From Sulfurospirillum diekertiae (lineage in GTDB: Bacteria; Campylobacterota; Campylobacteria; Campylobacterales; Sulfurospirillaceae), in NCBI RefSeq assembly GCF_011769985.2, contig NZ_CP039734.2:2170001-2234000 (forward strand): 64,000 nt of DNA, in the 5' to 3' direction. Made by a program: the position numbers and the translations under genes. Of the stretch, positions 1-64,000 are shown piece by piece. The notes beneath the pieces are model-generated. The model was not told where the DNA came from and did not search any database. It saw only the letters and a program-made list of their open reading frames with translations. Every line of letters begins with the position of its first letter. Within the stretch, counting starts at the first letter, position 1.

Positions 1-1103
1 ACACCTACCTCAATCGAGGCATTGTTGAGGCAAATATCACCTTTGCAAAAGCCCATCAAACCTCTTTTTGTATCGCTAAATTTGGATTTGAAGTCGATTT
101 AGAAGATGCCTTTTTCTTTAAGGATCTGATCGCATTTATTCATACAGAACTTGGATTTCAAACGCTATTACAACAAGGAAATGACACTTTTTTAATTATT
201 TTGCGCGATTTTAAAATCCATTATGCCAAAAAAATGCTCAAAAAATTAGAACACAACATCAAACAAAACTTCAAAATTGAGATCAAGAACATCGGTATGA
301 CCCTTTTTGATGCAAGTGATTCCTACAAAAGTTTACTCGACCGTTTGGATAAATACTACATCATGTCACGCCTCTCCACCCGCAAAAAAATCTTTTACGG
401 AACCCTTGATTTTGATTTTTACGAGACCCAAAATAAAAATGATGTTCTCACCTCTATTTTGCACAAAGAAAAAGCAGTCACGTTGTACAACCTTTACAAT
501 GGTATCTCCATCAAAGAAGAGGCAAATATCGCCAAGTTTGATGAAGGCATCGCACAACTGACCGTCAATGCACCTAAGATTTTTTATTACACCAAAGAGA
601 GTTTTACCTTTATTCAACATGACAGAATCCCCAATATCATCAAAGCCAAAATTATTAAAGTTGATCCTGCTAAATCACTCCTCGTGCTTGCGAATTTAGA
701 ATTTCTAGATGCGTCCCCACTCGATCGAAGTTACACCAGAGTCCAACCTCAAAAGCCTATTAATGCAACGCTTTTGCTCAATAAAATCAAATGTATTGAT
801 GGCAATGTAGACACCCTCTCAGAGAGTTCTGTTGTTTTACATGTAAAGCTTGTCGACATTGAAAAACTCATCCATAAAGAGCTTGTTGACAAAGAGTTTG
901 ATGTCTCTTTTCAGATTCCTACGGTTAAAGGTTTTTTAACCATGATCTCGGCAAAAGCAACGATTTTTAGCATTATTAACGAAACCATTGTGCTCAACAT
1001 TCAACCCAATACGTTCATGAAAACCAAGATAAGACAGTATGTTGCCTTGCGTCAAAATGGGCTCTTAGTCGATTTGAAACAGCAACTAAAGCATCTCAGC
1101 TAA
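1..1103 (+). CDS. Degenerate GGDEF plus PilZ-like protein (5' partial)
   Basis: The reading frame is open from base 3, so the gene starts before the window; the TTG near 201 is internal. The first ~140 visible residues have the layout of a diguanylate cyclase domain: an LNR-like segment, then QGNDTF where an active enzyme has GGDEF, then a terminal helix like the usual GGDEF end. The signature loop is lost, so cyclase activity is unlikely and a sensory or scaffold role is more plausible. The C-terminal ~130 residues contain YTRVQPQKP followed by DTLSESSVVL, which resembles the R..R / D.S..G layout of a PilZ c-di-GMP-binding domain. The domain calls are by eye and moderate. One TTTACATGTAAA copy lies inside the gene (836-847), read as LHVK. 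Confidence 0.6.
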   Translation, partial: TYLNRGIVEANITFAKAHQTSFCIAKFGFEVDLEDAFFFKDLIAFIHTELGFQTLLQQGNDTFLIILRDFKIHYAKKMLKKLEHNIKQNFKIEIKNIGMTLFDASDSYKSLLDRLDKYYIMSRLSTRKKIFYGTLDFDFYETQNKNDVLTSILHKEKAVTLYNLYNGISIKEEANIAKFDEGIAQLTVNAPKIFYYTKESFTFIQHDRIPNIIKAKIIKVDPAKSLLVLANLEFLDASPLDRSYTRVQPQKPINATLLLNKIKCIDGNVDTLSESSVVLHVKLVDIEKLIHKELVDKEFDVSFQIPTVKGFLTMISAKATIFSIINETIVLNIQPNTFMKTKIRQYVALRQNGLLVDLKQQLKHLS

Positions 1104-1358
1104 AAAGATCCAAACGCTTTGCTTGGCGCCTTTAGGACATCAAATGCGTAAGATTAATGAAGAAAAAGCTATGATATGCTATCCATACGAGGAATACTCC
1201 TCTAGTTTTTTAAGGTCTTGCGTGATACATCAAGCCTTATTTATATATTTCCCTCACTGTAGAAGGTAAGGGAGCGTCTACATGTAACACTCTTTCGAGT
1301 CGATAAACCACTGTGACACAACGTCTCTTTATGACAATCCAAAAGGAAACCCCAATTT
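1104..1358 (+). promoter_or_regulatory. Leader region of the DEAD-box helicase gene
   Basis: This is a 255-base gap without an open frame. It holds a small hairpin (GAGGA/TCCTC, 1189-1202) followed by a T-rich run, which may end the upstream transcript, then a CCCT...AGGG pairing near 1253-1273 and a partial palindrome CTACATGTAAC near 1278. The segment just after the stop at 1103 (GCTTTGCTTGGCGC) resembles part of the post-stop repeat family seen at 28.3 kb and may be a worn copy. Long structured leaders are common before cold-responsive RNA helicase genes, but nothing here proves one. Confidence 0.25.
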
Positions 1359-2606
1359 ATGTTATTTTCACAACTCAATCTTAGTGCCCCTCTTTTAAAA
1401 GCCGTTCAAGATGAAGGCTACACAACCCCAACACCCGTTCAAGAAAAAGCGATTCCTCCTATTTTAGAAGGTCGCGATATGCTTGCAGGTGCGCAAACAG
1501 GAACAGGAAAAACGGCGGGTTTTACCCTTCCAATTTTAGAGCTTCTGTCTCAAAAACCACGCAACAAAGTGAAACCCGTTCTTCGCGTGCTTATCTTAAC
1601 ACCAACGAGAGAGCTTGCAGCACAAGTACAAGAGAGCGTTAAAGCGTATGGTAAATACCTTCCGTTCAAAAGTGCGGTTATCTTTGGAGGAGTAGGTATT
1701 AACCCTCAAATTCAGATCCTACGCGCTGGTATTGATATTCTTGTCGCAACACCGGGTCGTTTGTTAGACCATGTATCTCAAGGGACTATCGATCTCAAAC
1801 ATATTGAAACGTTTGTACTCGATGAAGCTGATCGTATGTTAGACATGGGCTTTGTGAAAGATATTCGCCGTGTTATTGCCCTGCTTCCAACCAAACGCCA
1901 AAACCTTCTTTTTTCAGCCACCTACTCCGATGACATTAAAAAACTCTGTGAATCCATCTTAAAAAATCCCGTCATCGTCGAAGTGGCACGTCGTAATACC
2001 TCCAGTGAATTGGTCAAACAACGTGTTATTATGGTCGATTGTAAGCGTAAAACTGCCCTACTCGCTAAGCTGATTCAAGAAAACAAATGGGAGCAAATTT
2101 TGGTCTTTACACGCACCAAACACCATGCCAACAAAGTTTCTGAGTATCTTGCGAAGATTGGTATCAACTCTGCTGCTATTCATGGCAATAAAAGTCAAGG
2201 TGCCAGAACCAAAGCGCTCGCTGATTTTAAAAATGGCTCCGTCAAAGTGCTTGTAGCAACCGACATTGCTGCACGGGGACTGGACATCGACCAACTCCCT
2301 TATGTTGTCAACCTTGAACTTCCAAACATTGCGGAAGACTATGTTCACCGAATTGGAAGGACAGGGCGTGCTGGAAACAATGGTGAAGCCATCTCTTTAG
2401 TGTGCGTGGATGAACATGAGTATTTACGAGGTATTGAAAAACTCGTCAACAAAAAATTTGAACGCGAAATTGTTGAGGGATTTGAACCAAATCCTGAGAT
2501 TAAAGCAGAGCCTATTCAGCAAGGTCGTGGTAGTAAACCACAAGGTCAACCGCGTCGCAGGGACAATGCCCCTCGCGAATACGTTGAAAAAAGAAGAAAT
2601 AGGTAA
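1359..2606 (+). CDS. rhlE: DEAD-box ATP-dependent RNA helicase (RhlE type)
   Basis: A 415-residue helicase with all core motifs in order: Q motif ([11 protein letters not shown]), Walker A AQTGTGKT near residue 45, [16 protein letters not shown] near residue 154, [25 protein letters not shown] and [10 protein letters not shown]. The tail is short, basic and Gln/Arg/Gly-rich, as in RhlE rather than DeaD with its long RNA-binding end. Expected role is unwinding RNA during ribosome assembly or turnover in the cytoplasm. The next gene starts 5 bases after its stop, so the two are probably co-transcribed. The ATG follows AAAGGAAA at a suitable distance. Confidence 0.93.
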
Positions 2607-2611
2607 GAGAT

Positions 2612-3055
2612 ATGATCTACGTTGATGCCGATGCCTTTCCTAACACGCTTAAAGAGATTCTGCTTCGAGCCGTCTTTAAGCGTAACATTACCACCCATTT
2701 TGTTGCGAATAAAAAAATACCGCTTCAAGACTCGCCTCTACTCACAATGATTATTGTCTCCCAAGGCGCGGATGAAGCCGATCACTACATCGTCGAACAT
2801 GCCGTTGAGTGTGACTTGGTGATTACCGCAGACATTCCGTTAGCGGATAGACTGGTGAGCAAAGGCGTTCTTGCCCTCGATCCAAGAGGTACGATTTACG
2901 ATGAGAGTAATATCAAAAGCATCCTTGCCATGCGCAATTTAATGCAAGAACTCCGAGATGCGGGCGAAATCACCACAGGTCCTAGTGCCATTGGTGAAAA
3001 ACAAAAGCGAGCCTTCGCCGATGCGCTCAATGCGCTCTTACAAAAGCGCAAATAG
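2612..3055 (+). CDS. yaiI: YaiI/YqxD family protein (UPF0178)
   Basis: A 147-residue protein that opens MIYVDADAFP and has DLVITADIPLAD and DPRG segments, the marks of the YaiI/YqxD (DUF188) family. The fold resembles PIN-like nucleases, with acidic residues near the N terminus and in the TADIPLAD segment, but the cellular role is not established. Full length for the family. It directly follows the RNA helicase gene, which fits an RNA-linked job without showing one. Two TTTACATGTAAA copies (3057 and 3079) follow the stop. Confidence 0.88.
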   Translation: MIYVDADAFPNTLKEILLRAVFKRNITTHFVANKKIPLQDSPLLTMIIVSQGADEADHYIVEHAVECDLVITADIPLADRLVSKGVLALDPRGTIYDESNIKSILAMRNLMQELRDAGEITTGPSAIGEKQKRAFADALNALLQKRK

Positions 3056-3221
3056 TTTTACATGTAAAGCGCAAAATCTTTACATGTAAAGTTCTTATCT
3101 CATTTTTCTCAATCCAATACTTTGCAGAATTAGGCAATGATATTACACAATCGTTCTACCCTCCCAGAACCTTTTCGTTTTATACTTTCATCACCAATAT
3201 GATTACATGGAGATGACAGCA

Positions 3222-4214
3222 ATGAACACCAAAATACTTGGAAAAACGGATAGTAAAATCTCAAGCATCGGTCTTGGATGTATGGGTATGAGCTTTGCGT
3301 ATGGGCAAAAAGATGACAATGAAAGCCTTGCCACCCTAAACCTAGCTTTGGAACTTGGCATCAATTTTTGGGATACGGCGGACATTTATGACAATGGCGT
3401 GAATGAAGAACTTATTTCCAAAGTTCTCGTCCCCAATCGTGACAAAATTTTTATCGCGACTAAATTTGGCTTTCGAACACGAAAAACACATGGCGATGCC
3501 TTTGAGATGTACCTTGATGGTTCACCCAAACACGCCAAAGAGGCGGTTGAGCAAAGCCTTCAACGACTGGGGATTGAGACGATTGACCTTTACTATGCAC
3601 ATCGTGTTGATCCAAACATTCCCGTTGAAGAGACCGTTGGTGCGATGAGTGACCTAGTCAAAGAGGGAAAAGTGCGTTACTTGGGACTCAGTGAATGCAC
3701 GCCTGAGGATTTAAAAAAAGCCCATGCCATTCACCCTATCAGTGCGGTACAAAGTGAGTATTCTCTTTTAACACGCGGCGTGGAAGCCGAGATTTTACCG
3801 TTAACCAAAGCACTTGGCATTAGTTTTATCCCTTTTTCACCGCTCAGTCGCGGGCTAATGAGCAATGCTTTGGATGTAAACACGCTTAAAGAGGGTGATT
3901 TTAGAAAGACACTGCCTCGTTACAATGGCGAGCATTTAGAAAACAATCAAAAACTCGCTACTGCCTTTGCAAAATTCGCTGCTGAAAAACATTGCACTCC
4001 GGCGCAACTAGCCATTGCTTGGGTCATCGCCCAAGGCGATAATATCATCCCTATTCCTGGAACCAAACGAAGAAAATATTTGGAAGACAACGCAGGAGCG
4101 GTCGATGTGAGCTTAAGCACTTCCGATTTGAAAGCCATCGAGGCTATCGTTCAACGCTATCCCAATGTAGGACCTCGTTACAGTGAACGCGAAACCAAAT
4201 TTGTCAAAAAGTAA
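3222..4214 (+). CDS. Aldo/keto reductase
   Basis: A 330-residue NADPH-dependent aldo/keto reductase. The catalytic tetrad can be read: Asp and Tyr in [13 protein letters not shown], Lys in IATKFGF, and His in YYAHRVDP. The C-terminal [11 protein letters not shown] matches the cofactor-binding end of the family, closest to the YhdN/Tas group that reduces aldehydes and ketones. The ATG at 3222 is preferred over those at 3207 and 3213 because GGAG lies 9 bases upstream. An MFS exporter starts 3 bases after its stop and an AraC regulator follows, suggesting a small inducible detoxification unit. Confidence 0.92.
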
Positions 4215-4217
4215 CCT

Positions 4218-5360
4218 ATGAGCAACCAACAAAAAATCTACTTACTCGCTTTTATGAGTTTTTTGGTCGGCACTTCACAATATATTATTGTAGGGGTGCT
4301 AGACCAAATCGCCACTTCCTTAAATATTTCGCTTTCCAAAGCGGGTCAATTGGTCAGTGTTTATGCCCTTGCCAGCGCTATTGGTGCACCTTTAATCATA
4401 ATGGTAACGGCAAAAATGAGTCAAAAGGCACAGCTCATTCTCTCTTTGATTATCTTCATTATTGGCATCTTTGCGATGCTGTTGTTTCAAAGCTACTTTC
4501 TCATTGTCATCTCTCGTATGATTGTAGGTACGGGTGCGGGGGTGTTTATTGTCATCGCGTATGGCATCAGTGCGCAACTTGCCGAAAAAGGCAAACAAGG
4601 AGTTGCCATGGCAAACATCGCCATGGGCTTTAGCCTCGCTTTGGTTTTGGGAATTCCTCTAGGGCGTATGATTACGGCTGTGGCAAATTGGCAAACTATT
4701 TTTTGGATGATTGGCATTTTGAGTCTGCTCTGTTTGGTGGTGGTACATAAAAGTATTCCAAAAACACTTTCGCAGACGCCTATTGCTTTAAGGGTGCAAC
4801 TGGCCTATCTAAAGCAGCCCAAAATTTTGTCGGCCCTTGGGGTGACGTTTCTCTTTTTTATCAGTTATGCCGTGATTAACACCTATATCATGCCACTTCT
4901 GTTTTCCATCCGTACGATCAGCGAACACGAAATCAGCACGATTTTATTAGCGCTGGGAATTACGAGTTTTATTGGAACAAAACTCGCAGGTTTTTTAGCC
5001 GATCATGTCGGCATTGCACCCACGCTCATAGGCAGTATGTTGCTTTCTTGTGTCATGCTTGTGCTGCTTCTTTTGGTGTCACATTCACTGATCTTGACAT
5101 CGCTCTTACTTCTTATTTGGATAAGTGCCGCATGGACATTCGGTCCCGCACAGAGTATTCATTTAGCCTTTATTGCGCCTGAAGCTTCTGGCATACTGTT
5201 GAGCCTGAATATTTCGTTTGTCCAATTTGGCTTTGCCACTGGTGCAGCACTGGGAGGCATCAGCATTGCCCATTTACCGATTCATTCTCTGTATGATATC
5301 GCCATTTTTTTTGTGTTAATGGCACTCTTTTTGTTACTCTTTTCGCGAAAATGGCATTGA
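4218..5360 (+). CDS. MFS transporter (DHA1/AraJ-like exporter)
   Basis: A 380-residue, very hydrophobic protein with about 12 membrane segments. The first half has YIIVGVLDQIA followed by ISLSKAGQLVSVYALASAIGAP, the usual start of AraJ/sugar-efflux and drug-efflux DHA1 proteins, and RMIVGTGAGVF for the helix-5 exporter motif. Expected role is proton-driven export of a small molecule from the inner membrane. Substrate is unknown. Its start lies 3 bases after the aldo/keto reductase stop, so the two are translationally linked. Confidence 0.87.
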   Translation: MSNQQKIYLLAFMSFLVGTSQYIIVGVLDQIATSLNISLSKAGQLVSVYALASAIGAPLIIMVTAKMSQKAQLILSLIIFIIGIFAMLLFQSYFLIVISRMIVGTGAGVFIVIAYGISAQLAEKGKQGVAMANIAMGFSLALVLGIPLGRMITAVANWQTIFWMIGILSLLCLVVVHKSIPKTLSQTPIALRVQLAYLKQPKILSALGVTFLFFISYAVINTYIMPLLFSIRTISEHEISTILLALGITSFIGTKLAGFLADHVGIAPTLIGSMLLSCVMLVLLLLVSHSLILTSLLLLIWISAAWTFGPAQSIHLAFIAPEASGILLSLNISFVQFGFATGAALGGISIAHLPIHSLYDIAIFFVLMALFLLLFSRKWH

Positions 5361-5411
5361 AAATTCTTTATACCTATGAACGTGTTATAATTTTCTCACA
5401 AGGAGTTTTTG

Positions 5412-6329
5412 ATGGACACATCCCCTCAACGCTACAAAGAAGAACTCATTCAAATTATTTTGGCAAAATGTGCTGAAGAAGGCGTGATGAAAACGGCTAT
5501 TCCCTCATTAAGTTTTTACACCACAACGACAAATACCGAGTGCATCCCTGCCATTTATGAACCTTCGTTGTGTCTTGTGTTGCAAGGAGCTAAAATCTTA
5601 CTCTTGGGAGGAACGTACTACCGGTATGATGCTTTAGGTTACGTACTTGCCTCCACGCATATGCCCACACGTGTCCGCATTACAGAAGCTTCAACAGAGC
5701 ATCCTTTTATCTCATTGAAACTTACCTTTACGATGGAAGATATTTTTGAAGTGATGAAAGAGATGGAACCTAAAGCGATGTGTGTGACTATGCGAACACC
5801 CGAACGTGGGCTCTGTTTTGGAGAAAGCAACACACCGTTACTGGATCCACTCATGCGCTTAGTGCGTCTGCTGGATACGCCTCAAAACATCAAATTTATG
5901 GCTCCGCTTATCATGAAAGAGCTTTTGTACATCGTGATGAGCGATAAAGGTGGTGAATTTTTGCGAAAATATTTGATGGATGGCAGTAGTACCCAACAAG
6001 TTGTGAAAGTTATTTCAAAAATTAAAAATGATTTTGCCGAAAATATCAATATAAAAGAGCTCGCCAAAACGTTTGCAATGAGCGAATCTTCGCTTTACCA
6101 TAACTTCAAAAAAGTCACGCTTATGAGTCCGTTGCAATTTCAAAAAACACTGAGACTTGAAGAAGCCAGACGCATGCTTTTAACGCAAGGTCTTGACGCA
6201 AGCGAAGTTGCTTTTGCTGTCGGATATGAAAGTCCATCACAATTTAGCAGAGAATACGTGCGCATGTTTGGACTTCCACCTAAAACGTATGCAAAAACGA
6301 TTCATCACGATGCGGAAAATATTGCCTAA
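5412..6329 (+). CDS. AraC family transcriptional regulator
   Basis: A 305-residue regulator. The N-terminal half (CIPAIYEPSLCLVLQGAKILLLGGTYYRYDALGYVLAS) is the AraC-N cupin-like domain of the PF06719 type. The C-terminal ~100 residues carry two helix-turn-helix motifs (IKELAKTFAMSESSLYHNFK and ASEVAFAVGYESPSQFSREY) and the closing FGLPPKTY. It probably controls the reductase/exporter pair just upstream. The ATG at 5412 is chosen over the TTG at 5409 because AAGGAG (5400-5405) is well placed for it. A 26-bp palindrome begins 4 bases past the stop. Confidence 0.9.
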   Translation: MDTSPQRYKEELIQIILAKCAEEGVMKTAIPSLSFYTTTTNTECIPAIYEPSLCLVLQGAKILLLGGTYYRYDALGYVLASTHMPTRVRITEASTEHPFISLKLTFTMEDIFEVMKEMEPKAMCVTMRTPERGLCFGESNTPLLDPLMRLVRLLDTPQNIKFMAPLIMKELLYIVMSDKGGEFLRKYLMDGSSTQQVVKVISKIKNDFAENINIKELAKTFAMSESSLYHNFKKVTLMSPLQFQKTLRLEEARRMLLTQGLDASEVAFAVGYESPSQFSREYVRMFGLPPKTYAKTIHHDAENIA

Positions 6330-6332
6330 TTT

Positions 6333-6358
6333 TTTACATGTAACGCGTTACATGTAAA
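6333..6358. repeat. 26-bp perfect palindrome made of two fused motif copies
   Basis: Two copies of the window-wide motif, TTTACATGTAAC and GTTACATGTAAA, are joined through a central CG so that the whole 26-bp stretch equals its own reverse complement. It sits 4 bases after the AraC stop codon and 85 bases before the next likely start. It could form a strong hairpin that ends transcription or a double site for a dimeric protein. Confidence 0.85.
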
Positions 6359-6443
6359 CGTTTTATTGAAATATGCAACTTTTATAGAGAATTGTTCTAC
6401 ACTTGATGATTCAATCACCTTTATATTCAAACAAAGATACCCT

Positions 6444-7406
6444 ATGAACACATTAAATTTTGATCCTAAAACACAGCGCTTTCAGAATCTCTATCCTATT
6501 AAAACACCCAAAATGACCTTAAAGCAAAGCCTTCGCGCCGCACAAGAAATTCTTTACAAATCGGCTCAGAAAATCCCTACGAGCAAGATACCACAAATCA
6601 AACCCAATCTTGAAGCATTTGAAAAAGCCAGCGATAGGCTCAAATTCATCTGGTTTGGACACTCTACGGTTCTGCTCAACATCGATGGTATTAAGGTGCT
6701 CCTTGATCCTATGTTTTCACTCTATGCCTCGCCTATCAAAGGAATCATTAAACGCTTTCAACCACCCGTATTGATGCTCAAAGAGTTGCCTTATATCGAT
6801 GTTATCGTGATTTCACATGATCATTATGACCATTTAGATAAAAAGAGTATCCAATTTTTCAAAGACAAAGAGACACGCTTTGTGGTACCTCTTGGCATTA
6901 AACGCTATATGATGAAATGGGGAATATTGGAGCAAAAAATCGTAGAGCTTGATTGGCATGAATCCTATCAAATGGACTCCATACACTTTACCGCCACCCC
7001 AGCCCACCATTTTTCAGGCAGAAACCTTTTGGGGCACAATAAAACACTGTGGGCTTCATGGGTTATCAAAGGGAAAAATGCAAACGTATTTTTCAGTGGA
7101 GACTCAGCGTACAGTCCCCATTTTAAAGAGATTGGTGAGCGCTATGGAGCATTTGATGTGGCTTTTATGGAAAATGGTCAGTATGATAAACGCTGGATTA
7201 ATGCCCACATGATGCCAGAGCAGACCGTTCAAGCGATCAAAGATATTCAAGCAAAGTTTTTTGTTCCCATTCACTGGAGTATGTTTAGGCTTTCACCTCA
7301 TCACTGGTTAGATCCGATCATCCAATCGCTGAAAATTACAAAAGAGCAGAACGTCCTTATACTCAACCCTTTTCTGGGTGAAATCATGAGCATTCCTTTA
7401 CACTAG
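6444..7406 (+). CDS. MBL-fold metallo-hydrolase (UlaG/NAPE-PLD-like)
   Basis: A 320-residue metallo-beta-lactamase-fold hydrolase. Metal ligands are visible in HDHYDHLD, in AHHFSGR, in the Asp of FSGDSAYSPHF and in the His of PIHWSMF. The NLYPIKTPKMTL start and FIWFGHSTVLL place it with the bacterial NAPE-PLD/UlaG-like group; the natural substrate (phosphodiester or lactone) cannot be read from sequence. The ATG at 6444 is favoured because the extra upstream residues from the TTG at 6366 do not look like the family and overlap the palindrome-rich spacer. It converges with the next gene, leaving only 4 bases between stops. Confidence 0.87.
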   Translation: MNTLNFDPKTQRFQNLYPIKTPKMTLKQSLRAAQEILYKSAQKIPTSKIPQIKPNLEAFEKASDRLKFIWFGHSTVLLNIDGIKVLLDPMFSLYASPIKGIIKRFQPPVLMLKELPYIDVIVISHDHYDHLDKKSIQFFKDKETRFVVPLGIKRYMMKWGILEQKIVELDWHESYQMDSIHFTATPAHHFSGRNLLGHNKTLWASWVIKGKNANVFFSGDSAYSPHFKEIGERYGAFDVAFMENGQYDKRWINAHMMPEQTVQAIKDIQAKFFVPIHWSMFRLSPHHWLDPIIQSLKITKEQNVLILNPFLGEIMSIPLH

Positions 7407-7410
7407 CGTT

Positions 7411-8043
7411 CTAGGAAACCTCTAATTCTTGATCTTTCGTTTGCGTATAAAGCCAGAAATGTTTTAAAGACTCTAAGTGCATTTTGATGTATTGATTATC
7501 ACTGGGTTGGGTGTATTTGAGAAGCGATATTCCCAATAAATCACCCACATACTCAAAATGATCCAAATTTTGAATACTTTCAAGAAAAGCATGGGTTGCT
7601 TCAAGTTTTTCAACGAAATTTTCCAATCTGTGGGTAGCAAAGGCATTGTTTAATTGCCCATCATAGCATAAAGAGTATCCAGAGTCCTGATTGACAGAAG
7701 GACAAGCAGTGTCGATAAATATGTGCTCAAAATAAGGACTTACGGGATAAAGCTTACACGCAGGTGGTCTTTGCAAGTAGATGCTACATTGTTGATTGAC
7801 ATAATATTTACAATAATTCTTCCCATCATTTAAGAGGACATACGCTACTAGTTTTTGCTCTTTGACACTAAAAAGAATCGGAAAATTTTTATAAACCTCT
7901 TCGAAATCCTCTAAGATAAGAGGAGACGCGGCAAAACCCTTAGCCCCATTGCAACAGTGACCTTCACAGGTTGAACAACCGTGAAAATGAAAATCGTGAC
8001 TTTTGATATTGACAAAACTTCCTATACTTTCCATAAAACCCAC
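7411..8043 (-). CDS. YkgJ family cysteine-cluster protein
   Basis: A 210-residue protein with the clustered cysteines of the YkgJ family (putative zinc or iron chelation): CSTCEGHCC near residue 22, then CKYY...CSIYLQRPPACKLYP around residues 83-105, and a later DTACPS. The family is widespread but its role is unsettled. It reads towards the metallo-hydrolase with almost no space between the stops, so the two are unlikely to share a transcript. The Met three codons in (MESIGS) is an alternative start. Two TTTACATGTAAA copies lie upstream of it. Confidence 0.8.
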   Translation of the reverse strand: MGFMESIGSFVNIKSHDFHFHGCSTCEGHCCNGAKGFAASPLILEDFEEVYKNFPILFSVKEQKLVAYVLLNDGKNYCKYYVNQQCSIYLQRPPACKLYPVSPYFEHIFIDTACPSVNQDSGYSLCYDGQLNNAFATHRLENFVEKLEATHAFLESIQNLDHFEYVGDLLGISLLKYTQPSDNQYIKMHLESLKHFWLYTQTKDQELEVS

Positions 8044-8413
8044 TTTGCTATCAACGTTATTGTGTCTCTTTACATGTAAAACAAGATGCTACTTGACGCC
8101 TAGAAAAGCATTATCCATTCCTTGTTTTATGAAGGAAGATTCAAAAGGGTATGTCATTCTTGAGTATTCTCCTTTTTGGATTATAATGCTTTACATGTAA
8201 AATCTAACTAAAAAAGTTTATCACCTAAAACCCAAGAGATTGTTGTGTATAAAGCGTTTGGGGAATTAGTCTTTAAAGAAGATTTTTAACTATTTTCTTT
8301 GGAAAATCCACCTCCATTGAGTCATAAAACCCTTTACCTGTTGTAATCAAATCGTAATTAAATCCCACTAAAATTTGAGCGTTACAAAACCAAACTTGAC
8401 AAAAAGGATTTCT
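8044..8413. promoter_or_regulatory. Divergent control region between ykgJ-like and pstS
   Basis: This 370-base gap has no credible open frame. It contains two exact TTTACATGTAAA copies (8069 and 8190), a TATAAT at 8182-8187 just before the second copy, and the tandem 11-bp repeats described separately next to pstS. The pstS promoter must lie here. Nothing else is recognisable. Confidence 0.5.
8341..8373 (+). promoter_or_regulatory. Candidate Pho box: three tandem 11-bp repeats
   Basis: Three successive 11-mers, TTGTAATCAAA, TCGTAATTAAA and TCCCACTAAAA, lie 41 bases before the pstS start. Tandem 11-bp direct repeats are the usual architecture of PhoB-type sites, in which regulator monomers bind each half-turn. 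A PhoB-like regulator is encoded 10 kb downstream. The first two repeats match at 9 of 11 positions, the third poorly. The half-site differs from the E. coli sequence, so this is inference. Confidence 0.4.
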
Positions 8414-9409
8414 ATGAAAAAAATGCTTCTTCTCTCTGCATTAGCAGCGGTTAGCCTTATTGCAGCAGATAAAATTAGTGGTGCAGGTGCTAGTTTCCCA
8501 GCTCCTATTTATTACCAATGGGCTCACACCTATGAGGCAGCGACAGGTATTCAAGTCAATTATCAATCCATCGGTAGTGGCGGTGGAATCAAACAAATCC
8601 AAGCGCGTACCGTAGACTTTGGTGCATCTGATGAGCCATTGGAACCTGCAAAATTGGCTGCAGATAAACTTTTACAATTTCCAGCCGTTGTCGGTGCAAT
8701 CGGTTTAGCGTACAATATTCCAACACTTGACGGCAAAGAAGTTAAACTATCTAACGCGGTTGTCGAGGGAATTTTCATGGGTACGATTACCAAATGGAAT
8801 GATCCAAAAATCGCAGCAGACAATGCTGGCGTTACACTCCCTGATTTAGCAGTAACGATTGCTCACCGTTCAGATGGTAGTGGTACAACATGGAACTTTA
8901 CTTACTGGTTAGACAAAATCAGTCCAGCATGGCATGAGAAAGTAGGTTTGGGTAAAACCGTTCAATGGCCAATTGGTATCGGTGGAAAAGGTAACGAGGG
9001 TGTTACAAATATGATCAAACAAACTCCAGGTTCAATCGGTTATGTTGAGACTTCTTATGCTGAAAAAAACAACCTTCCAATGGCAACCATTCAAAGTGCT
9101 GAAAAAACTTGGGTAAAACCAACCACTGCAACGATTAAAGCAGCAGCAGCCAATGCTAAATGGAAAGCAGAAGAAGGATTTTATCAAATCCTAGCCAACC
9201 AACCAGGTAAAGAGACCTATCCAATCGTAGCGGCAACCTTTATCTTATTGCCAACTGAAAAAGTAGCAGAAAACAAAAAAGTAGCAACATTCTTTGACTA
9301 CTCATTTGAAAAAGGTGCGGAAGAAGCACAAAAATTGGGTTATATTCCCCTTCCAAAAGAAACAATTACCGCTATTGTTGCTTATTGGAAAGCAAACGGC
9401 GCTAAATAA
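8414..9409 (+). CDS. pstS: Phosphate ABC transporter substrate-binding protein PstS
   Basis: A 331-residue periplasmic phosphate-binding protein. A signal peptide (MKKMLLLSALAAVSLIAA) is followed by the diagnostic GAGASFPAPIYYQW; phosphate-contacting segments such as SIGSGGG, DFGASDEPL and RSDGSGTTWNF are intact, and PGSIGYVE is present. It delivers phosphate to PstCA in the inner membrane. The ATG at 8414 is preferred over 8375 because AAGGA lies just upstream and the signal peptide then starts at once. It opens the pstSCAB operon, with a hairpin after its stop that would make it the most abundant product. Confidence 0.97.
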   Translation: MKKMLLLSALAAVSLIAADKISGAGASFPAPIYYQWAHTYEAATGIQVNYQSIGSGGGIKQIQARTVDFGASDEPLEPAKLAADKLLQFPAVVGAIGLAYNIPTLDGKEVKLSNAVVEGIFMGTITKWNDPKIAADNAGVTLPDLAVTIAHRSDGSGTTWNFTYWLDKISPAWHEKVGLGKTVQWPIGIGGKGNEGVTNMIKQTPGSIGYVETSYAEKNNLPMATIQSAEKTWVKPTTATIKAAAANAKWKAEEGFYQILANQPGKETYPIVAATFILLPTEKVAENKKVATFFDYSFEKGAEEAQKLGYIPLPKETITAIVAYWKANGAK

Positions 9410-9420
9410 TACTAAACTAT

Positions 9421-9445
9421 TAAGCAAGGGTTTTCCCCTTGCTTA
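9421..9445 (+). terminator. Hairpin after pstS, partial terminator
   Basis: TAAGCAAGGG and CCCTTGCTTA form a 10-bp stem with a 5-base loop, followed after GCGTAC by six T. It lies inside the pst operon between pstS and pstC, so it probably acts as a leaky terminator or 3' stabiliser that keeps the binding protein in excess over the membrane parts. Confidence 0.75.
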
Positions 9446-9487
9446 GCGTACTTTTTTATCTTTATAGGACAAGGAACCATTGAACCA

Positions 9488-10354
9488 ATGAAAAACTTTA
9501 ATGTTGGCGATTTTATATTTGAAAATCTCTCACGAGTGATGTCACTCTCTGTACTTTTAATTCTTGTGAGTATTTTTTATGTCTTGTATGACCACGCTAA
9601 ACTTGCCATTGATGTCCTTGGACTCAAATTTATTTTTGACACCGATTGGGCGCCTAACCTTGAAAAATTTGGAGCATTTCCAGCCATTTATGGAACACTC
9701 TCCAGTACAACCATTGCGATGGTTTTAGCAACACCCATTGCCCTTGGTATTGCTATTTTTCTCTCTGAAATTGCAAGAGGACGTTTCAAAGCATTGATTG
9801 GAACTATGATAGAACTTCTTGCTGCAATTCCATCCATTGTTTATGGTATGTGGGGTCTCTTTTTCTTTGTACCTATCATTCAAAAATTGACGCATAGTTC
9901 AGGTATCGGCACATTGACTGCGAGTGTTATCTTAGCTATTATGATTATTCCTTTTACCGCCGCTGTTTCGCGTGATGCTATGGATACAACACCAGACATT
10001 TTGAAAGAATCAGCCTATGCCCTAGGCGCTACCAAATGGGACGTCATCAAAGATGTCATCATCCCCTTTGCTAAAGTCGGTGTTATCGGTTCGATCATCC
10101 TCTCTTTGGGGCGCGCTCTTGGAGAGACGATGGCAGTTACCTTTGTCATGGGAAATAGCACCAACATGCCTTCCTCCATCCTCCAGCCAGCTACCAGCAT
10201 TCCTGTGATCTTGGCCAATGAATTTAGTGAAGCTGATGGCGATTTATACTACTCCAGCCTCTTCTATTTGGCACTAATTTTGTTTGTGGTTAGTTTTTCT
10301 GTCATCGCCGTTGCTAAATTTGCCTTTTTACGAAAAGTGAGAAAAAATGGTTAA
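9488..10354 (+). CDS. pstC: Phosphate ABC transporter permease PstC
   Basis: A 288-residue inner-membrane permease with about six membrane segments. The cytoplasmic EAA loop reads ESAYALGATKWDVIKDVIIPFA, and IVYGMWGLFFF and LGRALGETMAVTFVMGN are typical of PstC. With PstA it forms the phosphate channel driven by PstB. The start follows an AAGGAA site. The end overlaps pstA by 8 bases, indicating translational coupling. Length is normal for the family. Confidence 0.97.
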   Translation: MKNFNVGDFIFENLSRVMSLSVLLILVSIFYVLYDHAKLAIDVLGLKFIFDTDWAPNLEKFGAFPAIYGTLSSTTIAMVLATPIALGIAIFLSEIARGRFKALIGTMIELLAAIPSIVYGMWGLFFFVPIIQKLTHSSGIGTLTASVILAIMIIPFTAAVSRDAMDTTPDILKESAYALGATKWDVIKDVIIPFAKVGVIGSIILSLGRALGETMAVTFVMGNSTNMPSSILQPATSIPVILANEFSEADGDLYYSSLFYLALILFVVSFSVIAVAKFAFLRKVRKNG

Positions 10355-11192
10355 TACTTCTTATAAAAAACGAAAAATCACCAATATCATTGCTCTGTCT
10401 CTTGCCTTCTTCGCAACTGCGATTGGTATCTTTTTTCTCTTTTGGATTTTAGGGGTACTTTTGGTGAATGGACTTTCACATATATCTCTTGATCTTTTTA
10501 TGAAAGATGGTGCACCTCCAGGTATTGCACCTAGCGGTCTTCGTCATGCTTTAGTGGGACATTTAATGCTTACTCTCTCATCTACCATTATTGGCGTACC
10601 GATGGGACTTTTAGCAGGAACCTACCTCAGTGAATACGGTAGAAATTCACGTTTTGCTAACTTTACACGTGATATTTCAGACATTATGATGTCCGCTCCT
10701 TCGATCATTGTGGGTGTCTTTGTGTATGGTATCTTGGTCATGCCGATTGGGCACTTTTCAGGATGGGCAGGTAGTGTAGCACTAGCGATTATTATGATTC
10801 CTGTCATTATTCGCACCACCGATGATATGCTCGCTCTCGTTCCTATTGAACTAAGAGAAGCTGCTTACGCACTAGGTGCGCCTAAATGGAAAGTCATCAT
10901 TCAAGTGGTGTATAAAGGGGCGATTACAGGCATTACCACTGGTATTCTTTTAGGGGTTGCAAGGGTTGCAGGTGAGACAGCTCCACTGCTCTTTACCGCC
11001 TTTAATAACAACTTTTTTTCACTCGACATGTCCGAATCCATGGCATCGCTCACCGTAACGATGTTCAACTATACCATGAGCCCTTATGAAGATTGGCAAG
11101 CAATAGGGTGGGCCAGTGCGGCGATCTTAGCGTTTGCCATTCTTGCCATCAACATTGGTGGTCGCCTTCTCATTAAGAAAAGAAATAAATAA
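10347..11192 (+). CDS. pstA: Phosphate ABC transporter permease PstA
   Basis: A 281-residue permease paralogous to PstC, with six predicted membrane segments, the EAA loop REAAYALGAPKWKVIIQVV, and the ARVAGETAPLLFTAF segment characteristic of PstA. The product pairs with PstC in the inner membrane. It starts inside the last codons of pstC and is followed by pstB after 9 bases, with AAAGGAA in between as ribosome-binding site. Confidence 0.97.
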   Translation: MVNTSYKKRKITNIIALSLAFFATAIGIFFLFWILGVLLVNGLSHISLDLFMKDGAPPGIAPSGLRHALVGHLMLTLSSTIIGVPMGLLAGTYLSEYGRNSRFANFTRDISDIMMSAPSIIVGVFVYGILVMPIGHFSGWAGSVALAIIMIPVIIRTTDDMLALVPIELREAAYALGAPKWKVIIQVVYKGAITGITTGILLGVARVAGETAPLLFTAFNNNFFSLDMSESMASLTVTMFNYTMSPYEDWQAIGWASAAILAFAILAINIGGRLLIKKRNK

Positions 11193-11201
11193 AGGAATTT
11201 T

Positions 11202-11993
11202 ATGTCTACGATTATTACCATGAACGATCCTCTTGAGCTTGAAGTTAAAAATTTTAATTTCTTTTATGCAGGAAAAAATGAGCCCAATCTCAAGTCCGTC
11301 GATATGCCTATTGCAAAGAAAAAGGTTACGGCGCTTATTGGACCGAGTGGTTGCGGCAAAACAACACTGCTTCGATCGTTCAACCGTATGCATGACCTCT
11401 ACCCAGGAAATCGCTACGAAGGAGAAATTCGCTTTCACAATGACAACCAAAACCTCTTAGATAAAGAGATTGATTTGATTGCACTTCGCATGAAGATAGG
11501 AATGATTTTTCAAAAACCAACCCCCTTTCCAATGAGCATTTTTGACAATGTAGCGTATGGCTTGCGACTTCAAGGGCTAAAAGATAAAAAAATACTGGCA
11601 GAAAAAGTGGAAAAAGCGCTTCGTGGTGCGGCATTGTGGGATGAAGTGAAGGACCGCTTAAAAGATGGTGCTTCTGCCCTTTCAGGGGGACAACAACAAC
11701 GCCTTTGTATCGCACGTGCTGTTGCGGTTGAACCGGATGTTTTGTTGTTTGATGAGCCTACCAGTGCACTTGATCCTATCTCAACCTTAGCCATTGAGCA
11801 GTTGATCATCGAGCTTAAAGAGCAATTAACCGTTATCATTGTCACACACAACCTGCAACAAGCCGCACGTCTTTCAGACTATACCGCCTTTATGTATTTA
11901 GGCGAGCTTATTGAACTAGGAGCCACCAAAGATATGTTTGTTAATCCACAAGAACGCCTCACAGAAGAGTACATCACAGGAAGATTTGGATGA
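11202..11993 (+). CDS. pstB: Phosphate ABC transporter ATPase PstB
   Basis: A 263-residue ABC ATPase. It shows Walker [20 protein letters not shown], the PstB-specific NRMHDLYPG following it, Q-loop [10 protein letters not shown], signature [14 protein letters not shown], Walker [14 protein letters not shown] and switch His in IVTHNLQQA. It powers the PstCA channel and is also known to take part in phosphate signalling through PhoU. It is the last gene of the pst operon; a hairpin including its stop codon follows. Confidence 0.97.
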
Positions 11994-12018
11994 TTCCAAT
12001 CTTCCATCATCCTTTTTA
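11988..12018 (+). terminator. Terminator after pstB
   Basis: GGATGAT and ATCATCC form a 7-bp stem with an 11-base loop, followed by a run of five T. The stem includes the pstB stop codon. The T tract runs straight into a TTTACATGTAAA copy (12015-12026), so that motif provides the end of the T run. Confidence 0.6.
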
Positions 12019-12157
12019 CATGTAAAACTCATAATTCCTTCATAATAAATCTCAATTACTTATTTTACAGCCCATTACATCTTACTATTATTGTATTGTT
12101 TAGTATACCGATGTATAATTGCATGCTAATTTTTAATTTATGTCAACAAGGATTTTT

Positions 12158-13759
12158 ATGTTAACCACTATTCGAGCTAAACTCTTCTTCTTACTTTTTG
12201 TTGTTCTTTTGGGCACTGTGAGTCTTAGCTATTTACTCATTTCTAACACAAATGGTGCAGAGAAGGCATCAAGCCAAATTCAAACAACGGGGGAAATTTC
12301 AAAATATACGGCGCAACTTTTGATGTATGCACGAGGCTATCAACTCTTTTTTGATCAAGAATCATTAGACTCCTATAACCTCTCTTATAAAAATCTATCT
12401 GAAAATCTTGATACATTGCAAAAAAGACTTCAGTTTAAAGAGAACCTTGATCGTTTAAGTCAAATTCAAGCAGATCTTCACAAACATTATGCCACCAATG
12501 CAGCACGTATCGAAATTATGAAAAAATACACCACACAGATCACTTCACCTGAATTTCTTGCATCGGCTGATGGTAAAAAATTTACGCAATTAACAGCACA
12601 ACTTCATACTGAAAATATTTCTCTTGAAGAGCAAGTGACAAAATTTTCGAATGCCATTATGGCTTATGAAGATGCACAACTTGAAAAATTTAGAATCATT
12701 GGCATTATGATGGCACTTGTTATTTCAGGTTTGGTCTCTTTTCTCTTCTGGTTTATTGCAAGTCAAATTAAACGCTCCATCCGAAAATCTTCCGATGAGT
12801 GTAATTATATTGGTCAAAACAAAGACCTAAGTCATACGATTCAAACCCTTGGAAACGATGAAATCTCCCAAATGATGACAACCGTCGATACTCTCCTTTC
12901 TCAACTAAGTACAGCGATTGATGGTGCTAAGCGTACGGCTTTAGAAAATGCTGCCGTTGCTGAAGAGCTCTCTTCGACCTCATTGGAGATCGGCAAACGT
13001 ACGGAAGATGCGGCTAAAGAGGTTGATGAAACCGTCATAGCCACACAAGCAGTCGCTTCTATCTTAAAAACCAGTGAAGAGAGTTCTACGCATTCAGGTG
13101 ATATGATTGCCAGTGTTGCCGATGAGTTAGGCGATGCCTCAAAAGAGGTTTTAGCTGTCTCTTCCGATCTTCAAACCATTGTGGTCAGTCAAACCGATCT
13201 TTCCAGTAGACTCGAACATCTGGATCAAGAGGTTTCACAAGTCAGACAAGTGCTCTCTGTTATCTCCGATATTGCCGAACAGACCAATCTTTTGGCTCTT
13301 AATGCCGCCATTGAAGCAGCGCGCGCAGGGGAACATGGACGTGGTTTTGCCGTCGTTGCCGATGAAGTGCGCAAACTTGCTGAACGCACTCAAAAAAGCC
13401 TTGTGGAGAGTAATGCAACCGTTGCCGTCATCGTTCAATCTGTGAACACCTCAACCGAAATGATGAAAAAAAGTGCAGAAGAAATTCAAGCGCTTGGGCT
13501 TCGCGCTGAAACAACACAATCCTTAATGCTCAAAACCGTGGACAATATGAATGAAGCAAAAGCACTTGCCCTAGGAACGGCTAAAGATGCGAAAGCGGGA
13601 AGCTCAAAAGCGAATGAAGTATTAGTTCGTATTAACAATATTCACCAACTCTCTACCACCAATGCTCGTAGTGTTGAAGAAATTGCCAGTGCCGCTGAGC
13701 ACCTCTCTAAACTCTCCAACGACTTAAGTCATGCACTTTCAGTGTTTAAAACTGCCTAA
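12158..13759 (+). CDS. Methyl-accepting chemotaxis protein
   Basis: A 533-residue chemoreceptor. It has a membrane segment at residues ~8-28, an all-helical periplasmic region of ~150 residues, a second membrane segment near 183-203, a HAMP-like linker and a long signalling coiled coil. The tip is recognisable as [22 protein letters not shown] followed by [18 protein letters not shown]. No CheR-tethering pentapeptide is seen; the end is FKTA. It is about as long as the receptor at 14692 and very similar to it, a tandem duplicate pair. The ATG at 12158 is chosen over 12140 because AAGGA precedes it. The ligand is unknown; the site between pst and pho genes invites a link with phosphate. Confidence 0.93.
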
Positions 13760-13768
13760 GGAGCGGTA

Positions 13769-14542
13769 ATGTCAGAAATTATGCCTAGCCTCTTTTTGGG
13801 ACATGGATCACCCATGAATTTGATTTTGGAAAATAGCTTCACAGAAGCCTTAGAAGCCCTTTCCAAAGAGCTTCCTGCACCCAAAGCCATTCTGGTTATC
13901 TCCGCGCACTGGTACACCACACAAACGGCAGTGAGCATCAGTTCAGGTATTGCGTATGAGACGTTGTACGATTTTTACGGCTTCCCTCCTTCTCTTTATG
14001 AGCTGAGTTATCCATCACCCACAAATAATACCCTCTCCAAACGCATCGCTGATCTTTTGGATGTGCCTTTAGTAGAGCGAGGATTAGATCATGGCGCATG
14101 GATGCCCTTGCACTTTCTCTTCCCCAAAGCCAACATTCCGATCATACAACTCAGCCTCAATAAAAACCTTCCACTCGCTTTACATGTAAAGATGGGAGAG
14201 CAACTTAAAGTGCTCCGTGAAGAGGGCATTATGATCATTGGCAGTGGGAACATCACGCACAATTTAGGGCTGGTTGATTTTTACAATATCAATGCTCCCG
14301 CCGTAGAATGGGCCAAAAATGTTGATACTTTTGTCGACAAAGCATTTACATGTAACGATACGGATGCACTGATCAGAATTGAGTCGTTGTGCCCTGATTT
14401 TAAAACGGCACACCCAGCCATCGATCACTATTTACCACTGCTTTACATCGCAGGGACACGCAAAGAAGAAGATGAAATCAACGTCATTACACCCTTTTTC
14501 CAAAACGCTAGCCTCTCCATGCGAGGTTTCATGCTCCATTAA
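13769..14542 (+). CDS. ygiD: LigB-family extradiol dioxygenase (YgiD/4,5-DOPA dioxygenase type)
   Basis: A 257-residue class III extradiol dioxygenase. The likely metal-binding residues are in FLGHGSPMN, ISAHWY and the SGNITHNLG segment, with DHGAWMPL also typical of the YgiD group. Family members open catechol-type rings such as DOPA in vitro; the substrate here is not known. It starts 9 bases after the first chemoreceptor and is flanked by two copies of that receptor, so it was probably inserted or caught in their duplication. The gene holds one exact motif copy (14179, read LHVK) and one near copy (14345, read FTCN). Confidence 0.88.
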   Translation: MSEIMPSLFLGHGSPMNLILENSFTEALEALSKELPAPKAILVISAHWYTTQTAVSISSGIAYETLYDFYGFPPSLYELSYPSPTNNTLSKRIADLLDVPLVERGLDHGAWMPLHFLFPKANIPIIQLSLNKNLPLALHVKMGEQLKVLREEGIMIIGSGNITHNLGLVDFYNINAPAVEWAKNVDTFVDKAFTCNDTDALIRIESLCPDFKTAHPAIDHYLPLLYIAGTRKEEDEINVITPFFQNASLSMRGFMLH

Positions 14543-14560
14543 CACCGCTTTTGTTCACAA

Positions 14561-14590
14561 ACCCTTGGTGCGTAAGTGTTTACCAAGGGT
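14561..14590 (+). terminator. Hairpin terminator after ygiD
   Basis: ACCCTTGGT and ACCAAGGGT form a perfect 9-bp stem with a 12-base loop about 20 bases after the ygiD stop. The following GAAATCTCTTTAC is only moderately T-rich and leads into a TTTACATGTAAC near-copy at 14599. Confidence 0.55.
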
Positions 14591-14691
14591 GAAATCTCTT
14601 TACATGTAACCTCAATATCACGCTAAATCTCACATAGAACAACTACAATTAGAACGATAATAAATTAAATTTTATATTTAAGGAATATTTT

Positions 14692-16293
14692 ATGTTTCAG
14701 ACCGTCCAAGCAAAACTGCTTTTTTTACTGGCGATTATTCTCATAGGTACTTTAGGGCTTAGTTATTTGCTGATGTCCAATGGAAATCATGCGCAAACAG
14801 CTGTGGCAAAAGTGCAGACCATCGGTAAACTTCCACGCTATACAGCAGAGCTTTTGATGTACTCTAGAGGCTATCAAATTTCATACAATCAAAAATTTAT
14901 GGACGATTCCTATCAAGCCCAAACTAACCTCATTCAAGCCATTGATGACCTCAGACCTTTGCTCACCTCAGCCAAAGAAATTGAACTTTTGGATGTCATT
15001 CATAAAGGCGTCGAGGAGTTTAAAGCCTCTAGCACACCGCGCTTTGAAATGCTAAAAAAATACAAAGAGACAACAAACTCGCCTGAATTTCTGGCTACTG
15101 CAGAGGGCAAAAAATTTACAGAGCTGACCAACATCGGCAGAACTGCTTTCATTTCGATCTCAAAAAATTCCGATGAACTCTCTAAACTCATCGAACGCGA
15201 TGCAGGCACCACGCTCAACAAGGCACAACATATGGGAATTGTCATGGCACTTCTCATTTTAGGGTTCACTACATTTCTGTTCAGATACATCGCCCTTAAA
15301 ATTAAAAAATCCCTCACCAAAGCAGCGCAGGAGTGTGAGTACATTGGGCGTACGAAAGATTTGAGCCATTCGATTGAGATTATGGGAAATGATGAAATTG
15401 CTGACATTATGCGCACAATCAATGCTCTTTTTGATCACTTATGCATGGCGATTGATGATGCTAAACGCACCGCGATGGAAAATGCCGCTGTGGCAGAAGA
15501 GCTCTCTTCCACCTCCCTTCAAATCGGAAAACGTACCGAAGAGACAGACCAAGAAGTCGATCATGCGGTCAATACCACCAAGAAAGTTGCAAGTATTTTA
15601 CATACCAGCGAAGAAAATGCTCAACATGCGGGCGTAGTGATGCAAAATGTTGCCCATGAACTCAATAATGCTTCAGAAGAAGTCCTTGCTGTCTCAAATG
15701 ACCTTCAAACCGTTGTTGTCAATCAAACCGATCTATCCGCACGTTTAGAACAACTTGATCAAGAGGTTTCCCAAGTCCAACAAGTCCTTTTGGTGATCTC
15801 CGATATTGCAGAGCAAACCAATCTTTTGGCACTCAATGCCGCCATTGAAGCAGCACGTGCAGGGGAACAAGGGCGTGGATTTGCCGTTGTCGCTGACGAA
15901 GTGCGAAAACTCGCTGAACGTACTCAAAAAAGCCTTGTAGAGAGTAACTCTACCGTTGCAGTTATTACCCAATCCGTCAATACAACATCCGATCTTATGA
16001 AAAAGAATGCGAAAGAGATTCAGTCTCTTGGACACCGAGCAGAAAACACCCAACAATTGATGCTTAAAACCGTCAGTAGCATGAATGCAACCGCAAGCAT
16101 TGCAGAAGGTTCTGCACACGAAGCCAAACAGGGAAGCAGTGAAGCTGCTGTTATGTTAGAGCGTGTTGCAACCATTCATAAACTCACCTCTACCAATGCC
16201 AGAAGCGTCGAAGAGATCGCAAGTGCAGCAGAACACCTCGCCAAACTTTCCACCAATCTCAGCCACGCACTCTCCGCCTTTAAAACAGCCTAA
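14692..16293 (+). CDS. Methyl-accepting chemotaxis protein (paralogue)
   Basis: A 533-residue chemoreceptor, same architecture as the one at 12158: N-terminal membrane segment with [17 protein letters not shown], helical periplasmic domain with [18 protein letters not shown], second membrane segment near residues 183-203, HAMP-like linker and the tip [20 protein letters not shown]. The signalling halves are nearly identical and the ligand regions more divergent, a typical sign of duplication followed by change of specificity. It has its own spacer and terminators on both sides, so it is probably transcribed alone. The ligand is unknown. Confidence 0.93.
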
Positions 16294-16298
16294 GCTAA

Positions 16299-16337
16299 AA
16301 AAACTCCCAAGTCCCTATTAGGGCCTTAGGAGTTTTT
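16299..16337. terminator. Bidirectional terminator
   Basis: AAAAACTCC and GGAGTTTTT form a 9-bp stem extended inward by further pairs (CCC/GGG) with a short loop. A-rich left and T-rich right flanks make it work in both directions, serving the chemoreceptor gene and the convergent acyltransferase gene, whose stop codon it touches. Confidence 0.85.
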
Positions 16338-18051
16338 ATGCACCTTTGATATAACGCGTCTTTTTAGCTTCTTTTATCTTGGTAATATCCACCAAAATAA
16401 AGCTGTCCACGCAGTTGGCAAACTCTTTGTCGATGTTAAAATCTAAAAATAAAATGCCACCCTCTTCGCACAGTTCGGTGTATTGTTTGTAAAGCGTTGG
16501 AACACTGAGATCCATCGAGGAAAGCTGCTCTTTAAGAACGGTAAAATCCTCTTTATAGTCATTGCCTTTAAAAAAGGCTTGCGCCTCTTCTTTTTCCGCT
16601 TTGCTCATAAAAAAACGATTGCGTGCACTCACCAACTCTTTGGGTGTTGAAAAATAGAGTGCATAAAAGGTCACAATAAGATTTTTGGCAATCTTGGGAT
16701 AAACATCACTCAAACTCACAGGACCGTACATGTAACGAATATGCGGGTTTTGAAACAGATACGCTCCAATACCTTGCCAGAGGTAATCCAGCGCCCTACT
16801 TCCCCAATAACGCGGTTGCACGAAGCTTCGTCCTAGTTCAATGGAGTTATGTAAATAGGGCTCAAATTCAGGAGTAAACTCAAACAGAGTTTGTGAGTAA
16901 AAGCCATCTACACTAAAATATTCGCTAATAAAATTCGCCTCTCCAATGCGGTATGCTCCTACCACCTCAAGCTCTTCATCATCCCATAATACAATGTGTT
17001 TATAGTGTTTGTCAAAAAGGTCAACATCGCGTTTTCCACCCGTCCCCTCTTCCACTTTTCGAAACGTAAACTCTCTAAGTCGTCCAATTTCGCGCATCAA
17101 AATAGAGCCACTCTCGTATTCGTAGAGATAGATTTTTTTGCCATCGCTGGTTTGACCCAAAAGTGTTGACTTTTTAAGCTCAGAGCGAATTGCTTTGCGC
17201 TCTTCAGGATGGGCGATAGCGGTTTGTGTTGCAAAAATCCCTTTTTTACCTTTACTGATTTTATAGAGATGTTTTTTGAGCAAATTAATCAATGTATTTT
17301 CGCCGAGCTCTGACTTTTGAAGCGTTTTATAGGCAATCATTTCACCCACTTTGAAGTTGATCACTTTAGAGCGCTTTTTAAACATCTCACTGGCAAGCAA
17401 AATCATCGAAAGCTTTTTGTTAATCATCGAAATCGTATAAAATAGCGGTGAATTTTTAGCATCAATATAAATAGGCAAAATAGGCGAATTGCTCTTTTGT
17501 GCAAATTTGAGGAACCCTTTTTTCCATTTCGTATCTTTGATGCCAGTTGGATGCGCACGTGACACTTCACCTGAGGGAAAAACGATGAGCGCTTCATCAT
17601 TTTCAAGCGCATCGTAGACTTTCTTGATTGACTCTTTTGCCGTAGCACCAGATATATTGTCGATGGGAATGAGCAAACTCTGTAAAGGCTCTATCTGCAT
17701 TAAAACATCATTAGCAATCACTTTGACATCGCTACGTATCTCTTTGATGAGTGCAATGAGTGAAAGCGCATCCAATGCACCTAAGGGATGATTGGCAACA
17801 ATGATCACACGACCAGAAGAAGGGATATTGGCTTTATCTTTATTAGAAACCGTGTAGCCAAAATTGAAATACTCCAAAACGGCTTCCACAAAGTCAAATC
17901 CACGATACGCTTCCCCATGAATAAGAAAGGTGTTAATCTCATCTTGATGCAAGAGTTTTTTCAGCAGATAAATCAGACAATTTTTCACAATTGTTGGATA
18001 ATAGACAATACTAGGATACTTGAGGTGTAATGCTTTTTCAACATCAACCAT
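16336..18051 (-). CDS. olsF: Bifunctional acyltransferase, OlsF-like ornithine lipid synthase
   Basis: A 571-residue fusion of two acyltransferase modules. Residues ~60-260 are PlsC-like, with the catalytic ANHPLGALDAL (an H-x4-D box) and VFPSGEVSR. Residues ~320-500 match the GNAT-related N-acyltransferase fold of OlsB, with ELGRSFVQPRYWGSRALDYLWQG and YMYGPVSLSD. This order matches OlsF, the single-chain enzyme described from Serratia that makes ornithine lipids from ornithine and acyl-ACP, with relatives reported in epsilonproteobacteria. Ornithine lipids are phosphorus-free and often replace phospholipids during phosphate limitation, which fits the pst and pho neighbours. It lacks the signature of a phospholipid-only enzyme. 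Alternative: an acyltransferase for another amino-acid lipid. The ATG follows AAGGAG. Confidence 0.75.
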   Translation of the reverse strand: MVDVEKALHLKYPSIVYYPTIVKNCLIYLLKKLLHQDEINTFLIHGEAYRGFDFVEAVLEYFNFGYTVSNKDKANIPSSGRVIIVANHPLGALDALSLIALIKEIRSDVKVIANDVLMQIEPLQSLLIPIDNISGATAKESIKKVYDALENDEALIVFPSGEVSRAHPTGIKDTKWKKGFLKFAQKSNSPILPIYIDAKNSPLFYTISMINKKLSMILLASEMFKKRSKVINFKVGEMIAYKTLQKSELGENTLINLLKKHLYKISKGKKGIFATQTAIAHPEERKAIRSELKKSTLLGQTSDGKKIYLYEYESGSILMREIGRLREFTFRKVEEGTGGKRDVDLFDKHYKHIVLWDDEELEVVGAYRIGEANFISEYFSVDGFYSQTLFEFTPEFEPYLHNSIELGRSFVQPRYWGSRALDYLWQGIGAYLFQNPHIRYMYGPVSLSDVYPKIAKNLIVTFYALYFSTPKELVSARNRFFMSKAEKEEAQAFFKGNDYKEDFTVLKEQLSSMDLSVPTLYKQYTELCEEGGILFLDFNIDKEFANCVDSFILVDITKIKEAKKTRYIKGA

Positions 18052-18183
18052 GAATACTCCTTTACTTTTTTGGCATAGTATAAAAGGAGCTCATTACGAT
18101 ACGGTAACGAAGGAGAGCTTTTTATGTTACCATATTGTAATGATTTCCTATTAGAATGGGAGCAAATATTATAAGGAATACAA

Positions 18184-18852
18184 ATGCTTCAAAAGTATGA
18201 AGAAAGACTCAGTGAAATCAAAAAAATGCTCTTGGGTTTAGGATCAGATATTATCATGGCAAGTGAAAAAGCACTGAGTGGCATGGAAAGTTTAGATGTG
18301 ACTCGTTTTGAATCTGCTCGCACTTTACTCAAAAATGTGGAGACTCAAGCTAATGCGATTGATAATGAAATTGTTGTGACATTAGCGCTTTTTGGACCTG
18401 AAGCAAAAGACCTTCGTAAAATGGTTGCTTACCTTAAAATCACCAATGAACTTGTCAAAATTGCTGAAAATATCCGCAGTTTCAGTAAGCGTATGGCACT
18501 CCATCTTCAAGGCGATGTACCATTGATCTCACTACACGAATACTCAACACACCTTTGCAAAACCTCTGTTCAAGCCGTTACGTTAGCCCTTGGCACGATT
18601 GATATTGGCGATAAAGATACGCTTGAAGACACGTATCGAAAAGTCAAAGTGGAAGAGAGCAAAAGTGACGATCTTTACTCTATTTTGGAAAAAAATATCT
18701 TAAGTGACATTACAAAAACCATCGATCAATCCGCTGATTTTATTCAGATTTTAAGTACCATGCGCAAGTTAGAACGTATGGCAGATCGCAGTGTCAATAT
18801 CGTCCAACTGATGATTTTTTCACGTGTGGGTGGAGAGATGAAAACCTATTAA
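18184..18852 (+). CDS. phoU: Phosphate signalling protein PhoU
   Basis: A 222-residue, all-helical cytoplasmic protein with two PhoU repeats. The first has VETQANAIDNEIVVTLALFGPEAKDLRKMVAYLKITNELVK in split form (helix 2-3), and the second ends MRKLERMADRSVNIVQLMIF, which matches the metal-binding E..AD...N/I signature. PhoU links PstSCAB to the PhoR kinase and keeps the response off when phosphate is plentiful. It precedes the PhoB/PhoR-like pair, separated from it by two tandem repeat elements that start right after its stop. Confidence 0.93.
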   Translation: MLQKYEERLSEIKKMLLGLGSDIIMASEKALSGMESLDVTRFESARTLLKNVETQANAIDNEIVVTLALFGPEAKDLRKMVAYLKITNELVKIAENIRSFSKRMALHLQGDVPLISLHEYSTHLCKTSVQAVTLALGTIDIGDKDTLEDTYRKVKVEESKSDDLYSILEKNILSDITKTIDQSADFIQILSTMRKLERMADRSVNIVQLMIFSRVGGEMKTY

Positions 18853-18854
18853 AA

Positions 18855-18933
18855 TTCTGCCACGCATGTGGCAAGCTTGAGTGCCTTAGCGGCCAGCGTA
18901 GCGTGTTGAGCTTTCCTAACATGCGTATAAAAA
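18855..18933 (+). repeat. Two-hairpin intergenic element, copy A
   Basis: The element begins two bases past the phoU stop codon. Hairpin 1 is GCCAC-gcat-GTGGC. Hairpin 2 is GCGTGTT...AACATGC with one G-T pair. Between them lies AGTGCCTTAGCGGCCAGCG, shared with copy B apart from one base. It belongs with copies B and C (same orientation) and is related to D and E. Confidence 0.85.
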
Positions 18934-18940
18934 TGTAAAT

Positions 18941-19020
18941 TTCTGCCACGTACGTGGCAAGCTTTAGTGCCTTAGCGGCTAGCGTAGCGTGTTGAGCTTT
19001 GCCCAACGCGCGTGTTAAAG
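18941..19020 (+). repeat. Two-hairpin intergenic element, copy B
   Basis: A tandem copy of A, offset by 86 bases. Hairpin 1 is a perfect 14-bp palindrome GCCACGTACGTGGC; hairpin 2 is GCGTGTTG...CAACGCGC. Differences from copy A fall mostly in loops or keep pairing. It ends 12 bases before the PhoB-like start, next to its ribosome-binding site, so it lies in the mRNA leader of that gene. Confidence 0.85.
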
Positions 19021-19032
19021 ATCAGAGGGAAA

Positions 19033-19707
19033 ATGAAACAGACTATTTTGATTATTGAAGATGAGGAAGATCTTTTAGAACTTTTAGAATATCATTTACA
19101 AAAAGAAGGCTATGAAACACTCGGTTTTTTAAGCAGTAAAAATGTTGAAAAGTGCCTTCAAGAAGAGCCCATCGACCTCCTCATCGTTGATCGAAATTTA
19201 CCCGGAGTGGAAGGCAGTGAGTTTGTTGAGAGCCTACGCAAAAAAGGGTTCACACAAGCCGTTATTTTTGTCACAGCCAAAGACAGTGATACAAACATTG
19301 AAGAAGGTTTTGTGCGAGGAGGAGACGACTACGTTACTAAACCGTACAATATGAAAGAGCTTCTTTTACGCATCAAAGCGATTCTCTCTCGTACTGCACC
19401 CAAAAATGAAAAATCATTACTCTCTTACCGTGACCTCAGTCTCGATCTTGAAGCACACCGTTTACATGTAAACACCAAAGAGGTCGAACTCACCAAGCTT
19501 GAGTTTGACCTCTTACGCACCCTCATTGAAAACAAAAGTTCTGTTTTAAGCCGTGAATTTTTACTCGAGCATGTGTGGAAAAATGATGAATTTTTTCAAG
19601 ATAAAACAGTCAATGTCGCCATCAATCGTCTCAAACAAAAGATAGATCCCACCAAAGAAAAAGAGTACATCAAGTCTATTTGGGGAGTAGGATACACTTT
19701 ATGCTAA
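19033..19707 (+). CDS. phoB: PhoB-like response regulator
   Basis: A 224-residue OmpR/PhoB-family regulator. The receiver domain has acidic residues in IIEDEEDL, the phosphorylated Asp in LLIVDRNLPG, and Lys in VTKPYNMKEL. The winged-helix DNA-binding domain covers the last ~95 residues (LTKLEFDLLRTLIE, SREFLLEHVWKNDEFF, NVAINRLKQKI, SIWGVGY). The location after phoU and before a PhoR-like kinase makes phosphate response its most likely role. The ATG at 19033 after AGAGGGA is chosen over the GTG at 19012. The gene carries an exact motif copy (19461, read LHVN). Confidence 0.9.
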   Translation: MKQTILIIEDEEDLLELLEYHLQKEGYETLGFLSSKNVEKCLQEEPIDLLIVDRNLPGVEGSEFVESLRKKGFTQAVIFVTAKDSDTNIEEGFVRGGDDYVTKPYNMKELLLRIKAILSRTAPKNEKSLLSYRDLSLDLEAHRLHVNTKEVELTKLEFDLLRTLIENKSSVLSREFLLEHVWKNDEFFQDKTVNVAINRLKQKIDPTKEKEYIKSIWGVGYTLC

Positions 19708-21089
19708 TGCTCCACCAACACATTACACGAGCACTCCTTGCACTTTTTTTAACAACACTTTTGCTCTCAGGTGCGATTAGCTACTTCGCCATCAAAAGTG
19801 ACAATATCGATCACTATCGCAACAACCTTGAATCCCATATCAATATTTTAGTACGTGAATTACCTCAAATGAACGACCTTGATAGTTTTGCAAAACGCTT
19901 TCGAGAGAGTACCGATATTCGTTTTACACTTATTAACGAAGAGGGTATGGTCGTTACCGACAGTGACCATGACAGCGAAACGATGGATAACCACTCGCAT
20001 CGTGAAGAGATGATTAAAGCGGGCAAAGCCTCTTTTGGTTACTCTATCCGTTTCTCCGATACCATGAAAAGTAATTTTTTATACGTGGCACACCGCTTTA
20101 GTATGAATGATCATGTTTACTTTTTACGATTGGCAAAAAACATCGACACCATTATGCATAACTTCTATGCCTTATGGTTTAAAATCGCCATTATCTTTAC
20201 CGTGACAATTCTAATGGGATTGTATGGGGCGTATCGTTTTAGTCAAAAAATTCGACAAGAGATCGATAACATTGTCGAAAACCTTCAGCAAATTGCTGAC
20301 AAAGATTATAGAATTAAACTCTCTTCACACTTTAGTATGGAGTTTTTAGAAATTTCCAATTATCTCAAAAAGCTAGCCTCCAAACTGGAAAAAAGAGCCA
20401 AACAAAAACGAAAATACACCGCTAAGATCAAGCTGATTAGTCAACAACGTAGCGATGTTATCTCTGCCATTAGCCATGAGTTTAAAAACCCTATCGCTTC
20501 CATCATGGGATACGCGCAAACGCTTTTGGATGATCCCAATACCAATGCACAAATTAGAGAGCGCTTTTTAGGGAAAATTGTTCAAAATGGGCAGAAAATT
20601 TCCAATATGATCGACCGTTTAGCGCTAACAACCAAATTTGAAAATGGTGATTTTACAACCCAAAACACCACATTTGACCTAGTGAAGCTGACTCAAGAAA
20701 TTGCACAGAGTTTTAGAGAAAAACAGCCTACCCGAACCATTCATACAGAACTTCCTGCAATGTATATGGTATCGGCAGATCGTACGATGATAGAGCTTGT
20801 CATCACTAACCTCATCGACAATGCCCTCAAATATTCTGAAGAAAGCATTACCCTTGTTCTTGAGAATGACGCTTTACATGTAAAAGATCAAGGCATGGGT
20901 ATCAAAAGCGAAGAGATCGAAAAAGTGACTCAAAAATTCTACCGCTCGAATTCACACTCATGGGATAACTCCATGGGACTTGGACTTGCTCTTGTGAACT
21001 ACATTCTTAAACTTCACAACACTACACTAGAGATACAAAGTAGCTTAGGTGTAGGATCTGATTTTTCGTTTAAATTACCTTCAAACTGA
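19701..21089 (+). CDS. phoR: PhoR-like sensor histidine kinase
   Basis: A 462-residue membrane kinase. It has an N-terminal membrane segment (residues ~10-30), a periplasmic domain of ~120 residues with an INEEGMVVTDSDHD PAS/CHASE-like core, a second membrane segment near 155-178, a HAMP-like stretch and the kinase core: ISHEFKNPIASIMGYAQTL (phosphorylated His), NLIDNALKYSEE, KDQGMGI and MGLGLALVNYIL. It overlaps the regulator gene by 7 bases, so the pair is translationally coupled. The sensed signal is presumably PstB/PhoU status; the sizeable periplasmic domain also allows a direct signal. One motif copy lies inside (20873, LHVK). Confidence 0.88.
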   Translation: MLMLHQHITRALLALFLTTLLLSGAISYFAIKSDNIDHYRNNLESHINILVRELPQMNDLDSFAKRFRESTDIRFTLINEEGMVVTDSDHDSETMDNHSHREEMIKAGKASFGYSIRFSDTMKSNFLYVAHRFSMNDHVYFLRLAKNIDTIMHNFYALWFKIAIIFTVTILMGLYGAYRFSQKIRQEIDNIVENLQQIADKDYRIKLSSHFSMEFLEISNYLKKLASKLEKRAKQKRKYTAKIKLISQQRSDVISAISHEFKNPIASIMGYAQTLLDDPNTNAQIRERFLGKIVQNGQKISNMIDRLALTTKFENGDFTTQNTTFDLVKLTQEIAQSFREKQPTRTIHTELPAMYMVSADRTMIELVITNLIDNALKYSEESITLVLENDALHVKDQGMGIKSEEIEKVTQKFYRSNSHSWDNSMGLGLALVNYILKLHNTTLEIQSSLGVGSDFSFKLPSN

Positions 21090-21132
21090 TTTATTATAAG
21101 ATAAACCCATCAATTTCGTCACTTTTGTTAAA

Positions 21133-21214
21133 GTTTTGGCCAGGTATCTGGCAAGCTTTAGCGTCCCAATGGCAAACGTAGCGTTGCAGGCTTTGCCTAC
21201 AACGTGTATCAAAA
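21133..21214 (+). repeat. Two-hairpin intergenic element, copy C
   Basis: Third copy in the same orientation. Hairpin 1 is GCCAG-gtat-CTGGC, in which the closing pair has swapped from C-G in copies A and B to G-C with pairing kept. Hairpin 2 is CGTTGcAGGC-ttt-GCCTaCAACG. The central GGCAAGCTTTAG matches copy B. It starts about 44 bases after the phoR stop and ends just before the thioesterase ribosome-binding site. Confidence 0.8.
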
Positions 21215-21230
21215 TAAAAAAGGGCTCAAC

Positions 21231-21650
21231 ATGTACAATATGGGTGAACCGCGCATCAAAATTGTTGCGATGCCAAAAGATACTAACCCCTCTGGTAATA
21301 TCTTTGGAGGCTGGATTATGTCGCAAATGGACATTGCAGGAAGCCTTGCTGTACGCGATCTCAACGTTGGACGCGTAGTAACGGTTGCCGTACAATCTAT
21401 GGAGTTTAGAGAAGCCGTTAAAGTAGGTGACGTTCTGAGTTGCTATGCTAAGATCATGAAGGTGGGGAAAACATCCCTTACCGTGCGTATTGAAGTCAAT
21501 GCCGAACGCTCCATTGAAGGGGCACACCGTTGTTTACATGTAACGAGTGCCGTGATTACCTATGTCAACGTTTCGTCGGATGGTAAAAAAATGCCCATTC
21601 CTTATACCGATAACGAACTCATAGCGCTCGGTATTGAAGTAAACGCATAA
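21231..21650 (+). CDS. yciA: YciA-type acyl-CoA thioesterase
   Basis: A 139-residue hot-dog-fold thioesterase. The signature PKDTNPSGNIFGGWIMSQMDIAG holds the conserved N, G and D residues of the YciA/acyl-CoA hydrolase group (split: NPSGNIFGGW and MDIAG), and VQSMEFREAVKVGDVL follows. It hydrolyses acyl-CoAs in the cytoplasm, probably as a hexamer. The ATG at 21231 is chosen because AAAAAGGG precedes it; the earlier GTG at 21204 lies inside repeat copy C. A near motif copy (21533) is read LHVT. The stop codon sits in the loop of a hairpin. Confidence 0.92.
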   Translation: MYNMGEPRIKIVAMPKDTNPSGNIFGGWIMSQMDIAGSLAVRDLNVGRVVTVAVQSMEFREAVKVGDVLSCYAKIMKVGKTSLTVRIEVNAERSIEGAHRCLHVTSAVITYVNVSSDGKKMPIPYTDNELIALGIEVNA

Positions 21651-21660
21651 TGCGTTTACT
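21638..21660. terminator. Hairpin around the yciA stop codon
   Basis: AGTAAACGCA and TGCGTTTACT form a perfect 10-bp stem whose 3-base loop is the TAA stop codon of yciA. It also covers the end of the convergent gene at 21656. The T-run is weak, so it may act as a two-way terminator or an RNA 3' end stabiliser. Confidence 0.65.
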
Positions 21661-22231
21661 TCTCAAGAACAAATTGACTCAGTGGGGTATCTGCGACCAT
21701 TAAATCCTCGATTACCCCTTTACCCTCTAAAATTCTAAGCTTTGCTCTCACCGTTATTCCGCTATTTTGTCTTAAAACTTTTTCAGCTTTTGGTGCTAAT
21801 TCCTCACGCATGTAAAAACGATCAAATGGTAATGAAAAAGAGACAAGTCTTGAGAGATCTTCTTTTTGAGTCATACCTTGATAGAGAGGATGAACATTCA
21901 CTTCCAAAAAATTTCCACTCAGTGGCTTTGTAAAGCGTATCTCTTTGATGCTATCCTTTTGATCACTGTGTTCAAAAATGGCATACGCTTTAGAATGTTC
22001 TCTCATAGTCTCATCCTCAGCGAGAGGTGCTTTTGTAGCCGTATCAAAACGAAGTGTAACATAGCGTCCCCGAAATGGATCATACGGATCAAGTGGCGAT
22101 ACTTTCAAATAAAAGACTTCACCTTCTTTGAGAATGCGCTCATAACTCATAATCTGAAAAACAATGACGCCAAGTTGTACTACACACAGAAGCCCAAAAC
22201 AAATCCACGAGAGGAGTTTCATATTTTTCAT
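21656..22231 (-). CDS. GDYXXLXY domain membrane-anchored protein
   Basis: A 191-residue protein with one N-terminal membrane segment (LLSWICFGLLCVVQLGVIVF) and a periplasmic or external domain. The segment DPYDPFRGRYVTLRF matches the GDYXXLXY domain, here with R replacing D. These proteins are nearly always next to DUF2157 genes, as here: its start overlaps the stop of the upstream DUF2157 gene by 4 bases. The function of the pair is unknown. Confidence 0.82.
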   Translation of the reverse strand: MKNMKLLSWICFGLLCVVQLGVIVFQIMSYERILKEGEVFYLKVSPLDPYDPFRGRYVTLRFDTATKAPLAEDETMREHSKAYAIFEHSDQKDSIKEIRFTKPLSGNFLEVNVHPLYQGMTQKEDLSRLVSFSLPFDRFYMREELAPKAEKVLRQNSGITVRAKLRILEGKGVIEDLMVADTPLSQFVLEK

Positions 22232-23577
22232 ACGCTTGCCCTCAACTTTCGTCGTACAAAAGCATTGATCACTAAAAACAATACGCCTGTAACAATAAAT
22301 GCCACACCTTTAGCTACCAAATCAAACTTAGCATCCATGAAATGAATCCAAACCGTTAATGCGATTAAAATCATCCCTTGATTGATCAGTCCTAAACGCC
22401 CCTCTTTGGCACCGCATACAATCATCCACGAAGCCCCCAAGAGTAAAGAAGCATTGATAAAGAGCATTGAAGCCAAAGCAGATACTTCGTGATGACTTTG
22501 AAGCTGTGTGTATATCAAGAAAATGACAGGGGTCAGTATGACAAGCACTTCGGCGGGAACCTTTTTAACCTTTTGTAAAAATAGCACTAACAGTGCTACA
22601 AAAAGCACGATTAGACTGATTGCCAGCCAACCCATCTGGCTAGGTGCTTGAATCATTGAATCCGCCCCATCCAGCCACATTCGTGCTCGAAATGAAACCT
22701 GAGTCAGTACCAAGAACAAAGCTCCAAATTTTCCGATGCGTTCAAAAGGACGTTGCCATGTTTTTTCACCATGCGAAAGATACAGCATTCCTGCCATGTA
22801 ATACAGTGCAAAGAAAAGTGCAAAATAATTCACCATGCTACGTAAATGAGGCATAGCACGCGTTTGCGTTAAGATTTCAACAAGAAAAACAAGAAAAAGT
22901 GAGATCGCAAGTCCCCAACTAAGGAGCAAGGTACCATTGGCATTTTTTGCTGTTCTCAGTTGCCACACATAGTAGCCAAGCCAACAAAGCATAATTCCTA
23001 ATAGTGCCCATGTGCTGAGAAAAGAGTCTGTATTCATTTCCAGCAATGTGCTTAAGTCACTTCGATGACTGATCCACACAACTGTCCACAAAAAGATCTG
23101 TAAAAAAGCGGCACCCGAAGAAGGAAGCAACCATGCAATACCAAAGGAGAGTAAGAGCCAAATACTCAGAAAATCAAACACCGTACCGCCCAAATGGTAT
23201 GTCTGTCCAATGATCGCCAACGATGCGCCCATCATCAAAAACCAAAAAATGCCACTCCCTTCTAGTAACGCTGTGTTGTTTGGCTTGTAGCGCTTCACAA
23301 AAAAACTAAACGTTTGTGCTCCCACTAAAAGAACAATGGCGAACAGTGTACGCTCCAGATGTCCCAACGCATCCCAATTGTAGGCTAAAAGGGAGATAAT
23401 GCCCAATCCTACAAGCGCAAATCCTAGCAGACTAAACGCGATACCTGAAGAGCGAGAAGACGTTTTTTCACCCACATAACGACGCAAAAGTACCTGTGCG
23501 CCTTCATCGGTAACAATACCCTCTTGAACCCAAGAAGGCAGCTCTTTCTCAAGCCATTGGTAAGTTTCTTTGCTCAT
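22228..23577 (-). CDS. DUF2157 polytopic membrane protein
   Basis: A 449-residue inner-membrane protein. The soluble N terminus (SKETYQWLEKELPSWVQEGIVTDEGAQVLLRRY) is the DUF2157 domain; the rest holds about 12-14 hydrophobic segments in pairs with Trp-rich loops. No transport motif or catalytic residue is evident. It forms an overlapping pair with the GDYXXLXY gene. The ribosome-binding site AAAGG is part of the TTTACATGTAAA copy at 23585, only a few bases before the ATG. Confidence 0.82.
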   Translation of the reverse strand: MSKETYQWLEKELPSWVQEGIVTDEGAQVLLRRYVGEKTSSRSSGIAFSLLGFALVGLGIISLLAYNWDALGHLERTLFAIVLLVGAQTFSFFVKRYKPNNTALLEGSGIFWFLMMGASLAIIGQTYHLGGTVFDFLSIWLLLSFGIAWLLPSSGAAFLQIFLWTVVWISHRSDLSTLLEMNTDSFLSTWALLGIMLCWLGYYVWQLRTAKNANGTLLLSWGLAISLFLVFLVEILTQTRAMPHLRSMVNYFALFFALYYMAGMLYLSHGEKTWQRPFERIGKFGALFLVLTQVSFRARMWLDGADSMIQAPSQMGWLAISLIVLFVALLVLFLQKVKKVPAEVLVILTPVIFLIYTQLQSHHEVSALASMLFINASLLLGASWMIVCGAKEGRLGLINQGMILIALTVWIHFMDAKFDLVAKGVAFIVTGVLFLVINAFVRRKLRASV

Positions 23578-23598
23578 AACTACCTTTACATGTAAAGA

Positions 23599-23928
23599 TC
23601 AATCAACGATAAAAAGCTTAGCTCCACTTGGTGTATACGAACGATGTGCCATCGTCTCATCTGCCACTTCGTAACTCATACCCGCTTGAAGAACGTGAAC
23701 TTCTCCATTTTTAAGCTCCGTATAAAGTTCACCCTCTAAACACAAAAGAATATGCCCTTTTTGACACCAGTGATCGGCTTTATACCCTGCGGTGTATTCA
23801 ACCATACGCACGCGAATACTTCCGCACTGTTTCGTACGCCAAAAGGCACTTCCACTCTCTCCTTTGTGTTCCACTTTTTCAACATTTTCCCAATCGGTTG
23901 TGCCAAAAGGGATGTTGGTCATATTCAC
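23599..23928 (-). CDS. DHCW-motif cupin protein
   Basis: A 109-residue single-domain cupin. YKADHWCQKGHILLCLEGEL shows the DHCW-type metal-binding motif, with HILLCLEGEL as the first cupin motif and a later DETMAHRSYTP. The family has no settled function. Its start overlaps the stop of the upstream HxlR regulator gene by 4 bases, so it is in an operon with that regulator. Confidence 0.85.
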   Translation of the reverse strand: MNMTNIPFGTTDWENVEKVEHKGESGSAFWRTKQCGSIRVRMVEYTAGYKADHWCQKGHILLCLEGELYTELKNGEVHVLQAGMSYEVADETMAHRSYTPSGAKLFIVD

Positions 23929-24272
23929 TTTACATCTCTTTTACAGCCATATTTTGCGGCATAAACTTCGCCAAATGCGTGCATAGAGTCAAGCACTTTT
24001 TTAAGCTCTAAACCGATAGGGCTAAGCGCATACTCCACACGAGGAGGCACTTCAGCAAAAACTGTTCGCTCAATAATATGATCGGCTTCTAACTCTTTAA
24101 GTTTTTGTGTCACTGTTTTTTGTGTCACTTGTGAAAAAGCTTCACAAATGTCTTTAAATCTTTTTTGTCCGCCTAATAATATATAAACGATAAATATTTT
24201 ACTTTTGTCGTTTATAATGTCCAATGTCAATGCTACAGGGCATTGCAACTCTTTTACGTCTGTTGTTATCAT
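23925..24272 (-). CDS. HxlR family transcriptional regulator
   Basis: A 115-residue winged-helix regulator of the HxlR type. The diagnostic CPVALTLDIINDKSKIFIVYIL has the conserved Cys-Pro start, here with DKSK replacing the usual G-K-W (split in two parts: CPVALTLDIIND, SKIFIVYIL). KRFKDICEAF, QKTVTQKLKELE and PRVEYALSPIG complete the domain. The conserved Cys suggests redox or electrophile sensing. The ATG at 24272 is chosen over the GTG at 24281, with AAGAGGTG upstream. It is divergent from an NAD(P)H oxidoreductase gene, its likely target. Confidence 0.9.
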   Translation of the reverse strand: MITTDVKELQCPVALTLDIINDKSKIFIVYILLGGQKRFKDICEAFSQVTQKTVTQKLKELEADHIIERTVFAEVPPRVEYALSPIGLELKKVLDSMHAFGEVYAAKYGCKRDVK

Positions 24273-24396
24273 TGTTGTCACCTCTTAATTTGTATTATAC
24301 CATAATCACCATTTTTGTTCTTTACTTACTTTTTATTCTATAATAAACTTTAAGGTGTTAAGAGGTATATTTTTCTAAATTTTTAGGAGAGATACT
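24273..24396. promoter_or_regulatory. Divergent promoter region, hxlR-like / oxidoreductase
   Basis: TATAAT boxes face both ways: 24339-24344 on the plus strand for the oxidoreductase, and the complement of 24294-24299 for the regulator. ACCTCTTAA at 24280 and TTAAGAGGT at 24359 are inverted 9-mers that could be paired operator half-sites, though the left one doubles as the regulator's ribosome-binding site. Confidence 0.45.
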
Positions 24397-24960
24397 ATGA
24401 AAAAAACATTGATTATTTTTGCACACCCCAACATCACGGAGTCCAAAGTCAACAAAGCACTTCTTGAGAGCATCAAAAATGAGCCAAATATCACCGTACA
24501 TGATCTTTATGCAACGTATAAAACCGTAGAGGCTATTGATGTTGCTAAAGAGCAAGCCCTTTTAGTCCAATATGATCGCATCATTTTCCAATTTCCACTC
24601 TACTGGTATAGCACTCCTGCTATGTTAAAAGAGTGGCAAGATAAAGTTTTGGGATATGGTTTTGCATATGGCCCAGAGGGTAGCAAACTGGCAGGAAAAG
24701 AGAGCAAAATCATTGTGAGTGTGGGTTCACCTGAGTACGCTTACCAAGCAGGTGCGTACAATAACTTTACGCTCAGTGAATACTTAAGACCGCTTTACTC
24801 AACCATTGTCTTTACAGGGATGGAATTTAAAGGGATTTTCGCATCTTATGGGGCGATGAAACTCACCGCAGAAGCGCTTGCAAAGGATGTTAAAACCTAC
24901 CAAACCATCTTGCATACAGATGACTGGAGCACTTCCCTTTTCAAATTTTTAGCAGAGTAA
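24397..24960 (+). CDS. NAD(P)H-dependent oxidoreductase (KefF/quinone reductase type)
   Basis: A 187-residue flavodoxin-like-fold enzyme. The start LIIFAHPNITESKVNKAL binds the flavin phosphate; FQFPLYWYSTPAMLKEWQDKV is typical of the KefF/NQO1/MdaB group. It is expected to reduce quinones or other electrophiles with NAD(P)H in the cytoplasm. It is divergent from the HxlR regulator, a common arrangement for quinone- or aldehyde-responsive detoxification. Confidence 0.9.
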   Translation: MKKTLIIFAHPNITESKVNKALLESIKNEPNITVHDLYATYKTVEAIDVAKEQALLVQYDRIIFQFPLYWYSTPAMLKEWQDKVLGYGFAYGPEGSKLAGKESKIIVSVGSPEYAYQAGAYNNFTLSEYLRPLYSTIVFTGMEFKGIFASYGAMKLTAEALAKDVKTYQTILHTDDWSTSLFKFLAE

Positions 24961-24963
24961 ACC

Positions 24964-24983
24964 AAAAGGGGCATGCCCCTTTT
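24964..24983. terminator. Bidirectional terminator palindrome
   Basis: AAAAGGGGCATGCCCCTTTT is a perfect 20-bp palindrome between two convergent genes, 3 bases past one stop and touching the other. GC-rich stem with A and T flanks gives a terminator in each direction. Confidence 0.8.
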
Positions 24984-26697
24984 ATGCCTCATCTTTGGGC
25001 AATACAATTGTGATAAACAGCCCACCTCGCTCATTGGTTGCATTGATGGAGCCTTGCATCGTCTGTTCAATAATCTGTTTGGACATATAAAGCCCTCCAC
25101 CATTGCCACGTGTCGGATCTTTTGTGGTAAAAAATGGATCAAAAACATGAGGAAGTTGTTCATCCGTCACACCACCTCCATTGTCTGAAACTTCAATAAT
25201 GACATAGTGCTCTTGCTCATACCCCTTAATGGTAATTTCACCATGAGCAATCTGCCGCTCAATAAGCGCCTCTTTTGCATTGTGAATCAGCACTAAAAGG
25301 ACATGCCCCAGCTCTTTCTTAAAAGTATTCAGCGCAATCTCTTGCGGACAATCCACACAAAATAAAATATCTCGATTGGCAATGCCACCATCGTTCATCC
25401 GAATACTCTCTTCAATACATTTCGATACTGAAAACAGAACTTTTCCCGTGTCTGCTAAAAAGAAATCTTTAAAATCATCAATCGTTGATGACATACTTTG
25501 AATTAAACTTCTTAGTTTTACAATCTCGTCTTCAAGGTTTTGAGGCGTGAGTTTTTTCATTTGGCTATCAAGATAAATCTTGCTAATAACCACACTAATG
25601 GTATTAAGCGGCTGTCTCCATTGATGCGCGATATTGCCCAACATCTCTCCTAAGGCTGCCAGTTTAGCTTGTTGAAAGAGCATTCGATCTTTAAGTCTGC
25701 TGTTCGCAACTTCTTCATCGATCTTTTTTTCCAAGTTTTTATTGAGATATTCTAGCTCTTCTTTTGTATCAAAGGACTCGCACAGTGCTGTTGAAATAGC
25801 ACCATATTCATTCTCTTTGAGCAAATATTTACGTAAAGGCTCTTTATTTTTAGCATTGAGCGCAACTGTGATGTCTCGCAAAGGAAAAGAGATAAATTTT
25901 GCAATCAAAAGGGCAAAAACGATCATCAAAATAACCGTATGCACAATGGTCAGCTTCAACTCTTTTTTACCATAGCGATCCAACACTTCACTCATTCGAT
26001 TATGAATATGTAAATAGAGTGTGCCTACTTTCTCGCCTTGAATTCCACTTAAAGGAATTTCATGGACGGTGTTATAGTCATCGTCATTTTGAATTGCACT
26101 TAAACGTGCCTCTGCAATTCCATAGCCACTAAGCTCTTCCAAAAATGCTTCATCCCAATGCTTTACAATCAGAACAAACCCTTTCGCTAAAGAGTTTTGA
26201 GCAATAGTCTCATCAATACGATGAATCGGCGCAACATAGCATTCTATAATTCCTTGCTGCGGTACTTTGGCATAGAAGTGTAAGAGCCCCGCATTGGCAG
26301 TATCAAACACCGCAAAAGGGATAAGCGTTTCAATCGCCTCTAAAAAAGGTTTATTGGATTCGGAAAAGAGGATTTTTTTGTTCTGATCCAAGATATACAT
26401 TCCATCGATACCAAATTGTACAATGCTTGCTCTAAGGTTATCTTCAGCCCATTGCGGATCTTTCGTATCGGTAAAATTGGCAAGGTCGTTCCACGCAGCA
26501 TAATCAAGTGCTTGTTTTTTAAAAGAGTCTGATTTTAAAATTAAAAGTTGTTTGAACCCTTGAACGATCTCTTGGGCATTCTGCTTAGCCATTGCATTGA
26601 CATTGTCGCGTTCATTCACCCAAATGAAAGCTTCAACACCAATAGCCACTAAAAAAGTTAACATTGTCAAGAAGAAAAAAGAGGACTTCACACTCAT
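24982..26697 (-). CDS. Sensor histidine kinase with CHASE4-like domain
   Basis: A 571-residue membrane kinase. A membrane segment at residues ~5-25 is followed by a ~220-residue periplasmic region whose KKQALDYAAWNDLANF and DGMYILDQNKKILF are typical of CHASE4; a second membrane segment follows near 250, then a HAMP-like linker, a coiled coil, and an atypical kinase core: GNIAHQWRQPLNTISVVISK, LIHNAKEALI, DNGGGV and GNGGGLYMSKQI. AHQWRQPL is the H-box style common in Campylobacterota stand-alone kinases. No response regulator is adjacent. The Met at 26697 after AAGGAG is chosen over the one at 26736. Confidence 0.87.
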   Translation of the reverse strand: MSVKSSFFFLTMLTFLVAIGVEAFIWVNERDNVNAMAKQNAQEIVQGFKQLLILKSDSFKKQALDYAAWNDLANFTDTKDPQWAEDNLRASIVQFGIDGMYILDQNKKILFSESNKPFLEAIETLIPFAVFDTANAGLLHFYAKVPQQGIIECYVAPIHRIDETIAQNSLAKGFVLIVKHWDEAFLEELSGYGIAEARLSAIQNDDDYNTVHEIPLSGIQGEKVGTLYLHIHNRMSEVLDRYGKKELKLTIVHTVILMIVFALLIAKFISFPLRDITVALNAKNKEPLRKYLLKENEYGAISTALCESFDTKEELEYLNKNLEKKIDEEVANSRLKDRMLFQQAKLAALGEMLGNIAHQWRQPLNTISVVISKIYLDSQMKKLTPQNLEDEIVKLRSLIQSMSSTIDDFKDFFLADTGKVLFSVSKCIEESIRMNDGGIANRDILFCVDCPQEIALNTFKKELGHVLLVLIHNAKEALIERQIAHGEITIKGYEQEHYVIIEVSDNGGGVTDEQLPHVFDPFFTTKDPTRGNGGGLYMSKQIIEQTMQGSINATNERGGLFITIVLPKDEA

Positions 26698-26755
26698 CGC
26701 GGCACTCCTTTTTAATATGCAAATAATGCATAACATGCTTTACATGTAAAGGGCG

Positions 26756-27436
26756 TCACCTACCTTTCGCGTAGGTCTCCCATCCTGCTTTTCGTAGCAC
26801 ACATGCAGGACATTCGCCACAACCATAGCCCCATGCATGCTTTTTATCGTGGACACCATTATAGCATGTATGTGACTCATCGATGACGAGTTCTAAGACA
26901 CCCTCTTGGTGTGAAAGTTCAAAGGTTTCAGCTTTTGTGAGGTGCATAAGCGGGTAATGGAAAGTGATGTTGGCTTCGCTTCCAAGATTAAGGGCAAGTT
27001 CAAGCGCCTTTACAAAAGGCTCTCTACAATCAGGATACCCTGAATAATCGGTCTGATTGACTCCAATGATGATATGCTCAATACCTTGTTTTTGCGCAAA
27101 TGCGTGCGCAAGTGTAAAAAAGATCGCGTTGCGATTGGGAACAAAGGAAGCAGGGAGATTGGTATGCGTTCTATGATGTGCGCCAATATCTTGCGTACCA
27201 TCAATTAAAGCCGAATCATTCAGTTGTGAAAAGGCATCTAAGCTGAGCAGTGTATTTTTTACATGTAACGCTTTGGCGATCTTCTCAGCTTGCGCAATTT
27301 CCACGCGATGCTTTTGGCCATAATCAAACGTAATGCTTTCAACACTATCAAAACGATTCTTTGCCCAACCCAGACAAGTCGTACTGTCTTGTCCACCACT
27401 AAAGACCACTAATGCTTTGGAAGCAATTTTTCCCAT
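26756..27436 (-). CDS. queC: 7-cyano-7-deazaguanine synthase QueC
   Basis: A 226-residue PP-loop ATPase that turns 7-carboxy-7-deazaguanine into preQ0 in queuosine synthesis. The ATP loop reads VFSGGQDSTTCLGWA; FDYGQKH follows, and the zinc site is C...CGECPACVLRK near the end. The start is the ATG at 27436, which shares one base with the queE stop codon, so the two are translationally coupled. A near motif copy inside (27258) is read LHVK. Confidence 0.96.
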   Translation of the reverse strand: MGKIASKALVVFSGGQDSTTCLGWAKNRFDSVESITFDYGQKHRVEIAQAEKIAKALHVKNTLLSLDAFSQLNDSALIDGTQDIGAHHRTHTNLPASFVPNRNAIFFTLAHAFAQKQGIEHIIIGVNQTDYSGYPDCREPFVKALELALNLGSEANITFHYPLMHLTKAETFELSHQEGVLELVIDESHTCYNGVHDKKHAWGYGCGECPACVLRKAGWETYAKGR

Positions 27437-28014
27437 TATTCCACTCCTAAAAACTTGTGCAACTGCACACTCAAGATAAATTGTGGATGTTCTTTGACAA
27501 ACTCCACACAAAAAGCAACATTTTCTTTGTTGGGTCGATCCATCTCATTTTGAGGCTGAATGAAGATGGGTTTGTAGCTTGAAAATTCAAGTATTTTTTC
27601 AACTGCAGACTCTTTGCTCACCACAAATTTAATCTCATCGTAGCCATATTTTTCAATTTTATCCCAATCTTTTGGGCTATAGGTCACCCAGTTAGCACTC
27701 GCAATGTTGGAAAAATTATAGCCATTCGTTTCGACAGAAACAGCATACATATACGCTTGCAAATAATCAATAAAACCATTAAGATTATAAATACTCGGCT
27801 CGCCACCTGTAATGATGACATTCATGGCAGGATAAGGCTTAATACGTGTTAACACCTCATCAAAACTAAGACTTTCATATTCTCCTTTGTGCAAGAACTC
27901 ATCACAAAAGGAACAGGTGAGATTGCACCCATACAGTCGAATAAAAATAGAAGGAACGCCCACATGTGCACCTTCTCCTTGAATAGAATAAAATATATCG
28001 ACGACTTTTAGCAT
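27436..28014 (-). CDS. queE: 7-carboxy-7-deazaguanine synthase QueE
   Basis: A 192-residue short radical-SAM enzyme that converts carboxytetrahydropterin to 7-carboxy-7-deazaguanine. It shows the start FYSIQGEGAHVGVPSIFIRL, the cluster-binding CNLTCSFCD (CX3CX2C) and ITGGEPSIY for SAM binding. Length is normal for compact QueE. It heads a queE-queC operon. A TATAAT box and an inverted repeat lie upstream. Confidence 0.96.
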   Translation of the reverse strand: MLKVVDIFYSIQGEGAHVGVPSIFIRLYGCNLTCSFCDEFLHKGEYESLSFDEVLTRIKPYPAMNVIITGGEPSIYNLNGFIDYLQAYMYAVSVETNGYNFSNIASANWVTYSPKDWDKIEKYGYDEIKFVVSKESAVEKILEFSSYKPIFIQPQNEMDRPNKENVAFCVEFVKEHPQFILSVQLHKFLGVE

Positions 28015-28029
28015 GCCACCCTTTTCCTT

Positions 28030-28051
28030 AATAATGTTTCAAAACATTATT
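28030..28051 (-). promoter_or_regulatory. Inverted repeat in the queE leader
   Basis: AATAATGTTT and AAACATTATT are perfect 10-bp arms 2 bases apart, 16 bases before the queE start and about 15 bases downstream of the predicted -10 box. It could be a repressor operator or an RNA hairpin near the ribosome-binding site. No known regulator consensus was recognised. Confidence 0.5.
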
Positions 28052-28065
28052 ATCTATTGTGTAAC

Positions 28066-28071
28066 ATTATA
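28066..28071 (-). promoter_or_regulatory. -10 box for queE-queC
   Basis: On the minus strand this reads TATAAT, about 50 bases before queE. No clear -35 box is seen, as is usual for sigma-70 promoters in Campylobacterota. Confidence 0.5.
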
Positions 28072-28097
28072 ATATGAAATGGATTAGAAGATTATTT

Positions 28098-28133
28098 GAA
28101 AAAGTGCCTCTTGTTTTAAGATTAACAAGAGGC
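28098..28133 (-). terminator. Rho-independent terminator for the 49-residue gene
   Basis: On the minus strand GCCTCTTGTT and AACAAGAGGC make a perfect 10-bp stem with an 8-base loop, followed by ACTTTTT. It lies 24 bases after the stop of the small gene at 28157 and ends the flavoprotein/small-protein transcript. Confidence 0.85.
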
Positions 28134-28156
28134 GTGTAGGTTTACATGTAAGCTTT

Positions 28157-28306
28157 TTAGTGATGTGATTTGATAATTAGAATGGTCATTCGGATGTTGA
28201 TCATAATAAATTTTATCACTTGCCAAATCACACAGGTTCTTCTAAAAAGTGTAAACTTTGAAGGAATCGGTGTAAAAGCATTTTGTGAATACGGTGTTAA
28301 TTTCAT
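28157..28306 (-). CDS. 49-residue small protein downstream of the SQR-like gene
   Basis: A 49-codon reading frame starting ATG with AAGGAG 7 bases upstream. The product opens MKLTPYSQNAFTPIPSKFTL, continues with a basic FRRT, then a hydrophobic, Ile-rich stretch (IWQVIKFIMINIRMTILII) and ends KSHH. It looks like a small membrane-associated protein with a basic N-terminal flank. It follows the SQR-like flavoprotein gene on the same strand across a repeat element (copy D) and is closed by a strong terminator, so it is probably expressed from that transcript. I do not recognise a named family. It might anchor or assist the flavoprotein; that is inference. Confidence 0.72.
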   Translation of the reverse strand: MKLTPYSQNAFTPIPSKFTLFRRTCVIWQVIKFIMINIRMTILIIKSHH

Positions 28307-28335
28307 ACTATTCTCCTTTGTTTTCATTTTTTGTC

Positions 28336-28478
28336 ACGCCTTTAGAGCAAAGCTCTAAAGACTACGTTAACACTGAGTTTTGCTTGGCGCAATGCCCGTG
28401 CATCTTCGATGCTTTTAAGTTCTTATGGAACTTTGTCTCGCACTCAAAGCAAAGCTTCTCATGCTACGCTAACGCACT
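28336..28478 (-). repeat. Multi-hairpin post-stop element, copy D
   Basis: Starting directly at the stop codon of the SQR-like gene, it contains the module TTAGCGTAGC...AAGCTTTGC seen in copies A-C, a GTTC/GAAC hairpin, a GCATC-gaa-GATGC hairpin, and a perfect 9-bp stem CTTTAGAGC/GCTCTAAAG beside GTTAACGTAG. The middle part matches copy E closely. Confidence 0.75.
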
Positions 28479-29942
28479 TTATTCTGGGATAATGGACCAA
28501 AAAGGTTTCATTTTGGCTTTCCAGATAAATGCATGGTGTAAAAGATGCTTAACCCAATGGGCAGCAAGACCAATTTCACCAAAAGTACCGCCAAAATCTC
28601 TACCATAATCAGGATATTTTTTATAATTCGGAATAATCGGATACATGGTCATCGCAACAGCGGTTCCTGAGAACAACCCTTTACCAGCACTCGCAACACA
28701 CGCTGCACCCATTTCCGCCATACACGCGGTATGGGTTGGTGCACTCGCACCCCCTATCATATCAACGATGCTTGCAGCAACCGCTTTTCCCATCATCGCA
28801 CTAGGCATTCCTGTTCGTGGAGGTGTTGGATTGATCGGTGTGCCATTAGGAGATTTCATCGGTTTAGAGATGATATGCGGTGGTGCAAAGGCAATACCTG
28901 CCGCAAAAATATTTTTATATTTAGGATTTTGACATGTTTTTGGCCAATCAGACGCATCCCATGTTTCATACGGAGCTGTTGCTTTTGAGTAATCCCCATC
29001 AACAAACATAAAACCACCCGCATTGAACATAGAAGAGGTAATGTCTTCTCCATTTTTATCGTATGCTTTCATACCAGCCCCTGCAAATGGAGGAATGAGC
29101 ATAGAAAAGTCATACGTCTCTTCTTTCATTTCGCCTGCAAGATTTTCGTAATGGACTTTGTCTTTTTCAACTTTATTGACATGCGCTCTCGTGATCCATT
29201 TGACATCACGCTCGGCGTATAAAGATTCTGCAAAGACTTTGCCACTGGTGATGTAACCACCCATTTTAAGGTGCATACCGCCTACACCAAAGTCACCGAG
29301 TTCATATTCATTAGAGATATAAGTGATGGTCGCTTTGTCACGAACACCCTCAGCACGCAAGCGATGATCGACGTTAAACGTGTACTCAAACGCTGCACCT
29401 TGGCAGGTACACATTCCATGACCTGTACCAATCAAAATCTTTTTCTCTTCACCTTTTTTTAATGCTTCGATAATCTTTTCAAGCTCATCTGCGGCATGTT
29501 TAGCATGTGAAGCCGTACAAACGGAAACAGTAAAGCCATTGTCCGGTCCTAAACCTTCTGTTGCTGCAAAATTGAGCCGTGGTCCTGTGGCATTGATGAG
29601 ATAATCATACGTGATTTCCTCTTTTTCGCCCTCTTTATTTGCACCAGTGTGTTCTATGGTAACAAAATTTTTACTATTTTCCACTGTGCCCTCAGGGTGA
29701 ATAGTAAGTGCTTTTGCTTGAATATAGGTAATGCCCGCTTTTGCATAAATGGGTGCCAAATCAAACAGAACTTCCTCTTGATCCATTTGACCAACACCTA
29801 CCCAAATGTTCGATGGAATCCAATTCCATTTGCTATTAGGGGTTACAACCACAACTTCATGAGTTCGATTGAGCCATTTTCGCGCAAACTGTGCGGCGGT
29901 ATGCCCTGCAACACCACCACCCAAAATAACAACTTTAGCCAT
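28479..29942 (-). CDS. FAD-dependent oxidoreductase, sulfide:quinone oxidoreductase family
   Basis: A 487-residue flavoprotein. The FAD site is VVILGGGVAGHTAAQFA; INATGPRLNF and FAAGIAFAPPH are the further nucleotide-binding marks of the SQR/FCSD family. Cysteines in TVSVCTASH, GMCTCQGAAFEY, WPKTCQNPKY and the TACMAEMGAACVAS segment are candidates for the redox-active pair. The C terminus (AAHWVKHLLHHAFIWKAKM) is amphipathic and could dock to the membrane. Expected role: oxidation of sulfide or a sulfur compound with electrons passed to quinone. The SQR subtype is not certain, and a role in reverse electron flow or another dehydrogenase is possible. The ATG at 29942 after AAGGATA is used. Confidence 0.82.
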   Translation of the reverse strand: MAKVVILGGGVAGHTAAQFARKWLNRTHEVVVVTPNSKWNWIPSNIWVGVGQMDQEEVLFDLAPIYAKAGITYIQAKALTIHPEGTVENSKNFVTIEHTGANKEGEKEEITYDYLINATGPRLNFAATEGLGPDNGFTVSVCTASHAKHAADELEKIIEALKKGEEKKILIGTGHGMCTCQGAAFEYTFNVDHRLRAEGVRDKATITYISNEYELGDFGVGGMHLKMGGYITSGKVFAESLYAERDVKWITRAHVNKVEKDKVHYENLAGEMKEETYDFSMLIPPFAGAGMKAYDKNGEDITSSMFNAGGFMFVDGDYSKATAPYETWDASDWPKTCQNPKYKNIFAAGIAFAPPHIISKPMKSPNGTPINPTPPRTGMPSAMMGKAVAASIVDMIGGASAPTHTACMAEMGAACVASAGKGLFSGTAVAMTMYPIIPNYKKYPDYGRDFGGTFGEIGLAAHWVKHLLHHAFIWKAKMKPFWSIIPE

Positions 29943-30117
29943 CAATTATCCTTATAAAAAATGTAAAACTTTTTGATTGTATAACAAGAAAAGATAAAAT
30001 AAAATTGTACTATTACAAATCCGAAGTTATTTAAGGTTTAAAAAAGGTTTACTTTTTTTGACAGCTATATTTTGGTATCATTCCTAAGATATTTTTCGAT
30101 GTAAAAGGGTATAACCA

Positions 30118-30657
30118 ATGTTATGGCAAATCAGTAAAGAATTCGATTTTTGTTATGGGCACCGCGTTTGGTCACAAGAGCTGGATGCTGAATTTTCCCT
30201 CAGTGGGTGCTTAGCGTGCCGTCACTTGCATGGACATCAAGGCAAAATTATCGTTTTTTTACAAAGTAATGAACTCAAAAATGGTATGGTGACAGACTTT
30301 CATCATCTGAACTGGTTTAAACTCTTTTTAGACAATACCTTAGATCATAAATTCATCATTGACATTCACGACCCACTCTTTGCGACCTTATTGCCTCATT
30401 TTGCTGACAAACAGAATTTACTTTCCCATGAAAGTGGTTATAAAACACCCGATCTCTCTTTTATAGCGCATGAGCCAAATTATCTTGTAGAAATGTATGA
30501 GGGGTATATTATCGTTGATTTTGTGCCAACCAGTGAGAACATCTCAACGTGGCTGCTTCAAATCATTGCGAAAAAGATGAGTCGCTTGGGAGTGGAAGTC
30601 TCGCATGTAGAATTTTTAGAAACCCCAAAAAGCCGAAGTATCGTTTACAACCATTAG
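30118..30657 (+). CDS. queD: 6-carboxytetrahydropterin synthase QueD
   Basis: A 179-residue member of the QueD/6-pyruvoyl-tetrahydropterin synthase family. The zinc histidines lie in CYGHRVW and HLHGHQG; the catalytic Cys is in GCLACRHLHGH; DFHHLNW, LDHKF and VPTSENIS complete the family pattern. It makes the queuosine precursor from dihydroneopterin triphosphate. It is longer than bacterial QueD (about 120 residues) through an insert between LDHKF and PTSEN. It is separated from queE-queC by the SQR-like gene and transcribed the other way. Confidence 0.92.
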   Translation: MLWQISKEFDFCYGHRVWSQELDAEFSLSGCLACRHLHGHQGKIIVFLQSNELKNGMVTDFHHLNWFKLFLDNTLDHKFIIDIHDPLFATLLPHFADKQNLLSHESGYKTPDLSFIAHEPNYLVEMYEGYIIVDFVPTSENISTWLLQIIAKKMSRLGVEVSHVEFLETPKSRSIVYNH

Positions 30658-30658
30658 C

Positions 30659-30758
30659 GTTCTACCCGAACGCTGAACGTAGCCTCTAGAGCAAAGCTCT
30701 AAAGACTACGTTAACACTGGGTTTTCTTTGAAGTCAAGCCCGCGCACTTTCAGTGCTT
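30659..30758 (-). repeat. Multi-hairpin post-stop element, copy E
   Basis: Directly follows the dUTPase stop on the minus strand. It holds nested stems: outer AACGTAG/CTACGTT around inner TAGAGC-aaa-GCTCTA, a separate AGCGTTC/GAACGCT hairpin, and GCACT-gaa-AGTGC near the stop. The last corresponds to GCATC-gaa-GATGC in copy D with pairing preserved. About 50 bases match copy D well. Confidence 0.75.
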
Positions 30759-31457
30759 TTAAGCCTTTGGATAGACCTTTTCGAGTTTTTTATAGAGCGC
30801 ATCCACAGTGGGAGCAGACTCGCCATGAAGCAATGAAAGCATCACTTCGTTATCTTCTTTACCATTCCACACTTTGATGTAATGTCCCTCTTTGTAGCCA
30901 TGATCTTGGCGGAATTGGTTAAGCACGTTTTTAGCCACATAGAATTTGTACAGCACTTTAAGGTTGATGCCACATTTTCTTGAAAGTGTAAAATACTCTT
31001 TCAACAGTCCATCAAAAAGATCCATTTCAAAACCTGTCGTATCGTGAATGATGCTCTCGATGTCATTGACCAGTTCCATTGGTACAGCCATACCGATAGA
31101 GAGTGGTTCTTTGGTAAATGCTTCAAATCCCTGAACATCCAACACATCTAAAACAAGTTGTTCAATATCGCCTCTGTTGTTCGTTTTATAATCTTCCAAT
31201 AACAGGCTCATAATAAAATGCCAAATATCAACGATTTCAACGGTGACATTGTCCCAATCGGTCGGTTTATTAATGTTTTTCCAATGTTTCCAACTAAAAC
31301 TATCAATGAGTTCCGCACACTCCATATAAATACATCGCTTCCAGTTAATCATGCGGTTATGTTTGGTATAGCCATTTTCCCAGCCAATACCATTGGTTTC
31401 GTCGTTCAGTTTTTGCTGTAACGCAAACATTTGCGTTAAATAATCTTTACTTGTCAT
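30759..31457 (-). CDS. dut: Dimeric (all-alpha) dUTP diphosphatase
   Basis: A 232-residue all-helical dUTPase of the dimeric type found in Campylobacter. The metal-binding pattern reads YMECAELIDSFSWKHWK and later EIVDIWHFIMS, with KYF-like ends absent and GHYIKVWNGKEDNEVML near the C terminus. It hydrolyses dUTP (and dUDP) to dUMP, keeping uracil out of DNA. It lies 15 bases after the patatin-like gene, last in the phoH operon. The stop codon merges into repeat copy E. Confidence 0.93.
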   Translation of the reverse strand: MTSKDYLTQMFALQQKLNDETNGIGWENGYTKHNRMINWKRCIYMECAELIDSFSWKHWKNINKPTDWDNVTVEIVDIWHFIMSLLLEDYKTNNRGDIEQLVLDVLDVQGFEAFTKEPLSIGMAVPMELVNDIESIIHDTTGFEMDLFDGLLKEYFTLSRKCGINLKVLYKFYVAKNVLNQFRQDHGYKEGHYIKVWNGKEDNEVMLSLLHGESAPTVDALYKKLEKVYPKA

Positions 31458-31472
31458 TCTATTCCTTCGATC

Positions 31473-32255
31473 TTAAAAGGGTTTCATTATACTTTTTTGC
31501 GCCATAAAAGTCAAAATGGATTCACTGCCTTTGCGATATCCAAGCTCAAAACAAGCATCTATTTGTCTAAAAGTAAACAATCCAAAATCATTGAGTGTGG
31601 GATCGCTAATGCACAGATCACTCTGCTCTATCTGCTGTTTCGATGAAGCCAAAATGGAGAGATAAATAGCGCGCTCAAAACTGGAAAAAAAGTTACTTTT
31701 TTGCTTTACATGTAAAGGAAACAAATTAACACTCACCACAGGATAAGGAAGCTCTAAAAGTGGTGCTACAGGCAGGTTATCCATAAAACCACCATCAATA
31801 AGCGTGTAATTATCATAAGTGATGGGGCGAAAGATAGGAATGAGCGCGGAGCTTGCGATGGCAAGGTTAATTGTATTGCCATGGCTAAAGCGGACGATTT
31901 CGCCATGAGGGAGATCAACACATGTCATAAAAGTAGGAATGCTCATCTGCTCTAAACGCTCAATAGGGGCGATCTCTTTCAGAATAGCTGCTTTTTCATT
32001 GATGCGAAGAAGTCCCTTGCGAAAATAGTTAAAATGAAACACTTTGCGAAAGGCTCTGCTTTTAACGATACGCAACAGATCAAAAGCACTGACACCTGAA
32101 CCCACACCGGCGGCAATCACCGAACCAATGCTACAGCCTGAAACAGCGGCTATCTCCACATTGTTTCGCTCCATTGCAGCAATGACACCCAGATGAAATG
32201 CCCCCCTTGCCGCACCGCCCGAAAGGGCTAAGGATATTTTCAATGTCCCAGCCAT
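31473..32255 (-). CDS. Patatin-like phospholipase
   Basis: A 260-residue cytoplasmic lipase-fold protein with the patatin oxyanion loop GGAARGAFHLGV, nucleophile serine in SGCSIGSV (GxSxG), and the dyad Asp in IDGGFMDNLPV. It likely cleaves acyl esters of phospholipids. Its start lies inside the preceding phosphoesterase gene (16-base overlap), giving tight coupling. An exact motif copy (31705) is read LHVK. Confidence 0.92.
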   Translation of the reverse strand: MAGTLKISLALSGGAARGAFHLGVIAAMERNNVEIAAVSGCSIGSVIAAGVGSGVSAFDLLRIVKSRAFRKVFHFNYFRKGLLRINEKAAILKEIAPIERLEQMSIPTFMTCVDLPHGEIVRFSHGNTINLAIASSALIPIFRPITYDNYTLIDGGFMDNLPVAPLLELPYPVVSVNLFPLHVKQKSNFFSSFERAIYLSILASSKQQIEQSDLCISDPTLNDFGLFTFRQIDACFELGYRKGSESILTFMAQKSIMKPF

Positions 32256-33013
32256 CGTATAATCCTAAATTCACCCTCTAAGGTTTCGACTATTGCGGTG
32301 CAAGACTCAACCCAATCGCCACAATTCAGGTACTTAATCCCCTCAATATCGCGAATCTCCGCCTTATGAATATGCCCGCAAATCACCCCATCGTAGTTAT
32401 TGCGTTTGGCATGCTCGCTGAGAATATGCTCAAAATCGGTGATAAAAGAGATGGAGCTTTTGACATTGTCTTTGACGTATTTGGAGAGTGACCAGTGGCT
32501 GTGATAGCGCATTTTCTTGCGAAACCAACCAATAAGTTGGTTAACATTGAGCAAAAGGTCGTACCCCAAATCACCCAAGATGGCAAGCCACCGTTTGGTC
32601 ATCGTAACCGAGTCAAAAAAGTCACCGTGCGTAATGAAAAATCGCTCGTTGTTGAGACTTGTATAATCCACTTCATCGACAACCGCGATGCGATCGCCCA
32701 ACCCTAACGGCAAAAAGGAACGTAAAAAGTCATCGTGATTGCCGGTGATGTAAAAAACATTCGTCCCTTTTCGGGCTTTTCGTAAAATCTTTTGAATCAC
32801 ATCGGAGTGCGACTGTGCCCATTTGATTTTACGCTTAATCGCCCAACCATCGATCACGTCACCCACTAAATAGAGATTTTCACTGTTTGTAAATTTTAAA
32901 AAATCCAAAAGCTCCTCCGCTTGTGAGAAACGCGTTCCCAAGTGAAGGTCGGAGATAAAGATCGAGCGAAAGGCTATCGGGTCTTCATCCCCTGAAAATT
33001 CGTATTTGGTCAT
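32240..33013 (-). CDS. LpxH-like metallophosphoesterase
   Basis: A 257-residue calcineurin-like phosphoesterase with the full set of metal-binding blocks: FISDLHLG, LVGDVIDGW, ITGNHDDF, FITHGDFFD and VICGHIHKA. The spacing matches the UDP-2,3-diacylglucosamine diphosphatase-like (LpxH2) group, which may act in lipid A synthesis, but many Campylobacterota use LpxJ for this step, so the true substrate is open. It overlaps the phoH-like gene by 4 bases and the patatin gene by 16. Confidence 0.85.
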   Translation of the reverse strand: MTKYEFSGDEDPIAFRSIFISDLHLGTRFSQAEELLDFLKFTNSENLYLVGDVIDGWAIKRKIKWAQSHSDVIQKILRKARKGTNVFYITGNHDDFLRSFLPLGLGDRIAVVDEVDYTSLNNERFFITHGDFFDSVTMTKRWLAILGDLGYDLLLNVNQLIGWFRKKMRYHSHWSLSKYVKDNVKSSISFITDFEHILSEHAKRNNYDGVICGHIHKAEIRDIEGIKYLNCGDWVESCTAIVETLEGEFRIIRWLGH

Positions 33014-34407
33014 TTGTGTTTGTCGCCGTCCCCAAAAATATCATCCGCAAAGTGTGAGAACTTACCTCGTACCGATTTATCCAACTCTATCGCAAAGAGT
33101 GAGATGTGTGTCTGCTCTTTTTTGGTCTGTTTGAGCAGTGAGGTCAAACCGTTGTTAAAGCGGTTTAAGTACATGTTATCAATCTGTCGGTTTGAGCCAA
33201 TCACAATCGCTTTACAGTTATTATCCAGACGGGACAAGATGAGCTGCGTGGTATTGTTGGAGCTGTTTTGCCACTCATCTAAAATCACAATGGCATTGGA
33301 AAGCGTTCGTCCTCTCGCCTCACCCGGCCAGAGTTTTTCGATATTGTACTTGGTGATCATCTCTTGTACTTTTTTCTCAATCGCCACTTGCGGTTCTTGG
33401 GAGTTGTCACGTTTTTTCATCTTCTTTTTAGCAATAAATTCCAATGTGTCATAGAGCGCCATATTGTAAATCCTAAACTTCTCATCATTGCCAGAGAGGT
33501 ACCCGACATCCGCACCCTTGTCAACACTTTCAATGGAATTGCGCACATAGACGATCTTCTCGTAACTCCCTTTAGTGACCAAGCGCATCGCCGCAACAAA
33601 AGCCATCAAGGTTTTACCGCTACCTGCGCGTGCATCGATGACATGAATGTCGTACATATTGGAAAGCAGTGCTTTCATAAAAAATTTTTGTTTGAGGTTG
33701 ATCGGTTTAATTTCCAAGCCTCTAAAGTCCAACTCTTCATTGAGCATATGAATAATGCCACCTGGAGAGATAATAGCATGTTCTGAATTGCCATCAGAAC
33801 TGATAAATTCGTAGCAGTAGTTTCCACTTTTATATTCAGGGTCATACTCGCTGATCAGCTTTTTATCGAGTGTGTTGAAAAGGGCTGAATCAACAGGAAG
33901 CTGTTTAACAAACTCAAACTCTGGCACATCGCTTCGATCTTCTCTCAAAGACTCTACGGTGACATTGTAAAAAAGTCCAAACATACGCGCATACACATCT
34001 AATGAGAGAAAAATAACTTTATAATCAGGATAATACTCTTGAGCACCCGCAGCCACTTCAAGGATACGTTTGTCGTTAGATTCATTAATAAATTGCGAGT
34101 CTATATCGGACGTGTAGATCGTCTTGGAAAAAAGATGGATGGAAATATCTTCTTCGTACTGCATCTTGACAACGCGGAAGGGCTCCCCACTGTCCACTTC
34201 AATGACTTTACACGAAGCCAGCATCCTAGCAAAGCTTCTGGCTTGGTACCCAAGTTCTGTGAAGTTCTTTTTAAAATCTTCCAGCTCTATAAGCACCGTT
34301 TCTGGGATCACAATGATGTTGTTGCCGCCATCACACAACTCTTTGATAAAATTGGTATTGTGCAAGATAATATTGGTATCGAGCACATAAACTTTGTTGA
34401 CTGACAT
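33010..34407 (-). CDS. PhoH family ATPase with N-terminal PIN domain
   Basis: A 465-residue two-domain protein. Residues 1-~140 are a PIN nuclease domain (VYVLDTNIILH, with acidic residues and PETVLIELEDFKK). The C-terminal ~230 residues are the PhoH ATPase: Walker A DARAGSGKTLMAF, an RDNSQEPQ insert, Walker B IVILDEWQNSSNN and VIGSNRQID. Such PhoH2-type fusions act as RNA helicase/nuclease modules. It leads the operon with the phosphoesterase, patatin and dUTPase. The ATG at 34407 after GGGAG is used. A phosphate-starvation role is suggested only by the family name. Confidence 0.92.
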   Translation of the reverse strand: MSVNKVYVLDTNIILHNTNFIKELCDGGNNIIVIPETVLIELEDFKKNFTELGYQARSFARMLASCKVIEVDSGEPFRVVKMQYEEDISIHLFSKTIYTSDIDSQFINESNDKRILEVAAGAQEYYPDYKVIFLSLDVYARMFGLFYNVTVESLREDRSDVPEFEFVKQLPVDSALFNTLDKKLISEYDPEYKSGNYCYEFISSDGNSEHAIISPGGIIHMLNEELDFRGLEIKPINLKQKFFMKALLSNMYDIHVIDARAGSGKTLMAFVAAMRLVTKGSYEKIVYVRNSIESVDKGADVGYLSGNDEKFRIYNMALYDTLEFIAKKKMKKRDNSQEPQVAIEKKVQEMITKYNIEKLWPGEARGRTLSNAIVILDEWQNSSNNTTQLILSRLDNNCKAIVIGSNRQIDNMYLNRFNNGLTSLLKQTKKEQTHISLFAIELDKSVRGKFSHFADDIFGDGDKHK

Positions 34408-34491
34408 CTGACTCCCTTTCATGCGATAATTCTATGCAAACATTATATCAACTTGGTAACAAAAGGGGTGTTGTTTTATTGAGCAAAAATT

Positions 34492-34519
34492 TTTACATGT
34501 AAAACAATTTATGTATAAT
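34492..34519 (+). promoter_or_regulatory. Possible promoter built on a motif copy
   Basis: The motif copy at 34492 begins TTTACA, one base from a -35 consensus, and TATAAT follows at 34514 after a 16-base spacer. If used, transcription would start at about the ATG at 34526, giving a leaderless or nearly leaderless message. The match may be chance. Confidence 0.3.
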
Positions 34520-34525
34520 TATTTT

Positions 34526-35419
34526 ATGGAAACACTGGAAGCATTTTACAAACGAATCACCCATCCCCTGCCCCAAGACTTACATAATGGCATCGGGCAC
34601 TTCAATGTCTTCACAAGGCAAGAGTGCGCTGAAATTCCTTACAGTCGCAAGGATTACTTTAAAATCACCTTTTTAAAGGGCAAACATAAGGTGCATTACG
34701 CCGATAAAACCCTGCAAAGCGACCAGTATGCCCTTATGTTTTCAGACCCGTTAGTGCCGTACAGTTGGGAGTCACTCGATGGCAAAAAGTGCGGTTATTT
34801 TTGCATTTTCACCGAAGCCTTTTTTTACAACCACGGAGCACTTCGAAGCTACCCCATCTACAAACCTGAGCACCCAAAACTGTTTTTGCTCAATGAAGCA
34901 ACCGCCAAAGAGGTGGAAGCCCTTTTTGAAAAGATGCTAGGAGAAATTGACTCCACGTACGCTTACAGGGATGATCTGTTGCGTAACTGGACGATGGAGC
35001 TCATTCATATCGCCCTTAAAATGGAGCCTGCAAGAATAATTCCTGATGTGCAAAGCGATAAAAAACGCAAAATTGATACCCTGTTTAACGAACTGCTTGA
35101 AAGGCAATTCCCGATTACCTCGCCCTATGAGCGACTTGAGCTTAAAAACCCCAGTGATTTTGCCAGACTTCTTAATATTCATCCCAATCACCTCAACCGA
35201 ACCCTCAAAGAGGTGAGTGATAAAACAACCACCGAGCGCATCGCACAGCGCGTTTTGGAAGAAGCCAAGATTTTACTCAAACACTCTTCGTGGAGTGTGG
35301 GTGACATTGCCTACGCCTTAGGCTATGAAGAGTCTGCTCACTTCATTAACTTTTTCAAAAAAAAGCTCAATCAAACACCGCAAAATTACCGCATTGGGCA
35401 AACCAGACTTTTTTCATAG
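34526..35419 (+). CDS. AraC family transcriptional regulator
   Basis: A 297-residue regulator. The N-terminal part (ITFLKGKHKVHYADKTLQSDQYALMFSDPLVPYSWE) is the cupin-like effector domain; the C-terminal ~105 residues carry two helix-turn-helix motifs, with PSDFARLLNIHPNHLNRTLKEV and SVGDIAYALGYEESAHFINFFKK, then TPQNYR. Met at 34526 is used because 34511 overlaps a TATAAT-like box. It precedes an MFS exporter gene on the same strand, a likely target. Its last codons form one arm of a long inverted repeat. Confidence 0.88.
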   Translation: METLEAFYKRITHPLPQDLHNGIGHFNVFTRQECAEIPYSRKDYFKITFLKGKHKVHYADKTLQSDQYALMFSDPLVPYSWESLDGKKCGYFCIFTEAFFYNHGALRSYPIYKPEHPKLFLLNEATAKEVEALFEKMLGEIDSTYAYRDDLLRNWTMELIHIALKMEPARIIPDVQSDKKRKIDTLFNELLERQFPITSPYERLELKNPSDFARLLNIHPNHLNRTLKEVSDKTTTERIAQRVLEEAKILLKHSSWSVGDIAYALGYEESAHFINFFKKKLNQTPQNYRIGQTRLFS

Positions 35420-35568
35420 CCCTTAAAAAGATAAAGAGATTGCTTAGAGTGCGTTAATTTTTGAAACTCAAAATTGAGTCATAGCCAAAGCTATGGCGAT
35501 GTTTTTAGTTTTGAAAAGTGATGTGCTATAAGCGATACTCTTTTTTTAATGGGCTATGAAAAAAGTCT
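35405..35568. repeat. Inverted repeat spanning the AraC gene end and spacer
   Basis: AGACTTTTTTCATAGCCC at 35405 is repeated in perfect inverted form at 35551-35568, enclosing 128 bases. The arms continue imperfectly inwards (AAAAAG...GAGA / TCTTTTTTT) and the middle has its own stem, CATAGC/GCTATG. The left arm encodes the last residues and stop of the AraC gene. It could be a large terminator-like stem or a small inverted-repeat (MITE-like) element. No target duplication was found. Confidence 0.65.
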
Positions 35569-35665
35569 ATTGTTTGATTTGCGCAATGATTCGCTTGAAT
35601 GAGGCATGAAAGAAATCTTCCTTATCGTGTATGATTTCACTAGATTAAACAGATAAGGATAAAAA

Positions 35666-36838
35666 ATGATCTCACCAAAACAGATCTACGTGATGTCGGC
35701 GGTTGCGGGCATCAATGTGGCGAATATTTACTACAATCAACCCATTTTAAATATCATCGCTCAAGATTTACATGTAAGCGCTTTAGCGGTAGGCAATCTG
35801 CCCACTTTTGCGCAAATCGGCTACGGTTTAGGGCTCTTTTTTGTAAGCCCCTTAGGAGATAAAATGGATCGCAAGAAGCTCCTTTTACTCTCGCATTTTT
35901 TATTGGGACTTTCCCTTATTGGGCTCTCCTTTGTGGAAAACATCTATGTGCTCTACGCGCTTAGCCTTTTAGTAGGACTCTTTGCCGTCTCCGCGCAAAT
36001 CGTCATTCCTATGGCAGCGGCGATGAGTGGCAAAGACAAAGGTAAAGTAGTGGGTTCTATCTTTAGTGGTTTACTCACAGGCATCTTGCTTGCTCGAACA
36101 CTGAGTGGTTACATTACCGACTGGTTTGGTAACTGGCATGTCGTTTTTGCGCTTTCCGCCGCGCTTGTTTTTGCCTGCATGGCGATGGTTGCCAAAACGC
36201 TTCCAAGCATTGAACCCAATTTTTCCAAAAGTTACGCATCCTTGCTCTACTCTTCCGTGTACCAACTCAAACGCTTTTCGCTTTTAAGAAGTAATGCGCT
36301 TTTGATTACGATTTTATTTGGTGTTTTTTGCTCATTTTGGACAACTCTCACCTTTAAACTGAGCCTTGCCCCTTTTAATTTCAACAGCGATATCATCGGT
36401 CTTTTTGGTGTGCTTGCCGTTGCAGGAGCACTGCTTGCGCCGTATATTGGAAAAGTGGCCGACAAGATCAACCCAACCTTTACTAAAATGCTCTCCGTGG
36501 GAATGATTGTAGTTAGTATTTTACTGATGAAGTGGTTTGATACCAGCCTCGCCGCCTTCATCGTAGCAACCCTGCTCCTTGACATCGGATTTCAAGCCGT
36601 ACAGATCAATAACTTAGCGCAAATTTACACGCTTGATGAAAGTGCGCACAGCCGAATCAATACTGCCTACATGAGCTCCATGTTTGTCGGTGGTGCGCTT
36701 GGAACGTTCATTGGGGTGTATTGCTGGGAACATGGCGGTTGGGAGCTTGTGACCATTCAACTCCTAAGCTTAAGTGTTGTCTCTTTGGCCATTATTATTT
36801 ACGCTGCTTTGTCTACACAACACGACAAAGCGGCCTAA
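35666..36838 (+). CDS. MFS transporter (DHA1 family)
   Basis: A 390-residue transporter with about 12 membrane segments. It begins MSAVAGINVANIYYNQPILNIIA (split over helix 1) and has GLFFVSPLGDKMDRKKLLLLSH, the motif-A loop, and a second-half repeat with PYIGKVADKINP. The YNQP start is typical of YgaY/YfmO-like proteins of unknown substrate. Role: probable proton-linked export in the inner membrane. The gene carries one near motif copy (35767, read LHVS). An AraC regulator lies directly upstream. Confidence 0.88.
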   Translation: MISPKQIYVMSAVAGINVANIYYNQPILNIIAQDLHVSALAVGNLPTFAQIGYGLGLFFVSPLGDKMDRKKLLLLSHFLLGLSLIGLSFVENIYVLYALSLLVGLFAVSAQIVIPMAAAMSGKDKGKVVGSIFSGLLTGILLARTLSGYITDWFGNWHVVFALSAALVFACMAMVAKTLPSIEPNFSKSYASLLYSSVYQLKRFSLLRSNALLITILFGVFCSFWTTLTFKLSLAPFNFNSDIIGLFGVLAVAGALLAPYIGKVADKINPTFTKMLSVGMIVVSILLMKWFDTSLAAFIVATLLLDIGFQAVQINNLAQIYTLDESAHSRINTAYMSSMFVGGALGTFIGVYCWEHGGWELVTIQLLSLSVVSLAIIIYAALSTQHDKAA

Positions 36839-36874
36839 CCTCTTTTACATGTAAAGCTCTAAACCTTCACTTCT

Positions 36875-36912
36875 CATACCAAAGATTCATGGCTAAGCTG
36901 ATCTTTGGTATG
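36875..36912. other. 12-bp inverted repeat before the DHA2 exporter gene
   Basis: CATACCAAAGAT and ATCTTTGGTATG are perfect arms with a 14-base loop, 50 bases before the next start and 37 after the previous stop. No clear T-run follows, so it may be an operator, a leader hairpin or a terminator. A TTTACATGTAAA copy at 36844 lies beside it. Confidence 0.5.
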
Positions 36913-36961
36913 ATTCTACTTTGTAACACTCATTACACTTTATGATTTTAGGAATACCTTT

Positions 36962-38470
36962 ATGCCTTATACCCATGAAAAAAGATGGGCAGGTCTTGGC
37001 GCACTCTGCCTTGCCATGTCCATCATTACGCTCGACAATACCGTCCTTGATGTCGCCCTTCCCTCCATTTCAACTGATTTAAAAGCGAGTATGAGTGAAC
37101 TCCAATGGATTGTCGATATTTACATCCTTTTTTTTGCCTCTATTTTAATTACGATTGGCGCACTGGGTGATCAGTTTGGGCGTAAGCGATTTCTTAAAAT
37201 CGGCATTGTACTTTTTGTGCTCGCCTCTTTGGGAGCGGGACTTTCAACCTCAACGTTAGAACTGATACTCTTTCGCAGTCTGAGCGGTGTTGGCGCGGCA
37301 TTCATTATGCCTTCCACTCTCTCTATCATCACGCATATGTTTACAGACTCGGATGAGCGCATGAAAGCCATAGGGCTTTGGTCGATGATCTTTGGGCTCA
37401 GTCAAGGATTAGGACCGCTCATCGGCGGTTTCATCCTAGAGTATACCTCATGGCACTGGGTCTTTTTTATTAACCTTCCTATTGGCGTGGTCGCTTTCTT
37501 TTATGCTTCGTGGATTTTGCCCGAATCGCACAATAAAAGCGCTCAAGCAGACATACTGGGGATGGTACTGTGCGTGCTGTTTTTATTTGCACTGACGTAT
37601 GGCATTATCGAAGCGGGTGTGAGCAGTTGGAGTGATCAAAGCGTGCGCATCAGTCTTATCATTGGGCTGATCTTTGGCGCTTTTTTTATTTTTTGGGAGA
37701 GACATTGTATTCACGCGATGATTCCCTTTGAGCTGTTTGAAAAACGCACCTTCACGATTCCCTCTTTTGCGATCGCGTTTATTGTCTTTGGGATGGTGGG
37801 CTCTATGTTTTTCTTCTCGCAACTCTTTCAAACGGTTCAAGGTTACGGCGCTTTGGAAGCAGGTTTACTGCTTATGCCAATGACTCTGGGTGTCGCGGTA
37901 GGCTCTAAGTTTGCACCCGATGTTGTCAAAATGTATGGCACACCGCTCAGCATTGGTGGGGGTATGATCATTTCGGCACTCGGAATGGCTGTTTTTGTCT
38001 TTACGATTGATGTGCATATGCCTCTGTGGGCGATTTTAGGTGGATTTTTCATTCAAGGCTTGGGAATGGGATTTTCCATGCCACCTTCAACCGATTCGAT
38101 TATGGGCTCCATTCCCAAAGAAAAAGCGGGAGTGGGAAGTGCGCTCAATGACACGACCATTGAGCTTTCAGCCGCCATGAGTATTGCCATCTTGGGCAGT
38201 TACGTTAACCGCATTTATCTTTTACATGTAAAAGAGATTGAGGTGGATTTCACACTTTTAAAAGCGCTCAAAACCTCAATCCAAGCTGCGCATACTGCCA
38301 TCACTTCGCTCAATGATGACGCACTTGAGGTCAATCTTCTTCACCTTGTGGATCAAGCCTTTATTGAAGGAGTCCACCACACTATGATTTTTGGCTGTCT
38401 TATCTCTGTAATGAGTGGTCTATTAGCCATTTGGCTCTTGCCTAAAACAATGAAAAACGAAGCGCATTAA
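36962..38470 (+). CDS. MFS transporter, DHA2 (EmrB/QacA) family
   Basis: A 502-residue exporter with about 14 membrane segments. It has LDNTVLDVALPSISTDL in helix 1 and IGALGDQFGRKRFLKIG as motif A, both characteristic of EmrB/QacA-type drug:H+ antiporters, and GLSQGLGPLIGG in helix 5. No membrane-fusion partner is adjacent. One exact motif copy (38221) near the C terminus is read LHVK. The stop codon lies in the 22-bp palindrome shared with the convergent RND operon. Confidence 0.9.
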   Translation: MPYTHEKRWAGLGALCLAMSIITLDNTVLDVALPSISTDLKASMSELQWIVDIYILFFASILITIGALGDQFGRKRFLKIGIVLFVLASLGAGLSTSTLELILFRSLSGVGAAFIMPSTLSIITHMFTDSDERMKAIGLWSMIFGLSQGLGPLIGGFILEYTSWHWVFFINLPIGVVAFFYASWILPESHNKSAQADILGMVLCVLFLFALTYGIIEAGVSSWSDQSVRISLIIGLIFGAFFIFWERHCIHAMIPFELFEKRTFTIPSFAIAFIVFGMVGSMFFFSQLFQTVQGYGALEAGLLLMPMTLGVAVGSKFAPDVVKMYGTPLSIGGGMIISALGMAVFVFTIDVHMPLWAILGGFFIQGLGMGFSMPPSTDSIMGSIPKEKAGVGSALNDTTIELSAAMSIAILGSYVNRIYLLHVKEIEVDFTLLKALKTSIQAAHTAITSLNDDALEVNLLHLVDQAFIEGVHHTMIFGCLISVMSGLLAIWLLPKTMKNEAH

Positions 38471-38499
38471 ATCTTTACATGTAAAGATTTTAGTGCGCT
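38461..38499. terminator. Bidirectional hairpin built on a motif copy
   Basis: The motif copy (38474-38485) is extended into a 22-bp perfect palindrome (38469-38490), with outer arms AGCGCA/TGCGCT 2-3 bases further out. It covers both the DHA2 stop and the outer-membrane-factor stop of two convergent genes, leaving 19 bases between them. It is likely a two-way terminator, and shows the motif taking part in RNA or DNA hairpins. Confidence 0.75.
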
Positions 38500-39893
38500 A
38501 ATCCACCGCCTAAAACACGGTACAACGTCACACGGTTACTGAGCTCTTCAAGACGCACAGAGATGAGGGATTGCTGTGAGCTATAAAAAGAGCGTTGTGC
38601 GAGAAGTGCATTCAAATAGGTATCAACCCCTTTTTGGTAACGCGCATCGTAAAGCGTGTAGCTCTGCTTGCTGGCTTCCACTAACGCTTCTTGTGCCGTA
38701 TATTGATCAAAAATCGTTGCACGCCGTGCCAAAGCAGAGGCCACTTCACTAAACGCCGTTTGAATAGCAGCTTCATACGTTGCCACATACCCATCTCGTT
38801 TGGCTTTGGCATAATCTAACGTAGCATCTCTCTCGCCCGCATCAAAGAGAGGTAAAGAGATGTTAGGCACGAACGACCAGATGGTAGACGTACCGCCACT
38901 AAACAAGCCTGAAAGCGTACTTGAGCCAAGCCCACCTTTAGTTGTCAATGTAATGGAGGGAAAATATGCCGCTCTGGCGACACCAATATTGGCATTGGCG
39001 GCTTTTAGATTGTGCTCCGCTTCCAACACATCGGGACGTTGAAGTAAAATGTCCGAAGAGAGCCCCACCGGCACATCGGCTAACCAGTTTTGCGATGTCG
39101 TATCTAACTCTGTTGGTAACAAGCGTTCCTCCACACGTCCACCTACTAAAAGTTCCAGTGCAGCACGATCTTGCGCTACTTTGGTTGTATAGCTTGCGAT
39201 ATCTGCTTTTGCCTGTTGAACAATCGTTTGGGCACTGTACAGCGATACTTTAGAATCAATACCAAGTTCTACCCTTTTTTGAACAAGCTCTAAAGAGCGC
39301 TTTGCACTCTGCTCTGTCTGTTTAGAGAGGGTTAAAAGGCTTTGATCGGACGCATACGTCAGCCATGCACTGATGGTTTCAGCAATAAGGGTAATGCGAA
39401 CCGATCGTTCTGCTTCTTCCACCCCTTTATACGTTTCAAGCTCTATTTCGCTGAGATTTCTCGCTTTACCAAAAAAGTCTAATTCGTAACTGCTGAGCCC
39501 TATCGTTGCAGAAGAACTTTGAGAAATGGCTGTGCTATTGGCTCCTGTAACGGTGCGCGCTTTGGAGCCCGATGCATCTGCTTCAATGGTCGGGAATTCA
39601 GTACTTCTTTGGATACGATACATCGCGCGTGCCGCCTCAATGTTCGCAACCGCTTTACGCAAATCACGACTTTGCTCTAAAGATTGCGCGACAACATGTG
39701 AAAGCCTCTCGTCGTGAATAAACGCTTTCCATGAGATATCCAACACGCTTTGATTGCTCTCTTTGACGTTCATTTCCCATGTGTGAGGAACGGGTGCGCT
39801 AGGGCGTTCATACTCAGGAGCCAATGAAACACATCCACTCACGAAGAAGGGGATTAACACCATGCCGATGTGATTTATTTTTACGTTACGCAT
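38490..39893 (-). CDS. RND efflux outer-membrane factor (NodT/OprM family)
   Basis: A 467-residue TolC-like lipoprotein. The signal peptide ends at the lipobox VSGC; the body has the two repeated OEP domains (LDISWKAFIHDERLSHVVAQSL, RPDVLEAEHNLKAANANIGVARAAYFPSITL in parts) and long helices. It forms the exit duct of the tripartite pump. The Met at 39893 is used; it overlaps the end of the RND gene by 8 bases. The order adaptor-pump-duct is that of MexAB-OprM operons. Confidence 0.92.
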   Translation of the reverse strand: MRNVKINHIGMVLIPFFVSGCVSLAPEYERPSAPVPHTWEMNVKESNQSVLDISWKAFIHDERLSHVVAQSLEQSRDLRKAVANIEAARAMYRIQRSTEFPTIEADASGSKARTVTGANSTAISQSSSATIGLSSYELDFFGKARNLSEIELETYKGVEEAERSVRITLIAETISAWLTYASDQSLLTLSKQTEQSAKRSLELVQKRVELGIDSKVSLYSAQTIVQQAKADIASYTTKVAQDRAALELLVGGRVEERLLPTELDTTSQNWLADVPVGLSSDILLQRPDVLEAEHNLKAANANIGVARAAYFPSITLTTKGGLGSSTLSGLFSGGTSTIWSFVPNISLPLFDAGERDATLDYAKAKRDGYVATYEAAIQTAFSEVASALARRATIFDQYTAQEALVEASKQSYTLYDARYQKGVDTYLNALLAQRSFYSSQQSLISVRLEELSNRVTLYRVLGGGLAH

Positions 39894-42800
39894 CCAGAAC
39901 CTCCTTTGCCAGCCGTGCCTGTCGTTTTGGAAACATTCCACGCACCAACACAAAGAAAAGGGGTACGAGGAAAATGGCTAAGAAGGTGGCACTGAGTGTT
40001 CCTCCTACAATACCCGTACCAATAGAGATACGACTGTTTGCCCCGGCCCCCGTAGAGAGGGCTAAGGGAAGAACACCTGCAATAAAGGCCAAAGAGGTCA
40101 TTAAAATAGGTCTTAGTCTGAGTTTCGCACCTTCCACTGCCGCATCCATCAGGGTGGCTCCACGATTGTAAGCAGCCTCGGCAAACTCCACAATCAAAAT
40201 GGCATTTTTAGAAGAGAGTCCGATGATTGTCAAAAGAGCAACTTGGAAATAGACATCATTTTCCAAACCTCGAAGCGATGCCGCAAGAACCGAGCCAAAC
40301 ACCCCTAAAGGAATCACCAATAAAACAGAAAACGGTACCGCCCAACTCTCATAAAGTGCCGCTAAGCATAAAAAGACAACCAAAATGGAGATGGCATAGA
40401 GTTTAACCGTCTGTCCGCTCGATAACCTCTCTTGATACGAGAGCCCACTCCACGCAAAGCTTGTGCCTGTTGGTAAAGCTTCTTGCAGTGCTTCCATCTT
40501 GTCCATCGCCACGCCTGAACTAATGCCAGAAGAAGGAGAGCCTTGAATCTCGTACGAAGCCAATCCGTTATACCGTGTTAAGCTTTGCGCGCCATAACTC
40601 CAACTCGTTGTAGCAAACGAGGAGAAAGGCGTCATCACGTCACTGCTACTTTTAACATACCACTGATCCAAATCTTCAGGCTTGGAGCGAAACGCTACAT
40701 CGCCTTGGAGATACACTTTTTTAACACGTCCACGATCCACAAAATCATTGACATAATTACCCGCCCATGCGTAGTTGAGTGTCGTATCAATATCACTCAA
40801 GGAAAGCCCAAGCGCAACCGCTTTCGCCTCATCAATCTCAACTTTGAGCTGCGGCGTCTCTCCCAAACTTCCCAAACGCACCGCCGTAAACATGCCCTCT
40901 TGCTGTACCTTGTCCATCAATGTGTCACGAAAGGTTTTAAATTTTTCGCGATCGGTATCGGAGAGGGCAAGAAGCTGAAAGTCAAAACCATTGCTTTGCC
41001 CTAGTCCTTGAATTGCGGGAGGGTTGAGTGAAAAAATTTGTGCATCACGCACACAAGAGAGCTTCATCGTTGCACGATTAGAGATGGTATCGGCTCTATT
41101 TTCGACACCTGGCCTCTCACTCCAATCTTTCAGTGCCACAAACGCCATACCGGCATTTTGACCGCCACCGCTAAAGCTAAATCCTGAAATCGTAAAAATC
41201 GCTTCGGTATTATTGGATTCTTCTTCAACAAAGTAACGTTCTATCTCACGGGCAACAGCGTTGCTTCGCTTAAAGGAAGCTCCCTCAGGCAGGCTAAATT
41301 GCACCATACTATTGCCTTGATCTTCACTCGGTAAAAAGCCCGTTGGAAGACGCACCATCAACAGTGCCATCACAGAAGCAATGATGCCATAAAGAAGCAT
41401 CCACCGTATCGGTGTAGCAATCACGGAGCTTACATTGCCTTTATAACGCTCAATGAGTGCATCAAATGTTGTGTTAAACCACCCAAAAAAGCCGTGCCCG
41501 TGCGTTGCAACATGCGGGGTTAACAACGAAGCGCACAGTGCTGGTGTCAAGCTCAATGCCACAATCACAGACAGTATCATCGAAGAGACGATCGTAATGG
41601 AAAATTGACGGTAAATAACCCCTGTTGAGCCTCCAAAAAATGCCATGGGTAAGAAAACGGCAGAGAGCACTGTGGCAATACCAATCAGAGCACTGGTAAT
41701 CTCCCGCATCGATTTCTCCGTCGCTTCCACAGGAGAGAGTTTTTCTTCACGCATAATACGTTCAACATTTTCCACCACAACAATCGCATCATCGACTAAA
41801 AGACCGATGGAGAGCACCATGCCAAACATGGTGAGGGTATTGATGGAGTAACCAAAAACCTCTAAAACACCAAAAGTTCCTAAAAGAACAACGGGCACAG
41901 CAATGGCAGGAATGAGGGTAGCTCGCCAATTTTGCAAAAAGACAAACATAACCACGATAACGAGTAAAATCGCTTCAAAAAGGGTTTTCACCACCTCTTC
42001 AATGGAGATACGAATGAATTTGGTGCTATCCCTTGGGTACGCAACTTTGTAGCCATCTGGCATGGTAGGTTCCATCTTTGCCACCGTATTTTTAATACGA
42101 TCCGCGGTGGAGAGGGCATTAGCACCGGGGGCCAACATAACGGCAAGACCCGAAGCGGGATGACCATTGAGTCTGGTGACGCTGGTATAACTTTCACTGC
42201 CCAGTTCCACGCGCGCAACATCACTTAAGCGAACAACGGCACCATTGCTATCGCTTTTAACGATGATGTTGGAAAATTCTTCAGGTGTTTGCAGTTGCGA
42301 TTTTGCCGTGACAGTCGCATTGAGTTGTTGCTCATTGGAGGCGGGCAATGCTCCGATGCTACCTGCGGAGACTTGCACATTTTGTGCGGTAATGGCATTG
42401 CTAATATCAGAGGGCATCAAACTATAGGAGGCAAGTTTATTGGGATCAAGCCAAATACGCATCGCATACTGACCCCCAAAGACTTGCACCGTACCCACAC
42501 CATCTAGCCGTGCAATCGGATCTTGCATGTTACTGAGCAGATAATCGGCAACATCAACCGACGTTTTCGTATCGGTGGTATCATACAAAGAGATAATCAT
42601 CAAAAAGTCATTTTGAGCTTTGGTGACACGTACCCCCTCATTTTGAACAGATTTTGGAAGGCGTGTCGTGATTTGGGCGACTTTATTTTGCACTTGTACT
42701 TGTGCGGTATCGGCATCCGTTCCTTTTTGAAATGTCACATCAATGCGAGCACTTCCCGAAGAGCTACTACTCGAAGAAAAGTATAAAAGACCATCCAGCC

Positions 42801-43014
42801 CTGTAAGTTGTTGCTCGATAATTTGAATGACGCTATTTTCAACGGTTTGAGCAGAAGCTCCCATATACGTCGTATCAATACGAATCGTAGGAGGCGCTAC
42901 ATCAGGATATTGAGCAACCGGTAACGAGAGAATAGAGCCCGCACCTGCTAACATGATGACAATGGAAATTACCCATGCAAAAATGGGACGATGGATAAAA
43001 AAGTGTGCGATCAT
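39886..43014 (-). CDS. RND multidrug efflux permease (AcrB/MexB family)
   Basis: A 1042-residue inner-membrane pump of normal length. It starts FFIHRPIFAWVISIVIML, with LPVAQYPDVAPP, and holds proton-relay acids in the fourth helix (LVDDAIVVVENVERIM) and the two-fold repeat of six membrane segments and large periplasmic domains. The HAE1-type sequence suggests broad export of hydrophobic or amphipathic compounds. It overlaps the adaptor gene by 4 bases. No motif copy falls in this 3.1-kb gene. Confidence 0.96.
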   Translation of the reverse strand: MIAHFFIHRPIFAWVISIVIMLAGAGSILSLPVAQYPDVAPPTIRIDTTYMGASAQTVENSVIQIIEQQLTGLDGLLYFSSSSSSSGSARIDVTFQKGTDADTAQVQVQNKVAQITTRLPKSVQNEGVRVTKAQNDFLMIISLYDTTDTKTSVDVADYLLSNMQDPIARLDGVGTVQVFGGQYAMRIWLDPNKLASYSLMPSDISNAITAQNVQVSAGSIGALPASNEQQLNATVTAKSQLQTPEEFSNIIVKSDSNGAVVRLSDVARVELGSESYTSVTRLNGHPASGLAVMLAPGANALSTADRIKNTVAKMEPTMPDGYKVAYPRDSTKFIRISIEEVVKTLFEAILLVIVVMFVFLQNWRATLIPAIAVPVVLLGTFGVLEVFGYSINTLTMFGMVLSIGLLVDDAIVVVENVERIMREEKLSPVEATEKSMREITSALIGIATVLSAVFLPMAFFGGSTGVIYRQFSITIVSSMILSVIVALSLTPALCASLLTPHVATHGHGFFGWFNTTFDALIERYKGNVSSVIATPIRWMLLYGIIASVMALLMVRLPTGFLPSEDQGNSMVQFSLPEGASFKRSNAVAREIERYFVEEESNNTEAIFTISGFSFSGGGQNAGMAFVALKDWSERPGVENRADTISNRATMKLSCVRDAQIFSLNPPAIQGLGQSNGFDFQLLALSDTDREKFKTFRDTLMDKVQQEGMFTAVRLGSLGETPQLKVEIDEAKAVALGLSLSDIDTTLNYAWAGNYVNDFVDRGRVKKVYLQGDVAFRSKPEDLDQWYVKSSSDVMTPFSSFATTSWSYGAQSLTRYNGLASYEIQGSPSSGISSGVAMDKMEALQEALPTGTSFAWSGLSYQERLSSGQTVKLYAISILVVFLCLAALYESWAVPFSVLLVIPLGVFGSVLAASLRGLENDVYFQVALLTIIGLSSKNAILIVEFAEAAYNRGATLMDAAVEGAKLRLRPILMTSLAFIAGVLPLALSTGAGANSRISIGTGIVGGTLSATFLAIFLVPLFFVLVRGMFPKRQARLAKEVLDA

Positions 43015-44153
43015 TTCGCTTTACCTAACGTTGTGGTGACATCAACCGCTTTAACACTATCACCAACACGCGCTTTATTTGAGCCTTCGACAATGACGCG
43101 ATCTCCCGCATTTAAACCACTATTTACCAGCCATGTATCGTCAATAACACGATCTGTGGTTAAAACACGTTTTTCTACTTTATTCTCCGCGGTCACAATC
43201 AGTGCCGTAGCATTGCCTTTTGGGTCTCGCTGAACCCCTTGTTGTGGTACTAAAACAGCATCGGCATCAACCGCTTCATCAAGAACCGCTCTTACATACA
43301 TCCCCGGAAGCAAAATGCCCTCAGGATTGGGGAAAGTTGCACGAAGCGTCACCGAGCCTGTACTTTCATCGACCGCTATCTCTTGAAATTGAAGTGTACC
43401 ACTATGCTGATAGACCGTACCATCTTCCAGTTTAAGAGAGAGTGCCGCACTGCCATGGGTCACCCCTTTTTGTGCCAAAAGTGCTCTAAGCTTCAACAGC
43501 TGTGTACTAGACTGCGTCAGATCCACATAGATAGGATCAAGCACGCGTATCGTGGCGAGTGCTGTGGTTTGACCCGCCGTCACCAGTGCGCCAACTGTGT
43601 CACTTGAAGTACCGATTCGCCCGCTAATCGGTGCTTTTATTTTTGTGTATTCTAAATTGATGCGTGCACTCTGCAAAGACGCTTTTTTCCCTTCTGCCGT
43701 TGCAACCGCTTGCAAATAAGCAGCTTGGGCATCTTCCCTGTCTTGTTGAGAGACTCCATCTATTTTGGCAAGATCCGCATAACGCTCGCTTTTAAGACGT
43801 GTCGATTCAAGCGTGGCTTCCGCATTTTTAAGTGCAGCTTTCGCTTCGTCAAATGCCGCTTGATAGCTGGAAGGATCAATTTGATAGAGCACCGTATCTT
43901 TTTTAACAAAAGCACCCTCATCAAAAAGGCGCGCTTGAATAATACCGCCCACCTGCGGGCGAATTTCAGAGCTGAGGGTTGCTTTTGTACGTCCGGGGAG
44001 CTCTCTGGTGAGCGTCACACTTTGTTCACTTAAAGTATAAACACCAACTTCTGCTTGCATTGGTTTCATCGCTGACTTTGAGCGAGTATCGGAACAACCA
44101 AGCCATAAAAGGGGTAGCATAAAGAGAAGTGGTTTGAATATATGGATTATCAT
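43011..44153 (-). CDS. RND efflux periplasmic adaptor (AcrA family)
   Basis: A 380-residue membrane-fusion lipoprotein. The N terminus (IFKPLLFMLPLLWLGC) ends in a lipobox. ELPGRTKATLSSEIRPQVGGI starts the barrel-sandwich part, a coiled-coil hairpin covers ~100-170, and IKAPISGRIG, GMYVRAVLDE follow. It links the pump to the outer-membrane duct and is first in the operon. The Met at 44153 after AAGGAAA is used. No dedicated regulator is adjacent; it is divergent from the hemerythrin gene. Confidence 0.93.
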   Translation of the reverse strand: MIIHIFKPLLFMLPLLWLGCSDTRSKSAMKPMQAEVGVYTLSEQSVTLTRELPGRTKATLSSEIRPQVGGIIQARLFDEGAFVKKDTVLYQIDPSSYQAAFDEAKAALKNAEATLESTRLKSERYADLAKIDGVSQQDREDAQAAYLQAVATAEGKKASLQSARINLEYTKIKAPISGRIGTSSDTVGALVTAGQTTALATIRVLDPIYVDLTQSSTQLLKLRALLAQKGVTHGSAALSLKLEDGTVYQHSGTLQFQEIAVDESTGSVTLRATFPNPEGILLPGMYVRAVLDEAVDADAVLVPQQGVQRDPKGNATALIVTAENKVEKRVLTTDRVIDDTWLVNSGLNAGDRVIVEGSNKARVGDSVKAVDVTTTLGKAK

Positions 44154-44269
44154 CACATTTCCTTGCAAAATAGTTACGGTATTTTATCCCTTCTATGTTA
44201 ACCAAACCTTGCCCAAAAAGAGGCAAACCATGCTAAAATAGCGTGAAAATTATTGTATGAGGGATATGC

Positions 44270-44698
44270 GTGATTATTGAATGGGATGAACGTTATAGCG
44301 TGCATCATGAACTACTAGACCTTCAGCATCAAGAACTTTTCGATCTGGCAAACACCGTGCAAGGACTCGATCCCAATAATGCCGATAAGACAGAACTTTC
44401 GAAGCTTTTTAAACAGTTTTTTGACTATATGGCAAAACATTTTAAAGAAGAAGAGGCGTATATGCAAAGTATTGATTATCCTCTTTTTGAACACCATAAA
44501 AAATTTCATGAAAGCATTATTTTAGGAATGACAAAAATTCTTAAAGAGAAAAAGGGAATCGTCGAACTTCAAAAAAGCATGAAAATGATTGCTCAAAAAT
44601 GGCTTGTTGAACATATTTTGGAGAATGATCTTAAAATTGAGAAGTGGCGCAAAAGCATCACCGTCAGCGAAGATGACCTTCACGCACCTCTTTCGTAA
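44270..44698 (+). CDS. Bacteriohemerythrin
   Basis: A 142-residue single-domain hemerythrin with the diiron ligands in place: His in DLQHQEL, His and Glu in AKHFKEEEAYM, two His in EHHKKFHES, and His/Asp in VEHILENDLK. It binds oxygen reversibly in the cytoplasm, common in microaerophilic Campylobacterota for oxygen sensing, storage or protection of oxygen-sensitive enzymes such as the pyruvate oxidoreductase. Start is GTG after GAGGGA. A near motif copy (44701) follows the stop. Confidence 0.92.
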   Translation: MIIEWDERYSVHHELLDLQHQELFDLANTVQGLDPNNADKTELSKLFKQFFDYMAKHFKEEEAYMQSIDYPLFEHHKKFHESIILGMTKILKEKKGIVELQKSMKMIAQKWLVEHILENDLKIEKWRKSITVSEDDLHAPLS

Positions 44699-44714
44699 GC
44701 TTTACATGTAACGC

Positions 44715-45407
44715 TTAGGGGTGTGGTTTGATAACACTCAAACCAAAGAGCAACCAATCTTGCAAACCACCTCGGTACCACAACAATTTTTCCTTAGGAT
44801 ACCCCAGTTTGATCAACTGCGTCATTGCCAAACCAGACTGTGCACACCATGGACCATTGCAGAACAAAAGTGCTGTTTTTGCATGCGTGAAATCATACGT
44901 CTCTCCCACTTTTTTAAACCCTAATAGTTTTTGAATCCGCTCAAAATCTTCAGGAATCGAAGCATCGTATTCGATCTCATCAAAAGGGATATTAACCGCA
45001 CTTGGAATGGTCATCTGTTCATACCAATCACGTTTACGTGCGTCCACTAAAATATAAGCATCAGGAGAGACATTGACTTTGTTTTTAATAAAATCCAATA
45101 CCTCAAGTTCACCCACCGTCATGATACCTGGGGCAAAGATCATCGGCTGAATTTTACCCACGGTGGTGACAAAACTTTTCTGACAAGCCGCTGGTACACC
45201 TTTGCCTGCATAGTTTCCACTAAAAACATCCTCTGTATTAATTCCAACGTTAGTGCATGATGGAGAAATGGTACGCTCAATCAAAACTTCCTTCGTACTG
45301 CCATCACTCATCACATGCGTTGTTTTAACACCCGAATGTTGCAACGTTGAAAGATTTTCAGCCAAAAGGGCACCCACCCAAAAAGATAATACAAGAATAA
45401 AACGCAT
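44715..45407 (-). CDS. Exported rhodanese-domain protein
   Basis: A 230-residue protein with a signal peptide (MRFILVLSFWVGALLAE) and a C-terminal rhodanese domain: YILVDARKRDWYEQMTIPSAVNIPF, and LLFCNGPWCAQSGLA where the first Cys is the active-site residue, and WYRGGLQDWLLFGL. The N-terminal ~80 residues are not recognised. It would handle sulfane sulfur or act as a thiol transferase in the periplasm. It is alone, with genes reading the other way on each side. Confidence 0.85.
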   Translation of the reverse strand: MRFILVLSFWVGALLAENLSTLQHSGVKTTHVMSDGSTKEVLIERTISPSCTNVGINTEDVFSGNYAGKGVPAACQKSFVTTVGKIQPMIFAPGIMTVGELEVLDFIKNKVNVSPDAYILVDARKRDWYEQMTIPSAVNIPFDEIEYDASIPEDFERIQKLLGFKKVGETYDFTHAKTALLFCNGPWCAQSGLAMTQLIKLGYPKEKLLWYRGGLQDWLLFGLSVIKPHP

Positions 45408-45501
45408 CGATTGCTCCTTAGAGTAAATTGGTTTATATTAACCCATTTAAAATTTAAAAGAGAGAAAGAAAATATGTTATACTTTTCCCCAAAGGATACC
45501 T

Positions 45502-45915
45502 ATGCTAGAGCCTGCCATTACCACTTTTTTAAAAAAACATCACCTTCTCAACGTGGCTACCTGCAAAGACAATCTCCCTTACTGCGCGACCTGTTTCTAT
45601 GCGTTTGTCGAGCAAAATGCCACCTTTGTCATTGCCACCGATGAGAAAACTAGGCATGGACGCGAAGCGCTGGAAAATACGCATGTAGCAGGCAGTGTTG
45701 CACTCGAGACAAAACTCGTTGGGAAAATTCAAGGGGTACAGTTTACGGGAATATTTAGAGAAGCAAACGAAGCAGAAAAAAAAGCTTATTTAAAACGCTT
45801 TCCTTACGCCATCGCGATGAATCCGCATTTATGGAGTATTGAGATTACGTATCTCAAATTTACGGACAATACACTGGGCTTTGGCAAAAAATTGGAGTTT
45901 TTTGCCTCCAATTAA
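45502..45915 (+). CDS. YhbP-like pyridoxamine-5'-phosphate-oxidase-fold protein
   Basis: A 137-residue split-barrel protein. ATCKDNLPYCATCFYAFVEQNATFVIATDEKTRHGREAL (in parts) follows the YhbP/UPF0306 pattern, and the C terminus has WSIEITYLKFTDNTLGFGKKLEF. Family members may bind flavin or heme; no role is proven. A TATACT box and AAAGGA lie just upstream. Start at the ATG at 45502. Confidence 0.8.
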   Translation: MLEPAITTFLKKHHLLNVATCKDNLPYCATCFYAFVEQNATFVIATDEKTRHGREALENTHVAGSVALETKLVGKIQGVQFTGIFREANEAEKKAYLKRFPYAIAMNPHLWSIEITYLKFTDNTLGFGKKLEFFASN

Positions 45916-45941
45916 GTGCCAAATCTTTTTACATGTAAAGG

Positions 45942-47150
45942 TTATAAATTAATCGGCTCAGTTGAACACGCCGCTGTAAAAACAACGTCGGTTGAACTGT
46001 TAAGTGCTGTCTCTGTGGAGTCTTGAATAACACCAATTAAAAAACCAATCGCAACCACTTGCATCGCAATCTCATCGCTAATGCCAAACAGACCGCATGC
46101 AAGAGGAATCAAAAGCAATGAACCACCCGCAACACCTGAAACACCTGCAGCTGCGATACTCGCTACAACGCTTAACAAAAGTGCTGTGGGAAGATCTACG
46201 GAAATGCCTAATGTATGAACCGTTGCTAATGTTAAAACAGTAATTGTAACCGCTGCACCTGCCATATTAGCGGTTGCACCCAAAGGGATAGAGATAGAGT
46301 AGGTATCTTCATGAAGTCCTAATTTTTTACACAACGCCATATTCACGGGGATATTGGCCGCTGAACTACGGGTAAAGAATGCTGTTACGCCACTCTCTCT
46401 TAGACATGTAAACACCAATGGATAAGGATTACGTTTGGTTTTAACATATACAATAAGGGGATTAAGCACAAGCGCTACAAAGACCATTGTTCCAACCAAA
46501 ATAATCAGTAACTTTCCATAGCCAAAAAGTGCCGCAAAACCTGTCTCTGCAAATGTTTCAGCCACCAAACCTAAAATACCAAAAGGTGCAAGACTAATAA
46601 CCGCTTGAACAATTTTCGTCATCGCATCGCTGACATCTTTCATCATCTGTTTGGTATGATTGCTACTATGGTGCAGTGCAAGACCTGCCGCAATTGCCCA
46701 TGTTAACACACCGATATAATTGCCTGTAGAAAGTGCTTTAATAGGATTTTCAACCATGCTCACTAAAAAGCCCTTTACAACGGTAATAATACTATTCGGA
46801 GGGGTAAGCCCAGCATCAGAGATATTGGCAAGTACCAAAGTAACAGGGAACGTGAAGCTCACAACAACCGCGATCAACGCTGATAAAAGCGTACCAATAG
46901 CATAAAGCTGAACAATAGGCTTAATGTTCGTCTGAACACCTACAGGTTTTGTAGCAATCGCAGTTGCAACCAATACCAAAACCAAGACAGGCGCAACGGC
47001 CTTAAGTGCGCCAACAAACAGTTTTCCTAAAATAGAAACAGCCATTGCAGCTGTCGGAGAAACAAGGGCGATAACAACGCCCAAAACCATGCCAATCAAA
47101 ATAAGTACAATCAGATTGCCCTCTTTGTACCTTGCGACTAAACGCTCCAT
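45942..47150 (-). CDS. sstT: Serine/threonine:sodium symporter SstT
   Basis: A 402-residue dicarboxylate/amino-acid:cation symporter. The start [19 protein letters not shown], the [13 protein letters not shown] substrate loop and [20 protein letters not shown] are diagnostic for SstT. It imports Ser and Thr with sodium. Length is normal. A near motif copy at 46402 is read FTCL. It lies between the YhbP-like gene and luxS, and is probably transcribed alone. Confidence 0.94.
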
Positions 47151-47264
47151 AAAAACCTTCCTTACTCAAAATGTGTGTACCTAAACTAATATTTTCTTTA
47201 AAAAAACACACTAATCATATAAAAAAGGTTCTTATTTACGCGTTAAACTCCTGCACTTAGCGCA

Positions 47265-47765
47265 TTAAATTTTTGAAGTATCAAGCTTTAACGCTTCGTT
47301 ATCCATCACGCCAATTTCTGTACTTAAAATGTTGGAAGCAATACTATGCGCTTCATCCAATGAGTGCATTTTATAGGTTCCACACTGATAGACATTGAGC
47401 TCGGGAATATCGTTCTCACTCTTTACATGTAAAATGTCATTCATCGATGCTTTCCATGCATCAACTACGCGCGAAGGCTCTGGTGTACCGATCAAACTCA
47501 TGTAAAAACCTGTACGACATCCCATCGGTGAAATATCAATAATCTCAACACCTTTTCCATTAAGATGATTGCGCATAAAGCCTGCGAAGAGATGCTCTAG
47601 CGTATGAATACCCCTTTCTGGCAAAATAGCGTGGTTCGGTTTACAAAAACGAAGATCAAACACGGTGATCTCATCGCCATGAGGCGTTTTCATCGTTTTG
47701 GCAACTCTGACTGCGGGCGCTGGCATTTTGACATGATCTACACAAAAACTATCCAATAGTGGCAT
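47265..47765 (-). CDS. luxS: S-ribosylhomocysteine lyase LuxS
   Basis: A 166-residue LuxS. The metal-binding [15 protein letters not shown] and Cys-containing [12 protein letters not shown] are both intact, and DLRFCKPN holds the catalytic Cys. It cleaves S-ribosylhomocysteine to homocysteine and DPD, the precursor of AI-2, in the methyl cycle. One exact motif copy (47422) is read LHVK. It is divergent from the Na/Pi transporter gene. Confidence 0.96.
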
Positions 47766-47847
47766 TTAAAGTCCTTTTTTTTCTTTTTTTTTATAAAAAA
47801 GTGTACAATAATTTGCCATTCAAATTCTTTACATGTAAAGGAATACC

Positions 47848-49671
47848 TTGAAACGACTGCTCCTGATTGTCGTCATTTTATTGCTCTCCTATGCATTTTT
47901 TCAAAGTACCAATATTCTTCATATTACTGCTGGAGTGGCTATCTTTTTGTTTGGTATGCGAAACCTAGAAGAGGGATTTCGCTTCTTTGTCGGTGGACTC
48001 CTCGATCAATTTCTCAAAAAAATTACGCATAACCTTTACCGAAGTATTCTCTTTGGTACGGTGATTACCACACTGATGCAATCCAGTGGATTAGTGGCTG
48101 TCATTGCCATCTCCTTTATCAGTGCAGGGCTGATCAGCGTGACGCAAGGTATTGGGATCATTCTAGGTGGAAACATTGGGACAACCACTGGCGCTTGGCT
48201 GATTGCAGGGTTAGGACTAAAAATCAATATTGCCACGTATGCACTCCCCATGCTGGTCTTTGGAACTTTGTTTGTTTTTCAAGAAAATAAGCGTCTTAAA
48301 GGTATTGGTTACGCTTTGGTTGGCTTGGGTTTCTCCTTTTTGGGTATCGCTTACATGAAAGAGGGATTTGACGCATTTAAGGAGACTATTGACCTTACCC
48401 AATACTCTGCTGATGGGCTTAAAGGAATTCTACTTTTTGCATTGATTGGTATGGCTGTGACGATGATCTCTCAATCTTCGCATGCCTCACTGGTTCTTAT
48501 TCTCACAGCCCTTTCCGCTTCTCAGATTACGTATGAAAATGCTATTGCCCTCACCATTGGTGCCAATCTTGGAACACCCATTACTGCCATCATTGGAGCA
48601 TGGGGAGCAAGCTTCGAAGGTAAAAAACTTGCAGGTGCACATTTTTTAATGAATAGTCTCACAGGCTTTTTACTAATTTGGTTTGTACCGCAATTTATCC
48701 GTTTCATCGACTTTACTGCACCCTTTTTAGGTATTGCCGAAGACGACTATACGCTCAAACTCGCACTGTATCACACCTATTTTAATCTTATCTGCGTCCT
48801 TTTATTTGCCCCACTAGTACATGGACTTGTCATTCTTTTAAACCAGCTGTTTATCCCTAAAAAAACAGCAGAAAAAGAGAGAGATGATGTTCTGTTTATT
48901 AACGATGTAGCACTTGATTTTCCTGATACGGCACAAGCAATTCTGCTTAAAGAGACCAAGCATCTCTTTAACAATATTTTTGACATTATCGCTCAAGGAA
49001 TGAGTGTTACCAAAGAAGATATTACCTCAGGTATGGAAGTAGATGATATTTTAATAAGACGCAATAAAGCTATGCATGTCAATATGGATGAGTATTATGA
49101 ACTGCGTATTAAAGAGATTTACGGAAAAATTATTAACTTCGCTATTTTGGCACAAGGTAAATTCTCAGATGAGAGCAACCGACAGCTTATACCCATAAAA
49201 AATGCAACACTTGGGATGGTTGAAGCTTTTAAGGCTTCAAAACATATGCAAAAAAACATGCTTTACTATCTTGAATCAGACAATGAATACATTAGACAAG
49301 AGTATAACCATATCCGAAAAAACCTTATCAAACATCTACGGAACATGCAACTTATTATCAACACTACCGAAGAAGATGTTGCTATCTTGCTTCTCAGTAA
49401 ACTTCAACTGGATGCCCAAAAATATGACATCGCAGCCAATAAATCGCTCGATAATCTCATTCGTACGAATAAAATTACTTACACCATGGCAACCTCTCTG
49501 ATGAATGATACGACATACGCTTATACCATTGTGTCAGAACTGACAAAAGTCGCACATACTCTTTTCATCCATGCAGATACACAATCAAGCGAAGGTCGAG
49601 AAGCGTTGATCTTAAATGAATCCGAAATCACGGATTTAACACATTCAACCGAGCAAAGGAGCACTTCATGA
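47848..49671 (+). CDS. Na/Pi cotransporter family protein
   Basis: A 607-residue protein: an N-terminal transporter of ~330 residues with the repeated NptA motifs (QSSGLVAVIAISFISAG and SQSSHASLVLILTALSAS, followed by GANLGTPITAIIG) and a C-terminal PhoU-like helical domain (~380-560). It is expected to move phosphate with sodium; family members like YjbB export phosphate. Start is TTG after AAAGGAA, which comes from the motif copy at 47828. The stop overlaps the next gene by 4 bases (ATGA). It is far from the pst genes but fits the phosphate theme. Confidence 0.92.
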   Translation: MKRLLLIVVILLLSYAFFQSTNILHITAGVAIFLFGMRNLEEGFRFFVGGLLDQFLKKITHNLYRSILFGTVITTLMQSSGLVAVIAISFISAGLISVTQGIGIILGGNIGTTTGAWLIAGLGLKINIATYALPMLVFGTLFVFQENKRLKGIGYALVGLGFSFLGIAYMKEGFDAFKETIDLTQYSADGLKGILLFALIGMAVTMISQSSHASLVLILTALSASQITYENAIALTIGANLGTPITAIIGAWGASFEGKKLAGAHFLMNSLTGFLLIWFVPQFIRFIDFTAPFLGIAEDDYTLKLALYHTYFNLICVLLFAPLVHGLVILLNQLFIPKKTAEKERDDVLFINDVALDFPDTAQAILLKETKHLFNNIFDIIAQGMSVTKEDITSGMEVDDILIRRNKAMHVNMDEYYELRIKEIYGKIINFAILAQGKFSDESNRQLIPIKNATLGMVEAFKASKHMQKNMLYYLESDNEYIRQEYNHIRKNLIKHLRNMQLIINTTEEDVAILLLSKLQLDAQKYDIAANKSLDNLIRTNKITYTMATSLMNDTTYAYTIVSELTKVAHTLFIHADTQSSEGREALILNESEITDLTHSTEQRSTS

Positions 49672-49907
49672 ACGGTTTGAAATTTATCCACTCAGTCAAA
49701 GCCTTATTTGGTATATCTACCCCCGATGAAGCGGGAACAAAAAAACAGACGATTAAAGAACTCCTTCAAAAGCTCAAACTCAGACGCATCACACTTAAAA
49801 AAGAGCTCAAAGAGGAGAGTGATCTCATCAAACGTGAAGCCATCCACGATAGCATTAAAATCATCAAAAAGCAGATCAAAAAGGGAAAGGAAATCTTGGA
49901 TGAGTAG
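49668..49907 (+). CDS. Small charged helical protein
   Basis: A 79-residue protein of unknown family, rich in Lys, Glu, Leu and Ile, with almost no helix breaker after residue ~25 (TIKELLQKLKLRRITLKKEL and on to the end). It is probably a single long helix or coiled coil. It overlaps the Na/Pi gene by 4 bases and the lipoprotein gene by 8, so it is almost certainly translated as part of that operon. It could be an adaptor for the PhoU-like domain; that is speculation. Confidence 0.8.
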   Translation: MNGLKFIHSVKALFGISTPDEAGTKKQTIKELLQKLKLRRITLKKELKEESDLIKREAIHDSIKIIKKQIKKGKEILDE

Positions 49908-50670
49908 ACTCTGCTTTTTCTTGCTTTTTCTCTTTTACGGTTGCGCTACAACCACTACAAATCCCCAAGAAAAAATAGGCGAAGTGTTCCAATCTCATGG
50001 GGCTACATCGTTACATTATGACTACAGCAAGGTCATTGAAAATCTTATCGTCTATAAAGAAAAACTTGACCTTCGCAATCCAAAAAGTTACAGCAAAGAG
50101 AGTCAAAGCTTCATCATTAACGAAATGCGCACCTCACAAAACAGTATTCGTATGAAATACAACGGAGTATATCTTAAATCATATGATGACTATTTGCGTA
50201 TAGCGTTTGATAAAAATAGTAATATTCCCGATCGGAATGATTTTCTTGTCATTGGACTTTATAAATTGATCTGGGAGACGTATAAAATCGGAGAAGGTCA
50301 CCAAATTACTACACTCGCATATGATCAAGAAGCTTTTAAAAAGCTCTACTATTACCTTGAAGTAGTTAAATGGAAAGTTAAAACGGCCAAAGATAAAAAC
50401 GATACCTTCCTTTTTTTAACATGGCAAAATAACTGGCAAATCGAGTTCCAAAATAGACTGCATGCGGGAGAGCAACCCTCTTGGGAGATGATCCAAAATC
50501 TTGTATCTATCAAAAATCACAAAGAGAGCATTTTGGATCCTTCCAACTTTAATTTTGAATCATTACTCAGTCAAATAATCTTTCAAGTCAAAAATAGCGC
50601 CAGACTCATTGGAAAAGAGCCTGTAGACATTGGCATTGATGCAATGATAAGTGTGGTTCTGTTTTTATAG
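49900..50670 (+). CDS. Lipoprotein of unknown function
   Basis: A 256-residue protein with a lipoprotein signal (CFFLLFLFYGC, Cys at ~15) followed by a Thr-rich spacer (ATTTTNPQEK) and a mostly helical domain with many Lys, Tyr and Trp. I do not recognise the family. The ATG at 49900 lies within the previous gene and follows AAAGGA; the frame is open further upstream (to 49708) but that part would overlap the 79-residue gene. Third gene of the Na/Pi operon. Confidence 0.82.
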   Translation: MSRLCFFLLFLFYGCATTTTNPQEKIGEVFQSHGATSLHYDYSKVIENLIVYKEKLDLRNPKSYSKESQSFIINEMRTSQNSIRMKYNGVYLKSYDDYLRIAFDKNSNIPDRNDFLVIGLYKLIWETYKIGEGHQITTLAYDQEAFKKLYYYLEVVKWKVKTAKDKNDTFLFLTWQNNWQIEFQNRLHAGEQPSWEMIQNLVSIKNHKESILDPSNFNFESLLSQIIFQVKNSARLIGKEPVDIGIDAMISVVLFL

Positions 50671-50866
50671 ATATTTTTACAAACGCTTTTACGCTCATAA
50701 AAAACTCTTTGGGTTGTCTTGTACTGGGTTACGCACGCTTGTCAATGTTATTGACAGAAATACGCCTTCATCATTCAACAAAAGCTTACATGTAAACCTT
50801 GATCTCGCTCAATCTTTTCTTGTTTTTTTTTAACTATAATACGCCAAATTTAACAAGGAGCTTTTT

Positions 50867-51061
50867 ATGGAAATCAACAATATTCAAGTGTGTAATGTCT
50901 GCCTAAGAACCAGTGAGGAAAGTGAAGGTGCTGTTTTTATTAAAGCAATGAAAAATGGTGAAGAGATTCATGTTTGTACTAGCTGTATTCCACATATTAT
51001 TCATGGAAGTGGTGAGGTTGTCAAATCAAACGCACAAGTGGCAGCAGAAATTAAAAACTAA
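50867..51061 (+). CDS. Small CxxC...CxxC protein (possible zinc ribbon)
   Basis: A 64-residue protein with CNVC near residue 9 and CTSC near 37, the spacing of a zinc ribbon. The middle (RTSEESEGAVFIKAMKNGEEIHV) is a hairpin-like segment, and HIIHGSGEVVKS follows. A TATAAT box at 50834 and AAGGAG just before the ATG support expression. It is convergent with nifJ across a strong terminator. The function is unknown; a small metal- or nucleic-acid-binding role is possible. Confidence 0.8.
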   Translation: MEINNIQVCNVCLRTSEESEGAVFIKAMKNGEEIHVCTSCIPHIIHGSGEVVKSNAQVAAEIKN

Positions 51062-51062
51062 A

Positions 51063-51090
51063 AAAGGCAAGAAATTACTTTCTTGCCTTT
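51063..51090. terminator. Bidirectional terminator merging into a motif copy
   Basis: AAAGGCAAGAAA and TTTCTTGCCTTT form a 12-bp perfect stem with a TTAC loop between two convergent genes. The right T-tract is the first part of the TTTACATGTAAA copy at 51088-51099. Confidence 0.85.
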
Positions 51091-51105
51091 ACATGTAAAA
51101 GGGGC

Positions 51106-54100
51106 TTATTCGCCCTCTTTTACCTCAACTAATTCATTTGAAAAATCAGCACTTGCAAGACGATTTAACTGTCTCCATCTACGTTGCGCATCTTTTTTAT
51201 TGTGTTCAAAGAGTGCTTGTGCATGCTCTGGATTTGACTTTTTAAGTGACGCATAACGTACTTCGTTCATCAAGAAATCATCATACAATGACCAATCAGG
51301 CTCTTTTCCCGTAATTTTAACAGGGTTTTTACCTTCAGCTTCCAAACGTGGGTCGTAGGTATAAATTGGCCAGTAACCACATTTAGTTGCAAGTTCACCT
51401 TGGTTACCAGATTTTCCAAGACCGCCCTTAATACCATGTGCAATACATGGAGAATACGCGATGATGAGAGAAACACCCGGATACGCTTCCGCTGCTTCAA
51501 ACGCTTTAATCGTTTGTGCCGCAGAGGCATTAGAGTTAATCTGTGCAACAAAGACGTTACCGTATGTCATCGCAATGTAGCCAAGGTCTTTTTTCTGGCT
51601 AGGTTTTCCTGCTGCTGTAAACTGCGCGATAGAACCTGCACGAGAAGATTTTGAGCTTTGACCGCCGGTATTGGAGTAAACTTCGGTATCAAGAACTAAG
51701 ATGTTAACATCTTCGCCGCTTGCGATAACATGGTCAAGTCCACCGTAACCGATGTCATATGCCCAACCATCTCCACCAAAAATCCATTGGGATTTTTTAG
51801 AAATGTACTGTTTGAGGCTTAAGATTACATCAGCACCTGCTGCTGTTGGATTTGCTTCCAATAAAGGAACAAGAAGATTGCGAATTTCAGTGCTTTTTAC
51901 ACGATCGTCTCTGAATTCAATCCAGTCTTTGTAGAGTGCTGCAATGGCGTTAGGTGCTGTCTTAATCGAATCATCCATCACAGAGTGAATTCTATGACGC
52001 ATTGTTTCCGTAGCCACATGCATACCTAGACCAAACTCTGCATTGTCCTCAAAGAGTGAATTACCCCATGCTGGGCCATGTCCTTCAGAATTTTTGCGAT
52101 ACGGTGTTGAAGGAGCTGAACCACCATAAATGGATGAACAACCTGTTGCGTTAGCAATCATCATACTGTCACCAAAAAGTCTGGTTGCGAGTGTGATATA
52201 AGGCGTCTCTCCACAACCTGGACATGCGCCATGGAACTCAAAGAGTGGTTGAGCAAATTGTGCACCCTTAACCGTGCTTTTAGAGAGAATGTCATCTTTG
52301 TACGTTACTTTTTTGAAGAGGTAATCCGCATTGACTTGCTCACCGGCTTCAAGACTCTCACCGAGTGGAACCATTACGAGTGATTTTTCTTTGGTCGGGC
52401 ATGCTTCTGCACATAGGTCACAGCCTGTACAATCAAGTGAAGAGACTTGGATTTTATATTTTAAGCCTTTAAGCTCTTTACCTTTGGCTTCAAGAGCATG
52501 TGCTTTAACACCTTCAGGAGCATCGGCAAACTCTGCATCATTGATAAGGAATGGACGAATAACAGCATGTGGACAAACAAAGGCACATTGATTACATTGG
52601 ATACAATTCTCTTCGATCCATTTTGGAACCATAACACCCACACCACGTTTTTCATACTCTGTGGTTCCATGCTCAAAGGTACCATCTTCATAACCTTTGA
52701 AAGTAGAAACAGGTAAGCTATCCCCTCGAGCAGCATTGATTGGTTTTACAATTTTTTCAACAAATTCTGTTCCAACGTATTTGCTGTCTTCTTTTTTAAC
52801 ATCATCAGGAAGGTTTGCCCATGAAGGGTCAACGTCAACTTTAATCAATCCATTAGCGCCTACATCAATCGCTTTGTAGTTCAACTCAACAATCTGCTCA
52901 CCTTTCTTGTGGTAAGACTTATACGCTTGTTTTTTCATAAAGGTTTGAGCTTGTTCAAAATCAATGATTTCAGCAAGTTTAAAGAACGCTGATTGCATGA
53001 TGGTATTGCTTCTGTTACCCAAACCAATATCATGTGCAAGTTTGGTTGCATTGATAATGTAAAACTTAGCTTTTTTGTTCGCTAAGATTTTTTTAACACG
53101 ATTTGGAATTCTTTTGACGGTCTCTTCTGCATCCCAAATTGAGTTCAGAAGGAATGTTCCATTCTCTCTAATTCCATCCACAACCTCATACAACTCAAGG
53201 TATGCAGCAACAGAACAGGCGACAAAATGTGGATTTGAAACGAGGTAAGTTGAGCGAATTGGTTTTTTACCAAAACGTAAGTGAGAGCGTGTAAAACCGC
53301 CTGATTTTTTAGAGTCATATGCAAAGTATGCTTGAGCATACATATCAGTCTCATCACCGATGATTTTAATAGAACTTTTGTTAGCACCAACGGTACCATC
53401 AGCACCAAGTCCATAGAATAAGCACTCTTTCGTTTCAGCATCGCCCAAACTAATTTTTTCTTTGACGTCAAGTGATTTAAAGGTAACGTCATCAACGATA
53501 CCGATGGTAAAGTCATTTTTCGGGTTTTCTAATTTGAGGTTTTCATAAACAGCTAGCATTTGTGCTGGATCAACGTCTTTTGAAGAGAGACCATAGCGTC
53601 CACCCACAATAATAGGAGCATTTTTATGACCATAGAAAGCCGCTCTCATATCAAGGAACAATGGCTCACCGATAGATCCTGACTCTTTGGTTCTGTCTAA
53701 TACAGCAATTTTTTTAACGGATTCTGGCATAACGTCCATCAAGTATTTGATACTAAATGGACGGTAAAGATGGGGTGTGATCAAACCAACTTTTTCACCT
53801 TTACTCATTAAATAATCAATCGTCTCTTTCAAACACTCTGTTACAGAGCCCATTGCTACAATAATACGATCTGCATCTTTGGCACCATAATAAGTGAAAG
53901 GTTTGTACTCACGTCCTGTCTCTTTTGAGATTTCTGCCATATAGTGCGCTACGATGTCAGGCAATGCGTCATAAAATTTATTTTGTGCTTCTCTGCCTTG
54001 GAAATAAATATCGTCGTTTTGTGCTGTTCCTCTTGTTTTTGGAGACTCAGGATTGAGCGCTTCGTCACGGAAACGTTGTACTGCTTTTTTATCAAGTAAT

Positions 54101-54678
54101 CTATCAAAAACGGCATAATCCATTACTTCAATTTTTTGGATCTCGTGTGAAGTTCTGAAACCATCGAAAAAATGCATAAAAGGAACTCTTCCTTGAATTG
54201 CTGATAAATGAGCAACTCCAGCTAAATCCATAACTTGTTGAACAGAACCTGATGAAAGCATCGCATAACCTGTTTGACGGGCAGCATAAACGTCCTGATG
54301 ATCGCCAAAAATAGAAAGTGCATGGGTAGCGAGTGTCCGAGCAGCAACATGGATAACACTTGGAAGTAATCCACCTGCCATTTTATACATATTTGGGATT
54401 TTAAGTAACAGTCCTTGAGATGCTGTATACGTTGTCGTAAGTGCACCGGCTTGAAGAGAACCATGTACAGTTCCGGCAGCACCACCTTCACTTTGCATCT
54501 CAACAACTTTTACGGGCATACCAAATAAGTTTTTTTTGCCTTGACTTGCCCAAATGTCAGTAAAGTCCGCCATTGGGGAAGAAGGTGTAATTGGGTAAAT
54601 ACCAGCAACTTCGGTAAAAGCGTAAGATGCGTATGCAGCAGCTTCGTTACCATCCATAGTTTTCATGACTTTAGCCAT
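51106..54678 (-). CDS. nifJ: Pyruvate:flavodoxin/ferredoxin oxidoreductase, single chain
   Basis: An 1190-residue homodimeric-type enzyme with all domains in order: the pyruvate-binding start EVAGIYPITPSSPMADF, the gamma domain, two 4Fe-4S clusters (CIQCNQCAFVCPHA and CTGCDLCAEACPT), the linker CPGCGETPYI for the third cluster, and the thiamine-diphosphate site GDGWAYDIGYGGLDH with NTGGQSSKSS. It makes acetyl-CoA and CO2 from pyruvate and reduces flavodoxin or ferredoxin. It is oxygen-sensitive, which suits the anaerobic or microaerobic lifestyle. No motif copy falls in this long gene. Confidence 0.97.
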   Translation of the reverse strand: MAKVMKTMDGNEAAAYASYAFTEVAGIYPITPSSPMADFTDIWASQGKKNLFGMPVKVVEMQSEGGAAGTVHGSLQAGALTTTYTASQGLLLKIPNMYKMAGGLLPSVIHVAARTLATHALSIFGDHQDVYAARQTGYAMLSSGSVQQVMDLAGVAHLSAIQGRVPFMHFFDGFRTSHEIQKIEVMDYAVFDRLLDKKAVQRFRDEALNPESPKTRGTAQNDDIYFQGREAQNKFYDALPDIVAHYMAEISKETGREYKPFTYYGAKDADRIIVAMGSVTECLKETIDYLMSKGEKVGLITPHLYRPFSIKYLMDVMPESVKKIAVLDRTKESGSIGEPLFLDMRAAFYGHKNAPIIVGGRYGLSSKDVDPAQMLAVYENLKLENPKNDFTIGIVDDVTFKSLDVKEKISLGDAETKECLFYGLGADGTVGANKSSIKIIGDETDMYAQAYFAYDSKKSGGFTRSHLRFGKKPIRSTYLVSNPHFVACSVAAYLELYEVVDGIRENGTFLLNSIWDAEETVKRIPNRVKKILANKKAKFYIINATKLAHDIGLGNRSNTIMQSAFFKLAEIIDFEQAQTFMKKQAYKSYHKKGEQIVELNYKAIDVGANGLIKVDVDPSWANLPDDVKKEDSKYVGTEFVEKIVKPINAARGDSLPVSTFKGYEDGTFEHGTTEYEKRGVGVMVPKWIEENCIQCNQCAFVCPHAVIRPFLINDAEFADAPEGVKAHALEAKGKELKGLKYKIQVSSLDCTGCDLCAEACPTKEKSLVMVPLGESLEAGEQVNADYLFKKVTYKDDILSKSTVKGAQFAQPLFEFHGACPGCGETPYITLATRLFGDSMMIANATGCSSIYGGSAPSTPYRKNSEGHGPAWGNSLFEDNAEFGLGMHVATETMRHRIHSVMDDSIKTAPNAIAALYKDWIEFRDDRVKSTEIRNLLVPLLEANPTAAGADVILSLKQYISKKSQWIFGGDGWAYDIGYGGLDHVIASGEDVNILVLDTEVYSNTGGQSSKSSRAGSIAQFTAAGKPSQKKDLGYIAMTYGNVFVAQINSNASAAQTIKAFEAAEAYPGVSLIIAYSPCIAHGIKGGLGKSGNQGELATKCGYWPIYTYDPRLEAEGKNPVKITGKEPDWSLYDDFLMNEVRYASLKKSNPEHAQALFEHNKKDAQRRWRQLNRLASADFSNELVEVKEGE

Positions 54679-54837
54679 TAAATGCCCCTTAATTTATAAT
54701 ATCATTCATATATTCATCTGTGATGATTTCTCATTCTACTTAGCATTCTCTTAATAACTCATAAATGAAAAAAGTTAAGAACTGTTACATTAACTACTAT
54801 TTTCGCAACATTATTTACCAATTTTATAACAAAATCA

Positions 54838-55473
54838 TCACTGTTCAGCAATCATTTTAACGGCATCAAGCGCATCACGAACAACGAAAGAAGTATGCTT
54901 TTCAAGTTCGTATTTTGTGCTGTAACCACACAACACACCAATACCTTTAATGCCCGCCTCTTTAGCACAAATAAGGTCCATTGGAGTATCGCCTATCATC
55001 CAGGTTTGTTCCAAATCAGCATTGAGTGCTATTAGTGCTTTTTGAATAGGTTCAGGGTGTGGTTTTGGGTGGGTCACGCTTTCTCGTCCAATCAAGACTT
55101 TAAAATGATGCATAACACCTAAGTGCTCCAAAATCTCTTCGGAATAACGTGCCGTTTTTGTCGTCACAATGCCCAGAGTCGCAATTTTAGAAGCATGCCT
55201 AATTGCCTCGATAGCAAGGGGTAAAAGTGTTGTTTTTTTACGAGAAATAAGCCTGTAATGCTCTTTATAAGCCATAACATAATCATCAGCCTCCAAAGAG
55301 TCAACTCCCAACATAGTAAACATCAAATCCAAAGGATGCCCGATCAACTTTTTGATCTGTTCATCTTCAGGGATAACACGTCCAAATGTTTCATATGCGA
55401 CCCCAAAACTTTCCAAAATAGCGTCTGTTGAGTCGATCAATGTACCATCTAAATCAAATAAAATCGTTTTCAT
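54838..55473 (-). CDS. gph: HAD-family phosphoglycolate phosphatase
   Basis: A 211-residue HAD hydrolase with FDLDGTLIDSTDA, a helical cap, TTKTARYS and the MIGDTPMDLICAKEAG metal-binding motif, as in Gph. It probably removes phosphate from 2-phosphoglycolate. It reads in the same direction as nifJ, 159 bases ahead of it; that spacer has no further gene. An exact motif copy (55492) lies just upstream of the start. Confidence 0.88.
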   Translation of the reverse strand: MKTILFDLDGTLIDSTDAILESFGVAYETFGRVIPEDEQIKKLIGHPLDLMFTMLGVDSLEADDYVMAYKEHYRLISRKKTTLLPLAIEAIRHASKIATLGIVTTKTARYSEEILEHLGVMHHFKVLIGRESVTHPKPHPEPIQKALIALNADLEQTWMIGDTPMDLICAKEAGIKGIGVLCGYSTKYELEKHTSFVVRDALDAVKMIAEQ

Positions 55474-55513
55474 TTTTTCATTAATCCTTCTTTTACATGT
55501 AAAGTATTATTAT

Positions 55514-55568
55514 AACCCAAACTGCTAGTAAAACAATAAAGCTTCTTGTTGTACTAGCAGTTTGGGTT
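55514..55568. repeat. 17-bp inverted repeat between gph and the DASS gene
   Basis: AACCCAAACTGCTAGTA at 55514 and its perfect inverse at 55552 are separated by 21 bases that can themselves pair (AACAA/TTGTT). It lies between divergent genes, 41 bases from the gph start and 116 bases from the DASS start. No T-run on either side, so it looks less like a terminator than an operator, recombination site or structured leader. Confidence 0.65.
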
Positions 55569-55683
55569 AATTTAAACACTTTAAATAGTTATGAGTAAAA
55601 GTATTATCAAATTTATATCATTTTTGTGTAATACAACATATAATTGAGTAATGAATGTTTATTTTAATTTAAGGAGGTTTAGA

Positions 55684-57192
55684 ATGGGCGCTTTTTTAAA
55701 ACAGTATGGCTTGTTTGTATCTTTGATAATTTTATGTATTATCATTGCATTGCCAACACCAGAGGGACTAACCATAGCAGGGCATAGAATGCTAGGTCTT
55801 TTAGTTTTCTCTGTTATTCTTTGGATGACTGAATGTACTTCTTATCCAGTGAGTGCAGCGATCATCATAACATTGATGGTATTACTTCTTGGTTTTGCAC
55901 CAGACATGGCACAACCGGAAAAATATATCGGTACATCTAAGGCATTGACAATGTCATTAGGGGGATTTTCCAATACGGCTTGGGCATTGGTTGGAGCGGC
56001 TCTTGTTATTTCTATTGCCATGATGAAAACAGGACTTGATAAAAGAATTGCTCTTAATATTCTCTCTTTAGTTGGCGCCAAAACAAATCGCATTTTAATC
56101 GGCATCATTTTGACAGGGTGTATTCTTAGCTTTTTTGTACCATCAACTACCGCTAGAGTTGCGTGTATGGTACCGATTGTTATGGGTGTCATTTCAGCTT
56201 TTGGTATCGAAAAACGTACTAAATTTGCAGCCGTTTTAATGATAGCGATTGCACAAGCTGATAGCATTTGGAATGTGGGTGTCAAAACGGCCGCTGCACA
56301 AAACATGATTGCAACGAACTTCATTAAACAGATTTTAGGACATGACATTAGTTGGGGTGCATGGTTTGTTGCGGCTTTACCTTTTGCCGTTTTGATGTCT
56401 ATTGCACTTTATTTTGTTCTTCTAAAAATCATGCCACCTGAAGTCAAAGAGATTGAAGGAGGAAAAGCCGTTATTAAACAAGCACTGGAAGCTTTAGGAA
56501 AAATTACAACACAAGAAATCAAACTTGTTATCATTTCTGTATTTTTATTGCTCTTTTGGGTGTTGGAGCAGAAAACGTTTGGCGATTTTGGCATAAAAGG
56601 TGATTTGGAAAATACGTTAATTCATCGTTTTGACACTTCCTCTATTACTGTTGTCGCTGTTACGTTGATGTTTTTACCTAAAATTGATATCTTAACGTGG
56701 GAAGATGCCAGTAAAAAGATGGCTTGGGGAACACTTTTCTTGTTTGGAGTGGGTATCAGTTTAGGAAGTGCTATCATATCAACAAAAGCGGGTGTTTGGC
56801 TAGCAAAGTCCATCGTTCCATTTTTTGGACTTTCATACTCTTCTGCATTTATGATACTGGCTATTTTGGCACTTTTTTTGATCATTATTCATTTAGGTTT
56901 TGCATCAGCAACCGCTTTGGCAGCGGCCATGATTCCTATTGTCATATCCATGCTACAAGAAGTTAAAACACCGGGACTCAATATCATTGGCATGACCATG
57001 ATTTTACAATATGTTATTAGTTTTGGTTTTATTTTACCTGTCAATGCTCCACAAAATATGATAGCCTATGGAACCGATACCTTTACGGTAAAAGAGTTTA
57101 TTAAGACGGGTATTCCACTGACAATTATCGCTTATGGCTTGATCTTGTTGCTCGCTGCAACGTATTGGAAATGGATAGGACTTGTTTCATAG
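55684..57192 (+). CDS. DASS family sodium:dicarboxylate/anion symporter
   Basis: A 502-residue transporter with about 12 membrane segments. It has LWMTECTSYPVSAAIIITLM, SLGGFSNTAWALVGAALVISI and FFVPSTTARVACMVPIV, in which the SNT/SPSTT-like segments bind sodium and carboxylate, and a second repeat with VNAPQNMIAYGTDTF. It imports C4 or other di/tricarboxylates or sulfate. The ATG at 55684 after a strong AAGGAGGT is chosen over 55651. It stands alone after the 17-bp inverted repeat. Confidence 0.92.
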   Translation: MGAFLKQYGLFVSLIILCIIIALPTPEGLTIAGHRMLGLLVFSVILWMTECTSYPVSAAIIITLMVLLLGFAPDMAQPEKYIGTSKALTMSLGGFSNTAWALVGAALVISIAMMKTGLDKRIALNILSLVGAKTNRILIGIILTGCILSFFVPSTTARVACMVPIVMGVISAFGIEKRTKFAAVLMIAIAQADSIWNVGVKTAAAQNMIATNFIKQILGHDISWGAWFVAALPFAVLMSIALYFVLLKIMPPEVKEIEGGKAVIKQALEALGKITTQEIKLVIISVFLLLFWVLEQKTFGDFGIKGDLENTLIHRFDTSSITVVAVTLMFLPKIDILTWEDASKKMAWGTLFLFGVGISLGSAIISTKAGVWLAKSIVPFFGLSYSSAFMILAILALFLIIIHLGFASATALAAAMIPIVISMLQEVKTPGLNIIGMTMILQYVISFGFILPVNAPQNMIAYGTDTFTVKEFIKTGIPLTIIAYGLILLLAATYWKWIGLVS

Positions 57193-57229
57193 ACAAGAGA
57201 TGGTTTTTAAAATTATGACAAAAATCTAA

Positions 57230-57280
57230 AAATCTACCAACCACAAAATTTTTATACGTGTTGGTAGATTTTGTTGTTTT
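57230..57280 (+). terminator. Terminator after the DASS gene
   Basis: AAATCTACCAAC and GTTGGTAGATTT form a perfect 12-bp stem with an 18-base loop, then TTGTTGTTTT. Confidence 0.8.
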
Positions 57281-57318
57281 AAAAATGATAGACTTTCATA
57301 ACCTTAAAAAGGAGAAAC

Positions 57319-58122
57319 ATGTTATCCAAAAAACTGATTCTTTTGGCACCGCTTTTGCTGTGTGCTGCGAATTGGCAAGATGCGGTCAATACTGCTGTCA
57401 GTGCCACATCCACATCCAAAACAACTGCCTCAAGTAGTTCAACAACCTCGCAAAGCAGTGCCACTTCAGGCGTCAAAGAAGCCCTGAGTCTTGGTGCCCA
57501 ACAAGCCGTTTCACTTTTGGGAAAAGAAGGAGGGTTTTTAAATAACAGTGCTGTCAAAATTCCACTGCCAGCATCCATAAAACCCGTTGCCACTGCGGCA
57601 GAAAAACTAGGTGGGAAAAGCTATGTAGACGACTTTGTTAAAACGATGAACAGTGCTGCATCAAAATCAGTTCCAAAAACAGCTTCTATCTTTAGTGATA
57701 CGATTTCAGCCATGAGTATTGAAGATGCGAACGCCATCGTAAAAGGTAGTAACACAGCGGCAACCGATTACTTTAAAACTAAAGCTGGGACAAAACTTCT
57801 CAGTGCCATTATGCCGATCATCAAAGAGAGTATGAACGAGAGTCAAGTGATGAGCTCTTATCAAAGTCTTAAAGGTTTTGCAGGCGGTAGTAATCCAGTA
57901 GCGGGCGCTTCAAATAATGCTTTAATGGGACAAGCTTCATCCATTGCAAAAGGATTGGGCATGGGGGATTCAGTGCCAAGTGGAGATGAGAGTATTGAAG
58001 ATTATATTGGTCGTAAAACACTGGATGGTCTTTTTTATATGATCGCAGAGAAAGAAAAAGCACTTCGTAGCAATCCACTTGCAAGTGGGAGTTCAATCAT
58101 CCAACAAGTATTTGGAAAATAA
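57319..58122 (+). CDS. DUF4197 protein, exported
   Basis: A 267-residue protein with a signal peptide (KLILLAPLLLCAANW) and a low-complexity Ser/Thr stretch (residues ~30-50) before the DUF4197 domain: VKEALSLGAQQAVSLLGKEGGFL, IKIPLP-like AVKIPLPASI, and the FKTKAGTKLLSAIMPIIKES region. It is expected in the periplasm or outer membrane; role unknown. AAAAAGGAG precedes the ATG. Its stop directly abuts the stop of the convergent mscS gene. Confidence 0.85.
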   Translation: MLSKKLILLAPLLLCAANWQDAVNTAVSATSTSKTTASSSSTTSQSSATSGVKEALSLGAQQAVSLLGKEGGFLNNSAVKIPLPASIKPVATAAEKLGGKSYVDDFVKTMNSAASKSVPKTASIFSDTISAMSIEDANAIVKGSNTAATDYFKTKAGTKLLSAIMPIIKESMNESQVMSSYQSLKGFAGGSNPVAGASNNALMGQASSIAKGLGMGDSVPSGDESIEDYIGRKTLDGLFYMIAEKEKALRSNPLASGSSIIQQVFGK

Positions 58123-58923
58123 TTACGCTTCGGGTAAGAGAGGGTGAGGAATACTTATCCTCTTTTCATCAAACGCCAATTTTACTTTTTCAAAAATATC
58201 AAAACTGACAATAGAATAATCTTCCGTTTTGACCCACACACGCACAATGAGTTTCACACTATTTTGCGCTAATTCGCCAACAGCTACAAAAGGGGAAGGT
58301 TCATTAAGGACTCTTGGCTCGTTATCAACAATCTCCTGCAATGTCACTTTAGCAAGGCGAAGATCATCTTCATAACCAATATTAAAGGTCATATCAATAC
58401 GTCTGGTTGCTTTAGCGGAAAAGTTGGTTATATTTTTACCAATCACAGCAGAGTTAGGAATGATAATCTGTTTATTATCTGCTGTTTTAAGAATGACGCT
58501 AAAGAGGTTCAACTCTTCAACTGTGCCATTTTCACCAGCGATTTGTACAGAATGTCCGATTTTAAAAGGACGGAAGAATACCAGTAAAATACCAGCACCT
58601 ACATTAGAAAGTGTACCTTGAAGTGCAAGACCTATTGCTAGTCCTGCTGTTCCCAGAACGGCTAAGAAGGAAGTGGTGTTAATGCCTAGGTTGCTTAACG
58701 CTGCTAGGATTATCACCACCAAAAGACCAAAATAGATCACATTGGAAAAGAAGCTGGTAATCGTCTCATCAATCTTTGACTTGCGCATCCCTTTAACAAC
58801 AACGGTTGTTAAAAGAGAGGCTATTTTTTTACCGATAAAAAAGATCAGTAAAGAAGCAATTACTTTCACTCCATAAAGAGTAACAAAATTGACAACGACT
58901 GCCCAGCTCAAATCCATATGCAC
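58123..58923 (-). CDS. mscS: Mechanosensitive channel of small conductance (MscS)
   Basis: A 266-residue MscS with three membrane segments, a pore helix LAVLGTAGLAIGLALQGTLSNVGAG and the signature FRPFKIGHSV with IPNSAVIGKNITNF after it. It opens under membrane tension to release solutes. The GTG at 58923 with AGGA 7 bases upstream is used; ATG at 58917 is an alternative. It ends directly against the DUF4197 gene. Confidence 0.93.
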   Translation of the reverse strand: MHMDLSWAVVVNFVTLYGVKVIASLLIFFIGKKIASLLTTVVVKGMRKSKIDETITSFFSNVIYFGLLVVIILAALSNLGINTTSFLAVLGTAGLAIGLALQGTLSNVGAGILLVFFRPFKIGHSVQIAGENGTVEELNLFSVILKTADNKQIIIPNSAVIGKNITNFSAKATRRIDMTFNIGYEDDLRLAKVTLQEIVDNEPRVLNEPSPFVAVGELAQNSVKLIVRVWVKTEDYSIVSFDIFEKVKLAFDEKRISIPHPLLPEA

Positions 58924-58937
58924 GCTACGATCCTAAA

Positions 58938-59948
58938 TTATTTTTTGAAAACGGCGTCAACTCTTCTGTTTTCAGCACGTCCAGCATCTGTATCATTTGA
59001 AGCAACAGGTTTACTCTCACCAAATGCCTCTGTAGTTACTTTTGCTGCAGAAACGCCAAGGCTTTCAAGTGCTTTAGCAACTGCTTTTGCACGTTGGTCT
59101 GAAAGTTTCATGTTGTATGCGTCGCTACCTTTAGAGTCGGTATGACCTTCAAGAACAACACTGTATCCTGGGTTTTGTTTCATAAAATCAGCTACTTTTT
59201 GAATCTCAGGCATAAATGCTGGTTTTACAGTTGATTTGTCGAAATCAAATTGTACATGTAAACGAATGATTTTTGGACAACCATCAGCGTCAACCACAGT
59301 ACCTTTTGGAGTATTTGGACATTTATCTTTATCATCTGTTACACCATCGCCATCGCTATCAACTGGAGCTTTTACGACAACTGGAGCTGGTTTTGGTTCA
59401 GGTTTAACAACGGCAACTGGAGCAGATTTTGCACCAAATGGAATGGTAAAGCCTAGGCTGTAGAACATTTCATTGTCGCCACCTTGGAATTTAATGGCAT
59501 GACGAACTTCAGCTTTAAGCGCAAAATTATCCGTTACCCAGTATTTTACACCACCACCGTATTGTGCAAACATGCTATCTCTGTTTTCAAGTTGTGCATT
59601 TGTTACATCTTCATAACCAAGACCGACTAAAGCATACAATGCAGCTTCTGGAGTAATTTTGTACTCTTTAACCAAGTTAGCATAGTAACGATTAAAATCT
59701 GTACTGTCTGTTCTACCCGCTTTATAGTCAACATTATCTGATCTATCGTAACCAAGTTCAACTTGATTGATAATCGTGTTGTCAAGGTTGATACCAAATC
59801 TCAAACCATAAGTCAATTGACTTTTAAGATCAAGATTGCCCTCTGGTAAAACACCACCAATAGTTGGTGTTACCTCGTAATTGTATGCAGTTGGTGCTGC
59901 AAATGCCAAAGATGCTAATGCCGCCAATGAAAATAAAGTTTTTTTCAT
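58938..59948 (-). CDS. OmpA-family outer-membrane protein (CadF-like)
   Basis: A 336-residue OmpA homologue. It has a signal peptide, an eight-stranded barrel of ~160 residues, a Pro/Val-rich hinge with a thrombospondin-type-3 calcium repeat (DSDGDGVTDDKDKCPNTP), and an OmpA peptidoglycan-binding domain (LEGHTDSKGSDAYN, LSDQRAKAVAKAL). In Campylobacter the homologue CadF is an adhesin; here it is likely a structural wall anchor. A one-mismatch motif copy at 59252 is read LHVQ. The spacer to mscS is only 14 bases. Confidence 0.93.
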   Translation of the reverse strand: MKKTLFSLAALASLAFAAPTAYNYEVTPTIGGVLPEGNLDLKSQLTYGLRFGINLDNTIINQVELGYDRSDNVDYKAGRTDSTDFNRYYANLVKEYKITPEAALYALVGLGYEDVTNAQLENRDSMFAQYGGGVKYWVTDNFALKAEVRHAIKFQGGDNEMFYSLGFTIPFGAKSAPVAVVKPEPKPAPVVVKAPVDSDGDGVTDDKDKCPNTPKGTVVDADGCPKIIRLHVQFDFDKSTVKPAFMPEIQKVADFMKQNPGYSVVLEGHTDSKGSDAYNMKLSDQRAKAVAKALESLGVSAAKVTTEAFGESKPVASNDTDAGRAENRRVDAVFKK

Positions 59949-60033
59949 TTTTATTCCTTTAAACTAATATTTCTAAGATTTCATATGTGAAGGCCCGAAT
60001 TATAACACAAGTTTTGGCAATTAAGTCTTAAAT

Positions 60034-61533
60034 TTATGGTTTAATCCAATCAATGGTATTGTGCATAACCCCAATTATAGAGGTTGAGACAGGTGTGATC
60101 TCTTTATTGACCACTGTAATAGAATTAGGAATCACTAAAAAAAGATAAGGATTATCTGCAACAATTTTTGCAAAAATTTCTCGATAAATGGCATCGAATT
60201 TTTCTTGATCAACGATCTGTTCCGCTTGTGTAATAAGCTGATCGACCTCAGCATTTTCATAGCCTATGAAATTGAATCCGCCTTTGCGCATAGATTCACT
60301 GTGCCAAATACTGTAGGCGTCGGGCTTAAGTCCTAGTGACCAACCCATCAAAACGGCTTCAAACTTGCGAGGTGTTATCACTGTATTTAAAAACGCTTGC
60401 CACTCCATGATGCGAAGTTTCATCACCACACCTGCTTTTTTCAGCTGGTGCTGAAGAATTTGAGCAGAGTAACTGCCACTACCATTGGCGCTGGTACTCA
60501 GTTCAAACTCAAAAGGATGAGCCTCATCATACCCTGCCTTTTTAAGAAGGGCTTTTGCTTTTTCAATATCAGGTTTTGGTGCATGAACTGCTTCATTAAA
60601 AGCTCCCGTTCCTGGTAAAAAAGGTCCTGTACACACTTTGCCATGACCAAAATAAAGGATATCGACGAGTTCTTGACGATCAATCGCTAACGAAAGCGCT
60701 TCACGCACTCTAGGGTCTTTAAATTTCTCAGATTTTAAATTAAACCCCATATATGAAAAATTATGAGCAATATCTTCATAAATACTGTAGTGTGCTTTAA
60801 AATCCTTATCGATTTGACGCTCTAACTGTAAAGGAGAGAGTGAACCAACATCCAATTTTTGGGACTTAAGCATCAAAAATTCCGAAGAGGGATCAGGCAG
60901 ATAGTGAAAAATCATTGTATCAATAGTGGGCTTATGGATAAAATAGTTTTGATTGCCAGCTAATACAATATCTTTAGAGATGTTAAACTGACTCAATGTA
61001 TAAGGGCCTGTACCAATAGGCGCTTGATTGAATTTACTGGTCATCAAATCCGCTTCATTTTTAAGCAGATGCTCTGGCAATATCTCCATCATCCAAACTT
61101 CGAGCGCTTTAAAGTAGGGATATTTATATTTCACTTCTACCGTAAACTCATCTAACATCTTTACATGTAAAATGTGCATAAAGCCTGAAGAGTACGGTGT
61201 AAAGATTTTAGGGGAGATAATCGTTTCATAGGTGAAAAGTACATCTTTGGCCGTAAAAGGGACTCCATCACTCCATGTGACATCTTTTTTAAGCTCAAAA
61301 ATCAGTGTGGTATCATCCACAAAATGGTAACTTTGTGCAAGATCCGGAACAATATTCGCATCTTTATCGTATTTAATGAGTCCATTAAAAATCCACTGCG
61401 CGACATCTGAACTCGTTTTATCGGTTGAGACAATAGGATTGAGACGACTAGGATTGGCGGAAATAGCAAGATGTAGCGTACTGGCTAAAACATTACATGT
61501 AAAGAAAAAAAGAGTAAGTAAAAGTGTTTTCAT
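60034..61533 (-). CDS. Peptide/nickel-type ABC substrate-binding protein
   Basis: A 499-residue periplasmic family-5 binding protein. The signal peptide (LLLTLFFFTCNVLAS) is followed by LAISANPSRLNPI, GLIKYDKDANIVPDLAQSYHF and LKKDVTWSDGVPFTAKDVLF, the family signature. Likely ligand is a peptide or similar compound; no permease genes are adjacent, so it may serve a distant transporter. It holds one exact (61160, LHVK) and one near motif copy at the start (61492). Confidence 0.9.
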   Translation of the reverse strand: MKTLLLTLFFFTCNVLASTLHLAISANPSRLNPIVSTDKTSSDVAQWIFNGLIKYDKDANIVPDLAQSYHFVDDTTLIFELKKDVTWSDGVPFTAKDVLFTYETIISPKIFTPYSSGFMHILHVKMLDEFTVEVKYKYPYFKALEVWMMEILPEHLLKNEADLMTSKFNQAPIGTGPYTLSQFNISKDIVLAGNQNYFIHKPTIDTMIFHYLPDPSSEFLMLKSQKLDVGSLSPLQLERQIDKDFKAHYSIYEDIAHNFSYMGFNLKSEKFKDPRVREALSLAIDRQELVDILYFGHGKVCTGPFLPGTGAFNEAVHAPKPDIEKAKALLKKAGYDEAHPFEFELSTSANGSGSYSAQILQHQLKKAGVVMKLRIMEWQAFLNTVITPRKFEAVLMGWSLGLKPDAYSIWHSESMRKGGFNFIGYENAEVDQLITQAEQIVDQEKFDAIYREIFAKIVADNPYLFLVIPNSITVVNKEITPVSTSIIGVMHNTIDWIKP

Positions 61534-61779
61534 GAAGGGATTATAACATATTAGGCTTCAGCATGAAAAAGCTTTTATTTTAAAATTAGGCATAAAAAAA
61601 GCTTCCAGACCGGGCAATCTGGAAGCTGATTTTTAAAGTTGTTAAGTGATACACAAAAAGGAGGTAATTGTCTTGGTAATGAAAGTATAGGGGAGTTGTT
61701 TAAACGCTCTGTTAATCTTTTGTAAATAAAAAGTTAATAGGAGTTTTTTTATCTCTTTTATACTTTTTCCTTTCATTTT
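61534..61779. other. Spacer with a hairpin; no gene seen
   Basis: This 246-base gap has a strong hairpin (61600-61627) and, further on, an AAAAAGGAGGTAA sequence that resembles a ribosome-binding site but is followed only by frames of a few codons. No coding feature is supported. Confidence 0.6.
61600..61627 (-). terminator. Hairpin terminator after the PEBP gene
   Basis: AGCTTCCAGA and TCTGGAAGCT form a 10-bp perfect stem with an 8-base loop; A-runs on the left give a T-run on the minus strand, so it can end transcripts from the PEBP gene at 61780. Confidence 0.7.
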
Positions 61780-62319
61780 TTAACGTTGATAGTATGAAAC
61801 CAGTGTTGCTTTCGCAAGAGTATTGGCATTGAGCATAAAACCAACGAGTGCAGGTGAAGCTTTTTCATCAAGACCTAGTTTATCCACACCAAGAGCATAA
61901 ACGGTAAAAATATAACGATGTGCTTTATCGCCTTTAGGAGGACACGCCCCACCAAATCCCGTTTTGCCATAATCGGTGATACTTTGAATAGCCGCAGTAG
62001 TCGCTGACTTGCTGACATTGCCAAAATCCGTCGGAAGGGCATTGATGGATGATGGAATGTTAAAAACAACCCAATGCCACCAGCCGCTTCCTGTTGGCGC
62101 ATCGGGGTCATAGACCGTTATGGCAAAACTTTTCGTACCCGAGGGTGCATCACTCCAATGCAATTCAGGAGAGATATTCGCACCATTACACCCAAAACCA
62201 GAAAACTCTTCCGTTTTAGAAAGTTGTCCAGCGAGGTCATGACTGTAAAGGGTAAAGCCACCTGCTAAGAGCGTGCTTCCAGATAACATGAAAGCAGCTA
62301 CCCAATGTATGATTTTCAT
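61780..62319 (-). CDS. YbhB/YbcL (PEBP/Raf-kinase-inhibitor-like) protein
   Basis: A 179-residue exported protein. A signal peptide (MKIIHWVAAFMLSGSTLLAGG) precedes the PEBP fold with DPDAPTGSGWWHWVVFNIP, GGACPPKGDKAHRYIFTVYAL. Bacterial members bind small ligands, but the physiological role is not known. It is followed by a terminator and stands alone on the minus strand. Confidence 0.9.
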   Translation of the reverse strand: MKIIHWVAAFMLSGSTLLAGGFTLYSHDLAGQLSKTEEFSGFGCNGANISPELHWSDAPSGTKSFAITVYDPDAPTGSGWWHWVVFNIPSSINALPTDFGNVSKSATTAAIQSITDYGKTGFGGACPPKGDKAHRYIFTVYALGVDKLGLDEKASPALVGFMLNANTLAKATLVSYYQR

Positions 62320-62378
62320 CCATAATCCTTTTGTCTCAAAATTTAAAGATTATTTTACATGTAAAAAGTATTTTGAAG

Positions 62379-63260
62379 TTAGTCTGTTAGGTTTGATATT
62401 TTGCCTATAAGGTTTTTAGGGGAGAATTCATGTTTTGCTTTAAAAAGACGCGTAAAGTGAGACTGGCTTTTAAAGCCTGCCTTAAATGCCGCTTCGCCAA
62501 TACTAAGGTTGCCTTTTTCGATGAAAAAACGTGCGCGCTCGACTCTTTTTTGAAGTATCCATTTCATGGGCGAGGTCTGAAACTGTGATGTAAATTCCGC
62601 TTTAAATGCGCTCAAACTTCGACCACTGCGCTTTGCAAACTCAGGGATACTCCAGTTTTGTATAAAATGCTCTTCCATAAAGACACTCAGATCAATACCA
62701 CGTGGTAGCAATGTTTGAAAGTAAGAGACCAATTTTGCTCCCTCAGAAGAGCCCAAAAGTAAGAGTAAAAGCTCTTGCAATTTTAATATCAAAATCGTAT
62801 CAACAAAAGCTGGTTTTTGCTCGATAAACGGAAGCAGTGACAGTGCCGTACTTTTCATAATTGGGCTCAGTTCTATCTTGCAAAAAGCCTCTGGTGGATA
62901 GGTCTGCATCTTTACATGTAAAGGTACTTTTTCTAAAATGGGGGATAACCAATTGCCAATCACCTTCTCATCAAAAAAGACGAGCAAACACGCATAGTTT
63001 CCTCCTTCACACACTTCACTCATGACGTATTCACCCCGTGAGAGAAAAAAAGCTTCGCCCGCTTTAACCTCAACATCACCCTTTTTCGTGTGGAGCATTT
63101 TTTTACCTTCTAAGATAATATTGAGAAGATTTTGCTCCATAAATGCTTCGGCTTTGTAATGATCTTCCACTACAAAATAGCGCGCTATTACCACACCATT
63201 GGCTTCAATGGAATGCTCTTTATAATTTTTTTGAATGTATTCAAGCACATGAATGGACAT
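62379..63260 (-). CDS. AraC family transcriptional regulator
   Basis: A 293-residue regulator. The N-terminal ~170 residues form a cupin-like domain (NIILEGKKMLHTKKGDVEVKAGEAFFLSRGEY). The last ~110 residues are the two helix-turn-helix DNA-binding domain, FAKRSGRSLSAFKAEFTSQF and GEAAFKAGFKSQSHFTRLF, with the ExsA-like FSPKNLIGK end. One exact motif copy (62911) is read LHVK. Its target is unknown. Confidence 0.88.
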   Translation of the reverse strand: MSIHVLEYIQKNYKEHSIEANGVVIARYFVVEDHYKAEAFMEQNLLNIILEGKKMLHTKKGDVEVKAGEAFFLSRGEYVMSEVCEGGNYACLLVFFDEKVIGNWLSPILEKVPLHVKMQTYPPEAFCKIELSPIMKSTALSLLPFIEQKPAFVDTILILKLQELLLLLLGSSEGAKLVSYFQTLLPRGIDLSVFMEEHFIQNWSIPEFAKRSGRSLSAFKAEFTSQFQTSPMKWILQKRVERARFFIEKGNLSIGEAAFKAGFKSQSHFTRLFKAKHEFSPKNLIGKISNLTD

Positions 63261-63328
63261 TTACATTTCCTGTTCGTTAACTCTATTGAGTTACAATTTT
63301 AGCACATACTTCTTTGAGGAGAAGAAAA

Positions 63329-63892
63329 ATGACACAAAACGTTTCACGTTGTGGCTGGGTAAAACTAAGCGATCCTACTTATGTGGCATACCACGATGAG
63401 GAGTGGGGAAAACCTCTGCATGATGATCGAGCCCTCTTTGAACTCTTTTGCTTAGAAACCCAATCCGCTGGCCTTAGCTGGCTCACAATTTTAAAAAAAC
63501 GTGATGGCTACCGCAATGCTTTTGCTAGTTTTGTCCTTGAGAAAGTGGCTCATATGGGTGAGATGGATGTTGAACGCATTTTAAATGAAGGCGAAGTCAT
63601 CAAAAGTCGCCCAAAAATTGAAGCCATCCTTCATAATGCCAAACTTTTTCAAGGTATTGCGCAAGAATTCGGTTCACTGGATACCTACTTTTGGAATTAC
63701 GTAGGTGGCAAAACGATTGTTAACGATGTAAGCGATTACAAAACTGCCGCATGCACTTCGACCATTTCCGATGCTTTAACCAAAGATCTTAAAAAACGCG
63801 GTTTCAAGTTTGTTGGATCCACCACGATTTATGCGTTCATGCAAGCGTGTGGGATGGTGAATGACCATGAAAACAGCTGTGGGTGCAAATAA
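63329..63892 (+). CDS. tag: DNA-3-methyladenine glycosylase I
   Basis: A 187-residue base-excision repair enzyme that removes 3-methyladenine. SRCGWVKLSDPTYVAYHDEEWG is the family start (zinc Cys and substrate site, in parts), FELFCLETQSAGLSWLTIL holds the catalytic-pocket Glu, and the C terminus supplies zinc ligands (HENSCGCK). The ATG at 63329 after GGAG is chosen over 63314. The next gene starts 1 base after the stop. Confidence 0.95.
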   Translation: MTQNVSRCGWVKLSDPTYVAYHDEEWGKPLHDDRALFELFCLETQSAGLSWLTILKKRDGYRNAFASFVLEKVAHMGEMDVERILNEGEVIKSRPKIEAILHNAKLFQGIAQEFGSLDTYFWNYVGGKTIVNDVSDYKTAACTSTISDALTKDLKKRGFKFVGSTTIYAFMQACGMVNDHENSCGCK

Positions 63893-63893
63893 A

Positions 63894-64000
63894 ATGACGT
63901 TTGAAATCCTCAATAACTACTGCCTCAGCCACATAGGCGCAATCAAAGAGTACCCCTTCGATAACACGACTGCCGTTTACAAAGTTGGCGACAAGATTTT
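63894..64000 (+). CDS. MmcQ/YjbR-like protein (3' partial)
   Basis: The first 35 codons of a gene that leaves the window. The product starts MTFEILNNYCLSHIGAIKEY, followed by PFDNTTAVYKVGDKI, matching the MmcQ/YjbR double-wing protein family (E-Y-P-F then a V-Y-K-V-G-D strand). The family may bind DNA; function unproven. It begins one base after the tag stop codon, so the two share a transcript. Confidence 0.7.
   Translation, partial: MTFEILNNYCLSHIGAIKEYPFDNTTAVYKVGDKI

Follow-up and report, generated by a model that had tools for sequence, protein, structure and literature searches.

Short mobile DNA repeats with a conserved structured core in sulfur-cycling Campylobacterota

A question raised by this Sulfurospirillum locus is what kind of element the short, foldable repeats between its genes represent; namely, whether they are structured parts of mRNAs, single-stranded DNA repeats of the REP type or small elements spread by a transposase. 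Sequence inspection of the window (the whole stretch of 64,000 nt that was analysed) located five copies, A–E, at the positions reported in a preliminary description, which had also quoted their stems correctly: GCCAC/GTGGC in A and B, GCCAG/CTGGC in C, GCATC/GATGC in D and GCACT/AGTGC in E. Nucleotide searches of the same genome with A plus B and with D returned 33 and 23 places, respectively, and alignment of these places yielded two related families, type 1 (A, B and C) and type 2 (D and E), with the covariance models R1 and R2. The copies, together with a truncated sixth copy and two hairpins, are listed below.

18855–18934, + strand: copy A, type 1; adjoins the phoU stop codon (R1 match 18857–18934, 77.6 bits)
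18941–19021, + strand: copy B, type 1; stops about 13 nt short of the response-regulator start codon (R1 match 18943–19021, 93.8 bits)
21134–21215, + strand: copy C, type 1; in the interval that follows the phoR-like kinase gene, before the next co-directional gene (R1 match 21137–21215, 84 bits)
28329–28415, − strand: copy D, type 2 core; in the interval from the SQR-like gene to the next gene (R2, 99.8 bits)
28419–28431, − strand: GTTCCATAAGAAC hairpin, 3' of the truncated sixth copy; by sequence comparison, similar to the hairpin that terminates full-length type 2 on the 3' side
28431–28480, − strand: sixth copy, truncated and consisting mainly of the 3' module common to both types; lies between D and the SQR-like gene, adjoining the stop codon of the latter (R2, 37.8 bits over 28431–28516)
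30656–30674, − strand: AGCGTTCGGGTAGAACGCT hairpin, then TA; from comparison with full-length type-2 copies, probably the 3' terminal hairpin of copy E
30672–30759, − strand: copy E, type 2 core; adjoins the dUTPase-like gene (R2, 68.7 bits)

Copies A and B form a direct pair, with A first, and B is the top-scoring type-1 copy genome-wide under R1. In their own genome, the copies reach model E-values of about 1e-16 to 1e-20 (A–D) and 1e-10 (E). All had been described as sharing a GAGCTTTGC-like module. They do share a 3' module, but the word GAGCTTTGC alone has 23 matches in the window against 20 expected, which is chance level; the case therefore depends on the full elements, and these form two families, not one.

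Two families and their distribution

Type 1, about 75 nt in length, has the form T-CTGCC-NN-loop-NN-GGCAAGCTTTAGYGCC-NNAGYGGC-NARCG-TAG-stem-loop-stem-CGTNNWAAA. Type 2, about 87 nt in length, has the form AAAGCACC-loop-GGTGC-G-GGGC-stem-GCCGA-stem-AC-NCAGYGTTARCGTAG-stem-TTT-stem-CGTGTCAAGA, and the 3' hairpin module RCG-TAG-stem-TTT-stem-CGT is common to both. The models identify many more copies genome-wide, as expected of a family: about 36 clear type-1 and about 29 clear type-2 copies in the genome of the window (G000, 2.78 Mb).

Among the matches listed for an exact type-1 pattern in GTDB contigs, almost all are from Campylobacterota (Sulfurospirillum, Sulfuricurvum, Sulfurimonas and other Campylobacterales). 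By model, type 1 has 7–58 matches in each of the 22 other congeneric genomes (22/22), almost none in the remaining genomes of the same family and some in a few other families; at an E-value of 1e-6 it is present in 25 of 249 genomes of the phylum. Type 2 occurs in all 24 Sulfurospirillum genomes, with 2–50 copies each, and of the remaining loci searched just two contain it (L157 and L164), which are labelled Sulfurospirillaceae or Campylobacteraceae. A phage origin was rejected, as the type-1 pattern was not found in viral contigs, and type 1 had no match on plasmids. No Rfam family matched the elements at the gathering threshold, and a literature search that covered few subscription journals returned no description or annotation of the repeat family, in keeping with the first impression that the copies match no known element.

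Structural constraint

The conserved part folds as two or three hairpins with conserved linkers, and GTAG stands directly 5' of a variable, fully paired 3' stem. Type-1 covariation was scored on 84 distinct sequences from other genomes, fetched by means of the linker sequence and not the stems. In this set 97.0% of cells are paired (74.7% when shuffled), both sides are altered in 13 of 17 pairs and the covariation score is 0.618, compared with 0.199 for shuffled and at most 0.132 for slid alignments. For type 2, 92.2% of cells are paired, 14 of 23 pairs change on both sides and the score is 0.377 compared with 0.205. The core is conserved, with compensatory changes across genera.

The G-U and A-C cells are also informative as to the strand. 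Overall, 85 G-U cells compare with 14 A-C cells, in an alignment fitted to the model that may slightly favour G-U, and the counts are 32 and 3 in copies that are antisense to both neighbouring genes. The large excess of G-U over A-C indicates that one strand is constrained, and the same bias in the antisense copies argues that the mRNA of the neighbours is not the source of the constraint. Selection on structure had been proposed from the compensatory stems of the five copies; with many more copies aligned, sequence comparison supports such selection on the elements as a single strand. Chance similarity or ordinary terminators, to which the chance-level frequency of the short word might point, are an exceedingly improbable explanation, refuted by model E-values of about 1e-20, by the covariation and by the distribution of hundreds of copies over three families.

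Position relative to genes

Gene context in G000 was taken from a simple home-made gene caller, so that calls are approximate, and clustered copies were counted as well. Of 69 copies, 45 run in the direction of the upstream neighbour and 49 in that of the downstream neighbour; in tandem intervals, 39 copies are sense and 14 antisense, and a further 6 and 10 copies lie in convergent and divergent intervals, respectively. The 3' end of sense copies is typically 15–25 nt ahead of the next start codon. No copy is nested within a called gene; overlaps with a gene end, of at most about 35 nt, occur in some type-2 copies. In the rest of the phylum, tandem sense and antisense copies number 24:27 overall, and the ratio is 9:1 for Sulfurospirillaceae as against 15:26 for the other genera. 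A location after stop codons is thus true of the five copies and does not hold as a general rule. Nor was there support for the idea that sense-oriented copies favour gene 3' ends, and an RNA specific to 3' ends is ruled out by the upstream and downstream fractions (45/69 versus 49/69) together with the 15:26 ratio.

Genes adjacent to elements in other genera match element-adjacent genes here in 15 of 114 cases, compared with 19 of 320 for more distant genes. Shared neighbours include dnaN–gyrB, acs, actP, guaB and apt, frequently in the reverse orientation, and the operon junctions occupied include phoU–phoR, dnaN–gyrB, acs, guaB and nif. No promoter-like sequence is conserved upstream of the elements. 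Clustering of neighbouring proteins revealed no recurrent transposase beside the elements, only housekeeping and metabolic genes, and there is no clear replication-strand bias by replichore (24:17 for type 1 and 16:13 for type 2, assuming an origin near base 1).

These data bear on whether the copies are structured RNA elements in mRNAs, such as intercistronic processing or stabilizing hairpins between a stop codon and a ribosome-binding site, that were spread by transposition and kept by selection. The strong covariation with its G-U excess, the lack of copies nested in genes, the 39 to 14 sense excess here with 3' ends often about 15–25 nt before a start, the retention of the core where terminal repeats are gone and the roughly twofold sharing of neighbours between genera would all fit this explanation. 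We nevertheless consider it rather unlikely: the orientation preference is absent outside Sulfurospirillum, the one-strand constraint is equal in copies antisense to both neighbours, no upstream promoter-like sequence is conserved, and deletion or absence is frequent between strains of one species.

Two local arrangements were also observed. A 4.3-kb region (L236; G000:C1:2679278–2683592) holds six element copies and includes a tandem duplication, with three in G080 versus two. The palindrome TTTACATGTAAA(G), for example at 19461–19472, 23584–23597 and 26738–26751, recurs genome-wide within and between genes, often beside elements.

Variation between strains and species

The copies are mobile, as their presence, orientation and type vary at one site between strains and species. 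At the phoU–phoR site, eight species have no element, G000 carries a pair of type-1 copies, a type-2 copy in the opposite orientation is found in G009 and G014, and G008 and G004 have a remnant. Copy C is absent from the same-species strain G080 and present in G015, G013, G009 and G018, with different stem sequences in the last three; in G001 it is truncated. An orthologue of copy D was found in G012, and the site of copy E is without an element in G013, G009 and G008. Comparison of G000 with G080 at 36 type-1 loci shows that 26 keep the element, 4 are without it and 6 have deletions of more than 10 nt. Such frequent deletions argue against an essential role at each site. For one copy found only in G080, the G000 site is cleanly empty, and the insert starts with TA-GACTTCTTTTGAAGTC.

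At an intergenic locus (279219–279294 of G000:C1, compared with L330), flanked by sequences about 98% identical between the two strains, both strains have the same rare SL2 variant and their SL3 stems are wholly different, each fully paired; the difference would reflect either one-step stem replacement or recombination. Comparison of positions 18000–31500 of the window with G015, which belongs to another species, revealed stretches of 99–100% identity within an average of about 93%, a pattern that suggests recent recombination between species.

Transposon-like ends

Full-length type-2 copies span about 145–150 bp and have terminal inverted repeats, GASTTCTTGCARAACTC, flanked by TA. In G008 and its relative G019, the 5' hairpin is GACTTCTTGCAAAACTCATTTTGCAAGAAG and the 3' hairpin GAGTTCTGCAAGAACTC, with TA outside; because both ends read GASTTCTTGCARAAC inward from the outside, they are terminal inverted repeats. 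Among 35 type-2 copies in these two genomes, the 5' end was found in 24, the 3' end in 23 and both ends in 18, and most full-length copies have TA on both sides. At the one site where a type-2 copy (G012) could be compared with an empty site (G013), TA on each side of the element replaces a single TA, and three extra bases are present at the right end. For type 1, the 3' terminal repeat occurs in 5 of 41 copies in G000, and ends are found in a few Sulfurimonas copies, for example in L121 and L171. A search for type-1 target duplication was negative, with a mean longest shared word of 4.43, equal to the permuted value.

Ends of this kind also occur on an insertion sequence. A remnant in a Campylobacterales locus (L180) starts with TA-GACTTCTTTCAAAACTC, followed by an open frame; the 54-amino-acid peptide had no match in Pfam or NCBIfam and led to a two-frame transposase on the plasmid pSulSP of another Sulfurospirillum strain. 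This transposase has HTH_Tnp_4 and DDE_Tnp_4 domains, from which we take the pSulSP insertion sequence to be IS5-like. It is TA-flanked and has perfect 17-bp ends, GACATCTTGCAAAACTC (GACWTCTTGCAAAACTC). The type-2 left end, GACTTCTTGCAAAACTC, is identical to GACATCTTGCAAAACTC at 16 of 17 positions, and the right end differs more. On these sequence similarities, the best description of full-length type 2 would be a MITE derived from an insertion sequence of this kind. Separately, at 6605–6709 of L180, a MITE with GACTTCTTGCATAACC ends encloses CGTC-type repeats (CGTCATTGCGA...GAAGCAATC), an unrelated repeat with like ends.

Y1 transposases

A resemblance to REP/BIME elements had been noted, with the suggestion that a RAYT-type transposase be sought. 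The copies would then be REP-type single-stranded DNA elements recognized by a RAYT or another Y1 (HUH) enzyme, with the GTAG before the 3' hairpin as the guide tetranucleotide. The one-strand constraint and the position of GTAG immediately 5' of a variable, fully paired stem are compatible with this, and a RAYT-like Y1 gene is present in nearly all Sulfurospirillum genomes (NCBIfam score of 63.6 bits, below the cut-off of 80). However, none of 31 Y1-transposase loci has a type-1 copy at a distance of about 1.5 kb or less; the Y1 gene of G000 is bordered by other palindromes, GGGGTCAGGGCTAAA; and G001 and G059 have elements with no Y1 match, whereas many relatives have Y1 without elements. The units, which are 75–87 nt long and combine conserved linkers with two or three hairpins, are not palindromes of 20–40 nt, and their ends are TA-flanked inverted repeats of the IS5-like kind. 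REP/BIME elements served by a RAYT are ruled out by the distances to Y1 loci, the flanks of the Y1 gene and the co-occurrence pattern, and we regard recognition by any Y1 enzyme as distinctly improbable.

The RAYT-like gene itself (1385–2245 of L031; G000:C1, about 315,250–316,110) lies 5' of a gyrase-subunit-like gene and has the palindrome GGGGTCAGGGCTAAA / TTTAGCCCTGACCCC, a distinct repeat, on both sides. A second weak Y1 match, at 2506438, is a saccharopine dehydrogenase-like gene.

Interpretation

The copies belong to a hitherto undescribed family of short, mobile DNA repeats, represented by dozens of copies in sulfur-cycling Campylobacterota. With a probability of roughly 0.6, they are non-autonomous MITE-type elements whose structured core is unusually well conserved; an IS5-like DDE transposase would move them in trans, and their ends would later be lost. 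The elements are too short for a transposase gene, and such an enzyme would move them into TA sites; between close-packed genes, the terminal hairpins would often be lost and the core would stay longer. Counted against this are the lack of recognizable terminal repeats in most type-1 copies, the lack of a detected type-1 target duplication, the presence of the insertion sequence on a plasmid of another strain and the end differences (1 of 17 on the left, more on the right). As most type-1 copies are without these ends, type 1 may have a separate way of moving; it would be either an older relative mostly stripped of its ends or an independently mobile unit.

A pure MITE requires no conserved, folded interior, so that the transposase alone does not explain the conservation of the core; its persistence in copies that have lost the ends suggests that the core is under selection. 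The constraint would act on the top strand of the element itself as a single strand (RNA or single-stranded DNA), and not through the mRNA of its neighbours. We tentatively suggest that the core might be a functional structured module of either kind, carried as cargo of the transposon ends and doing the same job at dozens of intergenic sites across three Campylobacterota families.

Bacterial MITEs are usually regarded as pairs of ends with no meaningful content between them. In this family, conservation lies in the interior, which changes in a compensatory manner across genera and outlives the ends; whether useful structured modules are carried from operon to operon by small mobile elements thereby becomes testable. 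The host organisms are used for dechlorination and sulfur cycling, and the family is found at many of their operon junctions.

Comparison with known systems

The elements share with GTAG-tagged REPs of the RAYT system (PMC3733652) a dispersed, extragenic distribution in both orientations and a stem-loop after GTAG with a 3-nt loop. Unlike those REPs, they are longer, with two or three hairpins and conserved linkers, and they have no RAYT association and no paired BIME organization that we could see. With respect to CGTC-tagged REPs (PMC3733652), the CGTC-like repeats in L180 are enclosed by GACTTCTTGCATAAC inverted repeats of like kind, and the core sequence is unrelated. Covarying stems and conserved unpaired linkers are also features of bacterial structured RNA motifs in Rfam, from which the elements differ in having no Rfam match and dozens of copies per genome. 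Although MITEs of IS5-like insertion sequences (HTH_Tnp_4 plus DDE_Tnp_4) differ in that the conserved multi-hairpin core is absent from the insertion sequence and most type-1 copies are without ends, the elements resemble them in being short, non-coding and intergenic, in their presence or absence among strains, and in having terminal inverted repeats nearly those of an insertion sequence of the same genus, with TA on both sides.
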